37,591 nucleotides of DNA from a virus: positions 1-37,591 of IMG/VR virus record IMGVR_UViG_3300010885_035971. One strand, given 5' to 3'. This document shows, in pieces, positions 1 through 37,591 of the stretch. Made by a program: the position numbers and the translations under genes. Numbering within the stretch: position 1 is the stretch's first letter; every line of letters begins with the position of its first letter. The notes beneath the pieces are model-generated. The model was not told the origin of the DNA and searched no databases. It saw nothing but the letters and a program-made list of their open reading frames with translations.

Positions 1-110
1 TCTTCGAGAATAATCAAACCATGCACCCCATTAGCAATGGTGGGTCGAATTCCCTTTGTAAATTCTCCTGCTAGAGAAACGCAACAATCATCAACTTTAG
101 TATAATTCAT
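1..110 (-). CDS. Partial CDS, 5' end only, unknown product
   Basis: An ATG at 110-108 on the minus strand opens a frame with no stop before the window edge, giving the first 36 residues (begins MNYTKVDDCCVSLAG). It starts two bases after the TAA of the upstream repeat gene, which fits the tight gene packing here. No domain is recognisable in the fragment. Its reality rests on spacing and the open frame only. Confidence 0.5.
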   Translation of the reverse strand, partial: MNYTKVDDCCVSLAGEFTKGIRPTIANGVHGLIILE

Positions 111-112
111 AA

Positions 113-724
113 TTAATCTTCTTCTTCAATCACAATTGCCATTTCGGATTGGGGTCTTTTATTGAATTCTTCTTCGGTAAGTGGTTTATCATTCAAATAC
201 CATTCTTTACTCCCATCCTTACATTCAACTGCTGGTCCATCTAGCCGATGACGTTTCCCATCAACATACCATTCTTTACGTCCATCAGCACTTTCAACCG
301 CTGGTCCATCTAGCCGATGAAGTTCCCCATCGACATGCCATTCTTTATATCCACTAACGTATTCAACTGCTGGTCCATCAAGCCGATGAAGTTCCCCATC
401 GACATGCCATTCTTTATATCCATCAGCGTATTCAACTGCTGGTCCATCAAGCCGATGAAGTTCCCCATCAGCATACCAAAATTTATGTCCATCAGCAACT
501 TCAACTGCTGGTCCATCTAGCCGATGACGATACCCATCAACATACCAAAATTTACGTCCATCAGCAATTTCAACCGCTGGTCCATCTAGCCGATGGAGGG
601 TGGTCATCTCTCGGTCTTTGTAGTAAAACTTATTACCATATTTGGTAGTGTGGATGTATTGTTCTTGTTGCATATGTTTATTATATTTTAGTTCCTGATC
701 TTTGTAGTTCGATTTATCAGCCAT
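113..724 (-). CDS. HRLDGPA-repeat protein, copy 1
   Basis: A 203-residue protein made mostly of six tandem copies of a ~22-residue unit: HRLDGPAVE, then x-DG-x-K-(E/F)-W-(Y/H)-(V/A)-DG. The regular aromatic/DG spacing suggests a small beta-hairpin repeat, loosely like MORN-type repeats. Such repeats are known from phages and giant viruses without an assigned function. The C-terminus (FNKRPQ...IVIEEED) matches that of the next gene upstream, so the two are tandem paralogs. DNA similarity with that gene continues upstream of an internal ATG at 673 (MQQEQYIH), so the true start may be 673 (186 residues) rather than 724. No signal peptide or membrane segment. Confidence 0.8.
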   Translation of the reverse strand: MADKSNYKDQELKYNKHMQQEQYIHTTKYGNKFYYKDREMTTLHRLDGPAVEIADGRKFWYVDGYRHRLDGPAVEVADGHKFWYADGELHRLDGPAVEYADGYKEWHVDGELHRLDGPAVEYVSGYKEWHVDGELHRLDGPAVESADGRKEWYVDGKRHRLDGPAVECKDGSKEWYLNDKPLTEEEFNKRPQSEMAIVIEEED

Positions 725-732
725 ATTAGTTT

Positions 733-1308
733 TTATCTCTTTCCTTCAATCACAATTTCCATTTCGGGTTGGGGTCTTTTGTTGAATTGTTCTTCTGATA
801 GACATTCCCCATCGACATGCCATTCTTTATATCCATCAACGTATTCAACTGCTGGTCCATCAAGTCGATGAAGTTTCCCATCAATATACCATTTTTTACT
901 CCCATCCTTCCATTCAATCGCTGGTCCATCTAGCCGATGATGTTTCCCATCAACATACCAGTCTTTACTCCCATCCTTCCATTCAATTGCTGGTCCATCA
1001 AGTCGATGAAGTTCCCCATCAACATACCATTCTTTACTACACACTTTACTTCCATCAGTATCTTCAATCGCTGGTCCATCAAGTCGATGGAGTTTCCCAT
1101 CAACATGCCATTCTTTACTCCCATCCTTCCATTCAATTGCTGGTCCATCTAGCCGATGACGTTTCCCATCAACATACCATTCTTTACGTCCATCAGCACT
1201 TTCAACCGCTGGTCCATCTAGCCGATGACGAATGGTCATCTTTTGATTTTTGTAGTAACGCTTATCTTTGTATTCGTTAATGTGAATGTATTGTTCTTGT
1301 TGCATCAT
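733..1308 (-). CDS. HRLDGPA-repeat protein, copy 2
   Basis: A 191-residue paralog of the downstream gene, also with six HRLDGPA(V/I)E units of ~22 residues. The third unit carries four extra residues (KVCS), consistent with a 12-nt in-frame insertion. N-terminus (MQQEQYIH) and C-terminus (FNKRPQPEMEIVIE) both match copy 1. Two ATGs lie in tandem at 1308 and 1305; the second aligns with the internal ATG of copy 1. The leader is A-rich (AAAACACAACTAAAATATAC) with no Shine-Dalgarno sequence. Eight bases separate its stop from the 724 start of copy 1. Function unknown; accessory position at the edge of the structural block. Confidence 0.8.
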   Translation of the reverse strand: MMQQEQYIHINEYKDKRYYKNQKMTIRHRLDGPAVESADGRKEWYVDGKRHRLDGPAIEWKDGSKEWHVDGKLHRLDGPAIEDTDGSKVCSKEWYVDGELHRLDGPAIEWKDGSKDWYVDGKHHRLDGPAIEWKDGSKKWYIDGKLHRLDGPAVEYVDGYKEWHVDGECLSEEQFNKRPQPEMEIVIEGKR

Positions 1309-1364
1309 TTTAGTATATTTTAGTTGTGTTTTTATGTTGCTAGTTTAATTTGTAGTTACTACTT

Positions 1365-1523
1365 TTATGGTTTTTGAGAATCGTTATCGTTGTCGTTGTC
1401 ATAAGTATCGTCGCCTTTGATTGTGTAGTCGGGGTCGCTACAGCCGAAAAAGCACTGCCACCAAATAGCAAATACTATAGAAGATGCAAGCCAAATTGTT
1501 GTAATTGCGAATAATATTTTCAT
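1365..1523 (-). CDS. Small single-pass membrane protein, 52 aa
   Basis: Translation gives 52 residues: one hydrophobic N-terminal segment (about residues 3-26, ending IVFAIWWQCFFGC) followed by a very acidic hydrophilic tail containing DNDNDND. This is the layout of a small phage inner-membrane protein or a signal-anchor. ATG at 1523 is preceded by an A-rich leader, as in the neighbours. The gene fills what would otherwise be a gap between two clear minus-strand genes. No family recognised; roles such as superinfection exclusion or lysis accessory are only possibilities. Confidence 0.6.
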   Translation of the reverse strand: MKILFAITTIWLASSIVFAIWWQCFFGCSDPDYTIKGDDTYDNDNDNDSQKP

Positions 1524-1532
1524 ATTGTGATA

Positions 1533-1745
1533 TTATTGTTTTGCTCTGTAGTATGGGTGATTTAAGATTCTGTAGTGTAGACTATCAATGAGATTGTAGT
1601 CTCCATTATTTACCGCTTTATCAAACTCAACGAGTAAATCGTTAAGTGACTCTGGTTTCTTAATGCTATCGTAGGCTTTGCGAAAAGCTTCCCCAACAAC
1701 AGGTCTCGGTACGTCACCCTTTCCTGCTCCAATTCCGTTTATCAT
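1533..1745 (-). CDS. Small phage protein with GKGDxPRP motif
   Basis: A 70-residue protein starting MINGIGAGKGDVPRPV. A GKGDxPRP N-terminal motif followed by a short helical stretch is, from memory, common in small uncharacterised phage proteins. The rest (FRKAYDSIKKPESLNDLLVEF) is predicted helical. No catalytic motif. It lies 9 bases upstream of the 52-residue membrane protein and is probably co-transcribed with it. Function unknown. Confidence 0.65.
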   Translation of the reverse strand: MINGIGAGKGDVPRPVVGEAFRKAYDSIKKPESLNDLLVEFDKAVNNGDYNLIDSLHYRILNHPYYRAKQ

Positions 1746-1830
1746 ATAATTTATTGTTCTACCTTTTTTAGTTTTTGATTTGGTGGAACCCCTTGTTACT
1801 CTGCTGCGGCGCTGCCGTCAATACTTTTTT

Positions 1831-2070
1831 TCAGAAAAATAATTCGCTCTCAAGAATAGCGATCAGTTCTCCAAAACAAGAAGTAGATTCGACAATCGTA
1901 TTATCCGATAGATCAAACTCTTCTTGAATCAATTCCTTAAATTGTTCAAAGGCTTCGGGCTCAAAGAACGAGATGAACTCTTCCCGATATGGGGGGTTCA
2001 TAGGGTGGCCATACATGTCCTCGAGTATGGCGGAAATAGCATTTTTAATGTATTGTCGATTGGCGATCAT
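1831..2070 (-). CDS. Hypothetical acidic protein, 79 aa
   Basis: A 79-residue acidic protein (MIANRQYIKNAISAILEDMYG...) rich in Glu and Phe, probably all-helical. Its ATG overlaps the stop of the RuvC-like gene by 4 bp (2067-2070), so it is translationally coupled to the small-terminase/RuvC pair. No recognisable motif. About 85 non-coding bases follow it. Confidence 0.65.
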   Translation of the reverse strand: MIANRQYIKNAISAILEDMYGHPMNPPYREEFISFFEPEAFEQFKELIQEEFDLSDNTIVESTSCFGELIAILESELFF

Positions 2071-2570
2071 AGTCTGTGTTGTTGGAAAAATCGTGCGATT
2101 AAGGCGGCATCCACCATGCCGTCATGGGGCACTCTGCTGCGTAAGGTAGCAAGCCAGCCTTCTTTAGGCCAGTGCGTTTGTGCTTTTGACAAGGCGATTA
2201 CTTTGGTCTGCCCTTTTGGGAGCTTCTTCCCTAGTTCGACATCCTGCCATTCCTTAACCTGTATCCGGTAAATGGAATAGTTCTTCGCTTCGCATGCACC
2301 TAAAATCTTGCCAAATGAAATGCTCATGGAGCGCATGGCTTGAGAGGACTTGGCGTGCTTGAGTGGCTCCTCAATGCAGACAGCGAGGCTATGTCTAAAA
2401 GGCTCTAGCCATGCCAGCACTCCGCTGATTCTTACTTCGGTCTTCCCATCATCTTCAGAGACTGGCATTGGGATAGATTCAATGTATGAACCGTCGTGCC
2501 CGCTGATAGCGCAAAGGCCACCGCTAATCCCATTATCAATGCCGACTACCACATTGGGTTTGGGTCTCAT
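2067..2570 (-). CDS. RuvC-like Holliday junction resolvase
   Basis: A 167-residue protein with the RNase H-fold signature of RuvC-type resolvases: a first strand VVVGIDNGISGG with Asp12, an acidic pair CIEEP at Glu67-Glu68, and a C-terminal HDGMVDAALIARF with Asp150 and Asp154. Length matches bacterial RuvC (~170). Phages use such enzymes to resolve branched replication intermediates before packaging. The gene overlaps both neighbours by 4 bp (small terminase upstream, 79-residue protein downstream), giving one coupled unit and placing branch resolution next to packaging. Confidence 0.85.
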   Translation of the reverse strand: MRPKPNVVVGIDNGISGGLCAISGHDGSYIESIPMPVSEDDGKTEVRISGVLAWLEPFRHSLAVCIEEPLKHAKSSQAMRSMSISFGKILGACEAKNYSIYRIQVKEWQDVELGKKLPKGQTKVIALSKAQTHWPKEGWLATLRSRVPHDGMVDAALIARFFQQHRL

Positions 2571-3199
2571 GAGTCGACTTCCTCCGCTTCGATTACCACG
2601 CTGGCCCCACCATTGGCGGCTTTTGCATTATTGAGTATTGAAATATCAATGCTCAGCCCACCGCCATTTGCCCCGCTACCTTTGGGGTTGAGCCCTAAGT
2701 TTCGACGAATCAGTTGGTCTAGCTCAGAAAGCTCACGTACGGTTCTAGGGCCGCGCACGTTCATCATGTTATCCCGTAGCATCTTGATTGCAGAAGACGC
2801 GACGTATGCCTGATACTTATCAGCCGGACTGGATTGGTTTTCAGCCACTTCTAGCAGCGTCTGTTGCTCTTCATCGCGGGCGGCCATACGGGTATCCGAT
2901 ACCGTCTCCGCTATAACAGATTCCAGATTCTTCTGGAAGGGTTCGGATACTGGCTCCGGTTCAGGCTTCGGGGCCTTCTTGCCCGCTAGCTTTAGCCAGC
3001 GGCAGATGGTGTGCTGGCCAACACCCAATTCCTCAGCAATACGGGCCTGTCGCCAGCCGGAATCAAATAGATCGTAGCACCTTTGGTGGGCCTCCGCAAT
3101 GACTTGCTGCTTCCGAATGTTCTCTTCTCGAACCTTTTGAGTTTTGGTTTTAGCCTTTTTAACAGCTTTTCGTTTTGGGATGGTGGCACCTGCTGACAT
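2567..3199 (-). CDS. terS: Probable small terminase subunit (HTH DNA-binding)
   Basis: 210 residues from the ATG at 3199 (MSAGATIPKRK); an earlier TTG at 3226 gives an unlikely extension. A basic N-terminus is followed by a helix-turn-helix (DSGWRQARIAEELGVGQHTICRWLK, about residues 45-70), a Pro/Glu linker, a helical middle and a C-terminal segment ending in VVIEAEEVDS. DNA-recognition HTH plus helical oligomerisation region, next to the large terminase, fits TerS, which recognises the packaging site and loads the motor. It is transcribed divergently from terL, unlike the usual terS-terL operon. A generic HTH regulator is the alternative. Confidence 0.65.
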   Translation of the reverse strand: MSAGATIPKRKAVKKAKTKTQKVREENIRKQQVIAEAHQRCYDLFDSGWRQARIAEELGVGQHTICRWLKLAGKKAPKPEPEPVSEPFQKNLESVIAETVSDTRMAARDEEQQTLLEVAENQSSPADKYQAYVASSAIKMLRDNMMNVRGPRTVRELSELDQLIRRNLGLNPKGSGANGGGLSIDISILNNAKAANGGASVVIEAEEVDS

Positions 3200-3230
3200 G
3201 GCGAGGGGAGATGAACACAAAAACAATCAC

Positions 3231-3259
3231 TTGTCAAACCTTTTTTATTACTGTACGAT
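3231..3259 (+). promoter_or_regulatory. Sigma70-like promoter of the large terminase gene
   Basis: TTGTCA at 3231-3236, a 17-bp spacer, then TACGAT at 3254-3259. The terL ATG at 3267 is only 7 nt past the -10, so the transcript would start at or next to the start codon. The TTGTCAA core also reads TTGACA on the minus strand (3237-3232), facing the small-terminase gene, although the matching minus-strand -10 is weak. Confidence 0.6.
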
Positions 3260-3266
3260 AAATCGC

Positions 3267-5078
3267 ATGGGCAGACCAAAAAAACTTAATTCGGATAAGG
3301 CATCCACCTCAGTACTAGAGCCAAGAATTGATTCAGCAAGCAAAAAGATGGACGTTGGGGGGTACCTGATACCCATTACCAATACGCTTACCGCTCTATT
3401 GTGGGGGTACGCAAACCACCCATCGCCAAAAGCTAAGGAGTACTACTTCTGGCGCATCGCTGACCTGCTCTGGAATAAGGATGACCTGCCTGAGCACATG
3501 TTTGTGCGGCATCCGTGGGCGGATAAGATCGTCCATGAGTGCATCAACAACAAGTACTTGGCAATCGGTGGGGCTGCGTCCAGCGGGAAATCGCATACGC
3601 TTGCCGGATACGGGATCATAAGCTGGCTTGCCGCGCCTAGGGATACGTTGGTGCTGCTTACGTCCACTACGTTACGGGAGGCCCGCAAGCGTGTCTGGGG
3701 CTCCGTTATCAGCCTACTCTCGGTAATTGATGGTGCGCCCATCAATATCCGAGACTCAATTGGATCTGCCAACTATGTCGACGAGAAGGGCACGACCTTC
3801 GATCGAGCTGGTCTATCGCTGATTGCCGCTGAAAAAAGTAGGACAAGAGAGGCAATTGGGAAGTTCATCGGTCTTAAACAAAAACATGTGATCCTAATTG
3901 GTGACGAGTTGGGTGAGCTCTCCCCTGCCATTCAGCAAGCGGCACTGGCTAACTTGAGTAAGAATCCTAGGTTTGAGTTTAAGGGAGCGAGCAACCCATC
4001 CAGCCGCTTCGATGCTTTCGGAAATTGGTCAACGCCAAAGGATGACTGGGATTCAGTCACGCCAGAAGTAGATGACGAGTGGGTCACTAAATGGGGAGGA
4101 AAATACATCAGGCTCGACGGAGAACGAAGCCCGAACGTGCTAGCGGGACATACGCTCTACCCATTCCTACCTACTATCGAGAAGATCGAGGAGGACAAGT
4201 TGCTATTAGGGGAGACCAGTCGGGCGTACTACCGAATGGTACGTGCTGTCTTCTTCGACTCAGACGAGAACGAAGGGATCTACGGGGAATCTGAAATGGT
4301 CAAGGCTGGTGCTATGACAGCAATGGAGTTCTCCGGACCGACCACGCTTATAGCTGGAATAGATCCGGCGTTTACTAATGGAGGTGACCGTACGGTAATG
4401 TACACGGCTAGGGTAGGTACTTTTACCAATGGGCAATTTGGGATTAAGTTTGGGGAGTACCTCACACTAAACGATGACTCAACTAATAAGGCAATACCGA
4501 GAACGTACCAGATCGTACACAAAATTCGGGATACCTGTTTGAGGTTGGGGATCAAGCCTGAAGATATTGCGATTGACTCGACTGGCGCGGGTTCACCTTT
4601 TTGCGACGTATTGGCCGGAGAGTGGAGCAACCAATTCTTGCGCGTCCAGTTTGGCGGCAAGGCTTCTGAGAGGCGGGTGAGCATGAACAGCCAGCTAACT
4701 GGCGAGGAGCTGTACTCGAACCGTGTGAGCGAACTATGGTTTGTTGGCAAGGAGTTCATGCGCACCGGACAGATCTGTGGAGTGGGGCTGGATCTAGCGA
4801 AGGAGATGTGCAGCCGTAGGTACGATATGGTGAAGTCCGGTACACTACGGGTGAAGGTAGAAACCAAAGCTGAGCTGAAGCAACGCTCCGGCCAGTCACC
4901 TGACGTCGCGGATGCGGCATTCATTGCACTGGATTTGGCGCGACAGAGACACGGGCTGGTCGCAGTAGACGCACCAAAGGATAGCGGAATGGGTCTGTTT
5001 GGGTCGCGCCCTTCTCGCACTCTCCGCGATCTGGATATCGTAAGCAGGTCAAACCACTCCCATTTGGCCTATGAATAG
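3267..5078 (+). CDS. terL: Terminase large subunit
   Basis: 603 residues from ATG 3267 (MGRPKKLNSDK). This start was chosen because a promoter -10 ends at 3259; the in-frame start at 3144 lies inside the divergent gene. The N-terminal ATPase has a Walker A (GGAASSGKS, Lys108) and a Walker B (VILIGDE, Asp213-Glu214). The C-terminal RNase H-fold nuclease has Asp366 (AGIDPAF), Asp437 (AIDSTGAG) and Asp546/Asp549 (PDVADAAF). Length fits phage TerL. The protein pumps DNA into the prohead and cuts it. Confidence 0.93.
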   Translation: MGRPKKLNSDKASTSVLEPRIDSASKKMDVGGYLIPITNTLTALLWGYANHPSPKAKEYYFWRIADLLWNKDDLPEHMFVRHPWADKIVHECINNKYLAIGGAASSGKSHTLAGYGIISWLAAPRDTLVLLTSTTLREARKRVWGSVISLLSVIDGAPINIRDSIGSANYVDEKGTTFDRAGLSLIAAEKSRTREAIGKFIGLKQKHVILIGDELGELSPAIQQAALANLSKNPRFEFKGASNPSSRFDAFGNWSTPKDDWDSVTPEVDDEWVTKWGGKYIRLDGERSPNVLAGHTLYPFLPTIEKIEEDKLLLGETSRAYYRMVRAVFFDSDENEGIYGESEMVKAGAMTAMEFSGPTTLIAGIDPAFTNGGDRTVMYTARVGTFTNGQFGIKFGEYLTLNDDSTNKAIPRTYQIVHKIRDTCLRLGIKPEDIAIDSTGAGSPFCDVLAGEWSNQFLRVQFGGKASERRVSMNSQLTGEELYSNRVSELWFVGKEFMRTGQICGVGLDLAKEMCSRRYDMVKSGTLRVKVETKAELKQRSGQSPDVADAAFIALDLARQRHGLVAVDAPKDSGMGLFGSRPSRTLRDLDIVSRSNHSHLAYE

Positions 5079-5082
5079 TGCC

Positions 5083-5204
5083 TTTTCTGCACGCCGAGAA
5101 AGTATGAAGAGTTTCTGGAAAGTGCATAATTCAATAAATTCAGTTATTTAGAGGTGAAAAAAAGAAGTGAGTTATTGAGCTATTATGAATTACCTAAAGG
5201 AGAG
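5083..5204 (+). repeat. Duplicated ~122-bp intergenic element, copy A
   Basis: The sequence just after the terL stop aligns along its length with 27105-27228. The best-conserved block is at the 3' end (TTATTGA-N-CTATTATGAATTACC, then TAAAGGAGA). Further shared blocks are CGAGAAAGT, TTTCTGGAAAGTG and TCAATAAATTCA. AGAAA...TTTCT can form a hairpin, weaker here than in copy B. A mini-ORF beginning MNYLKE sits at the end. The 5079-5429 gap holds this element, a CCGG cluster, a possible promoter and a leader, but no convincing gene. Confidence 0.8.
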
Positions 5205-5239
5205 AATATTAATAGGTATCTTGTAACGGAAATTTTCAT

Positions 5240-5261
5240 CCGGAATCCGGATACCGGAATC
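5240..5261. repeat. CCGGNNN heptanucleotide cluster
   Basis: CCGG occurs at 5240, 5247 and 5254, exactly 7 nt apart (CCGGAAT CCGGATA CCGGAAT). Clusters of the same kind occur in other intergenic regions of the window (21123, 26378, 26521, 26871, 27054, 27285). Confidence 0.7.
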
Positions 5262-5321
5262 TGCTCTGCTGATGGGGCTTGCTTTTTCGATTAGGGGCGT
5301 GACATTCCTTGAAATAAATAC

Positions 5322-5350
5322 TTGATCTTTTTGGTTGACCCGTACATTAT
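5322..5350 (+). promoter_or_regulatory. Possible promoter of the internal virion protein genes
   Basis: TTGATC at 5322-5327, a 17-bp spacer and CATTAT at 5345-5350. The same -10 (CATTAT) occurs in the promoter at 36611. It would give a leader of about 70 nt to the ATG at 5430, unlike the very short leaders elsewhere. Confidence 0.4.
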
Positions 5351-5429
5351 TCCGTTCGCGCTTACGTTTATTAGATGGGGCGTCCGTAACGCTAAGACCA
5401 ATACCTTACTAATTTAATACCTTAAAATT

Positions 5430-6662
5430 ATGGCCGTAAAAAAACGTACGTCATCTGAGACCGAAAGCCAAGTAGCTGCCCAACTTGCTCTTTATCGCGC
5501 ACAAGAAGCCGAAAACAAAAGAGCACAAGTGAAAGCTACTTTTGGCACGAACATTCCAGATGCTACTAAAGTTAAAGACTTTAATGAGAGCATTCAAAAA
5601 ATGGGGCTTAAGGCTAGGGCACTTGCTTCGGGCCAAACTGAAGCGCAAGCTGACGCCTTTGTTAAAGGTCAAGGCTATGGTGATTTTAAGGGGCTTGATA
5701 AAATGGAGTACGAACAATCCTTGCTTGATGAATCAAGGAAGAAAAGTGCAGGGGTAGCCAAGCCCGATGCCAAGAACGCTTTTCTGTATGATATTGAAAG
5801 GAGCAAACTTTTTGGTGATAAGAGTGCGCTGCTTAACGCCGCTGGCCAAGCGCGTGCCCTGAAACAGGCACAGGATGCCGGAGTTAGTGCACCTGATGCT
5901 ATGAAGTCCATCAATGATGCTGCCGAGTTACTCAAGTCTAAGCGTATGCCACCGGCTAAACCGGCCGAACCTATAGATATTAGTAATGCGGATATAGCTA
6001 TGAATGTGGATGGATCTAAATTCCAGCCCCCTTCAATTACTCCAGCACCTACTACTGAGGCAGCACCTACTGCTGAGGCAGCACCTGCTACTGAGGCGGC
6101 ACCTGCTACTGAGGCGGCACCTGCTACTAATGCTACGCCTCCTGCTAAAGCTACCACACCTCCTGCTAAAGCTACCACACCTCCTGCTAAAGCTACCACA
6201 CCTACCGCTAAGGTTACTGCACCTCCTACTGAGGATATGGATCAGTCTAAATCTGTCTTAAATTCATCGTCCCCTAATCCTGATTTTACCCCAAAAGATT
6301 TTATTATTCCTATACTTGCTCCGATCTTACGTGATGCCAGATTAAAATCCGAAACAGATCGGAACCAAAGACTATTCAAAGAAGAACTAGAATATAATAG
6401 GAAAGAACGAGCAGACACAGCGGTGTTACATCACTTATCAAAAACTACACCTAACTATGATACGTTAAACCCTTTAGAGCAGGATGAAGCATATCGTCAG
6501 GCAGCTTCTGAAGTTGATAAAGCTAGTCAAGAGTTTAGAGATAAGCAAAAGTTACTTAGCGAAGCCAGAAAACAAGCAGCCGCCGCCGCTAGAGAACGAG
6601 CAGCCACCGCTACTGGAGCACAAGTAGCTACTACTAATATTACTTCAGGCTCTGAACAATAA
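5430..6662 (+). CDS. Ala/Pro-rich probable internal virion protein, 410 aa
   Basis: A basic, helical N-terminal half (coiled-coil-like, residues ~1-170) leads into a low-complexity linker of TEAAPA and PPAKATT units at about 205-270 (DNA repeats of 15-21 bp at 6041-6230). A helical C-terminus rich in Ala, Arg and Glu follows. No enzymatic motif. It lies between terL and the 3,517-residue protein with a similar gene after it, the place where podoviruses often carry internal core or ejection proteins (compare T7 gp14-gp16). That role is inferred from position, not homology. The leader (ACCTTAAAATT) has no Shine-Dalgarno sequence. Confidence 0.75.
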   Translation: MAVKKRTSSETESQVAAQLALYRAQEAENKRAQVKATFGTNIPDATKVKDFNESIQKMGLKARALASGQTEAQADAFVKGQGYGDFKGLDKMEYEQSLLDESRKKSAGVAKPDAKNAFLYDIERSKLFGDKSALLNAAGQARALKQAQDAGVSAPDAMKSINDAAELLKSKRMPPAKPAEPIDISNADIAMNVDGSKFQPPSITPAPTTEAAPTAEAAPATEAAPATEAAPATNATPPAKATTPPAKATTPPAKATTPTAKVTAPPTEDMDQSKSVLNSSSPNPDFTPKDFIIPILAPILRDARLKSETDRNQRLFKEELEYNRKERADTAVLHHLSKTTPNYDTLNPLEQDEAYRQAASEVDKASQEFRDKQKLLSEARKQAAAAARERAATATGAQVATTNITSGSEQ

Positions 6663-6676
6663 CGCGCCCAATACTT

Positions 6677-7753
6677 ATGGCCCTTTCCGATCTTGATAGT
6701 CTATTGTCTGCTGCTGAGGAACCCACACCTGCAGTAGCCACTGCTACAGCGCCTACGGCAGTGCCAGTACCCAATGCAATCCCAGAGACTCCTACAGTAC
6801 CTACTACGTACGAGAGTGAGTACCTACCAATGCAGAGAAGTTTCTTTAAGGATATCGCATCCGATACCCGACTCGGGCCAGCGGCCTCATCCGCTCTTCT
6901 AGCGCAAAGCCTTGATACATCAGAGAAACTATTTGCACAGCGGACTGCACTTCAGCAGGCCAGCTCAGATCTTAGGTCTCGTCAGTTGGCTTATGACTCT
7001 ACTAAATTCACACTGGATGAAGCACGGGAAAAAGCGGCGCGTGAGCGTAATGCTTTCGGTGACGTTAGTAAGGCTCTTGCAGATATTAACCCAATTATCC
7101 AAGATACTAATGGTGACCGTAACCAACGGACACAGGCATTGGGTCTACAGTATATGAGGTATGCCCCACTCATTGCTATTAGTCCCGCTATTGCAAATGT
7201 ATTCCACGGCGCAAACCTTGCGCTCTCTCAAGAGAAAGAAAAACCGTTTACTAAGGAAGATTATTTCAAGCACGGTGGGACTCTTAGTGTTATGGATGCC
7301 CATGAAAAAGAGGTCGGAGCACTCAAGAATAATGCTGAGGTTCCTATTGACCTCTTGGGTAGGAGCAACGAATTAGTACTTAGTAACAAGCAAACAGCAG
7401 CAGAGGATAAAGCCCAAGCGGCTGCCGATTTAGCAGAAAGAAAAGCTAAAATCCAAGAAGAAAATAAAAATTATCATGATCTCCTCACAGATGTAAATAA
7501 GATCGATCTAAAGAAAGACTTTGAAGGTAAGCTACCAAATGCTTGGAATAAAGCAGCCGACAAAGAATTTGCAGATGCAATTATTGGTCGTTCCGCTACC
7601 CCTGAAGAAGAAAAAGAATACAATGCCCCAGATGCTACTGTAGCTACAAAGTTGGGTATTGCACAAAAAATTGCATCCAGTATCCTAGCCGGTTCCCGAC
7701 CAAAGGAAAAACCACAACTGAAGCCCTCCGCTACACGAAACCTATTTAGATAA
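6677..7753 (+). CDS. Probable internal virion protein, 358 aa
   Basis: Begins with a Pro/Ala/Thr-rich segment (residues ~14-45), then long helical stretches with coiled-coil character (FAQRTALQQASSDLRSRQLAY; AAEDKAQAAADLAERKAKIQ). The C-terminus is basic (ATRNLFR). Fourteen bases separate it from the preceding gene, and the giant-protein gene starts 38 bases after it, so the three form an operon. No known domain is visible. Internal core or ejection protein is the best contextual guess; a tail or scaffold role is possible. Confidence 0.75.
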   Translation: MALSDLDSLLSAAEEPTPAVATATAPTAVPVPNAIPETPTVPTTYESEYLPMQRSFFKDIASDTRLGPAASSALLAQSLDTSEKLFAQRTALQQASSDLRSRQLAYDSTKFTLDEAREKAARERNAFGDVSKALADINPIIQDTNGDRNQRTQALGLQYMRYAPLIAISPAIANVFHGANLALSQEKEKPFTKEDYFKHGGTLSVMDAHEKEVGALKNNAEVPIDLLGRSNELVLSNKQTAAEDKAQAAADLAERKAKIQEENKNYHDLLTDVNKIDLKKDFEGKLPNAWNKAADKEFADAIIGRSATPEEEKEYNAPDATVATKLGIAQKIASSILAGSRPKEKPQLKPSATRNLFR

Positions 7754-7791
7754 TAAATTTCCTCTATAACATAACTAACTAAATTACCACA

Positions 7792-10700
7792 ATGCTGGAA
7801 ATCAAACCGTTTGATACGTGGGCCGATACCGCCACTACCGCCATCGCCGACCCCTCAGAAAAAATCCGTCAGTACGCTGACTATGTACGAACGAGTACAT
7901 ACAAGAATGGGGAATTTAATGATAATACTGAAAAGGATATTCAGCAAGGAATCCAAGATCGCGCTGTTAAGGACGGCATCTTCACCAAAGACGATACCGA
8001 GGACACCTTTAATCAGAAGATGCAGGCGCTCACCGCCCCTATCCAGAATAAGGATGCGGATGCCCGATTCCTGCTTGACCACTACCAGCATGACTTCGCG
8101 CCGGATAGCCCTGAGTTTTCGGAGAAGGCTCCGGTACTTCAAAGGTACTTGACCCTCAAGCAGTCCGCCCCTAATAGCATTGCTGACATTCAGGATACCG
8201 TTGATGGGTATCTGAATGACAAGGACAGTATCAAGAGCGCCCGACTTTCAGCAGTTGACCGAGGCGACTATCGCGTCGTCGCTGTTGACGAAGCCGATGG
8301 CCGTCAACTTTATACTGGTGCGGATACAAATCCAGACAACCTTAATGGCGAACTCGATTCTTTGATTAGCAATGGAGCTATTGCCCCATCCGATCTGCGT
8401 GACGTACACCATCTGATGAGTCCAATTAACGGAGGCAAGTCTACCGTTGCTCAGGCTACCCGCTACAATGTGTTCAGTGACGCGCTCTCTAAAGAAGCAA
8501 AGAATGACCCTACCCTCAAAAGCTCGCTTGATAATGAAGCGGCGAAGATTCGTGAGGCAAAGAGAGTAGCGCAGCAGACTACCGGAGAGGGTATCCTTGA
8601 AGGCGCTAAGAGCCTTGTTGCTATCCCAATCGATTGGCTAGCAGGTAAGATTACAGATGTATTTGGTGTCACCCACCCCGAAGAAGTAGTCCCCCCGCCG
8701 TCTGAATTGGTGGGTGGTAATAAGGCAATCTCAGAGCGGTTCTCGAATACGGAAATAAATCAGTTCTTAGGGGACTATCTCAAACATGCATCCGGTCCAG
8801 TGTATCGGGCAGATCGACCGGAAACCGGAATTGATACTGACAGCTTAGGCAACCCAATGGTTAGCCCCGCGCTTATTGGCAATAAGTCCGAATTTGAAAA
8901 GGCGCTAAAGGACTCCCCTCTTAACGAGGATCAGAAACAACGTGCCACTATTCAGCGTACCGCTATGCTGGAAACAGAAGCACCAAAGATGCTCAAGCTA
9001 GTTTTGGGTGAGAGCGACGCCGCAGTATCTGCTTACGCTGTAGCTAAGGGTGCTGGCAAAACAGATTCTGACTTCCTCGAATCGTGGATCGGAGACTCGA
9101 AGAACTATAGCGGTCTTTCTGAGCGTCTACAGCAGTTGGGCATGAGTACCTTCTCCGCCCTTGCTACGCTTCCTGTAGGCATTGGTGCCCTTATGGGTAT
9201 CGAGCCAGCAGCTAAGGCTCTAGTTGCCATGAACAAGGATCAGTCCGATCGCGAGGAATACGCCCGCATGTTTGGTGACGAGTTTGGTTTGGGCTTCCAG
9301 TCTCTTAATCTCGTACCACAAATCGCTACCGATGTCATTGCAACTATTGGCACTACTGGAGCGTATGCATTAGCAAAAGAAGGGCTATCTGCAGTAGTCC
9401 GGTCAGTAGCAAAGGGTAGCACTAAAGCTATTATGCGTGAGGCGACCAGAAGCGCCATGTCTTTGGTGGATGCCGCCGCCGCTGACGTTGCTAAGGAGGC
9501 AGCAAAAGTAGGTGGAGAATCCCTTGTTGGTGATGCTTTCAAAGCTGTTGCTGAAAATCTCCCCGCAAAACTAAACATTGCGGAACGCGCAGCACCTGTA
9601 TTTATCGTAGGCTTTACCCGCTCCGCTGCGTCTACATATGGTTCTATCTATAGTCAGCTCGATGAGAATATGAGCCATGAAGAAAAGCATCGTGCGGCTT
9701 TTGGCTACGCAATGGCAGCAGGATTAAGTACGGGTATTATCACTACGGGCATGAGTGTTTTAGGCCACGGTGGTGTTGAGGATCTTGCTACCGGAAAGTT
9801 CCGCCCAGCTACTGCTGTTGATGAGTTGGCTACTGATGTACACAAAGTACCTATTGGTGATCTTAACTATAAGCAAGCTAAGTTCCTATATGAAAACCTA
9901 CAGAATGCTTCTAATACGGTTACCGATAAAGCTTTCCAAACAGCACTACGTGATAGCATCGGAGGCGCGTACAAGAATTACTTAGGCCATGTAATCAAAG
10001 GTTCTCTTGACGAAGGTTTTAAAGGAGCACTGGATCAAGCAATACGAGGTAAACTGGAGGACGCGGCTCTTGATAAGACAACCCCCTTAGCAGAGCGGGT
10101 CAATCAGGTCTGGAGTGCCTTTGCCATAGGTGGTGCTATGGGTGGTATCGCTCCCGCCTTTAAGCAGATTGCTTCACCACTTAACGTATCGGAAATGTCT
10201 CAGGCATTGGATGCTCGGGTGACTGTGCTTACCACCGTTGCAGACAAACTCCGTAAGAGCGGAAGCACCGCTACCGCAGAAGTATTGCAGCGTCAACTTA
10301 ACGACGCTCAGGCTGCTGCCTCTGCACAAAAGCAAGCGGACATTGCTGCAAAACAAAAGAAAACGGAAACGGCAGCTACTGAAGAGGTTGTTGACCACAG
10401 CGACAAGCCACTTGAGTTTGACCCATATGGTCAATCAGAGATGGATTTAGGCGATGTGAGAAGCAAGACCCTACCGTTAGCCACACGATTCCTTGCTGAC
10501 CATATCGGTGAGCGTGCGTATGTTGGTAGCGATGCAGGCACTCTTGAACTAAATGATGATGGTAGTGTTAGTTTAACCTTGGATAAAGAAAAGGGCTACG
10601 GTATTAAGAGTCTTAACTTAGGTGCTAAGTATCAGAACATTGATAGGACTAGCGTAACACTTGACCGTAAGCGGTTGCTAGTCTTGGATAAAAATACTGG

Positions 10701-13700
10701 AAACACTCCTGCCGGTACTCCATATGTATCGTTGAAGGAGGGCAAGACTATTAGTAAGATTGGCCTGCCAGTGGGGGTCGAGAATCTCTCATGGATTCCA
10801 GATGTTGGTGGTAAACCAGTACTACAGATCAAAGGGGCAAAGTATATTGGTGAGGGTAACGTGACGACAGAAATCCATCTTACTGATAAAGGGCAGATTG
10901 AAGATGCCTTGCGGTATTACAATACTTCTGTTGAAGAGATGTCCAATCCAGAAAATATCGGCCAGTTAGAACTTAACCTTTTCGATGATGCGCCTGTCGA
11001 TACGCCAGCAGAAACCCCAACTCCTGCCCCCGCAGATGTTGTTCCTGATGGGGGTACGCCCGTAGTAGTTCCTGTTCCTACTCCTGTTAGAGGGAAAAAG
11101 ATAACGGGTAAAAAAGGTGTTGAACCAGTACCTACATCCGTAGAACCAACGCCTACGCCCACACCTGTAGGGCCTACACCTACAAGTCCAGCAGTTACAC
11201 CGGAAGAGCAACTATTTGCCGATACTTTTAAGAGTAATGAATTAGCCATGAAGCTAAGGGATCTTAACGCAAAAGAGGAAGGAGCTAGCCAAGAAGATCT
11301 TTTTAATTTAAAACAAGAATTGGGGGAGAACTTCGGACCTGCTACCGCTGGTCTGATGGGTCTTATAGTCGATGCTTCCCAAAAAGCTAAGGCTATGGAT
11401 GGGTCTCAAGCTGAGGCACAGACGAATATCCTTAATAATGTAGCCACAATTCGTACGTTAGTAGAGCAGTTAAAAAATGCACCTTTTACTAGCAAAGATG
11501 AAGATGTACCTACTCCGGTACCTACTGAAACTCCGGTACCTACTGAAACTCCGGCACCTACTGAAACTCCGGTACCTACTGAAACTCCGGTACCTACTGA
11601 AACTCCGGTACTTACACCAACAACAAAGAAAAAGGCTACTACACCGAAGAAGAGAGTTCCAGTTAGTGGGATTACAGAAACAACCGTTGTAGATAACCCC
11701 CAAGACACTCAAGCTGAGATTGGTGATCTTGGAGTTAAGCTAGTTAGTTTAGAGGATACTGTTCCTGTGCCTAACCCCAACGGAAAGAATAAGATTATTT
11801 TTAGTCAGCTCAAGGAGAACTTTGAGACACTACGAAAACAAATAGAAATAGCAGATACACATGGGGAAGATGTCCCTAGTGATACACGTACTAAATTGCA
11901 TGAGCTTAAACAAGCAGTAGATACAGGTCAAGCTATTGTTGATACGGAATCCAAAAGGATTGATGGTCTAATTACTGATCTTAGTTCTGTTCCTGCTGAT
12001 GAGCAAACCCCATCCGAAGCGGATATCCTAACCGCAGATGCTATTGATATTATTGAAACAAATGGTAAACCAGAAAAACCAAAAAAGCTTACTAAAGTCG
12101 TAAAGAAAAAACCTGTTACTTCTGAACCGATCAATAGTGAACACGGTGTGTTTCGTAATACATCTGAAGCTGAGAGCTTCGCAGAGTTTGTCAATGGCGG
12201 ATACTTTATAACTGACCTCAAAGGACAGGGATTTTCACCGAGACCAGAAAGCGGTATTCCATTTCAAGCATACTCAGTAGAAATTAAGAAACGTCTGTTC
12301 GCCGCTGTAACTGAGCGATTCCCTCTTATCGAGGTGCCTGAAGGTTCGGCTACAGAAACATCTAAGAAAAAAGTACCCAATATGATGGGTGACGATCCTA
12401 GTGTTATTCAACTACCTGTTATTAAAGACCCAAATGGTAACGTCATCAGTGGTATTTTTACCAACGACCCGCTTATAACAGCAAGCCAATTAGATCGGCG
12501 GATTACGGTTCTAATCCCTAAACACATAGCAGAATCCTCAACCTTTAAGAAGAACCCATCAATTGACGTTAGCGAAATTGGTGACGGTGCTTTCGTTGTG
12601 GTGAGCGTAAAGCCACATCCAAATCATAGTGGCGTATACGGAGCAGGTGACTTGTCCACCCCAGCACGTGAGTATACACCGATAAGCAAGTTAGGTGACT
12701 TAGGGGGCTTGCTTCGTAAGCCTGCTGATACTAATCTTGATGGTGTATATTCAGCTAGGGGTAGAGCAAATAATACATTTGATACCCTAATGAATGATAT
12801 GATGGCTGAAACGAATGAGCCAAATAAAAGTGGAGAGGGGAGTAAATATACAGGATTAGTACGAACCATAATGTCAGCGTCTGGCATTAACCGTTCCGTA
12901 ATAGATGAAGTTGTTAGCGCGGCTACGGTTAACTACGCTAATGGAGTAAAAGAATATGCTCTCGCTAAAAAGATTGAGAAGGCTGTAGCTTCCAAAGGTG
13001 GTAATATATCAGATGTAAATCTTAATAAACTTATCTTGGATGAAATGGTGGGTGACGACAATAAAGAACCCTCATTAAAAACAGCAGCAGATGCAATCCG
13101 AAAGACTGGAATTAAAGGTAAGGATAATGTTGAGGTTCTAAATAACTATGGTAGAAATTTACACGACCGAATAACGGAAGGTAATCTTCAGGCAGGACCA
13201 GAGCAGTACCGAACGGTACTAAATAAGGCCGCTAACGCACAGCAAGAAGCACAAATCCTTAGAAAAGGTAGTCGTCCAGTAATAAGTGCATATTCTGAAT
13301 CTGGAAACTTTACCCAGTTTAATTCTATGCTTGACAGTATAGTAGATGAAAATGCAGATGTTCGTGCTGAAGTAATGCGAAAAGACGGGCATGATACCCT
13401 TGAACTGTTTACTAATGCCCTTGACTCAAACTCTGAGATGAGGACTCTGCTATCCAGACTTGTTAGATCTGTTGCTAATACAACTGAAGCAACTACAAGT
13501 AAAGACCTTATAAATTTAGCGGGTCAGATTTTAAATCAAAAGGGGAAAGAGGACCAAATTATCCTTACAAGGGCGCTACAAAGTACTCACGATGGAGCGA
13601 TGTTGGCTAATCTACTCATAGATGCAGGATTTTTGCCATCAGGAAACGGTACATACATCACACCAACAGCTACAAAGAAGCTCAAGATTGGCATAGAGCC

Positions 13701-16700
13701 CGTATCTAAGGGAGCTACAATAACCGAACTGAGAGATAGAGTACGTGCGACTAGAATCCTTGCACAGGATTATACTCGGACTGTTATTCAACCGTCCGTA
13801 AGCAATGGCAAAATGCTAGCGGCTACCGCACGTAAGGTAAACACTGCCGAGATACAACGCTTGGGTATTGTAACCGGTAACCCTGAGTCAATTGTATCCG
13901 GTCTCCGTGAAGTGCTTCAGACAGGCTCACAGATGCAACAGATGGTCGCTAATGTATTGCTTGCTTACTCTGATCTAATTCGTAACACGACGTTTGTAAT
14001 TGGCGACCTCGACAGCACCCACTTTGCAGGTGCCTTTATGCCGGATTCCAATATGGTTCTTCTGAACCTATCGGGCCATAATGGACGAGGCGTTGTTGAC
14101 GTCCTACTCCATGAATACCTGCATGCCGTAACTTACCAGACGATGAGCAACCCAACCACACCACATCAGGTGGCTGCGCTCAATCGTATATCTCAACTAC
14201 GCGAACTCACCGCAGTTCAAGCGGCTAAGATGGGCATAGACATGAGCCATTTTGAAGGAGCGCTTACCGATAATAAAGAGTTCCTTACCTATGCGCTTAC
14301 CGCTCCGGAGTTTCAGAGCATCGTTAGCGCCGTCACCCCAAAAGCACAACGGTCTATCCTATCCCGTATCTGGGAGTCCATTAGGTCGCTATTTGGATAC
14401 GCTCCTACCGATACAAAGATGGCAGAAGCATTTAATGAGTTGCTCGATTACACTCAGATGTTTGCCGGTGCCAACACCTTTAATATTGATGCTGCTCGCG
14501 ACATCAATCTCAAATCACAAAGTACCAAAGACGGTTTACGCGCGCTCAAAGAGTTTGCCGAACATCGTGCTAAACTTTTCAAAGGAGTAAACCTTGAGTC
14601 AACGCCCGAAGTATCCACTACATCGGCTACGCCATCCGGTATACTGACTCCAGTTGACCACCTTACTATGGCACTTCCTTCCGGCATGACTATTGAGGAA
14701 GACCCCAACATGAATCAGTTGGCCGGTATCAATAGGAGTAATCCAAATGTCTTGAAGTTTAATAGCACGCACCTGAATGCTTTAGTCGATGGCCTAAGCG
14801 AGAGTGCAACTAAGGCGAGAATCAAAGCTCTAGTCAATCATGAGGTCGCCCATCTTGCAGTTAAGCAAGCATTTACGCCGGAGCATATTCAACAGGTAGC
14901 TTCTGAATTAGGTAGTGACAGGCTGCAAAAAGTAGCTGAGGAATATTACTCTTCATCCGGCTTAACTCATAAAGAGGTACTGGCTAAGATCGAAGAAGAT
15001 CGCGCTTCCGGTATCCTGAATGATGAACGTATTGCCGATGAATGGATCAGGATGCAGGTTGAGAAAGCGGTTAACGGCCATACCTATGAGGAGGTCCTCC
15101 GCGCTACCAAAGGCAACAAGACTCTTATTGGCACGATCACCGATGCAATCAGGGCCTTCGTTACGAAACTCAGTGAGCAGTTTATCAAGAACCCAACTAC
15201 TGAAACAGCAGCGGCAATGTCGATCGCTGAGCGTTCACTTCGCAAGATTAATCAAAGCGGTTCGATTGATTTTGGTGTAGAGCATAACGGTAATGGTGGC
15301 TTTGGGGATGTCGGAAACCTGATGGCCGCCCTTGATGGCGCACCGTTTGAAGATCAGACATCGTACGCTATTACAGTTCTCTCATCTGCTGAAGGCAAGG
15401 CTGAGCGTGTGCATGAGAAACTACACCTATACAATCTCCCATCTAAGCTACGGGATTTTATTAGCTTTCGATCTGGTACGGTTAACCAAATTGCTGTCTC
15501 CTCTAAAGACTTAGTTAAGAAGTTTCCTAAGCTTCAAGAGATAGCCCTTAAGGGTGGTGTCCCTATGGAAGACATCAAGATGCTCTTTGGTACTACGGCA
15601 GCACCATTAACTAAGGCAGACTTAAAGAACATCTCGGATAAAGTTGCAGCATATGAGGCAACGATCCCTGACACTGAGACTGAAGGGCATAAAGCAGATC
15701 TTGTTAAGGAGTATAGCGAGAAGCTCAAGCGCGAACAACGTCTTCGGTTTAATGATGCGTTTGCCAAGATGCAACAAGCTGCTGAGGAAAGCATTCGAGC
15801 TGCAGGTTTCGGAGAACTTGTAGATAAAGTAGTTAGCTTTAGGCAGGATATCAATACGTTTAAGGAGTCAGTAGGGTTTGATGAGTCAAACAATATCTAC
15901 CTTACTCGCGCATACAAGTTCTTTACTACTAAGGGATGGGCAGAGGCTACGAAATTCGGTGGTGTACTAAAGATTGAAGGGCAAGATGTTGACTTCAATA
16001 AGCTACGTGAAAATGCGGCGGCTCTATATTACGAAGAGTCTGAGGCTCAGCTTAAGAAGATTGGTGACCCTTACACTAGCGAGGATGTAAGTAACCTTAC
16101 ACTCCACAAACTAGATAAGTATTTAGAATCACTAGAGACAATGTCGTCTGCGGTTGATAAGACAACAGTTGATTCAATCCGTAAAGACCTTGATAGGTTT
16201 AAGCCTAAGAAAGATATTGATTCTACCTTTCGCGAACTCTTAGGCGAGATTGAAGACCCACTCGCAAATGCAGTCAATACTATGTATCGAGTTGGCATGC
16301 TGGCAGCAAATGACCAGTTCAGAACTAATTTTGCCGCAACAGCGAAGAGCTTAGGCTTAGCGAGCGTGACACCAAAAGAGGGGTGGGTTCAATCCTATGC
16401 ATCTAACTCTGTAAAAACTACAGGCCCTCTTGCTGGTTTATACTTTGACCCAAAGGTCGCCGGAGTATTGAACGAGATGTTCGGGACCAACATGAAAGGG
16501 CTTAATTCTGCAAGCACCGACATGATGAACACTTTAGGTAAAGCAGTTATGAAAGTAACGGGCGCTTCTGTTCTTATGAAGACTCAGTTTGGATTAGGAT
16601 ACTGGCCGCGCAATGCTATCGGTGGCTATCTACTTAGTGCCGCTCAAGGTATCTTACTTAATCCATTCTCATCTAAGACCCGACAATCCGTTATAGAATC

Positions 16701-18345
16701 TTTCAGGGCGTCATACAGTATGCTACCCAATGAGGGAGAGCAGAGGAACTCTATTCGTAGATTGATTCAGCTTAATGTACTCAATGACCAGTCGCAAGGG
16801 AGAGTTGCTCAGGATCTTCTGAGGGGCTTAATCTCTTCTCCTGAAAGTGAATTGATGGATCTGATATCCATTGTTGATGAGGCTAGAGTTACTAAAGATA
16901 CCGGTGGTGCTATGGCAATGATGAAAGCAAAAGGATATCTTAAGGGCTCTTTAGGTGCAGCATGGGGTACCTTTACTAATGTAGCTGACTTCCTCGCTGC
17001 TCTTGATGGTGCAGTAGACGGCTCGTTCAAAGCGAACGCATACCACTATGAACTTGATGTTATCAATAAGCACTTTGGTACTTCAATGTCTACTGAAGCA
17101 AAAGAAGAACTTGCTGCCCGTAAAGTCAAACTTACGTTTGCTGGGCAGTCTCAAGTTGTAGACGCAGTTAAGTCATTTAATAGGAGCCCAATGGCACAGA
17201 TCTTCCTACCATTTGCTCGTTGGAAGTCTGAGGTATTTCGTACTATGTTGAATACAATCCCCCTTGCACAGGAAGAAATTGGTCAAGGCGGTGTAATGGC
17301 ACGCCGAGGTTTCCAGCGACTAGCTGGCTTTATCGGCACACTTTCGTTAGGCGGTGCGGCGATTGGCGCTCTAGCTACTGTAGTATTCAAGGGATTAACG
17401 GGTAGCGGTGACGAGGAAGAACGCAATCTTACACCCCAAGAACTCGCAGCGTTACGTGAGTCACTACCCCAATGGCAGCAAAGTGCTAACCTAAACTCAC
17501 GTATCCTAAAAGGTGGTAAGATACAGTTCATTGATATGAGTTACATCCTTCCGCACAGTCAACTTACGGATGCCTTAGGTATCGTAAAAGAAGCCTTTCA
17601 AACTGGCGAGACTAAGCAGATTGCGTCACGCCTAGCTAGCTATGTTACCGGAGACCTGATTGGGGTGCAGATTGCAGCCTCTGCAGTTAGTGAGATACTA
17701 AACAATACGGATAATAGAGGCCAGCCAATCTATCTAGAGACTGATAATACCGCGATGAAGATGCAGCGCATGCTCCAGTATTATGGGAAGAATGCTCTTA
17801 TCCCATCATCTTACTCGAAGATTGAAGATATTACTAGAGCTGGCCAACAAGATGCGACCTCTATTTTCTGGGGAGAAGTCATAGGTGCGAGACCTAAGAC
17901 AGTGACCTTTGGGGATATGGAACGCAGAGGGTTCAGAAACATTAAAGACTTACTCGACAAGTCCGTATCCCTTGCCGGTGAACTTACTAGCGGTAGGAAT
18001 ATGTCAGAGTCCCAAGTTGACGATGCCGTAGACAGGCATCAGGATAACATCAACGAGACGCAGCATAGGCTTAGTATGTTCATGAAGTCGATGGTCTCTA
18101 TGGGTGCTAGTCCTGCCGAAGTATTCGCATCAGCTAAGCAGTACAAGTTCAGCGATGATACCCTAGCTTCGGCGTTTCAAGGATACCGTATCGCGTGGAG
18201 ACCGAACGACAAGTGGTTGCAAAAGACTTACTACAATGTGGCGCAGGCTAAGGAGCAAGACCCAATGGAGCGCGTCAATAGCATCAGACGTTCGGTCTCA
18301 CGCAAGGCGGCAATCAACTACGTCAACGGCGTGTCCGATGAATAG
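7792..18345 (+). CDS. Giant polyvalent virion protein with two zincin motifs, 3,517 aa
   Basis: A 3,517-residue single ORF taking 28% of the window. Its N-terminal third is helical with Gly/Ala-rich hydrophobic stretches (about 455-470, 510-530, 640-660, 775-790). Pro/Thr linkers follow near 1090-1135 and 1240-1280. A zincin motif HEYLH lies at His2107-His2111 with a likely third ligand Glu2163 (NKEFLTYALT). A second, HEVAH, lies at His2350-His2354. The C-terminal ~750 residues (from PLANAVNTMYRVG) resemble conserved tails of phage 'large polyvalent proteins', with a hydrophobic segment near 3170-3200. Likely ejected with the DNA, as with T7 gp16-type proteins; that role is inferred. No RNA polymerase motif was seen despite a size like N4 vRNAP. 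Confidence 0.85.
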   Translation: MLEIKPFDTWADTATTAIADPSEKIRQYADYVRTSTYKNGEFNDNTEKDIQQGIQDRAVKDGIFTKDDTEDTFNQKMQALTAPIQNKDADARFLLDHYQHDFAPDSPEFSEKAPVLQRYLTLKQSAPNSIADIQDTVDGYLNDKDSIKSARLSAVDRGDYRVVAVDEADGRQLYTGADTNPDNLNGELDSLISNGAIAPSDLRDVHHLMSPINGGKSTVAQATRYNVFSDALSKEAKNDPTLKSSLDNEAAKIREAKRVAQQTTGEGILEGAKSLVAIPIDWLAGKITDVFGVTHPEEVVPPPSELVGGNKAISERFSNTEINQFLGDYLKHASGPVYRADRPETGIDTDSLGNPMVSPALIGNKSEFEKALKDSPLNEDQKQRATIQRTAMLETEAPKMLKLVLGESDAAVSAYAVAKGAGKTDSDFLESWIGDSKNYSGLSERLQQLGMSTFSALATLPVGIGALMGIEPAAKALVAMNKDQSDREEYARMFGDEFGLGFQSLNLVPQIATDVIATIGTTGAYALAKEGLSAVVRSVAKGSTKAIMREATRSAMSLVDAAAADVAKEAAKVGGESLVGDAFKAVAENLPAKLNIAERAAPVFIVGFTRSAASTYGSIYSQLDENMSHEEKHRAAFGYAMAAGLSTGIITTGMSVLGHGGVEDLATGKFRPATAVDELATDVHKVPIGDLNYKQAKFLYENLQNASNTVTDKAFQTALRDSIGGAYKNYLGHVIKGSLDEGFKGALDQAIRGKLEDAALDKTTPLAERVNQVWSAFAIGGAMGGIAPAFKQIASPLNVSEMSQALDARVTVLTTVADKLRKSGSTATAEVLQRQLNDAQAAASAQKQADIAAKQKKTETAATEEVVDHSDKPLEFDPYGQSEMDLGDVRSKTLPLATRFLADHIGERAYVGSDAGTLELNDDGSVSLTLDKEKGYGIKSLNLGAKYQNIDRTSVTLDRKRLLVLDKNTGNTPAGTPYVSLKEGKTISKIGLPVGVENLSWIPDVGGKPVLQIKGAKYIGEGNVTTEIHLTDKGQIEDALRYYNTSVEEMSNPENIGQLELNLFDDAPVDTPAETPTPAPADVVPDGGTPVVVPVPTPVRGKKITGKKGVEPVPTSVEPTPTPTPVGPTPTSPAVTPEEQLFADTFKSNELAMKLRDLNAKEEGASQEDLFNLKQELGENFGPATAGLMGLIVDASQKAKAMDGSQAEAQTNILNNVATIRTLVEQLKNAPFTSKDEDVPTPVPTETPVPTETPAPTETPVPTETPVPTETPVLTPTTKKKATTPKKRVPVSGITETTVVDNPQDTQAEIGDLGVKLVSLEDTVPVPNPNGKNKIIFSQLKENFETLRKQIEIADTHGEDVPSDTRTKLHELKQAVDTGQAIVDTESKRIDGLITDLSSVPADEQTPSEADILTADAIDIIETNGKPEKPKKLTKVVKKKPVTSEPINSEHGVFRNTSEAESFAEFVNGGYFITDLKGQGFSPRPESGIPFQAYSVEIKKRLFAAVTERFPLIEVPEGSATETSKKKVPNMMGDDPSVIQLPVIKDPNGNVISGIFTNDPLITASQLDRRITVLIPKHIAESSTFKKNPSIDVSEIGDGAFVVVSVKPHPNHSGVYGAGDLSTPAREYTPISKLGDLGGLLRKPADTNLDGVYSARGRANNTFDTLMNDMMAETNEPNKSGEGSKYTGLVRTIMSASGINRSVIDEVVSAATVNYANGVKEYALAKKIEKAVASKGGNISDVNLNKLILDEMVGDDNKEPSLKTAADAIRKTGIKGKDNVEVLNNYGRNLHDRITEGNLQAGPEQYRTVLNKAANAQQEAQILRKGSRPVISAYSESGNFTQFNSMLDSIVDENADVRAEVMRKDGHDTLELFTNALDSNSEMRTLLSRLVRSVANTTEATTSKDLINLAGQILNQKGKEDQIILTRALQSTHDGAMLANLLIDAGFLPSGNGTYITPTATKKLKIGIEPVSKGATITELRDRVRATRILAQDYTRTVIQPSVSNGKMLAATARKVNTAEIQRLGIVTGNPESIVSGLREVLQTGSQMQQMVANVLLAYSDLIRNTTFVIGDLDSTHFAGAFMPDSNMVLLNLSGHNGRGVVDVLLHEYLHAVTYQTMSNPTTPHQVAALNRISQLRELTAVQAAKMGIDMSHFEGALTDNKEFLTYALTAPEFQSIVSAVTPKAQRSILSRIWESIRSLFGYAPTDTKMAEAFNELLDYTQMFAGANTFNIDAARDINLKSQSTKDGLRALKEFAEHRAKLFKGVNLESTPEVSTTSATPSGILTPVDHLTMALPSGMTIEEDPNMNQLAGINRSNPNVLKFNSTHLNALVDGLSESATKARIKALVNHEVAHLAVKQAFTPEHIQQVASELGSDRLQKVAEEYYSSSGLTHKEVLAKIEEDRASGILNDERIADEWIRMQVEKAVNGHTYEEVLRATKGNKTLIGTITDAIRAFVTKLSEQFIKNPTTETAAAMSIAERSLRKINQSGSIDFGVEHNGNGGFGDVGNLMAALDGAPFEDQTSYAITVLSSAEGKAERVHEKLHLYNLPSKLRDFISFRSGTVNQIAVSSKDLVKKFPKLQEIALKGGVPMEDIKMLFGTTAAPLTKADLKNISDKVAAYEATIPDTETEGHKADLVKEYSEKLKREQRLRFNDAFAKMQQAAEESIRAAGFGELVDKVVSFRQDINTFKESVGFDESNNIYLTRAYKFFTTKGWAEATKFGGVLKIEGQDVDFNKLRENAAALYYEESEAQLKKIGDPYTSEDVSNLTLHKLDKYLESLETMSSAVDKTTVDSIRKDLDRFKPKKDIDSTFRELLGEIEDPLANAVNTMYRVGMLAANDQFRTNFAATAKSLGLASVTPKEGWVQSYASNSVKTTGPLAGLYFDPKVAGVLNEMFGTNMKGLNSASTDMMNTLGKAVMKVTGASVLMKTQFGLGYWPRNAIGGYLLSAAQGILLNPFSSKTRQSVIESFRASYSMLPNEGEQRNSIRRLIQLNVLNDQSQGRVAQDLLRGLISSPESELMDLISIVDEARVTKDTGGAMAMMKAKGYLKGSLGAAWGTFTNVADFLAALDGAVDGSFKANAYHYELDVINKHFGTSMSTEAKEELAARKVKLTFAGQSQVVDAVKSFNRSPMAQIFLPFARWKSEVFRTMLNTIPLAQEEIGQGGVMARRGFQRLAGFIGTLSLGGAAIGALATVVFKGLTGSGDEEERNLTPQELAALRESLPQWQQSANLNSRILKGGKIQFIDMSYILPHSQLTDALGIVKEAFQTGETKQIASRLASYVTGDLIGVQIAASAVSEILNNTDNRGQPIYLETDNTAMKMQRMLQYYGKNALIPSSYSKIEDITRAGQQDATSIFWGEVIGARPKTVTFGDMERRGFRNIKDLLDKSVSLAGELTSGRNMSESQVDDAVDRHQDNINETQHRLSMFMKSMVSMGASPAEVFASAKQYKFSDDTLASAFQGYRIAWRPNDKWLQKTYYNVAQAKEQDPMERVNSIRRSVSRKAAINYVNGVSDE
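11521..11610 (+). repeat. 18-bp tandem repeat coding a PVPTET linker
   Basis: Five consecutive 18-nt units (CCTACTGAAACTCCGGTA, one with GCA) inside the giant gene encode (PTETPV)n. Near-identity at synonymous positions indicates recent slippage. The linker joins the N-terminal part to the later domains. Confidence 0.85.
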
Positions 18346-18472
18346 CTAGGGCCTCCATCTTATTGAGCTCGACCTTGTACCGTACGCCTGCTGCAGCCAT
18401 ATGGTACAAGGTCATTAGGACTGGCAGTGGTCCGATCATGAATAGAATGGCAAAGGAAAGGAAGAAGGTCAC
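18323..18472 (-). CDS. Small membrane protein, 49 aa, GTG start
   Basis: A GTG at 18472 overlaps the TGA of the upstream gene (GTGA, 4 bp), and the frame runs 49 residues: a strongly hydrophobic segment (TFFLSFAILFMIGPLPVLM) then a basic tail (VELNKMEALAIHRTRR). It ends inside the 3' end of the giant gene on the other strand, a 23-bp antisense overlap. Coupling and the membrane-protein composition support it. Against it, the inverted repeat at 18371-18413 lies inside it. Function unknown; the last gene of the minus-strand block. Confidence 0.5.
   Translation of the reverse strand: MTFFLSFAILFMIGPLPVLMTLYHMAAAGVRYKVELNKMEALAIHRTRR
18371..18413. terminator. Long inverted repeat between convergent genes
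   Basis: GACCTTGTACC at 18371-18381 and GGTACAAGGTC at 18403-18413 form a perfect 11-bp stem with a 21-nt loop, 25 bp after the stop of the giant gene and facing the minus-strand block. It could end transcription from either side. There is no T-tract, and it also lies within the small minus-strand ORF. Confidence 0.45.
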
Positions 18473-18702
18473 AGCGCACCTCCTTCTTCTTTAGCTTGGG
18501 GCTTGCGTACTCTGACCGTCCACTCATCAGGCCCATTGCCGAGCATCTGATGACGCACTGTTACGCCGTTACCTACTTTCATAATATTTGGTTGGCACTT
18601 ACATAGTAAGCTGAGTATGTGCTTTAGATCTGGGTCGGCTGTCGGCATAGAGTGAAGCTGCAGTAGCTTGAAATGCTTGTTTGTTATTCTTGTTATTCTC
18701 AT
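18469..18702 (-). CDS. Hypothetical protein, 77 aa
   Basis: Start taken at ATG 18702 (MRITRITNKHFKLLQ), which follows an AT-rich leader; a longer frame would overlap the next gene. The protein has a helical first half with CKCQ near residue 35, then a region GVTVRHQMLGNGPDEWTVRVRKPQ that looks like two beta strands, and an acidic end. No family recognised. Its stop overlaps the GTG of the 49-residue membrane protein. Confidence 0.6.
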   Translation of the reverse strand: MRITRITNKHFKLLQLHSMPTADPDLKHILSLLCKCQPNIMKVGNGVTVRHQMLGNGPDEWTVRVRKPQAKEEGGAL

Positions 18703-18733
18703 ATTGTAGTATTTTTTAGTATTAGCTGAGTGG

Positions 18734-18997
18734 TTACGATGATAGGCCCACACGTATGGAGTCGATAAACTGTCTAATCTCAAGGGAAACGCGTGCCGTA
18801 TTAGCTTTATCAGATTGACACGCGGCGAGTACCGAGTTGATGAATACTTGCACGATACGTTCAAGCGTGATTGAGGTGGTACGGATGGAGAGACTGTTGA
18901 CGTATGCGGTAACGACGAGCCCGTTCCTATTAGTTATTGCGTAGTCCATATCAATTACTGTATTGCCTGCATCAATTTGAATATTGTTTTTGTTCAT
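18734..18997 (-). CDS. Hypothetical protein, 87 aa
   Basis: Start taken at ATG 18997 (MNKNNIQIDAGNTVIDMDYA), just downstream of a GGTTT-type microsatellite (AAACC on the coding strand). Beta-rich first half (YAITNRNGLVVTAYVNSLSIRTTSITLERIV, split by turns), helical second half (FINSVLAACQSDKANTARVSLEIRQFIDSIR). No motif recognised. Thirty-one bases separate it from the next gene. Confidence 0.65.
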   Translation of the reverse strand: MNKNNIQIDAGNTVIDMDYAITNRNGLVVTAYVNSLSIRTTSITLERIVQVFINSVLAACQSDKANTARVSLEIRQFIDSIRVGLSS

Positions 18998-19008
18998 AGT
19001 TAAGTGTT

Positions 19009-19035
19009 TGGTTTGGTTTGGTTTGGTTGGTTGGG
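19009..19035 (-). repeat. GGTTT microsatellite in a gene leader
   Basis: GTTTGGTTTGGTTTGGTTTGG then GTTGG: about four TTTGG units, read as (CCAAA)n on the coding strand, ending about 10 nt before the ATG at 18997. It occupies the same place as the CAAAA repeats of the neighbouring genes. Confidence 0.7.
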
Positions 19036-19046
19036 GGAGAATGAAA

Positions 19047-19643
19047 TCAGAACGATCTGAACTTGTCAAGGTGAATTAGTGCGCGGCCTAATAGAGTATT
19101 GGTTGGCCCATACTTATCAAATAACATAAGGAGCGCACTTTGATTTTCCTCTGGCAGCTTATGGATAGTTGCCACTAATGCCAATACAGGATCACTGATA
19201 CCGGATTCAGGTATAGGCTCTTCCGTTGAAGTAATGGTTGACATAAAGATGAACGGAAAACAGCCTAGCATTAGTATCTGCTTTGACCTGTCTTTACTAA
19301 TAGAGTATAGTTCTTTTACTGAATAACGATACAAGAGTGTAGGATGGTGTGGGGCTAGCCCTATGTCTCCATAGTCATAGAGAAGATGTGTGCCGAACAT
19401 CCCACCTGTAAGTTCAGAGTACGTACAGAATGAGTTGCTCACCATACTAGTAACGTAATGTATATGGTACCCTTTGACAACATAAGCAAAGTTCATTGTA
19501 CTCTCTACTACGATACGAGTAAGCAGTACCTCTGAAGTATTCCCATCCTTCATGTGCTGCACCCACTGTAGTAGCTCTTCTCTAGTCTGGCCCGAATCTT
19601 TCTTTGGGTAGAGCTTAGCAAATTCTTTCTTAGTCTTAATCAT
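19047..19643 (-). CDS. Hypothetical protein, 198 aa
   Basis: A 198-residue protein with a basic N-terminus (MIKTKKEFAKLYPKKDSGQ), a central hydrophobic/aromatic region (ILMLGCFPFIFMSTI near 120-135), and a helical C-terminus (LALVATIHKLPEENQSALLMLFDKYG). No known domain. Start ATG 19643 follows an A-rich leader (AAAAACAAAAACAATACAATT) and a box element. Second gene downstream of the ATPase/VWA group; possibly co-expressed with it. Confidence 0.7.
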   Translation of the reverse strand: MIKTKKEFAKLYPKKDSGQTREELLQWVQHMKDGNTSEVLLTRIVVESTMNFAYVVKGYHIHYVTSMVSNSFCTYSELTGGMFGTHLLYDYGDIGLAPHHPTLLYRYSVKELYSISKDRSKQILMLGCFPFIFMSTITSTEEPIPESGISDPVLALVATIHKLPEENQSALLMLFDKYGPTNTLLGRALIHLDKFRSF

Positions 19644-19705
19644 AATTGTATTGTTTTTGTTTTTAGTTTGGCTTCAGCTACGCGGTAAGCTACGCGGTTT
19701 ACATC
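19644..19705 (-). promoter_or_regulatory. Leader cassette with GCGGTAAGCTACGC box
   Basis: Between the VWA gene and the 198-residue gene: an A-rich leader on the coding strand, and at 19671-19695 a box of the type GCTTCA-N-GCGGTAAGCTACGC. Here AGCTACGCGGT is itself repeated in tandem (from 19676 and 19688). The inverted-repeat part of the other cassettes is absent. Confidence 0.5.
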
Positions 19706-21076
19706 TCACATCTCTGTGATTTCGAGCGCCTCACCGATGGGGAACTCCTTAGCTGGTCGCTCAGTCGTGAGCCACAGCAGGGGATAGTCTACTGGCTTGA
19801 GCTCAGGCAAGTCATCAGACCAGCCATCTGTAAGGTAGACCATCACATCAACCTCATCGACATTCTTGGCAACCCAATCGAATGCCGGATGGAATGCTGT
19901 ACCGCCCCCGCCCTTGAGCTTGGTTGGCACAGCGTCGCTGCGCTCAAGTGTGACGGCATCGCATACGGTATGGCTTACGCTGAGTAGGTGCAGGCGTTCC
20001 GGATTAAGTTCATCCAGCACACTCTGCGCTTCAGATAGGAAGCGGTCGTAGGTTGACTGACCGATAGAGCCGGAGGTATCAATCACTAGCACGATGTCAC
20101 CAGCCCGTTTGCTACGGCGGCCAGCAGCCACAGTCCCGACGGATAGGAAGACAGGTGCATTGAACAACCCTTCCCATCCGGAACGGGACTTCTGTGTAAG
20201 CCATTGGCGTAGCAGGTCAGGCCAGTTCATCTTGCTTGCATCGGCACGCTGGGTGCCAACACGCTGGCCAGTCATTCCGGATTCGGCTTGCTTCCTGCGG
20301 TCGATGTCATCCGCTACAAGTATGCGGTCATTGGCCTCCTCAATCTGGTCGATGGCCTCTTGTTGCGTCTCACCCTCTTCCGCTTCAGGCTCAAGGGTAT
20401 CCGGCGCACCTGTTCCTACGAAGTCAGATAAGTCATCAGGGCCTAACTCATCGCCGTCCTTCGACTTACCGCTGTCGCTGTCGTCGCCGCTGTCGTCGCC
20501 GCTGTCGCTGTCGCCGCTGTCGCTGTCGCCGCTGTCGTCACCGCTGTCATCACCATCCTCAGGCTGCGGCTGCGGCTGCGGTTCAGGCTGTGGCTGTGGC
20601 TGTGGCTGCGGCTTACTGAGTATGCGGTAGAGTTGCTCTGCGCTGTTGTCACCGCTCAAGGGCTCGTCCAGCAGCACCCCGTCAATGAAGGGGAACACCT
20701 CCTTCTTCAGCTCACGATTCCGCATCGCGATCATCGCGTTGATCACGTAGTCGGCAGCGACGTTTGCCCGCTTGTGGTCGGGCAGTTTAGCCAACCGCCA
20801 GCCGTGCCCCAATAGGGCATGCAGTGCCTCATGCACCAGCAAGAATGCAATCAGGCCAGAGGCGTTAGGCTGGCGGCACAGCTTGGCAATGCCTAACTTA
20901 TTGAGCAGTAGGCGGCGACCGTCGGTTGCCCCGTAGGGCACAGTATCAGACCACTGCCATTCCATTGACATCAGCTTACTATAGGCAAGGAACCAGTAGC
21001 GGCTCACGGTTCGCATGGCGGCGGACAGCGGGTGGTCGGTGTCGAACGAGGTGGGGTCAATCGTGTTGGCTTTCAT
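19706..21076 (-). CDS. Metallopeptidase-like plus VWA domain protein (DUF2201 type)
   Basis: 456 residues in two domains. The N-terminal domain has VHEALHALLGHGWR (His82, Glu83, His86, candidate third ligand His91), the zincin-like motif of DUF2201. Then comes a Gln-Pro and Asp-Ser-Gly low-complexity linker (~154-215). The C-terminal VWA has a MIDAS: DTSGS from Asp333, a Thr in GGGGTAFHP, and YLTDGWSD. Proteins of this type pair with MoxR AAA+ ATPases, which remodel targets through the VWA subunit. Here the ATPase and a DUF3150-like gene lie just upstream on the same strand. Confidence 0.85.
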   Translation of the reverse strand: MKANTIDPTSFDTDHPLSAAMRTVSRYWFLAYSKLMSMEWQWSDTVPYGATDGRRLLLNKLGIAKLCRQPNASGLIAFLLVHEALHALLGHGWRLAKLPDHKRANVAADYVINAMIAMRNRELKKEVFPFIDGVLLDEPLSGDNSAEQLYRILSKPQPQPQPQPEPQPQPQPEDGDDSGDDSGDSDSGDSDSGDDSGDDSDSGKSKDGDELGPDDLSDFVGTGAPDTLEPEAEEGETQQEAIDQIEEANDRILVADDIDRRKQAESGMTGQRVGTQRADASKMNWPDLLRQWLTQKSRSGWEGLFNAPVFLSVGTVAAGRRSKRAGDIVLVIDTSGSIGQSTYDRFLSEAQSVLDELNPERLHLLSVSHTVCDAVTLERSDAVPTKLKGGGGTAFHPAFDWVAKNVDEVDVMVYLTDGWSDDLPELKPVDYPLLWLTTERPAKEFPIGEALEITEM

Positions 21077-21140
21077 ATTGTATTGTACTTGTTTTGTTTT
21101 GTTTTATGGAGGGTCGGGGCAACCGGCTACCGGATACAGG
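21077..21140 (-). promoter_or_regulatory. Leader with TTTTG repeats and a CCGG heptad pair
   Basis: Next to the ATG are two to three GTTTT units (CAAAA on the coding strand). Further upstream CCGGCTA CCGGATA places CCGG at 21123 and 21130, 7 nt apart. The box and inverted repeat of the other cassettes are absent; the CCGG pair takes their place. Confidence 0.45.
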
Positions 21141-22037
21141 TTACAGACCTAACGCAGCGAGCGTGTCATCTGCTTTGGCAATTGCCTTATCTGCTTTCGC
21201 GGCGATGCTGTGCCGCTCATCCTTTGTTGGCGTGCCGTTCGGCATAGCGCTCACCTCGGCGACAGCGCAAACTAAAGCATCAATCTCTGGCAGGTCAAGG
21301 AAGTTGAGGTTCTTTAGACGCCGTGCCTCATCGCGAAGCTTATCGAATTGCGTAAGGTGCAAGCGGTCAGCATTGCGCATCGCATCGGTAAAGTCCTCTA
21401 TCACTTTCTTCATGTCGCGGACAGGCCCAGCATGAGCAGTGCGGAAGTCCTCTTCAATCTGGCGCTTGCTGTCCGCCCTTACCCGATTGGCCACCTCTTC
21501 AGATAGACCGGACAGGACAGACTCGTTCACCGCTACCGGCTGATTGATGACTGACAAGCGCATGGTGAAGCGGCTTGCCACTTCGCTCGCTGATGGGATA
21601 GAAACCTCACCGCCGAAACCAGCAAGCTTGCGGATAACTTGGGCCATTAAATCCGGATAGGTGCGCAGGATATCTTCCCGTATCATATCCATCTCGTGTT
21701 GCGCCTCATCGAATAGGTCTTGTACTTTGGCAACGTCCTTCACCCTCAGATAGAAGCCGCCCGTCTGGCACAGCATGCCGAGACGGCGGATAGCTACGCC
21801 CGTCCGTTGCTGCAGGCTGATTGCCTTGCCAACCGCCGTACCTTTGCTGGCAAGTACGGTATTATATAATCGGGCGGCATCCTTTGTTGAGCCCGCTTGA
21901 TTGACGGCGCGAGCCGTGGCAGAACGGTTTAGCGCAGTGGTAGCTGGCGCAGTGGTGGCGAAGTGGCACAGGACAAGGGACTGTGCGACTTTGAGGTTCA
22001 GTGTGTTAGCAGCGTTGGTGGTATTGGTAGTGTTCAT
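21141..22037 (-). CDS. DUF3150-like protein
   Basis: 298 residues, nearly all helical after a low-complexity Asn/Thr start (MNTTNTTNAANTLN). Length, helical character and position between a MoxR-type ATPase and a VWA protein fit the phage DUF3150 family, which is often found next to such ATPases. Assignment rests on context and general resemblance, not on a diagnostic motif. Likely a structural or adaptor partner of the ATPase-VWA pair. It has its own leader cassette, so it may be transcribed or tuned separately. Confidence 0.65.
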   Translation of the reverse strand: MNTTNTTNAANTLNLKVAQSLVLCHFATTAPATTALNRSATARAVNQAGSTKDAARLYNTVLASKGTAVGKAISLQQRTGVAIRRLGMLCQTGGFYLRVKDVAKVQDLFDEAQHEMDMIREDILRTYPDLMAQVIRKLAGFGGEVSIPSASEVASRFTMRLSVINQPVAVNESVLSGLSEEVANRVRADSKRQIEEDFRTAHAGPVRDMKKVIEDFTDAMRNADRLHLTQFDKLRDEARRLKNLNFLDLPEIDALVCAVAEVSAMPNGTPTKDERHSIAAKADKAIAKADDTLAALGL

Positions 22038-22140
22038 AATATCTGTTTTGTTTTGTTTTGTTTTGTTTTGTTTTTATATTTACTCTGCTCCATCTCAGCG
22101 GAAAGCTACGCATCGGGGAAAGTCTAGACGGTCTTGACTT
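22038..22140 (-). promoter_or_regulatory. Intergenic cassette: CAAAA repeat, box, inverted repeat
   Basis: On the + strand, from ATG outward: (GTTTT)n at 22045-22074, box CTCCATCTCAGCGG/AAAGCTACGC at 22087-22111, and an inverted repeat AAGTCTAGA-CGG-TCTTGACTT at 22119-22140 with one mismatch, ending exactly at the stop codon of the ATPase gene. The same order recurs at 23574, 24087, 24648 and 25631. Confidence 0.65.
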
Positions 22141-23232
22141 CTAGCCTAGGATTAAAGCATGCGACTTAGGATGTTCGTCAAGTGGTATGCCGCGCCGGAC
22201 AGCGGAGCGTGTACCGAACTCCCGAATGTCGCCGCGACATTTCAGGAGTAGTGTCACCAGCCAGTCGAAGCCACCACTGTGCACGCCGATGGCAACATCC
22301 TTCACGCCCCTCGTCGCACCGTTAAGGCAGGCACTGACAAGGGCAAACTGCGAGGCCGGATCAGCCGGTATAACAAAGCCATCCGGATCTGATTTGAGGC
22401 TCGCGATATCTGGCAGCATGTCAACGTGCTGAAGGAAACCAAAGTATGCGCTGGCGGCAGCGTCACCGATGCTGCCTTTGACAGCTTTGCGGTAGATGTC
22501 CTTCGCCGCTTTACGCAGTGGCTCAAGCAGCGCGACCGCTTCCCACGTTCTAGGGCACGGATGCGGGCTGCCGTCGTACGGCATGACGATCGGCGGGTTG
22601 AAGTGGTCGAGCCCGTCGCCGCCCGTCGTGCCGAAGCGGAGAAAGGCAGGCACATGGCTCCCGCTACTAGCAAGGGCTGGCATACTATCGTACCAGTCCA
22701 ACCAATCCCCAACGTCCGCCTCAAGCGTTACCTTGATACAGCGCTCAGTGAATGGTGCATCCTCCACAGCGGAGCGGGTACCGTCTTGCCTGCGGTTTGT
22801 GGCGCAGACCACGAACACGTTTGAGCCTAAGGTGTGCGAGCCCACCTTCCGCTTTCCGGAAGCCGGATAAAGGCTGCGGAGCAATGCCCGAACTTGTGGG
22901 TCGTAGTCGTTGACCTCATCCAGAAACAGGAGGACGGGCTCGTCACCGACACGGTCGAACGTCGGCCAGATTTCCGGTGAGGTGAACCAGCCGTCCCTTG
23001 TCTTGCTGTCAGGAACCAGATAGCCAATGGTTTCCTGCGGCCCTTGGCCGTTGAGGTTAACATCCCATACCTTGCGCCCCATCGCAGGGCCAAGGACATT
23101 GCAGACCATGCTGGTCTTGCCAGCACCGCCCGACCCGACGATCATCAGGAAGCGGTTGGCGAGGAGCGCTGCCTCAGCAAGGGGCAGGAGTTCGGATGGG
23201 CGGATTGGATTGATTGCATTTGTCGATTTCAT
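22141..23232 (-). CDS. MoxR-type AAA+ ATPase
   Basis: 363 residues. Walker A GSGGAGKT at 33-40 (Lys39), Walker B LLFLDEVND (Asp105-Glu106), sensor 1 VVCATNRR (Asn146) and an arginine-finger candidate FTERC (Arg164). The NGQGPQETIGY loop after Walker A and the overall layout match MoxR/CobS-like ATPases, which assemble as rings and act with VWA proteins as chaperones or metal-insertion machines. It heads the ATPase, DUF3150-like, VWA series. In a phage the target is unknown. Confidence 0.85.
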   Translation of the reverse strand: MKSTNAINPIRPSELLPLAEAALLANRFLMIVGSGGAGKTSMVCNVLGPAMGRKVWDVNLNGQGPQETIGYLVPDSKTRDGWFTSPEIWPTFDRVGDEPVLLFLDEVNDYDPQVRALLRSLYPASGKRKVGSHTLGSNVFVVCATNRRQDGTRSAVEDAPFTERCIKVTLEADVGDWLDWYDSMPALASSGSHVPAFLRFGTTGGDGLDHFNPPIVMPYDGSPHPCPRTWEAVALLEPLRKAAKDIYRKAVKGSIGDAAASAYFGFLQHVDMLPDIASLKSDPDGFVIPADPASQFALVSACLNGATRGVKDVAIGVHSGGFDWLVTLLLKCRGDIREFGTRSAVRRGIPLDEHPKSHALILG

Positions 23233-23303
23233 TTCGTTCTTTTGTTTTTGTTTTGCGCTTCAACTAGGCGGTGAGCTGCGCCGGAGACAGGACTGTAATT
23301 CAG
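23233..23303 (-). promoter_or_regulatory. Intergenic cassette, type B box
   Basis: A short A-rich leader lies next to the ATPase start. Box GCGCTTCAACTAGGCGG/TGAGCTGCGCC at 23255-23281. A different hairpin, CTGTAA-TTCAG-TTACAG at 23293-23309, overlaps the stop codon of the next gene upstream and replaces the usual inverted repeat. Confidence 0.55.
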
Positions 23304-23573
23304 TTACAGGATAACGTCAATGATTTCATTCACTTTTATTTTTACAGGCTTTTTGCCAGTATACGCTAAGCGTTTTATGTCTGCCTTTAGTACTTCCACA
23401 ATAGTGTTCTCGACTTCATAGATAGCGCAGTAAATATAGCCGCTACCGTTCGGTGTTCCGGCATACACATTAGGCGTGCCGCCGATAGCTTTCAGCGCAG
23501 CAAGCCGGACTTGCAAGTCAACCAATTGCTTGGCGTTAGATTCAAAGTTAAGGTTAAGGGATACAGGGTACAT
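23304..23573 (-). CDS. Hypothetical protein, 89 aa
   Basis: Start taken at ATG 23573 (MYPVSLNLNFESNAK); the in-frame extension upstream is translated CAAAA repeat (NKTKN). Mixed alpha/beta: an N-terminal strand, a helix (LVDLQVRLAALKAIG), a strand pair ending YIYCAIYEVENTIVEVLK, and a C-terminal strand (KPVKIKVNEIIDVIL). No family recognised. Single gene flanked by cassettes on both sides. Confidence 0.6.
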   Translation of the reverse strand: MYPVSLNLNFESNAKQLVDLQVRLAALKAIGGTPNVYAGTPNGSGYIYCAIYEVENTIVEVLKADIKRLAYTGKKPVKIKVNEIIDVIL

Positions 23574-23657
23574 GTTTTTAGTTTTGTTTTGTGTTTTGTG
23601 CTCCATCTCGGCGGAAAGCTACGCCTTTGAAAAGTCTAGACCGTCTTGACTTTCTGC
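23574..23657 (-). promoter_or_regulatory. Intergenic cassette: CAAAA leader, box, inverted repeat
   Basis: A-rich leader at 23577-23597, box GCTCCATCTCGGCGG/AAAGCTACGC at 23600-23624, and inverted repeat AAAGTCTAGA-CCG-TCTTGACTTT at 23631-23653 (one mismatch), 4 bp before the stop of the beta-helix gene. Confidence 0.65.
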
Positions 23658-24086
23658 TTAGATTACAGAATTTCCGGAGATCCAAGAATTTCCGGAGATC
23701 AAAGAATCGCCGGAGATTACAGAATTTCCGGAGATCCAAGAATTTCCGGAGATGAAAGAATCGCCGGAGATTACAGCATCTCCGTAGATTGCAGAATTTC
23801 CGCAGACTACAGTATGGCCGGAGATTACAGCATTGCCGTAGGCGACAGAATTTCCAGAGATCCAAGAATTGCCGGAGATTACAGCATCTCCGTAGATCCA
23901 AGAATTTCCGGAGGCTGCAGCCTCGTCGGCGATCCAAGCATTGCCATCGTGGGCTAGGTTGGCTTCCGATTCTACCCAACCGCCTAACTCTCCGGCGCTC
24001 ACGTTCCCGAAGGCCCTTAGGGCTTCGATCCTGTAAAGCGTCACCCCGTCTTTTTCTTTCGATTTGTTTGTCAATTTATATTTCAT
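23658..24086 (-). CDS. Beta-helix repeat protein (ISGNSWISGNSV repeats)
   Basis: 142 residues. The N-terminal ~45 (MKYKLTNKSKEKDGVTLYRI...AGELGGWVESEANL) is the conserved cap of a widespread phage/prophage family. After it comes a six-residue periodic repeat, (I/V)-(S/Y)-G-(N/D)-(S/A)-(W/V), running to the stop. The hexad period with small residues suggests a left-handed beta-helix. DNA repeats are nearly identical, so copy number probably varies. The protein ends inside the repeat (GNSVI), so loss of a C-terminal cap is possible. Function unknown. Confidence 0.8.
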   Translation of the reverse strand: MKYKLTNKSKEKDGVTLYRIEALRAFGNVSAGELGGWVESEANLAHDGNAWIADEAAASGNSWIYGDAVISGNSWISGNSVAYGNAVISGHTVVCGNSAIYGDAVISGDSFISGNSWISGNSVISGDSLISGNSWISGNSVI

Positions 24087-24182
24087 GTGTCTTGTTCTGT
24101 TTTGTTTTTGCGCTTCAACTAGGCGGTGAGCTGCGCCTTTGAAAAGTTAAGACCGTCTTAACTTTTTGATTTGATGGTGCGC
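24087..24182 (-). promoter_or_regulatory. Intergenic cassette, type B box with compensated inverted repeat
   Basis: Leader with GTTTT units, box GCGCTTCAACTAGGCGG/TGAGCTGCGCC at 24110-24136, and inverted repeat AAAGTTAAGA-CCG-TCTTAACTTT at 24143-24165. Against the other copies both arms have changed (C to T and G to A), keeping the pairing. A second hairpin GTGCGCT-CA-AGCGCAC at 24177-24192 covers the stop codon of the next gene and could be its terminator. Confidence 0.65.
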
Positions 24183-24401
24183 TCAAGCGCACACTGGGCC
24201 CGATTTCATAGCATAAAAGGTGCCAGCGTAGAAGTATCGCTTGGCATGGATGTAATAACTATCCATGCCGCGCACCTTGCGCACTGTGTAACACGGTCTT
24301 TCATACTCACCGTAGGCGAGATAATACGTGGCAGCATTCAGGATAGTTTTGGCGGCATGCGCTTCGGCATGGGTGGAATAAGTCTTATACGTGGTGGTCA
24401 T
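24183..24401 (-). CDS. Hypothetical Tyr-rich protein, 72 aa
   Basis: Begins MTTTYKTYSTHAEAHAAKTIL, rich in Tyr and Ala, basic. One helix (HAEAHAAKTILNAATYYLAYG) is followed by probable strands (ERPCYTVRKVRG; YIHAKRYFYAGTF). No motif recognised. Flanked by cassettes and read in the same direction as its neighbours. Confidence 0.55.
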   Translation of the reverse strand: MTTTYKTYSTHAEAHAAKTILNAATYYLAYGEYERPCYTVRKVRGMDSYYIHAKRYFYAGTFYAMKSGPVCA

Positions 24402-24456
24402 GGTGTTTTATTGTTTTTGTTTTTGTCTTTTGAAAAGTCAAGACCGTCTTGACTTT
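24402..24456 (-). promoter_or_regulatory. Short cassette: A-rich leader plus inverted repeat, no box
   Basis: Leader of GTTTTT units, then a perfect 10-bp inverted repeat AAAGTCAAGA-CCG-TCTTGACTTT at 24434-24456 that touches the stop codon (24456-24458) of the next gene. The box element is missing here. Confidence 0.6.
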
Positions 24457-24647
24457 CAGAGCCGAGCCCCTTTCGCCAATGGTGGCAAGTCGAAGGCTAA
24501 GGTGGAGATGCGGGTTGGTAGCCATAGGCAAAGCGTACGGCCTAGGACGTTAGGCATCGGCTTGCGCAGGTCTTGCAATGCAGCGGGGTTCTTGATGGCT
24601 AGGTACTGAACCGCAGCGGTGATTTGAATAGTGGACTCTTGTTTCAT
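24456..24647 (-). CDS. Hypothetical protein, 63 aa
   Basis: MKQESTIQITAAVQYLAIKN, then a Pro/Leu-rich second half (GRTLCLWLPTRISTLAFDLPP). No recognised domain. Support comes from a full cassette upstream, an ATG after the CAAAA leader and the inverted repeat at its stop. The composition of the C-terminal half is odd, so a frameshifted remnant cannot be excluded. Confidence 0.5.
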   Translation of the reverse strand: MKQESTIQITAAVQYLAIKNPAALQDLRKPMPNVLGRTLCLWLPTRISTLAFDLPPLAKGARL

Positions 24648-24751
24648 GTGTCTTGTTCTGTTTTGTTTTGTTTTGTTTTGTTTTGGTGCTCCATCTCAGC
24701 GGTAAGCTACGCATCAGGGAAAGTTAAGACCGTCTTGACTTTCTGGTTTTA
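24648..24751 (-). promoter_or_regulatory. Intergenic cassette with (GTTTT)5
   Basis: (GTTTT)5 at 24660-24684, box GCTCCATCTCAGCGG/TAAGCTACGC at 24688-24712, and inverted repeat AAAGTTAAGA-CCG-TCTTGACTTT at 24720-24742 (one T-G apposition), followed by CTGGTTT and the stop of the Gp88-like gene. Confidence 0.7.
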
Positions 24752-25630
24752 TCAATGGACGCCGGTTGCGACGGTGACTCCGGCCATGCGGAATGAGCCA
24801 CAGGCATGCGACCCATCGGCTAGGCAATCGCCACACTTTCCGGGGCATACAAAGACCCGCTCGCCTGCCGATTCCCGAACGTTCTTTGCATAGGCAGCAT
24901 GGCCAGCATTACGCTTGCTTTGATACGCTTTGCTTGTCATGTGGTGCCCTGCTACGGGCACGGCGATGAACTCCCCCCTTGTGATGGGTAGGGTGAGCAT
25001 GATTCCCTTGAGCATTTCGTCATGCCTGCTGCCGGATGAAAGGTTAAGGGCGTAGTTTGTTGGCCACACGTAGCCCGACAGCTTGAGTTGGATAAATTCA
25101 AGCCAGCTTTTTGAGTAGCCATAAAGTTGAAGGTCTGGCCGCTCATGGCAAAGACCCATCCAAAACTTAAGGCATTCTACGCTGTGGAAATCACCGTCCA
25201 CATAGAGACGGACGGCGACGCCGTTAGGTAGGGCGAGGAAAGCCTTGCGGATCAAGGCCCGCCCCTCACCGCTTCGGAGTAGCATGGAGTTGGATACTTG
25301 TCTCCCCCATGCGTTAGGTTGACGCCAAGCGGTTTTACTATAGCACCACTTTCCGCATTCACCGTAGCCAGCACAATCTAAGATTGCCATGCTGCTGAAG
25401 CAATAGAACGGAAGCTTGCCATTGCCTCTCGTGAATATGGAAAAGGCAGCGTAAGGCTTGCTGACGACGTCTAGAAGCTTGCCAATGACGTCCTGCCATG
25501 AGCCATTCGACACGGCCCGAGATGGGTTATCCGCTAGGAAGCGGAGCGAACTATTGGTCGCCCCGTTGATTAGGTCTGAGGCAATGCTGAGCCCCAAGGC
25601 GTGGGGCATTTTAGGCGTGTAGTTTTTCAT
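24752..25630 (-). CDS. Gp88-like cysteine-rich phage protein
   Basis: 292 residues from ATG 25630 (MKNYTPKMPHALG); upstream in-frame sequence is translated CAAAA repeat. A first Cys cluster, CAGYGECGKWCYSK, is followed by RLYVDGDFHSVECLKFWMG and RPDLQLYGYSKSW, and a second cluster CPGKCGDCLADGSHAC near the C-terminus. This order (Cys cluster, DGDF/SGDF, YxYSKSW, C-terminal Cys cluster) matches the phage 'gene product 88' family. The cysteines probably bind metal or an Fe-S cluster. Biochemical role not established. Confidence 0.7.
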   Translation of the reverse strand: MKNYTPKMPHALGLSIASDLINGATNSSLRFLADNPSRAVSNGSWQDVIGKLLDVVSKPYAAFSIFTRGNGKLPFYCFSSMAILDCAGYGECGKWCYSKTAWRQPNAWGRQVSNSMLLRSGEGRALIRKAFLALPNGVAVRLYVDGDFHSVECLKFWMGLCHERPDLQLYGYSKSWLEFIQLKLSGYVWPTNYALNLSSGSRHDEMLKGIMLTLPITRGEFIAVPVAGHHMTSKAYQSKRNAGHAAYAKNVRESAGERVFVCPGKCGDCLADGSHACGSFRMAGVTVATGVH

Positions 25631-25730
25631 GTTCTTTGTTTTGTTTTGTTTTGTTTTGTTTTGGTGCTCCATCTAAGCGGAAAGCTGCGCGTCGGAAAAA
25701 GTCAAGACAGTCTTGACTTTCTGGTTTGAA
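25631..25730 (-). promoter_or_regulatory. Intergenic cassette with (GTTTT)5, variant loop
   Basis: GTTTT units at 25638-25662, box GCTCCATCTAAGCGG/AAAGCTGCGC at 25666-25690, and a perfect inverted repeat AAAGTCAAGA-CAG-TCTTGACTTT at 25698-25720, then CTGGTTT before the stop of the next gene. Confidence 0.7.
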
Positions 25731-26234
25731 TCAGGCGACAAGGCCGGAAATGACTTCCAGCATGGCGTTGGCCTGCGCCTCAGTCATTGTCCCCAATGTC
25801 TTGAGACTTGCGAGAACTTGTTCGAACGTGTAACCGGTTCCCTCTTTCTGGTCGCCGGTTTCATCTTGGCTTTTCGCCTTGTCCTTCCCGCGGTTTTTCG
25901 ACGCGTCACCATCGTAAACCACTGCTAATAATTGAGCAATTCTTTGCTTCGTGACCAACCCAACCGCGTTTAGGAACTTGCTGGCGTCTTTTCTGGTCAT
26001 CGTCGTCGCATAACAAGCTTCAACCAGCTTGCGCGTGGCTTGCGAATCGTCGACGTTGCCCCCTATCTTGGACCATTCATTCGCAAGCGCTACTCCTGCA
26101 GCTTTGAAGTCTTCTCCGGCAGCCTGACATAAGGCCGCGACGGCTAGTGTCAGACTATGTGATGCGGTGGCGCAATTCCATAGGGCAGCGGAGGCGTCGG
26201 ATGCGGCGGTTTCAATCGTGATGTTCATTTTCAT
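25731..26234 (-). CDS. Hypothetical helical protein, 167 aa
   Basis: Start taken at ATG 26234 (MKMNITIETAASDASAALW); the longer frame is translated TTTG repeat (QTNKQTNK). Ala-rich helical N-terminal half, a central helix set (ATRKLVEACYATTMTRKDASKFLNAVG), a charged linker (GDASKNRGKDKAKSQDETGDQ) and a C-terminal helix pair (FEQVLASLKTLGTMTEAQANAMLEV). No known domain. First gene of the minus-strand block; its leader holds nine TTTG units. Confidence 0.65.
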   Translation of the reverse strand: MKMNITIETAASDASAALWNCATASHSLTLAVAALCQAAGEDFKAAGVALANEWSKIGGNVDDSQATRKLVEACYATTMTRKDASKFLNAVGLVTKQRIAQLLAVVYDGDASKNRGKDKAKSQDETGDQKEGTGYTFEQVLASLKTLGTMTEAQANAMLEVISGLVA

Positions 26235-26238
26235 GTTC

Positions 26239-26274
26239 TTTGTTTGTTTGTTTGTTTGTTTGTTTGTTTGTTTG
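26239..26274 (-). repeat. (TTTG)9 tetranucleotide microsatellite
   Basis: Nine perfect TTTG units, read as (CAAA)9 on the coding strand, end 4 nt before the ATG at 26234. It is the longest pure microsatellite in the window. Confidence 0.9.
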
Positions 26275-26377
26275 TGCAGGCATTCGTCGCCTACACTACC
26301 TTGACAGGGCAGGGGTCGAACCAATCCACTTTCCCCCGCTTGGCTGCTTTGCACAATAGATACCGATCGGTAGGTAT

Positions 26378-26395
26378 CCGGCGTCCGGTGACCGG
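26378..26395. repeat. CCGGNNN heptanucleotide cluster
   Basis: CCGG at 26378, 26385 and 26392 with exact 7-nt spacing (CCGGCGT CCGGTGA CCGG). A perfect 12-bp palindrome TACCGATCGGTA lies just before it (26361-26372). The 26235-26658 gap holds the TTTG repeat, these elements, a second CCGG pair at 26521 and promoter-like signals, but no gene that I can support. Confidence 0.65.
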
Positions 26396-26455
26396 TTTAC
26401 ATCTTACCAGTATGCTGTCGCTTTAATGCGCTTTTTGAATAGTTATAATTCATTG

Positions 26456-26502
26456 AAAATGAACACGTTGCACATAATAGTCAATTCCGCATTATGTTCA
26501 TT
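26456..26502 (-). promoter_or_regulatory. Possible minus-strand promoter within nested inverted repeats
   Basis: On the minus strand TTGACT (26484-26479), 17 bp, CATTTT (26461-26456). Around the -35, ACATAAT (26472-26478) pairs with ATTATGT (26491-26497), and AATGAACA (26458-26465) pairs with TGTTCATT (26495-26502). This looks like an operator over a promoter for the minus-strand block. The leader to ATG 26234 would be about 215 nt. Confidence 0.4.
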
Positions 26503-26520
26503 GTCACAAGTTGAATGGTG

Positions 26521-26531
26521 CCGGATGCCGG
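26521..26531. repeat. CCGG heptad pair
   Basis: CCGGATG CCGG with 7-nt spacing, 20 bp from the nested inverted repeats. Confidence 0.5.
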
Positions 26532-26618
26532 TTTTCAGCGGGACGCCACGGGTGGGTGCGCAATTTTTTCTTCTTCTCTTGATATGAATATACCCTTAGA
26601 GGAAAAAATAATTGAAGG

Positions 26619-26647
26619 TTGACGAGGGCATATAAACAGGGTATTCT
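26619..26647 (+). promoter_or_regulatory. Sigma70-like promoter, start of the right-hand plus-strand block
   Basis: TTGACG at 26619-26624, 17 bp, TATTCT at 26642-26647. The first in-frame starts are TTG 26659 and ATG 26665, so the leader is roughly 5-12 nt. Confidence 0.6.
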
Positions 26648-26664
26648 GGTGCATCTAATTGCAT

Positions 26665-26907
26665 ATGCCTACGGAACAAAGCTACTACGACAGGAACAAA
26701 GAGGCCAGAAAAGCCTACCAGAAGACGTATTATGCAGAGCGTCAGGGCGAGCTACGCAGGAAAAGGGAGCTTGAACCGCTACTACATCCCGATAAGTACG
26801 AGAAGAAACGAGCATATCAAAGGGAATACTACTTGACCTTTAGGGCAAAGCTACTCAGCAATAAAAGAATCCGGTATCGGGATTCCGGAATGAGGGATGG
26901 GGGCTGA
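26665..26907 (+). CDS. Small basic Tyr/Arg/Lys-rich protein, 80 aa
   Basis: From ATG 26665 (MPTEQSYYDRNKEARKAYQK); a TTG at 26659 would add two residues. Almost entirely charged and aromatic, with two similar blocks, YYDRNKEARKAYQKTYYAER and YEKKRAYQREYYLTFRAK, pointing to a basic helical nucleic-acid-binding protein. The last ~12 residues (IRYRDSGMRDGG) are encoded by the CCGG heptad array, so the original C-terminus may have been replaced. First gene after a strong promoter and divergent from the minus block, a position typical of regulators. Confidence 0.6.
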   Translation: MPTEQSYYDRNKEARKAYQKTYYAERQGELRRKRELEPLLHPDKYEKKRAYQREYYLTFRAKLLSNKRIRYRDSGMRDGG

Positions 26908-26926
26908 GGATTCCGGAATGCGGGAT
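26871..26926. repeat. Eight-unit heptanucleotide array
   Basis: Reading from 26871 in 7-nt steps: CCGGTAT, CGGGATT, CCGGAAT, GAGGGAT, GGGGGCT, GAGGATT, CCGGAAT, GCGGGAT. Phase is kept over 56 nt with degenerate units, and the array crosses the stop codon of the preceding gene. Confidence 0.65.
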
Positions 26927-27053
26927 GAGTTGTATGACAAATAATGTACACTATTTGCCACTAGAAATTTGTTAGCTAACAAAAGACTAACAAGTATGCA
27001 GCCAGTTCTCTCGCGCAGTGCAGATCGCGCTTGCACGTAGCAGGAGCCAGTCA

Positions 27054-27064
27054 CCGGACACCGG
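27054..27064. repeat. CCGG heptad pair before element copy B
   Basis: CCGGACA CCGGATT, 7-nt spacing, 41 bp before the duplicated element. The 26908-27314 gap holds the end of the heptad array, this pair, copy B of the duplicated element and a promoter, but no supported gene. Confidence 0.5.
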
Positions 27065-27104
27065 ATTCAGGGTAAATGGCGTCGGCTAGTTTATGACTTA
27101 TGCG

Positions 27105-27228
27105 TTTTCTGCCCCCCGAGAAAGTTCAAAGACTTTCTGGAAAGTGGGTATCTCAATAAATTCATATAATTCATAAAGGGTAAAAGGAAATGAATTATTG
27201 ACCTATTATGAATTACCTAAAGGAGAAA
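27105..27228 (+). repeat. Duplicated ~122-bp intergenic element, copy B
   Basis: Aligns with 5083-5204. AGAAAGT-TCAAAG-ACTTTCT forms a 7-bp hairpin and ACTTTC-TG-GAAAGT a second, mutually exclusive one. The 3' block TTATTGACCTATTATGAATT, then ACCTAAAGGAGA, is almost identical to copy A. A mini-ORF starting MNYLKE again begins at its end. Both copies precede CCGG heptads and a plus-strand promoter. Confidence 0.8.
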
Positions 27229-27274
27229 GATATAGTATATAGTATAAGCCTAAAATCAATAAATAACTTTTAGC

Positions 27275-27304
27275 TTGACGGAAACCGGTCACCGGATGCA
27301 TATT
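27275..27304 (+). promoter_or_regulatory. Promoter with CCGG heptads in the spacer
   Basis: TTGACG at 27275-27280, 18 bp, CATATT at 27299-27304; ATG at 27315. The spacer contains CCGGTCA CCGG (27285, 27292), so a heptad-binding protein would compete with or recruit polymerase. Confidence 0.5.
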
Positions 27305-27314
27305 GGGTTTGCCT

Positions 27315-27929
27315 ATGAGCGCTACTGCATGCACCACAGAAAGAATAGTTAGAGTTAAAACGGAACAAGTTTTAGTTAGACCGCGTAAGGGGTCGGTTCG
27401 CGAAGATGGTAAGGTCTTTGTCGGGATAAGGAAATCTTGTGTCAACGATGAATATTGGATTTCAGCAGAGCGTTTTGCTGAGATGCGCCTCGCCGAAGTC
27501 AATAGAGCCGTAGCGGTTGCTGAGCTACGACGGGCTAAATCCAAACTACGCAAAGCCAATAACCTACGCTATGCGCCAGCCTCAAGCTTTAGAAAGACCC
27601 CCCTTAGGTTTCCCTCAAAAATAACTCAGAAATGTTTTGACAATATCCCTTACGGGACTCACAGTACCCCCGACATGACAAACCAAATCGAAATGACTAT
27701 CATCCCAAACTATTCCAAGTACGGCATCACGCGTGACGGCGTTGTGACCCGCGTGATACCGGCCGCTAGAGGGCGTACTGCTGGCGTGCAGCACCGTGTG
27801 AAGCCCGTCATCCACCCTAGAGGGCACCAATGGTGCGTACAGATTACCGGAGACGACGGCGTACGTAAGCGTATCCCTATTACTCAACTGGTAAAATTGA
27901 TTTTCGGTGAGCCTGAAACAATTTCTTGA
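27315..27929 (+). CDS. Putative DNA-binding protein with NUMOD-like C-terminus
   Basis: 204 residues from ATG 27315 (MSATACTTERIVRV), chosen over TTG 27303 because of the promoter -10. N-terminal ~100 residues are basic with a helical AEMRLAEVNRAVAVAELRRAK stretch. The C-terminal ~70 read PNYSKYGITRDGVVTRVI, VKPVIHPRGHQWCVQITGDDG and IPITQLVKLIFGEP. That pattern (Y-x-I-x-x-DG-x-V, long gap, G-strand, R-x-x-L-V-x-x-x-F) is like NUMOD/HNH-associated DNA-binding modules, but no HNH nuclease is present. It may be a nuclease-less homing remnant or a regulator. Its stop overlaps the portal promoter. Confidence 0.6.
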   Translation: MSATACTTERIVRVKTEQVLVRPRKGSVREDGKVFVGIRKSCVNDEYWISAERFAEMRLAEVNRAVAVAELRRAKSKLRKANNLRYAPASSFRKTPLRFPSKITQKCFDNIPYGTHSTPDMTNQIEMTIIPNYSKYGITRDGVVTRVIPAARGRTAGVQHRVKPVIHPRGHQWCVQITGDDGVRKRIPITQLVKLIFGEPETIS

Positions 27930-27954
27930 CTTTCTAGCTAACCCGAAATAATAT
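27926..27954 (+). promoter_or_regulatory. Promoter giving a leaderless portal mRNA
   Basis: TTGACT at 27926-27931, 17 bp, TAATAT at 27949-27954. The GTG start of the portal gene is at 27961, 6 nt after the -10, so transcription would begin at the start codon. Confidence 0.65.
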
Positions 27955-27960
27955 AACCCT

Positions 27961-30219
27961 GTGACACAGAACCCGCCCCACATTGTTTCTGGCCTGAATG
28001 AGTTTGACTTGCTCAACCTCGATCCGGATACGCTTGATGCCCCAGAATCGCGTTTGCGAGATGTGAAGGCGGCCAACTCAATTTACGATACCCTACGTAA
28101 AGCCGATGAAAAATCCTCCGTAAACCGGTCTCGTACGGATGCAATGTTCGATGGTGCCCCGCCGTACGACCAACGTGTCCTTACGAGCACCGGCCAAGGG
28201 AACCGCACAAACCTAAACTTCGGTGAGGCCCAGCGCTATTTGGATGTTTCGATGTCTGCCTACGTTGACCTCTATACTTCGCTTGAGCGGTTGGTCAATG
28301 TAAAGATCCAGTTGGGTGAGCCCGCATCACGCCAAGACGCGGAGGACATTATTGCCGAAGAACTAACCCAGATGCTTCGTGAATGGCCTGAGTTCCACAG
28401 CGCGTACCTTCGCCTATGTACGGAGTTTACGAAACACGGGGTCGGAGTGGCTTATTTTGAAGACCCTAAAAGTTGGAAATTCCGGGTGTGTGGATTGGGG
28501 GACTTCCTAATCCCACGCCAAACTCAAGCCTCTGAGGAGTACATCGAGGTAGCCTGTGCCCGTCGTCAGTATCTGCTTCACGAACTTTATGCCTTTGTCA
28601 AGAATCCGGAAGCCGCTGCGAAGGTGGGCTGGGATGTGGAAGAAGTGAAGCGAGTCATCCTTAAGAATGCCCGTACTTCTGGCCGCAACGGCAGCCACAC
28701 CTATGCTGACTGGGAGTCTACGCAGCGGGAGATGAAGAACAATGATTTGTATACCGGTCTGGAAAACACCACAGTTCAGGTGGTCCATATGTGGGTTCGT
28801 GAGTTCGATGGAAGCGTTTCATTGCTAATGTTTGCCGAGGAATCTCCTAAGGAGTTCATGTTCCGCAGTAACAGTTTGTTCAGTAATCCTGAACAAGCGT
28901 ACGTTTTATTTTCGTTCGGGGTCGGTAGCAACGGTACGTATCATTCGGTTCGCGGCTTGGGCCATCGCATCTTCAACCAGATCCAGACGTCCAATCGCAT
29001 CCGTTGCCAGATGCTTGATAGCGCCATGATGGCAAGTGCGGTGATGATCCAGCCAGAAACGCAGCGTGCGCTGGAAGACTTATCCTTCACGATGTATGGC
29101 CCGTACTCTATCCTCTCGCCCAATGTGAAGGTGGTTGAGAAGGCGGCACCAAACCTTTCGCAGAATCTGCTTCCTGCATTAAGCGACCTGCAGAACCAGC
29201 TAGCCTCCAATGTGGATTTGGTCTCTACTTACGGGTCACAATCCAGCCCATACCGAAATCAACTTCAGACGGAACACGATCTTGCCGTTTCTTCGCGCCT
29301 GACGGGCTCTACAATCAATTTGTTTTACTCCTCGTGGACTCGCCTACTAAGGGAGGTCGTACGACGCGCTGTGGGCAATCCTCAGCGTGATGCGCGTACT
29401 AAGGCATTCTTTGCCCGTTGTGCTGAGAAAGGTGTAGCGGAACCTATTATCAAATCGCTGGACTTTACCAAGACTACTGCAGTCAAAGCCATCGGTGCTG
29501 GCTCTGCAGCTAACCGGCTACTTGCTCTTCGTGAATTGAACTCTATTGCAGGCTCTTACGATGACGTAGGCCGACGCAATCTAATTCGCGATATTACTTC
29601 TGAACGGGTTGGTCGTGACCTTGTTGATCGGTATGCGCCAGCAAATCCGGAGCCGAGAACTACCGTTGATGCGAAGATCGCTATGCTAGAAAATCAAGCA
29701 ATGCAATCCGGCCAACCCGTTGCGGTTCTTGACAGTGAGATGCACGGCATGCATCTACGAATCCATAATCCGTTGCTGCAGCAGCTAGTGTCAGCAATTG
29801 ATGCCGGACAGGCAGATCCAGTACAGTATCTGCCTCTTGTGGAAAGCATCTTCAAGCATTGCTCTGACCACCTACAGTATCTTGCTTCCGATCCCTCGGC
29901 TCAGTCTCAAATTGCTGAGACTAAACAACTTCTGCAAATTGCACAGGAGGTGATTACTAATACCGGACGTAAGGTTCAGGCTCAGCAGCGCAAGCAGCAG
30001 GAAGCCCAAGCAGGGCAGGCAGGCCAGCCACAAGAAGGCCAGCCGCCAGCAGGCCCATCCCCAACGGAGATGAAGATGCAGGAACATCAACTCAAGATGC
30101 AGATCGCGCAACAGAAAGCGCAGATTGAGATGCAGATCAAGCAATCTAAGGCGGACCAAGACATCGCCCTAAAGGATGCAGCTCGCGCCCTATCGTTCTC
30201 AGGTAATTCTACAAAGTAA
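27961..30219 (+). CDS. Portal (head-tail connector) protein
   Basis: 752 residues from a GTG start. Portal-like features: an N-terminal stretch with a surface loop region (MFDGAPPYDQRVLTSTGQGNR), a long helical body, GVGVAYFEDPKSWKFRVCGLGDFL in the wing, a helix-rich middle (NQIQTSNRIRCQMLDSAMM), and a Gln/Pro-rich C-terminal barrel (EAQAGQAGQPQEGQ; MKMQEHQLKMQIAQQKAQIEM). Length is typical of large podoviral portals. Next come a small gene, a scaffold-like gene and the capsid gene, the usual head order. It forms the DNA entry and exit ring. Confidence 0.8.
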   Translation: MTQNPPHIVSGLNEFDLLNLDPDTLDAPESRLRDVKAANSIYDTLRKADEKSSVNRSRTDAMFDGAPPYDQRVLTSTGQGNRTNLNFGEAQRYLDVSMSAYVDLYTSLERLVNVKIQLGEPASRQDAEDIIAEELTQMLREWPEFHSAYLRLCTEFTKHGVGVAYFEDPKSWKFRVCGLGDFLIPRQTQASEEYIEVACARRQYLLHELYAFVKNPEAAAKVGWDVEEVKRVILKNARTSGRNGSHTYADWESTQREMKNNDLYTGLENTTVQVVHMWVREFDGSVSLLMFAEESPKEFMFRSNSLFSNPEQAYVLFSFGVGSNGTYHSVRGLGHRIFNQIQTSNRIRCQMLDSAMMASAVMIQPETQRALEDLSFTMYGPYSILSPNVKVVEKAAPNLSQNLLPALSDLQNQLASNVDLVSTYGSQSSPYRNQLQTEHDLAVSSRLTGSTINLFYSSWTRLLREVVRRAVGNPQRDARTKAFFARCAEKGVAEPIIKSLDFTKTTAVKAIGAGSAANRLLALRELNSIAGSYDDVGRRNLIRDITSERVGRDLVDRYAPANPEPRTTVDAKIAMLENQAMQSGQPVAVLDSEMHGMHLRIHNPLLQQLVSAIDAGQADPVQYLPLVESIFKHCSDHLQYLASDPSAQSQIAETKQLLQIAQEVITNTGRKVQAQQRKQQEAQAGQAGQPQEGQPPAGPSPTEMKMQEHQLKMQIAQQKAQIEMQIKQSKADQDIALKDAARALSFSGNSTK

Positions 30220-30239
30220 ACAATCTTTCAATAAATTAT

Positions 30240-30268
30240 TTGACAAAGACCGTAGAATCAAGTTTAAC
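30240..30268 (+). promoter_or_regulatory. Promoter giving a leaderless mRNA
   Basis: Consensus TTGACA at 30240-30245, 17 bp, TTTAAC at 30263-30268, ATG at 30275 (6 nt between). Confidence 0.6.
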
Positions 30269-30274
30269 TTGCGC

Positions 30275-30565
30275 ATGCCAGCCCACAAAGCTACTGTCCC
30301 AAAGAGCCTAGAACATTGGTTCCATGATATTGCTGCTATCTCACGCCTACGCGAGATTCTGGATGACCCGATTTTTCAACTTGCCTGTGCTACACTCTCT
30401 TCTGCTGCACAGCCAACGTATTCTAGCATTATTGCTAACGGTACTAATAATGAGCGCCATTGTTGGCTCGGTGGCTATACGGACTTCTATCGTGACCTAC
30501 AGAAGCTGACTAAAAGTCCGGTATCCCGTACCGGTTCTCCTGAAGAATGGTCTCATATTGAATAA
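30275..30565 (+). CDS. Hypothetical protein between portal and scaffold, 96 aa
   Basis: Start at ATG 30275 (MPAHKATVPKSLEHWFHDIAAI), set by the promoter just before it; the longer frame overlaps the portal gene. Mostly helical (RLREILDDPIFQLACATLSSAA) with an aromatic C-terminal part (WLGGYTDFYRDLQKLTKS). No motif recognised. Position suggests a small head-morphogenesis protein. Confidence 0.65.
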   Translation: MPAHKATVPKSLEHWFHDIAAISRLREILDDPIFQLACATLSSAAQPTYSSIIANGTNNERHCWLGGYTDFYRDLQKLTKSPVSRTGSPEEWSHIE

Positions 30566-30589
30566 CAAGCAACTAATCTACCCCTAATT

Positions 30590-31723
30590 ATGACTACACT
30601 TGAATCTGCGCCAGCATCTGACACCGCATTGGAGACCTCACCAACCAATACTGGTGGGTTTATCGAATCTCTCGACTCCTTCTTCGACTCGGTAGACAAT
30701 CAGACGTCCGAATCTAATAGTTCGCCCGTCATCGAAGAAGCAAAACCTACTACGCAACAAGAAAAGCCCCAAGAATCCAGCGATACTTTAGGCGATATTG
30801 AGTTTGAGGGTAACGCAAAGGACTGGACTCCACAAGCTGCGCGCCGATTTAAGGAGTTGAAGGCTGAACTCAAGACGTATAAGGCTAAGGAAAGCGAATG
30901 GGAGCAGACGCATACCCAGACTAGCAGCCGTCTCCAAGAATTAGAGGCGCTTGCCAATAACCCTGAGTTCGATCACCTTCGTACTCAAGTTGAATCGTAC
31001 GAGCAGCAGATGATTGTTACCAAACTGGAGCAAAGTCAGGCTTACCAGTCTTTAGTTGAGAAGCCGCTGATGAGTCTAGTAGGCGAAGCGGACGCGATTG
31101 CTACCAAATATCATGTAAACGGTAACGAGCTACTCGATGTGATCGCGATGAACGACGAATCACTACAAGAAGAGAAGCTAGCCGAAGTGCTCTCCTCTGC
31201 AAGTGATCGGGATAAGTACCGTATCTATAAAATTATCGAAGAGGTTAAGCCAATTCTGGAGCAACGCCGTGTTTTGCAGGAGAATGCTAAAGCAGCTCTA
31301 GCTGAAGCTGAGCAGTTGGACCTTGAACGTGGCCGCCATAGCTTGGCACAAAAAGTGCAGCAGCGTCAAGAAGCGGCTAATTCTGTGGCGAACAAGCTTC
31401 GCGATAAGGTATCCTTTCTTTCTAATGTTGATGGGCTTGACCTGAATCAAATTGCTAAAGAAGCGGCCCAGATTGACCCATCTGCACTGGATCATGTCAA
31501 TAGTACGTATCAGGCTATGGCTGCGAAGATTCTTCCGAAGATGGTTAGCCACTACATGACATTGCAGAAGGAGGTAGATTCGCTTACCTCACGCCTTGCT
31601 GACTTTGATCGCGCTACCCCCAAAGCTGGCGGAGGTACTGTTAATTCTGGCTCACGTAGTGGGTCTCAAGTTAGTGATGGTAAGTCATTCGTTGATGCAA
31701 TTGCAGCAGCCTTTGGAAGCTAA
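30590..31723 (+). CDS. Probable capsid scaffolding protein
   Basis: 377 residues. Disordered, acidic N-terminus (Ser/Thr/Glu-rich, 1-75), an AKDWTPQAARRFKELKAELKTYK segment that starts a long coiled coil (~80-250), further helices with QQRQEAANSV, and a C-terminal Gly/Ser linker (KAGGGTVNSGSRSGSQ) ahead of a short amphipathic end helix (SFVDAIAAAFGS). This layout with the capsid gene next is typical of podoviral scaffolds, whose C-terminus binds the coat protein. Confidence 0.75.
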   Translation: MTTLESAPASDTALETSPTNTGGFIESLDSFFDSVDNQTSESNSSPVIEEAKPTTQQEKPQESSDTLGDIEFEGNAKDWTPQAARRFKELKAELKTYKAKESEWEQTHTQTSSRLQELEALANNPEFDHLRTQVESYEQQMIVTKLEQSQAYQSLVEKPLMSLVGEADAIATKYHVNGNELLDVIAMNDESLQEEKLAEVLSSASDRDKYRIYKIIEEVKPILEQRRVLQENAKAALAEAEQLDLERGRHSLAQKVQQRQEAANSVANKLRDKVSFLSNVDGLDLNQIAKEAAQIDPSALDHVNSTYQAMAAKILPKMVSHYMTLQKEVDSLTSRLADFDRATPKAGGGTVNSGSRSGSQVSDGKSFVDAIAAAFGS

Positions 31724-31756
31724 AGTAAAAAAGTTTAGTTTCTAGTATTATTTGGG

Positions 31757-31785
31757 TTGACAGTTAATTGGTTTTATACCATTCT
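31757..31785 (+). promoter_or_regulatory. Promoter of the capsid gene with a long leader
   Basis: TTGACA at 31757-31762, 17 bp, CATTCT at 31780-31785. The transcript would have a leader of about 195 nt before ATG 31987, in contrast to the leaderless genes around it. The leader contains a hairpin GCCGCT-TGCTTC-AGCGGC at 31910-31927. Confidence 0.55.
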
Positions 31786-31986
31786 TCTCGCGTCTTGAAT
31801 TTTTGCACAGCTCTGGTTTGCTCTATCCCAATACCCGAAAGGGTTAAATATAGTTCTAAGAGTTAGGTAAAGATAAAAGGGCACCTTGAAGCTCGAGCCT
31901 ATGCGCTCAGCCGCTTGCTTCAGCGGCACCGTGTATAAAACGCTTATAATTCAACAACCCCCTTCAACTTTTAACTAACTAATTTT

Positions 31987-33276
31987 ATGGCTGTACATAC
32001 TGGACAACTTTTTAATGGTAGCGGAGACGGTACTACCGCGATCGACACGATTCTCACCCAAGAGGCCAATCGTATCGGTCAAGATATCTATCGTCGTACC
32101 CTCAACACCTCGCCTTGGATGGACCTGATTAAACAGGAAGCCTTTCCTGATGGCATGGGCTACACCCTCGGCACTCTGATCTATGATCGTGCGCTCCCTA
32201 CGTCCGACACTACTGGCAATACGCTTGCCGGAAGTACTATCTGGCAATCCATTGGTGCTGATACAGCGACTGCTAAGAACCTTAACAGCTCCGTTGATCA
32301 GCTTCTGGTTGGTGCTACGGATACCAATATCGGCCCTAATCAGGCTAACGGTAAAGGCTACGTCGCTTTTAGCCGCCAACTGAAGCAATACTCGCTGCAA
32401 CGCGCAGTGGTTGAGTCGCCTAAGATCAACGTGGAAGACCTCCGCTTTGCCGCTTACCGCACTGAACAGCTTCGCGCCATCATGGACTCCATGACGGAAT
32501 CGACGAAGTATTCATGGGAAGAGCGTTATCGCGATCAGTATGATGCTTTTTGCCCGAACCTCGTTATTTGTTTGACTGCTTCTACTACTGTTGCGACTAA
32601 GGCCGAAGGAACGAATACCTCAAGTCTTACTGGCGTTGCTGGTGCTACCGCTACTTTGTCGAACAAGATCTTGGATTCGATCTACTTCAAGCTGGTTCGC
32701 GCAGGTGCAGGCACGAATGCTTACGGTCGTGAAAACGCCCGTCCCGTCTTCGGTCTTGTTTGCTCCTCGGAAGCCAGCTACTCGCTGATCGCTGAAGCTG
32801 GTATCCGTGACGACTATCGCTACAACCAATCGAAGGTCAGTGATCTGATCGCACCGTTGGGCATTGAGCGTAGCCATCGTGGTTTCTATCACTTGATCGA
32901 CGATATGGCCCCACGCTTTACGTTCAATAGCGGAACAGGGGCGTACGCACGCCAGCAGCCCTACACGGCTTCAGGCGGCGTAATCACCCTTAATGCTTCC
33001 TACGAAACGGCTGATTACGAAGCTGCTTTCGTCCTGCATCAAGATGTTATGGTCAGCCAGATCCCTAATCCGATTTCCGGTGGCAATGGCCTCACCTTTG
33101 ATCCTGTCAACTATCGCGGTAAGTTCGCTTGGAAGAACATTCCTTCCGCTGACCTCAACCCTGATGGCACGATTGGTTTCTTCCGTGGTGTTCTTGCTAG
33201 CGCAACCAAGCCAATCCGTACTGAATTTGGCTACGTCTTCATCCTGAAGCGCACCGCCACTGCCGGTGCTGCCTAA
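31987..33276 (+). CDS. Major capsid protein
   Basis: 429 residues from ATG 31987 (MAVHTGQLFNGSGDGTTAIDTI). Mixed alpha/beta with an N-terminal region ANRIGQDIYRRTLNTSPWMDLIKQE, a helix ELRAIMD-type stretch (AYRTEQLRAIMDSMTESTKYS), and beta-rich C-terminal half ending FGYVFILKRTATAGAA. The DNA is GC-richer and more uniform in codon use (GCT, CGT, GGT, AAG) than its neighbours, as expected of a highly expressed gene. The preceding scaffold-like gene, long leader and terminator after it fit the coat protein. Probable HK97 fold; not provable by eye. Confidence 0.8.
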   Translation: MAVHTGQLFNGSGDGTTAIDTILTQEANRIGQDIYRRTLNTSPWMDLIKQEAFPDGMGYTLGTLIYDRALPTSDTTGNTLAGSTIWQSIGADTATAKNLNSSVDQLLVGATDTNIGPNQANGKGYVAFSRQLKQYSLQRAVVESPKINVEDLRFAAYRTEQLRAIMDSMTESTKYSWEERYRDQYDAFCPNLVICLTASTTVATKAEGTNTSSLTGVAGATATLSNKILDSIYFKLVRAGAGTNAYGRENARPVFGLVCSSEASYSLIAEAGIRDDYRYNQSKVSDLIAPLGIERSHRGFYHLIDDMAPRFTFNSGTGAYARQQPYTASGGVITLNASYETADYEAAFVLHQDVMVSQIPNPISGGNGLTFDPVNYRGKFAWKNIPSADLNPDGTIGFFRGVLASATKPIRTEFGYVFILKRTATAGAA

Positions 33277-33282
33277 ACCCTA

Positions 33283-33322
33283 AACCCCAAGGGGCATCCG
33301 TAAAAAGGTGCCCCTTGGGTTT
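33283..33322 (+). terminator. Intrinsic terminator after the capsid gene
   Basis: AACCCCAAGGGGCA and TGCCCCTTGGGTT form a ~13-bp stem with one bulged C and a 12-nt loop, followed by TTCCCCTTTA. It lies 7 bp after the capsid stop. The U-tract is broken, so attenuation rather than full stop is possible. Confidence 0.75.
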
Positions 33323-33351
33323 CCCCTTTAACCTCCCAACCACCTAATAAT

Positions 33352-33792
33352 ATGCCACCGACTTTAGACGATATTCCAACCCTCGCACCCACTGTCCCGA
33401 CGGGCGATGACCTTTTTGCTGTATACGATAACGGTGCTTCTGGCCCCCAAGGTAGTCGTATCCGCAAAGTTGCTCTGAACCAGATCAACGGCCTCAGTCC
33501 TGCTGATGTTTTGGGTGCTCCTGCTGCTGCGCCTACTAACGTCACTACCCGTTTGACTATGATTAGTAGCGGAACAGCTACTATCCTTCCCCCTGTTGCT
33601 GGCGTGCTTCGTGATGTAATCATCATGAATGGTCAAGCAGCTACTACAGTATCAGTAACGGCTGTTGGCAGTGCTAGTATTATCTACACTTCAGCATTTA
33701 CGGGAGTCGGTCCGACAAATGCTGCAACTATTCTTGCGGCCTCAACTGCTCGTTTCTTAAGCGACGGAGTCGCTTGGTATCGCACCCACTAA
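33352..33792 (+). CDS. Probable head decoration or fibre-like protein, 146 aa
   Basis: N-terminal PTLDDIPTLAPTVPTGDDLFAVYDNG with IRKVALNQI, a phage virion-attachment-like start, then a beta-rich domain (ATILPPVAGVLRDVIIMNGQAATTVSVTAVGSASIIY ... FLSDGVAWYRTH, split by turns). A Gly-containing short linker region, Ala/Thr-rich beta strands and the place between two terminators right after the capsid gene suggest a capsid decoration or head fibre protein. No diagnostic motif. Confidence 0.6.
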   Translation: MPPTLDDIPTLAPTVPTGDDLFAVYDNGASGPQGSRIRKVALNQINGLSPADVLGAPAAAPTNVTTRLTMISSGTATILPPVAGVLRDVIIMNGQAATTVSVTAVGSASIIYTSAFTGVGPTNAATILAASTARFLSDGVAWYRTH

Positions 33793-33798
33793 ACCCTA

Positions 33799-33832
33799 CC
33801 CTGTATCCTGTTTATTGTAGCAGGATACAGGG
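33799..33832 (+). terminator. Intrinsic terminator, 12-bp perfect stem
   Basis: CCCTGTATCCTG and CAGGATACAGGG with a 10-nt loop, followed by TTCCCTTTCT. Starts 6 bp after the stop of the decoration-like gene. Confidence 0.8.
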
Positions 33833-33861
33833 TTCCCTTTCTCTAAATTAAATTTTGACTT

Positions 33862-34701
33862 ATGGCTTTAGTAACTCCTGAACGTGCGCTTGCTCTTAAA
33901 GAAGAATTTCTTGCAGCGATTAAAAATGCTCCTGAAGCGCTAGCTAATCTTGGTGAAGTTCCTATGAGAGCGCTAGCTGATCTTGGTGAAGTTCCTTTGA
34001 GGAATGCTACTAAAGCGCTAGCTGATCTTGGTGAAGTTCCTTTGAGAGCGCTAACTAATCTTGGTGAAGTTCCTTTGAGGAATGCTACTAAAGCGCTAGC
34101 TGATCTTGGTGAAGTTCCTTTGAGGAATGCTACTAAAGCGCTAGCTGATCTTGGTGAAGTTCCTTTGAGAGCGCTAACTAATCTTGGTGAAGTTCCTTTG
34201 AGGAATGCCGCACCTGTGGGAGATGTACTTACTGGTGCCGCCCTAAGTCCTGTAGCTGTTGGTGGTGCTGCTTTACTTGCTTCTGCTGGACAATTAGGCG
34301 GTGGTGAAGATGAAGCACTTCGCCAAATGAAACTAGATCAACAGGAGCAAGCCGATAAAACCCCCCTACTCGGCGTTGGCCTACCCAAGCCTAACGGAAA
34401 TAGTGGTTTCTTTGATAAAGCGTTTGGTGAGGGCGCTATGATGGATGCAATCAATAGCCCAAACCGGAATATTGACCTATCAAAACCGATCCCTTTTGCT
34501 ATCTCTAGGACTATTCCAGTTAATGACTCCGAGTCTAAGGCGTTGGCGTTATTTAAGACGACTTACGGTAGTTCTTTTGATCCAAAGTCTTCTATGAATA
34601 AGAAAAAGATGGCGGCTATTACCTCATTGATGGATGAACCAGAATCCGAAAGCCTTACGCCTAACCAGTTTGCTATGAAAATTTACCGTACCACTAAATA
34701 A
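33862..34701 (+). CDS. Virion-region protein with LGEVPLR tandem repeats, 279 aa
   Basis: Residues ~26-115 hold seven copies of AL(A/T)(D/N)LGEVP(L/M)R, some followed by NATK. At DNA level these are 33-bp units alternating with 45-bp units (33937 to about 34210) that are almost identical, so the array is young and likely variable. A hydrophobic Ala/Gly stretch follows (ALSPVAVGGAALLASAG), then a soluble C-terminal domain (FDKAFGEGAMMDAINSPN ... NQFAMKIYRTTK). Repeat array plus hydrophobic helix might span or associate with membrane, as in an ejection protein. No family recognised. Confidence 0.7.
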   Translation: MALVTPERALALKEEFLAAIKNAPEALANLGEVPMRALADLGEVPLRNATKALADLGEVPLRALTNLGEVPLRNATKALADLGEVPLRNATKALADLGEVPLRALTNLGEVPLRNAAPVGDVLTGAALSPVAVGGAALLASAGQLGGGEDEALRQMKLDQQEQADKTPLLGVGLPKPNGNSGFFDKAFGEGAMMDAINSPNRNIDLSKPIPFAISRTIPVNDSESKALALFKTTYGSSFDPKSSMNKKKMAAITSLMDEPESESLTPNQFAMKIYRTTK

Positions 34702-34702
34702 T

Positions 34703-34972
34703 ATGCCCGCATACCTACCCATTCCAGAAGGTCTCAAAGTCCCTAAAGCTAAACACTTTGATTTGATGACTACGTATACCGTTGACGAAGGTCAATTGTA
34801 CCCCCTAGCCGTTGACGGTATCGCTTTTCCAGATGTCGAAGCTCCTGAAACTGAAAAAGTAGCAGGTGAAGAAGAGACTTCTGGCCAAGAGATGCCTCCT
34901 GCTGCCGGAGCTAAAGGCCCAAACTCTTTTGCATCTGCAGTTGAAGCCGCAATGGCTAAACCAAAGATGTAA
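34703..34972 (+). CDS. Small acidic protein, 89 aa, paralog of the 115-aa gene
   Basis: MPAYLPIPEGLKVPKAKHF with LYPLAVDGIAFP, an acidic middle and GPNSFASAVEAAMAKPK at the end. It aligns with the 115-residue protein at 35138: PEGL-x-x-P, F-x-L, L-x-PL-x-x-x-G-(I/M)-A-x-P and NSF-x-x-A-(V/I)-E. One base separates it from the previous stop and one from the next gene. Function unknown; both may be minor virion proteins. Confidence 0.65.
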   Translation: MPAYLPIPEGLKVPKAKHFDLMTTYTVDEGQLYPLAVDGIAFPDVEAPETEKVAGEEETSGQEMPPAAGAKGPNSFASAVEAAMAKPKM

Positions 34973-34973
34973 A

Positions 34974-35138
34974 ATGTTTGATAGGTGCTTCAACCCCTTT
35001 ACAGGTACGATCTCCACTACAATGGGGATAGTAATCTCCCTGCAAGATGTTGATGCTTGGCTCCGTACGTCGTCATTGGCTGCAGGTCTAGTAATAGTTC
35101 TACTATCTATATACGCTAAAATTAAGAAATTACCGTAA
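34974..35138 (+). CDS. Small membrane protein, 54 aa
   Basis: Read directly: MFDRCFNPFTGTISTTMGIV then ISLQDVDAWLRTSSLAAGLV and IVLLSIYAKIKKLP. One clear membrane segment (SLAAGLVIVLLSIYA) and a basic end, possibly a second weak one (TISTTMGIVISL). It starts one base after the preceding stop and its TAA shares one base with the next ATG (TAATG). Lying between two paralogs just before the lysis genes, it might be a holin or antiholin, but there is no family evidence. Confidence 0.65.
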   Translation: MFDRCFNPFTGTISTTMGIVISLQDVDAWLRTSSLAAGLVIVLLSIYAKIKKLP

Positions 35139-35485
35139 TGAGCACGCAAATCCCCATGCCCGAGGGTCTATCCCTACCCCAAGATGCAAGCACCAAGCCA
35201 TTCAAGCTAGATGGCCTATTTATTGCTGTTGGAAACTCGCTTATGCCCCTCCAATTGGGGGGAATGGCCATCCCACAAGGTGGTGGACACGACGAAGAAG
35301 GTGAAGATAGTGGTGAAGATGGCGGTGAGGACGGAGAATGCTGCCCTGAATGTGGTGGTTCCGGTAAGATGGGCGGCATGGATAGTGACATGGGCGGTGG
35401 TAAAGGCATGAACCACATGGGCAGCGTAGAACCTAAGGGTAATTCCTTCATGATTGCCATTGAGCGCTCCATGAAGAAGAAATAA
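35138..35485 (+). CDS. Acidic protein with CPECGGSGKMGG motif, 115 aa
   Basis: MSTQIPMPEGLSLPQDASTK, then LFIAVGNSLMPLQLGGMAIP, a run of Gly/Glu/Asp (GEDSGEDGGEDGE), a short CCPECGGSGKMGGMDSDMGGG segment like half of a DnaJ-type zinc finger (CxxCGGSG), and KGNSFMIAIERSMKKK. The ends match the 89-residue paralog; the Cys/Gly insert is unique to this copy. Only three Cys are present, so a full zinc site would need two subunits. Function unknown. Confidence 0.65.
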   Translation: MSTQIPMPEGLSLPQDASTKPFKLDGLFIAVGNSLMPLQLGGMAIPQGGGHDEEGEDSGEDGGEDGECCPECGGSGKMGGMDSDMGGGKGMNHMGSVEPKGNSFMIAIERSMKKK

Positions 35486-35490
35486 ACTGC

Positions 35491-35519
35491 TTGACACTAA
35501 CCCTAATCCGGTATACCGT
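35491..35519 (+). promoter_or_regulatory. Promoter of the lysis cassette
   Basis: Consensus TTGACA at 35491-35496, 17 bp, TACCGT at 35514-35519, ATG at 35526 (6 nt later). The palindrome CGGTATACCG at 35509-35518 overlaps the -10 and could be an operator. An alternative -10, TATACC, gives a 15-bp spacer. Confidence 0.6.
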
Positions 35520-35525
35520 ACCTGC

Positions 35526-35690
35526 ATGAAGACCACTATCCTAGGCATCCTCACTATTGTGTCCGTTGTTTGCGCTTCCGCTATTCAGTTCCTGAAGACC
35601 GGTAGTTTTGACTTTGCAGTTGCCTTTTCCGGCGTGACTGCTGGAGTTGGCCTAATCAAAGCGGCTGATTCGGCACCGATTGCTAAGTGA
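35526..35690 (+). CDS. Holin candidate, 54 aa
   Basis: Two hydrophobic segments: TTILGILTIVSVVCASAIQFL (split at the turn) and FAVAFSGVTAGVGLI, joined by KTGSFD, with charged ends (MK at the start; KAADSAPIAK at the end). Small size, two-helix topology and position directly before the spanins and endolysin fit a class II holin, which opens the inner membrane on schedule. Start set by the promoter 6 nt upstream. Its TGA overlaps the GTG of the next gene. Confidence 0.65.
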   Translation: MKTTILGILTIVSVVCASAIQFLKTGSFDFAVAFSGVTAGVGLIKAADSAPIAK

Positions 35691-35881
35691 ACTCCATCCT
35701 TTCTGCTGTTACTGCTGCTTGTTTAGCCTACGTTGAGTGGGTGAAGTGGCAGAGGCAGACTCAAATCGACGACATTGAAGATGAAATCGACCATCTTGCT
35801 TCTATTGGTGACGGCGCTAGCAAGCTGCGCATCGAACGCCTTGCGCAACGCCTCCAACGAAAGCGCACTGCTGGACCCTGA
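35687..35881 (+). CDS. Inner-membrane spanin (i-spanin) candidate
   Basis: 64 residues from GTG 35687, overlapping the holin stop by 4 bp. An N-terminal membrane segment (SILSAVTAACLAYVEWV) is followed by a charged coiled coil (QTQIDDIEDEIDHLASIG; KLRIERLAQRLQRKR). This is the Rz-like layout: anchored in the inner membrane with a periplasmic coiled coil. The o-spanin gene begins inside it in another frame, a hallmark of spanin pairs. Sequence is not conserved between families, so the call rests on topology and arrangement. Confidence 0.75.
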   Translation: MNSILSAVTAACLAYVEWVKWQRQTQIDDIEDEIDHLASIGDGASKLRIERLAQRLQRKRTAGP

Positions 35882-36005
35882 CCATATTACTTTGAAGGAT
35901 GGTATCGTCTACCACTTTCAAGAGGGCGATCTAACTGGCCGGATGCAGAAGTTCCATAGTCAGTACAGCTATCAACGTGCGCTTATCATTGGCAATACCA
36001 AATGA
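35781..36005 (+). CDS. Outer-membrane lipoprotein spanin (o-spanin) candidate
   Basis: 74 residues from ATG 35781 (TTG 35775 is an alternative). MKSTILLLLVTALASC is a signal peptide with lipobox LASC, Cys16 being the acylated residue. The mature part is short and polar (ALLDPDHITLKDGIVYHF). It starts inside the i-spanin gene in a different frame and overlaps it by 101 bp, then overlaps the endolysin start by 4 bp. As Rz1 analog it would link the outer membrane to the i-spanin for the last lysis step. This implies a host with an outer membrane. Confidence 0.8.
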   Translation: MKSTILLLLVTALASCASNALRNASNESALLDPDHITLKDGIVYHFQEGDLTGRMQKFHSQYSYQRALIIGNTK

Positions 36006-36559
36006 TCTATACGGGCCCCATAAAGCTATTCGTTAAGGGTCGTGGGGTACCGCCAGACTCCTTTCTTAGTGAGCTAATCGCATGGGGCTATACAGCATCC
36101 GGTGAAATCTTTGCCCCACGGCCAGATGGTAAGGGGGAAACTGATATTTACACCCAGATCAAGCAGGTTTTAGCCCCTAAAGGTTGGATGTCTCCGCTAC
36201 ATCGTAGGGCTACAATGCTTGAAGTGATGCGCGTGCTGGCTGGCTTTGAGTCCTCATGGGATTGGAACTGTGGTAGGGATGCTACAAATCATTCTAGCGT
36301 AACACCCACCACTATTGAGGCTGGTGCATGGCAGGTATCCGGTAATTCTCGTACTTTTGGGATGGACCTACAAACTCTCGCGCCTGCTGATGGGGATAAA
36401 TTCCAGCATGCTATGAAAACAGACCATCCACTAGCGATGGAGTATATCGCCCGCCTATTGCGGCATACAGTACGGCATAATGGACCCATCTTACGCCGTG
36501 AGATTGATTCATCCCTGAGTCCTGCTTCCGTAGACGAGTTCATGAAGCTGCTTACGTAA
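36002..36559 (+). CDS. Endolysin, lysozyme-like
   Basis: 185 residues, ATG in a 4-bp overlap with the o-spanin stop. A helical N-terminal part is followed by VLAGFESSWDWNCGRD with catalytic candidate Glu83 and IEAGAWQVSGNSRT (106-116), the order (Glu in GxESSW, then EAGxWQVS) of lysozyme/transglycosylase-like folds. The rest is helical (HPLAMEYIARLLRHTVRHNG). No signal peptide, so export depends on the holin. It cleaves peptidoglycan after holin triggering. Confidence 0.75.
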   Translation: MIYTGPIKLFVKGRGVPPDSFLSELIAWGYTASGEIFAPRPDGKGETDIYTQIKQVLAPKGWMSPLHRRATMLEVMRVLAGFESSWDWNCGRDATNHSSVTPTTIEAGAWQVSGNSRTFGMDLQTLAPADGDKFQHAMKTDHPLAMEYIARLLRHTVRHNGPILRREIDSSLSPASVDEFMKLLT

Positions 36560-36587
36560 TAGATTATGAGTTAGTCTATAATTTAGA

Positions 36588-36616
36588 TTGACATTTTGTC
36601 GGCAAATATCCATTAT
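36588..36616 (+). promoter_or_regulatory. Promoter of the tail-fibre genes
   Basis: TTGACA at 36588-36593, 17 bp, CATTAT at 36611-36616, ATG at 36627 (10 nt later), giving a leader of only a few nucleotides. Confidence 0.6.
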
Positions 36617-36626
36617 CTCCCACGTA

Positions 36627-36986
36627 ATGTCCGCCGCAAACTACGATATCACAATCCCTAAAGGGGAAGACTTCAATTTTACGCTGAGGATTCTTGACGC
36701 CCTAGAGGCACCGTTTAATTTCAATTTGGCTGCCCCATACGGCAGGGCAGAAATTCGTGAGGAGTCTCATAAGCCTCTTGTTGCAGCCTTCACTATTAGT
36801 CCAGCCTCTGGAAATATAGCCACAACTGATGGTACTCTAAAGTTTTTGCTCTCTAGTGCTCAAACCCTTTTGCTTGATACCAACAAAAAGTATAAGTGGG
36901 ATTTCTTTCTGTTTAATAGTGATCTTCGTATCAAGCTCCTATACGGAGACGTAAAAGTAGAGAGTAATATTACCTACCTTTCTTAA
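36627..36986 (+). CDS. Probable fibre adaptor/baseplate-type protein, 119 aa
   Basis: Start at ATG 36627 (MSAANYDITIPKGEDFNFTL), set by the promoter. A beta-rich protein: YDITIPKGEDFNFTLRI, then GRAEIREESHKPLVAAFTI, SGNI...TDGTLKFLLSS and KYKWDFFLFNSDLRIKLL with YGDVKVESNIT. This strand order resembles the small N-terminal domains that attach phage fibres to the tail (BppU-type). It ends 3 bp before the fibre gene, which supports that role. Confidence 0.6.
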   Translation: MSAANYDITIPKGEDFNFTLRILDALEAPFNFNLAAPYGRAEIREESHKPLVAAFTISPASGNIATTDGTLKFLLSSAQTLLLDTNKKYKWDFFLFNSDLRIKLLYGDVKVESNITYLS

Positions 36987-36989
36987 AGA

Positions 36990-37591
36990 GTGGACACATC
37001 TTCACAGTATAGTTTATCAGTTTCTAAAACCAATTACCCACTTTCTGTGGTAAATGGGACAGCGCTTACTGTTACTGTGGCAAATGGAACAGCGCTCAGT
37101 GTTACACTAAGCGGGCCTGCCGGTCCTGTACAGGACATTACTTCGTTAGTTCCAAAAACAGATATTGTTACAACAGATGTGCTCTTAGAGTCTAATAAGA
37201 CTAGCACGTCTAAAGTACCATCGCTTAAATCAATTGTTGATTGGATTGTAGCGCGATATCAGCCGCTTACATCTGTACTTACAGGCACTACGGCCAGTTT
37301 CACTACTGCCTTAAAGTCTAAGCTAGACGCTATTACCGGAACAAATACCGGAGACCAAGACTTGAGTGGCTATCTTACGAAGTCTGACAACCTGCTTAGC
37401 GTCACTAATGCGTCTACTGCACGTACTAACTTAGGTTTAGGTAACATCAATAATACTTCGGATGTTAATAAGCCAGTGTCTACTGCGCAACAAACAGCAC
37501 TAGATCTTAAAGCTAATCTAGCATCTCCTACATTTACCGGAACAGTTAGTGGCATTACTAAGTCGATGGTCGGGTTGGGTAGTGTTGACAA
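36990..37591 (+). CDS. Tail fibre / receptor-binding protein, 5' part
   Basis: GTG at 36990 opens a frame that runs off the window (200 complete codons). It begins MDTSSQYSLSVSKTNYPLSV with two NGTAL(T/S)VT repeats, then GPAGPV and typical fibre segments: GTNTGDQDLSGYL, STARTNLGLGNINNTSD, and STAQQTALDLKANLASPTFTG with SMVGLGSVD. These are standard phage fibre shaft motifs. Two neighbouring NGTAL copies differ by few bases, so slippage is likely. The receptor-binding tip is outside the window. Confidence 0.85.
   Translation, partial: MDTSSQYSLSVSKTNYPLSVVNGTALTVTVANGTALSVTLSGPAGPVQDITSLVPKTDIVTTDVLLESNKTSTSKVPSLKSIVDWIVARYQPLTSVLTGTTASFTTALKSKLDAITGTNTGDQDLSGYLTKSDNLLSVTNASTARTNLGLGNINNTSDVNKPVSTAQQTALDLKANLASPTFTGTVSGITKSMVGLGSVD

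Follow-up and report, generated by a model that had tools for sequence, protein, structure and literature searches.

Palindromes and a 27-nt box as possible portable control modules at accessory gene junctions of an uncultured phage clade

How phages bring accessory genes of foreign origin under their own expression programme is, to our knowledge, little understood beyond a few models such as T4 and the mycobacteriophages. The question is raised by the 37,591-nt viral contig analysed here (the window), in which the junctions between accessory genes contain a palindrome, a box and a leader, parts that comparison alone can separate. The palindrome IR-A (AGTCAAGACNGTCTTGACT, up to three mismatches) was found in six copies in the 37.6 kb and the box (GCGNAGCTNNCCGCNNAGNTGNAGC, zero mismatches) in seven, all of the latter on the minus strand, whereas shuffled sequence gives an expectation of about 0.02 copies for each; the searches returned precisely the six and seven copies listed in the preliminary description (Table 1). 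The fixed order it proposed (stop codon, palindrome, box, leader, ATG) was found at all five junctions that have both elements, at 22.1, 23.6, 24.1, 24.7 and 25.7 kb; a palindrome stands without a box at 24434, and boxes stand without IR-A at 19671 and 23257. The A-rich microsatellite described as part of the cassette is present in this contig as AAAAC repeats but is particular to it, the A/C-rich leaders of relatives having no perfect AAAAC repeats, and the A-rich leader occurs with or without palindrome and box. Both box subtypes reported earlier are present, and the copy at 19671 constitutes a third (CTTCAGCTACGCGG on the plus strand). One subtype includes an ATG (GAGATGGAGC), and the two orfs given starts at 25672 and 23606 therefore begin inside the box; their true starts are likely to be 25630 and 23573.

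Table 1. Elements and genes of the accessory cluster, in window coordinates.
Feature	Positions	Strand	Basis or remark
c40, first gene of cluster, 167 aa	25731..26234	-	all-helical model; candidate regulator
Palindrome IR-A AAAGTCAAGACTGTCTTGACTTT	25698..25720	-	13 nt past stop of cluster's first gene
Box CGCGCAGCTTTCCGCTTAGATGGAGCA	25665..25691	-	pattern and profile search
A/C-rich leader, (AAAAC)5	25631..25664	-	precedes GP88-like gene; lacks visible Shine-Dalgarno-like sequence
Accessory gene, GP88 family (PF17338)	24752..25630	-	
Palindrome IR-A, single C/A mismatch in gene-strand stem	24720..24742	-	pattern search
Box TGCGTAGCTTACCGCTGAGATGGAGCA	24687..24713	-	pattern and profile search
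A/C-rich leader, (AAAAC)5	24648..24686	-	
Palindrome IR-A without box	24434..24456	-	pattern search; immediately past stop codon
Palindrome IR-A, changes in both arms (GTTAAGAC/GTCTTAAC)	24143..24165	-	pattern search
Box GGCGCAGCTCACCGCCTAGTTGAAGCG	24111..24137	-	pattern and profile search
Accessory gene, YdcK-like beta-solenoid repeats	23658..24086	-	relative in L253 bears transferred cassette
Palindrome IR-A, single A/A mismatch	23631..23653	-	pattern search
Box GGCGTAGCTTTCCGCCGAGATGGAGCA	23599..23625	-	pattern and profile search
Box GGCGCAGCTCACCGCCTAGTTGAAGCG	23256..23282	-	unrelated small hairpin CTGTAACTGAATTACAG ahead in place of IR-A
AAA ATPase (phrog_1297)	22141..23232	-	
Palindrome IR-A, single A/A mismatch	22119..22140	-	2 nt past AAA ATPase stop codon
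Box TGCGTAGCTTTCCGCTGAGATGGAGCA	22086..22112	-	pattern and profile search
A/C-rich leader, (AAAAC)6	22038..22085	-	precedes DUF3150 gene
DUF3150-like protein	21141..22037	-	under Pfam's curated cut-off
DUF2201/VWA protein	19706..21076	-	
Box CGCGTAGCTTACCGCGTAGCTGAAGCC without palindrome	19670..19696	-	pattern and profile search

The box is confined to one uncultured freshwater phage clade. A profile scan of related phages, as had been suggested, recovered it in about 22 IMG/VR contigs, and this conservation of 27 nt contradicts the possibility that the copies are decayed duplications only. Four of the matches in viral contigs (L135, L141, L153 and L155) proved to be chance matches in coding sequence. 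Among bacteria and archaea, 84,980 genomes gave no credible match: the exact pattern occurs 78 times, once per contig and scattered over phyla, only three of these matches survived filtering for a downstream stretch that is AT-rich or contains AAACA, and not one of the three resembles the element, so these matches are attributed to chance. Cultured phages gave no nucleotide match to the region and no protein match to the terminase or portal. Searches for integrase, HTH_3 and ParB found none, while their positive controls were detected; lysogeny is not indicated for this phage, which apparently belongs to a lytic family. Repeats that are selfish or decayed, were spread by recombination and have no role in regulation would be expected to be alike within each genome, as these copies are, and could account for one horizontal transfer. 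Such an origin is nevertheless very unlikely, given that the box is a discrete strand-oriented element with sites of at least 36 bits and none between 8 and 36, invariably sense-oriented ahead of an ATG, and that palindromes within orfs arose without change of length.

Where orthologous junctions with and without a box or palindrome can be compared, the difference consists of clean inserts, and a given junction can gain or lose either element without the other. The VWA-c8 junction differs by a clean insert of about 31 nt with the box inside it, the AAA-DUF3150 junction by gain or loss of IR-A between relatives, and the c43-c44 and c85-c58 junctions by another palindrome in place of IR-A. G015, whose AAA and TerL proteins have only 45% and 66% amino acid identity to those of the window phage, possesses IR-A, box, leader and solenoid gene together, with 85 nt that are 92% identical to window positions 24664-24748; the portion of G015 examined contains a single box and a single intact IR-A. 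To judge from this alignment, one cassette moved along with its gene into a distant lineage. Separate gain and loss, together with a cassette in so diverged a genome, argue that palindrome and box are mobile regulatory modules, and the clean inserts and cross-lineage cassette bear out the earlier impression that the elements look functional, mark off accessory genes as units and move together with those genes. The preliminary description did not mention the independence of the two modules or the in-gene palindromes of relatives.

The palindrome does not look like a simple terminator: about 10 of the 38 IR-A copies fall within coding regions, and the centre is found in both orientations (CCC/GGG and CGG/CCG). 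It lacks the combination of GC-rich hairpin and U-tract outside genes that defines intrinsic terminators, its T tails being only 3-5 long, and no terminator-like call was obtained on the minus strand at any copy. The palindrome module is 17-23 bp long and lies mostly 0-13 nt past stop codons, sometimes within orfs; within the c43 gene, IR-A sits at one position in G002 and at another in G009, with no added length. The spacing of half-sites ranges over 14-17, both from genome to genome and inside single genomes, and mismatches in the IR-A stem show no preference for G-U. In G014 the palindrome sits between a sigma-70-like promoter and the ATG, and in both G014 and G013 the cluster is preceded by tandem arrays of the genome's own palindrome. 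These arrangements, together with the in-orf copies, the two orientations of the centre and the lack of G-U preference, point to a site that works as DNA.

As for the box, no sigma-70-like site was found to overlap any copy, in keeping with the -10 hexamer reported missing from it, and such sites are at chance level in the region (6 versus 6.3). Lacking a -10 and sometimes absent from the same junction in relatives, the box is not supported as the phage-specific promoter that had been proposed. The other proposal, an RNA element, is weakly favoured: every copy is in sense orientation ahead of an ATG, and pair 1-16 covaries strongly (U-A 17, C-G 2, G-C 2, unpaired 4) and has the highest mutual information among 351 column pairs, a rank reached in none of 20,000 permutations, although kinship can inflate it; folding energy is ordinary (mean z -0.35). 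The hairpin is short and its support comes from one variable pair. A rival fold (UGC/GCA plus UAGCU/AGUUG) is well paired, yet was rejected as it lacks covariation; the second helix of an H-type pseudoknot is mostly invariant, and Rfam covariance models gave nothing near gathering score and no match at the boxes. The one covarying base pair and the absence of a sigma-70 match weakly favour a 5′-leader RNA element over a promoter.

These features of palindrome and box bear on a strict reading modelled on promoter-early stem-loops (PeSLs), reportedly described by Arbiol in 2010 and Comeau in 2014, whereby the preceding gene would end at the palindrome, an intrinsic terminator, and the box would serve as a promoter, perhaps one used by host RNA polymerase together with a phage factor, making each gene its own transcription unit. 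The palindrome-box-leader order, the placement directly past stop codons and the transfer of one cassette together with a gene fit such an arrangement, but palindromes within orfs, short T tails without terminator-like calls, boxes without a sigma-70 match, relatives without a box at the same junction, and a hairpin covariation not expected of a promoter make it unlikely.

The type of palindrome is associated with the first gene of the cluster: c40 accompanies IR-A, and c57 accompanies its counterpart IR-B. Palindrome type and first gene switch together in the close pairs G002/G001 (TerL 96%) and G009/G008 (97%); G011 has c57 alongside both types, and the c40 copies of relatives carry in-frame IR-A. 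Since the region recombines as a block, c40 and IR-A could occur together through linkage rather than regulation, and since the predicted structure of c40 has a mean pLDDT of 64 and a fold search gave no significant structural match, its role as a DNA-binding regulator remains that of a candidate. IR-B looks like an RNA hairpin, with 10 G-U and 0 A-C in its structured outer stem, and for that reason IR-A might be one too. Palindromes acting as RNA hairpins could cut a long cluster transcript into gene-sized messages, as RNase III sites, 3′-end protectors or attenuators (compare the early region of T7), with the box in the processed 5′ leader. The covarying outer stem of IR-B, with its internal loop and only G-U departures in the paired flank of structured copies, is in line with this, as are the variable spacer length and the substitution of hairpins of different sequence at the same junction. 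It is rather unlikely all the same, as IR-A has no G-U preference and both orientations, cleavage within orfs would ruin the message, and tandem arrays ahead of a cluster would be odd for processing sites.

The reading preferred here, tentatively, is of portable control modules at the gene junctions of a co-directional accessory cluster, the palindrome being a DNA site for a phage regulator and the box a leader RNA hairpin. The palindrome is predicted to bind, in the manner of an operator or stoperator, a phage protein specific for the genome type, probably the product of the cluster's first gene (c40 here), which would act on RNA polymerase moving along the cluster so as to insulate or meter each accessory gene. 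In the transcript, the leader would open with the box folded as a small hairpin (NGCG-UAGCUUAC-CGCN), which may tune translation or stability of the message for the downstream gene, and the repeated modules could also supply homology for gene swapping. A full addressing system, in which each genome type would have its own palindrome at nearly every accessory gene and its own first-gene regulator, with a separate leader box representing a new family of small structured RNAs with a regulatory role, is a doubtful extension; if it is true, an incoming gene would be controlled only once it had picked up the resident palindrome. Comparison catches the modules on the move, and their type changes together with a candidate regulator; with separable moving parts and such a co-changing candidate, the addressing idea is directly testable.

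Among known systems, the hairpin promoters of the N4 virion RNA polymerase are likewise short inverted repeats upstream of early genes, but they are only three and oriented (PMC4496689), and no RNA polymerase was detected in this phage at the sequence level. It is extremely unlikely that the palindromes are DNA-hairpin promoters for a polymerase carried in a giant virion protein: their short stem and small loop resemble the hairpins reported for N4 (PMC4496689), and N4-like AAA and VWA genes and a 3,500-aa virion-type protein are encoded, but copies lie in both orientations and in orfs, and the giant protein has no motif-B signature and, in a profile search of PDB, hits an internal virion protein but no RNA polymerase. 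On this sequence-level evidence it was rejected as an N4-type polymerase; a search for single-subunit RNA polymerase found no match, its control also giving no signal.

Cluster A mycobacteriophages have numerous dispersed stoperators whose consensus is particular to the genome; these sites are asymmetric and mostly point the same way (PMC6550527, PMC9283540). The clade likewise has many dispersed palindromes with a genome-specific consensus, but these are palindromic, in both orientations and restricted to one cluster, and the phage has no detected integrase or HTH_3 repressor, its cognate repressor being only a candidate. The SPBRE operators of SP-beta, bound by MrpR in prophage promoters (PMC10516654), are comparable in that they too recur between genes and were put forward in silico as sites for a regulator, but no promoter was found at the clade sites and lysogeny is not indicated. 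PeSLs are mobile regulatory cassettes of T4-type phages (as cited in PMC4503421), and the likeness lies in a short intergenic stem-loop joined by a second element where genes of a plastic region meet, associated with gene shuffling between phages. The clade cassette differs in having no sigma-70 early promoter (counts are at chance), a stem-loop that also occurs in orfs, palindrome and box that assort independently, and a box unique to this clade. The modules thus look akin in spirit to the T4 phage module, with parts that are new.

The six copies of the palindrome IR-A and the seven copies of the box, a 27-nt element, in the window (a 37.6-kb virus fragment from IMG/VR) all lie inside a single co-directional minus-strand block, which encodes c40 (the first gene, 167 aa), a GP88-like protein, several small proteins, an AAA ATPase, a DUF3150-like protein and a DUF2201/VWA protein. 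The preliminary description had counted the same elements at the same coordinates, and their numbers are far above chance expectation. The AAA protein has distant relatives among N4-like and other phages; because the terminase and portal found no match in 50,697 phage records, the phage is assigned, from sequence, to an uncultured clade. Its giant virion protein (see the table) was considered as an N4 vRNAP, an identity that its profile does not support, as the match is to an internal virion protein; the counterparts in most relatives are about 3,500-4,500 aa long. A search for a T7-type polymerase gave no match, and its control was silent too, while searches for an integrase, an HTH_3 repressor and ParB, with working controls, found none.

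Coordinates of features in the window and in relatives G014 and G015
Feature	Record	Position	Strand	Remarks
Two neighbouring genes	window	113-1308	-	repeated RLDGPAVE-type units
Giant protein gene	window	7792-18345		3,517 aa; profile matches internal virion protein (9sfn) and phrog_22602; conserved LHEYxHA metalloprotease-like motif
Beta-solenoid repeat gene	window	23658-24086		18-bp period
Cassette	window	24664-24748		92% identical to G015 cassette
c40	window	25731-26234	-	first gene of cluster
Conserved GTCAACCTCAATTATTTTTTTCTC block	window	about 26270-26640		between c15 and first cluster gene; adjoins sigma-70-like promoter
Cassette	G015 (L253)	16061-16145		palindrome, box, leader start
Terminal array	G014 (L251)	1-153		six 26-bp tandem units with palindrome TGTCATATTTATGACA
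Opposite-end array	G014 (L252)	19500-20000		tandem; long run of CTGTCACG-like units
Box after truncated start	G014 (L251)	2336 region		ATGAAAACTGCGTAG; downstream palindrome copy overlaps apparent next start codon

Eleven close relatives were located through the AAA protein and then read. A box profile, the check proposed earlier, was run on these and the window, and the weight matrix set the box sites cleanly apart: all score at least 36 bits, the range from 8 to 36 is empty, and each site points in the sense direction, with an ATG a few tens of bases downstream. When 2.9 million viral contigs were scanned for the exact pattern, matches came from the window's clade plus four chance coding sequences, and a pattern scan of bacterial and archaeal genomes gave only apparent chance matches. 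In additional contigs the box is present with no mismatches, the other near matches being chance-like.

Alignment of orthologous intergenic gaps indicates that palindrome and box are independent modules. The VWA-c8 gap without a box consists of a stop codon and an A-rich leader; with a box, that leader is preceded by about 31 additional bases. The AAA-DUF3150 gap has the box only in G001 and G002, palindrome and box in G004, G005, G011 and the window, and neither in a second clade. At c43-c44, G002 and G009 have both, G011 has another palindrome, and G006 and G007 have no element. What stays constant is the A-rich leader, kept with or without the other two; the (AAAAC)n microsatellite is confined to the window contig.

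The cassette also occurs in G015, whose AAA protein and TerL are 45% and 66% identical to those of the window. The beta-solenoid gene beside it matches the window's, and the rest of the 20-kb piece yields only short matches (about 20-130 nt); L253 has two such genes in tandem. The search of the G015 record yielded a single box, and the palindrome-pattern scan, which covered a piece of it, a single intact IR-A. The simplest reading is that the regulatory cassette moved together with the gene.

The box had been proposed to be a promoter or an RNA element and to lack a sigma70 -10. Indeed, no sigma-70 site coincides with any box, which speaks weakly against the promoter, and covariation weakly favours RNA: among 351 column pairs in 25 distinct cores, positions 1 and 16 covary most strongly, closing a 4-bp stem, NGCG-(UAGCUUAC)-CGCN (U-A 17, C-G 2, G-C 2, unpaired 4). 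RNA is the preferred reading, short of proof, because the remaining stem pairs are near-invariant (a single G-C to G-U change), the stem appears in just 14 of 41 copies in single-sequence folds, and folding energies are ordinary.

About 38 clear IR-A copies occur across six contigs (39 list entries, one spurious). Roughly ten lie within ORFs, and the remainder mostly 0-13 nt past stop codons. A simple terminator is ill-suited to the copies within ORFs, to an asymmetric centre seen both ways round, and to stem mismatches with no preference for G-U. In G002, G004 and G005, and in degenerate form in G009, IR-A encodes the in-frame SQ(D/E)GLDK linker of c40; other copies within ORFs lie in c64 and at two different places in c43, which gained its sites without lengthening the protein. 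Equally awkward for a terminator, in G014 an analogous palindrome separates a sigma-70-like promoter (TTGACA-17-TATCAT) from a start codon, six copies there form a 26-bp tandem array upstream of the cluster, and in G013 its own palindrome version forms a 35-bp array. A putative DNA binding site fits IR-A best. The 2336 region of G014 looks like a recombination scar.

Among the contigs compared, those with c40 as first gene carry IR-A and those with c57 carry IR-B-type palindromes (CTTATTCCG..CGGAATAAG and variants), a division that splits the close pairs G002 (c40)/G001 (c57), TerL 96%, and G009 (c40)/G008 (c57), TerL 97%; G011 has c57 with both types, and the near-identical G002 and G003 were counted once. 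This pairing could be due, partly or wholly, to linkage inside an exchanged block. c40, predicted with modest confidence to be all-helical and structurally without a significant match to its model, is a candidate regulator. The promoter beside the GTCAACCTCAATTATTTTTTTCTC block points towards c15 in several relatives.

IR-B differs in kind from IR-A: the flanks pair into an outer stem that covaries and shows 10 G-U against 0 A-C departures in structured copies, which points to RNA (the inner-stem count is uninformative, that stem being fixed by the search pattern). In copies on L119, L116, L129-L131 and L266 this outer stem belongs to a larger hairpin that also has an internal loop, and the 3' flank (AGCGGTTCATAACCCGC) is conserved; IR-B is thus a candidate structured RNA separate from the box. 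The palindrome family as a whole may therefore be read as DNA or RNA.

Taken together, the junction system is real, mobile and two-part. It misses one defining feature each of stoperators and of PeSL cassettes, the latter as portrayed in PMC4503421; its palindrome is closest to stoperator or SPBRE arrays, and the whole system is closest in behaviour to the T4 PeSL cassettes.
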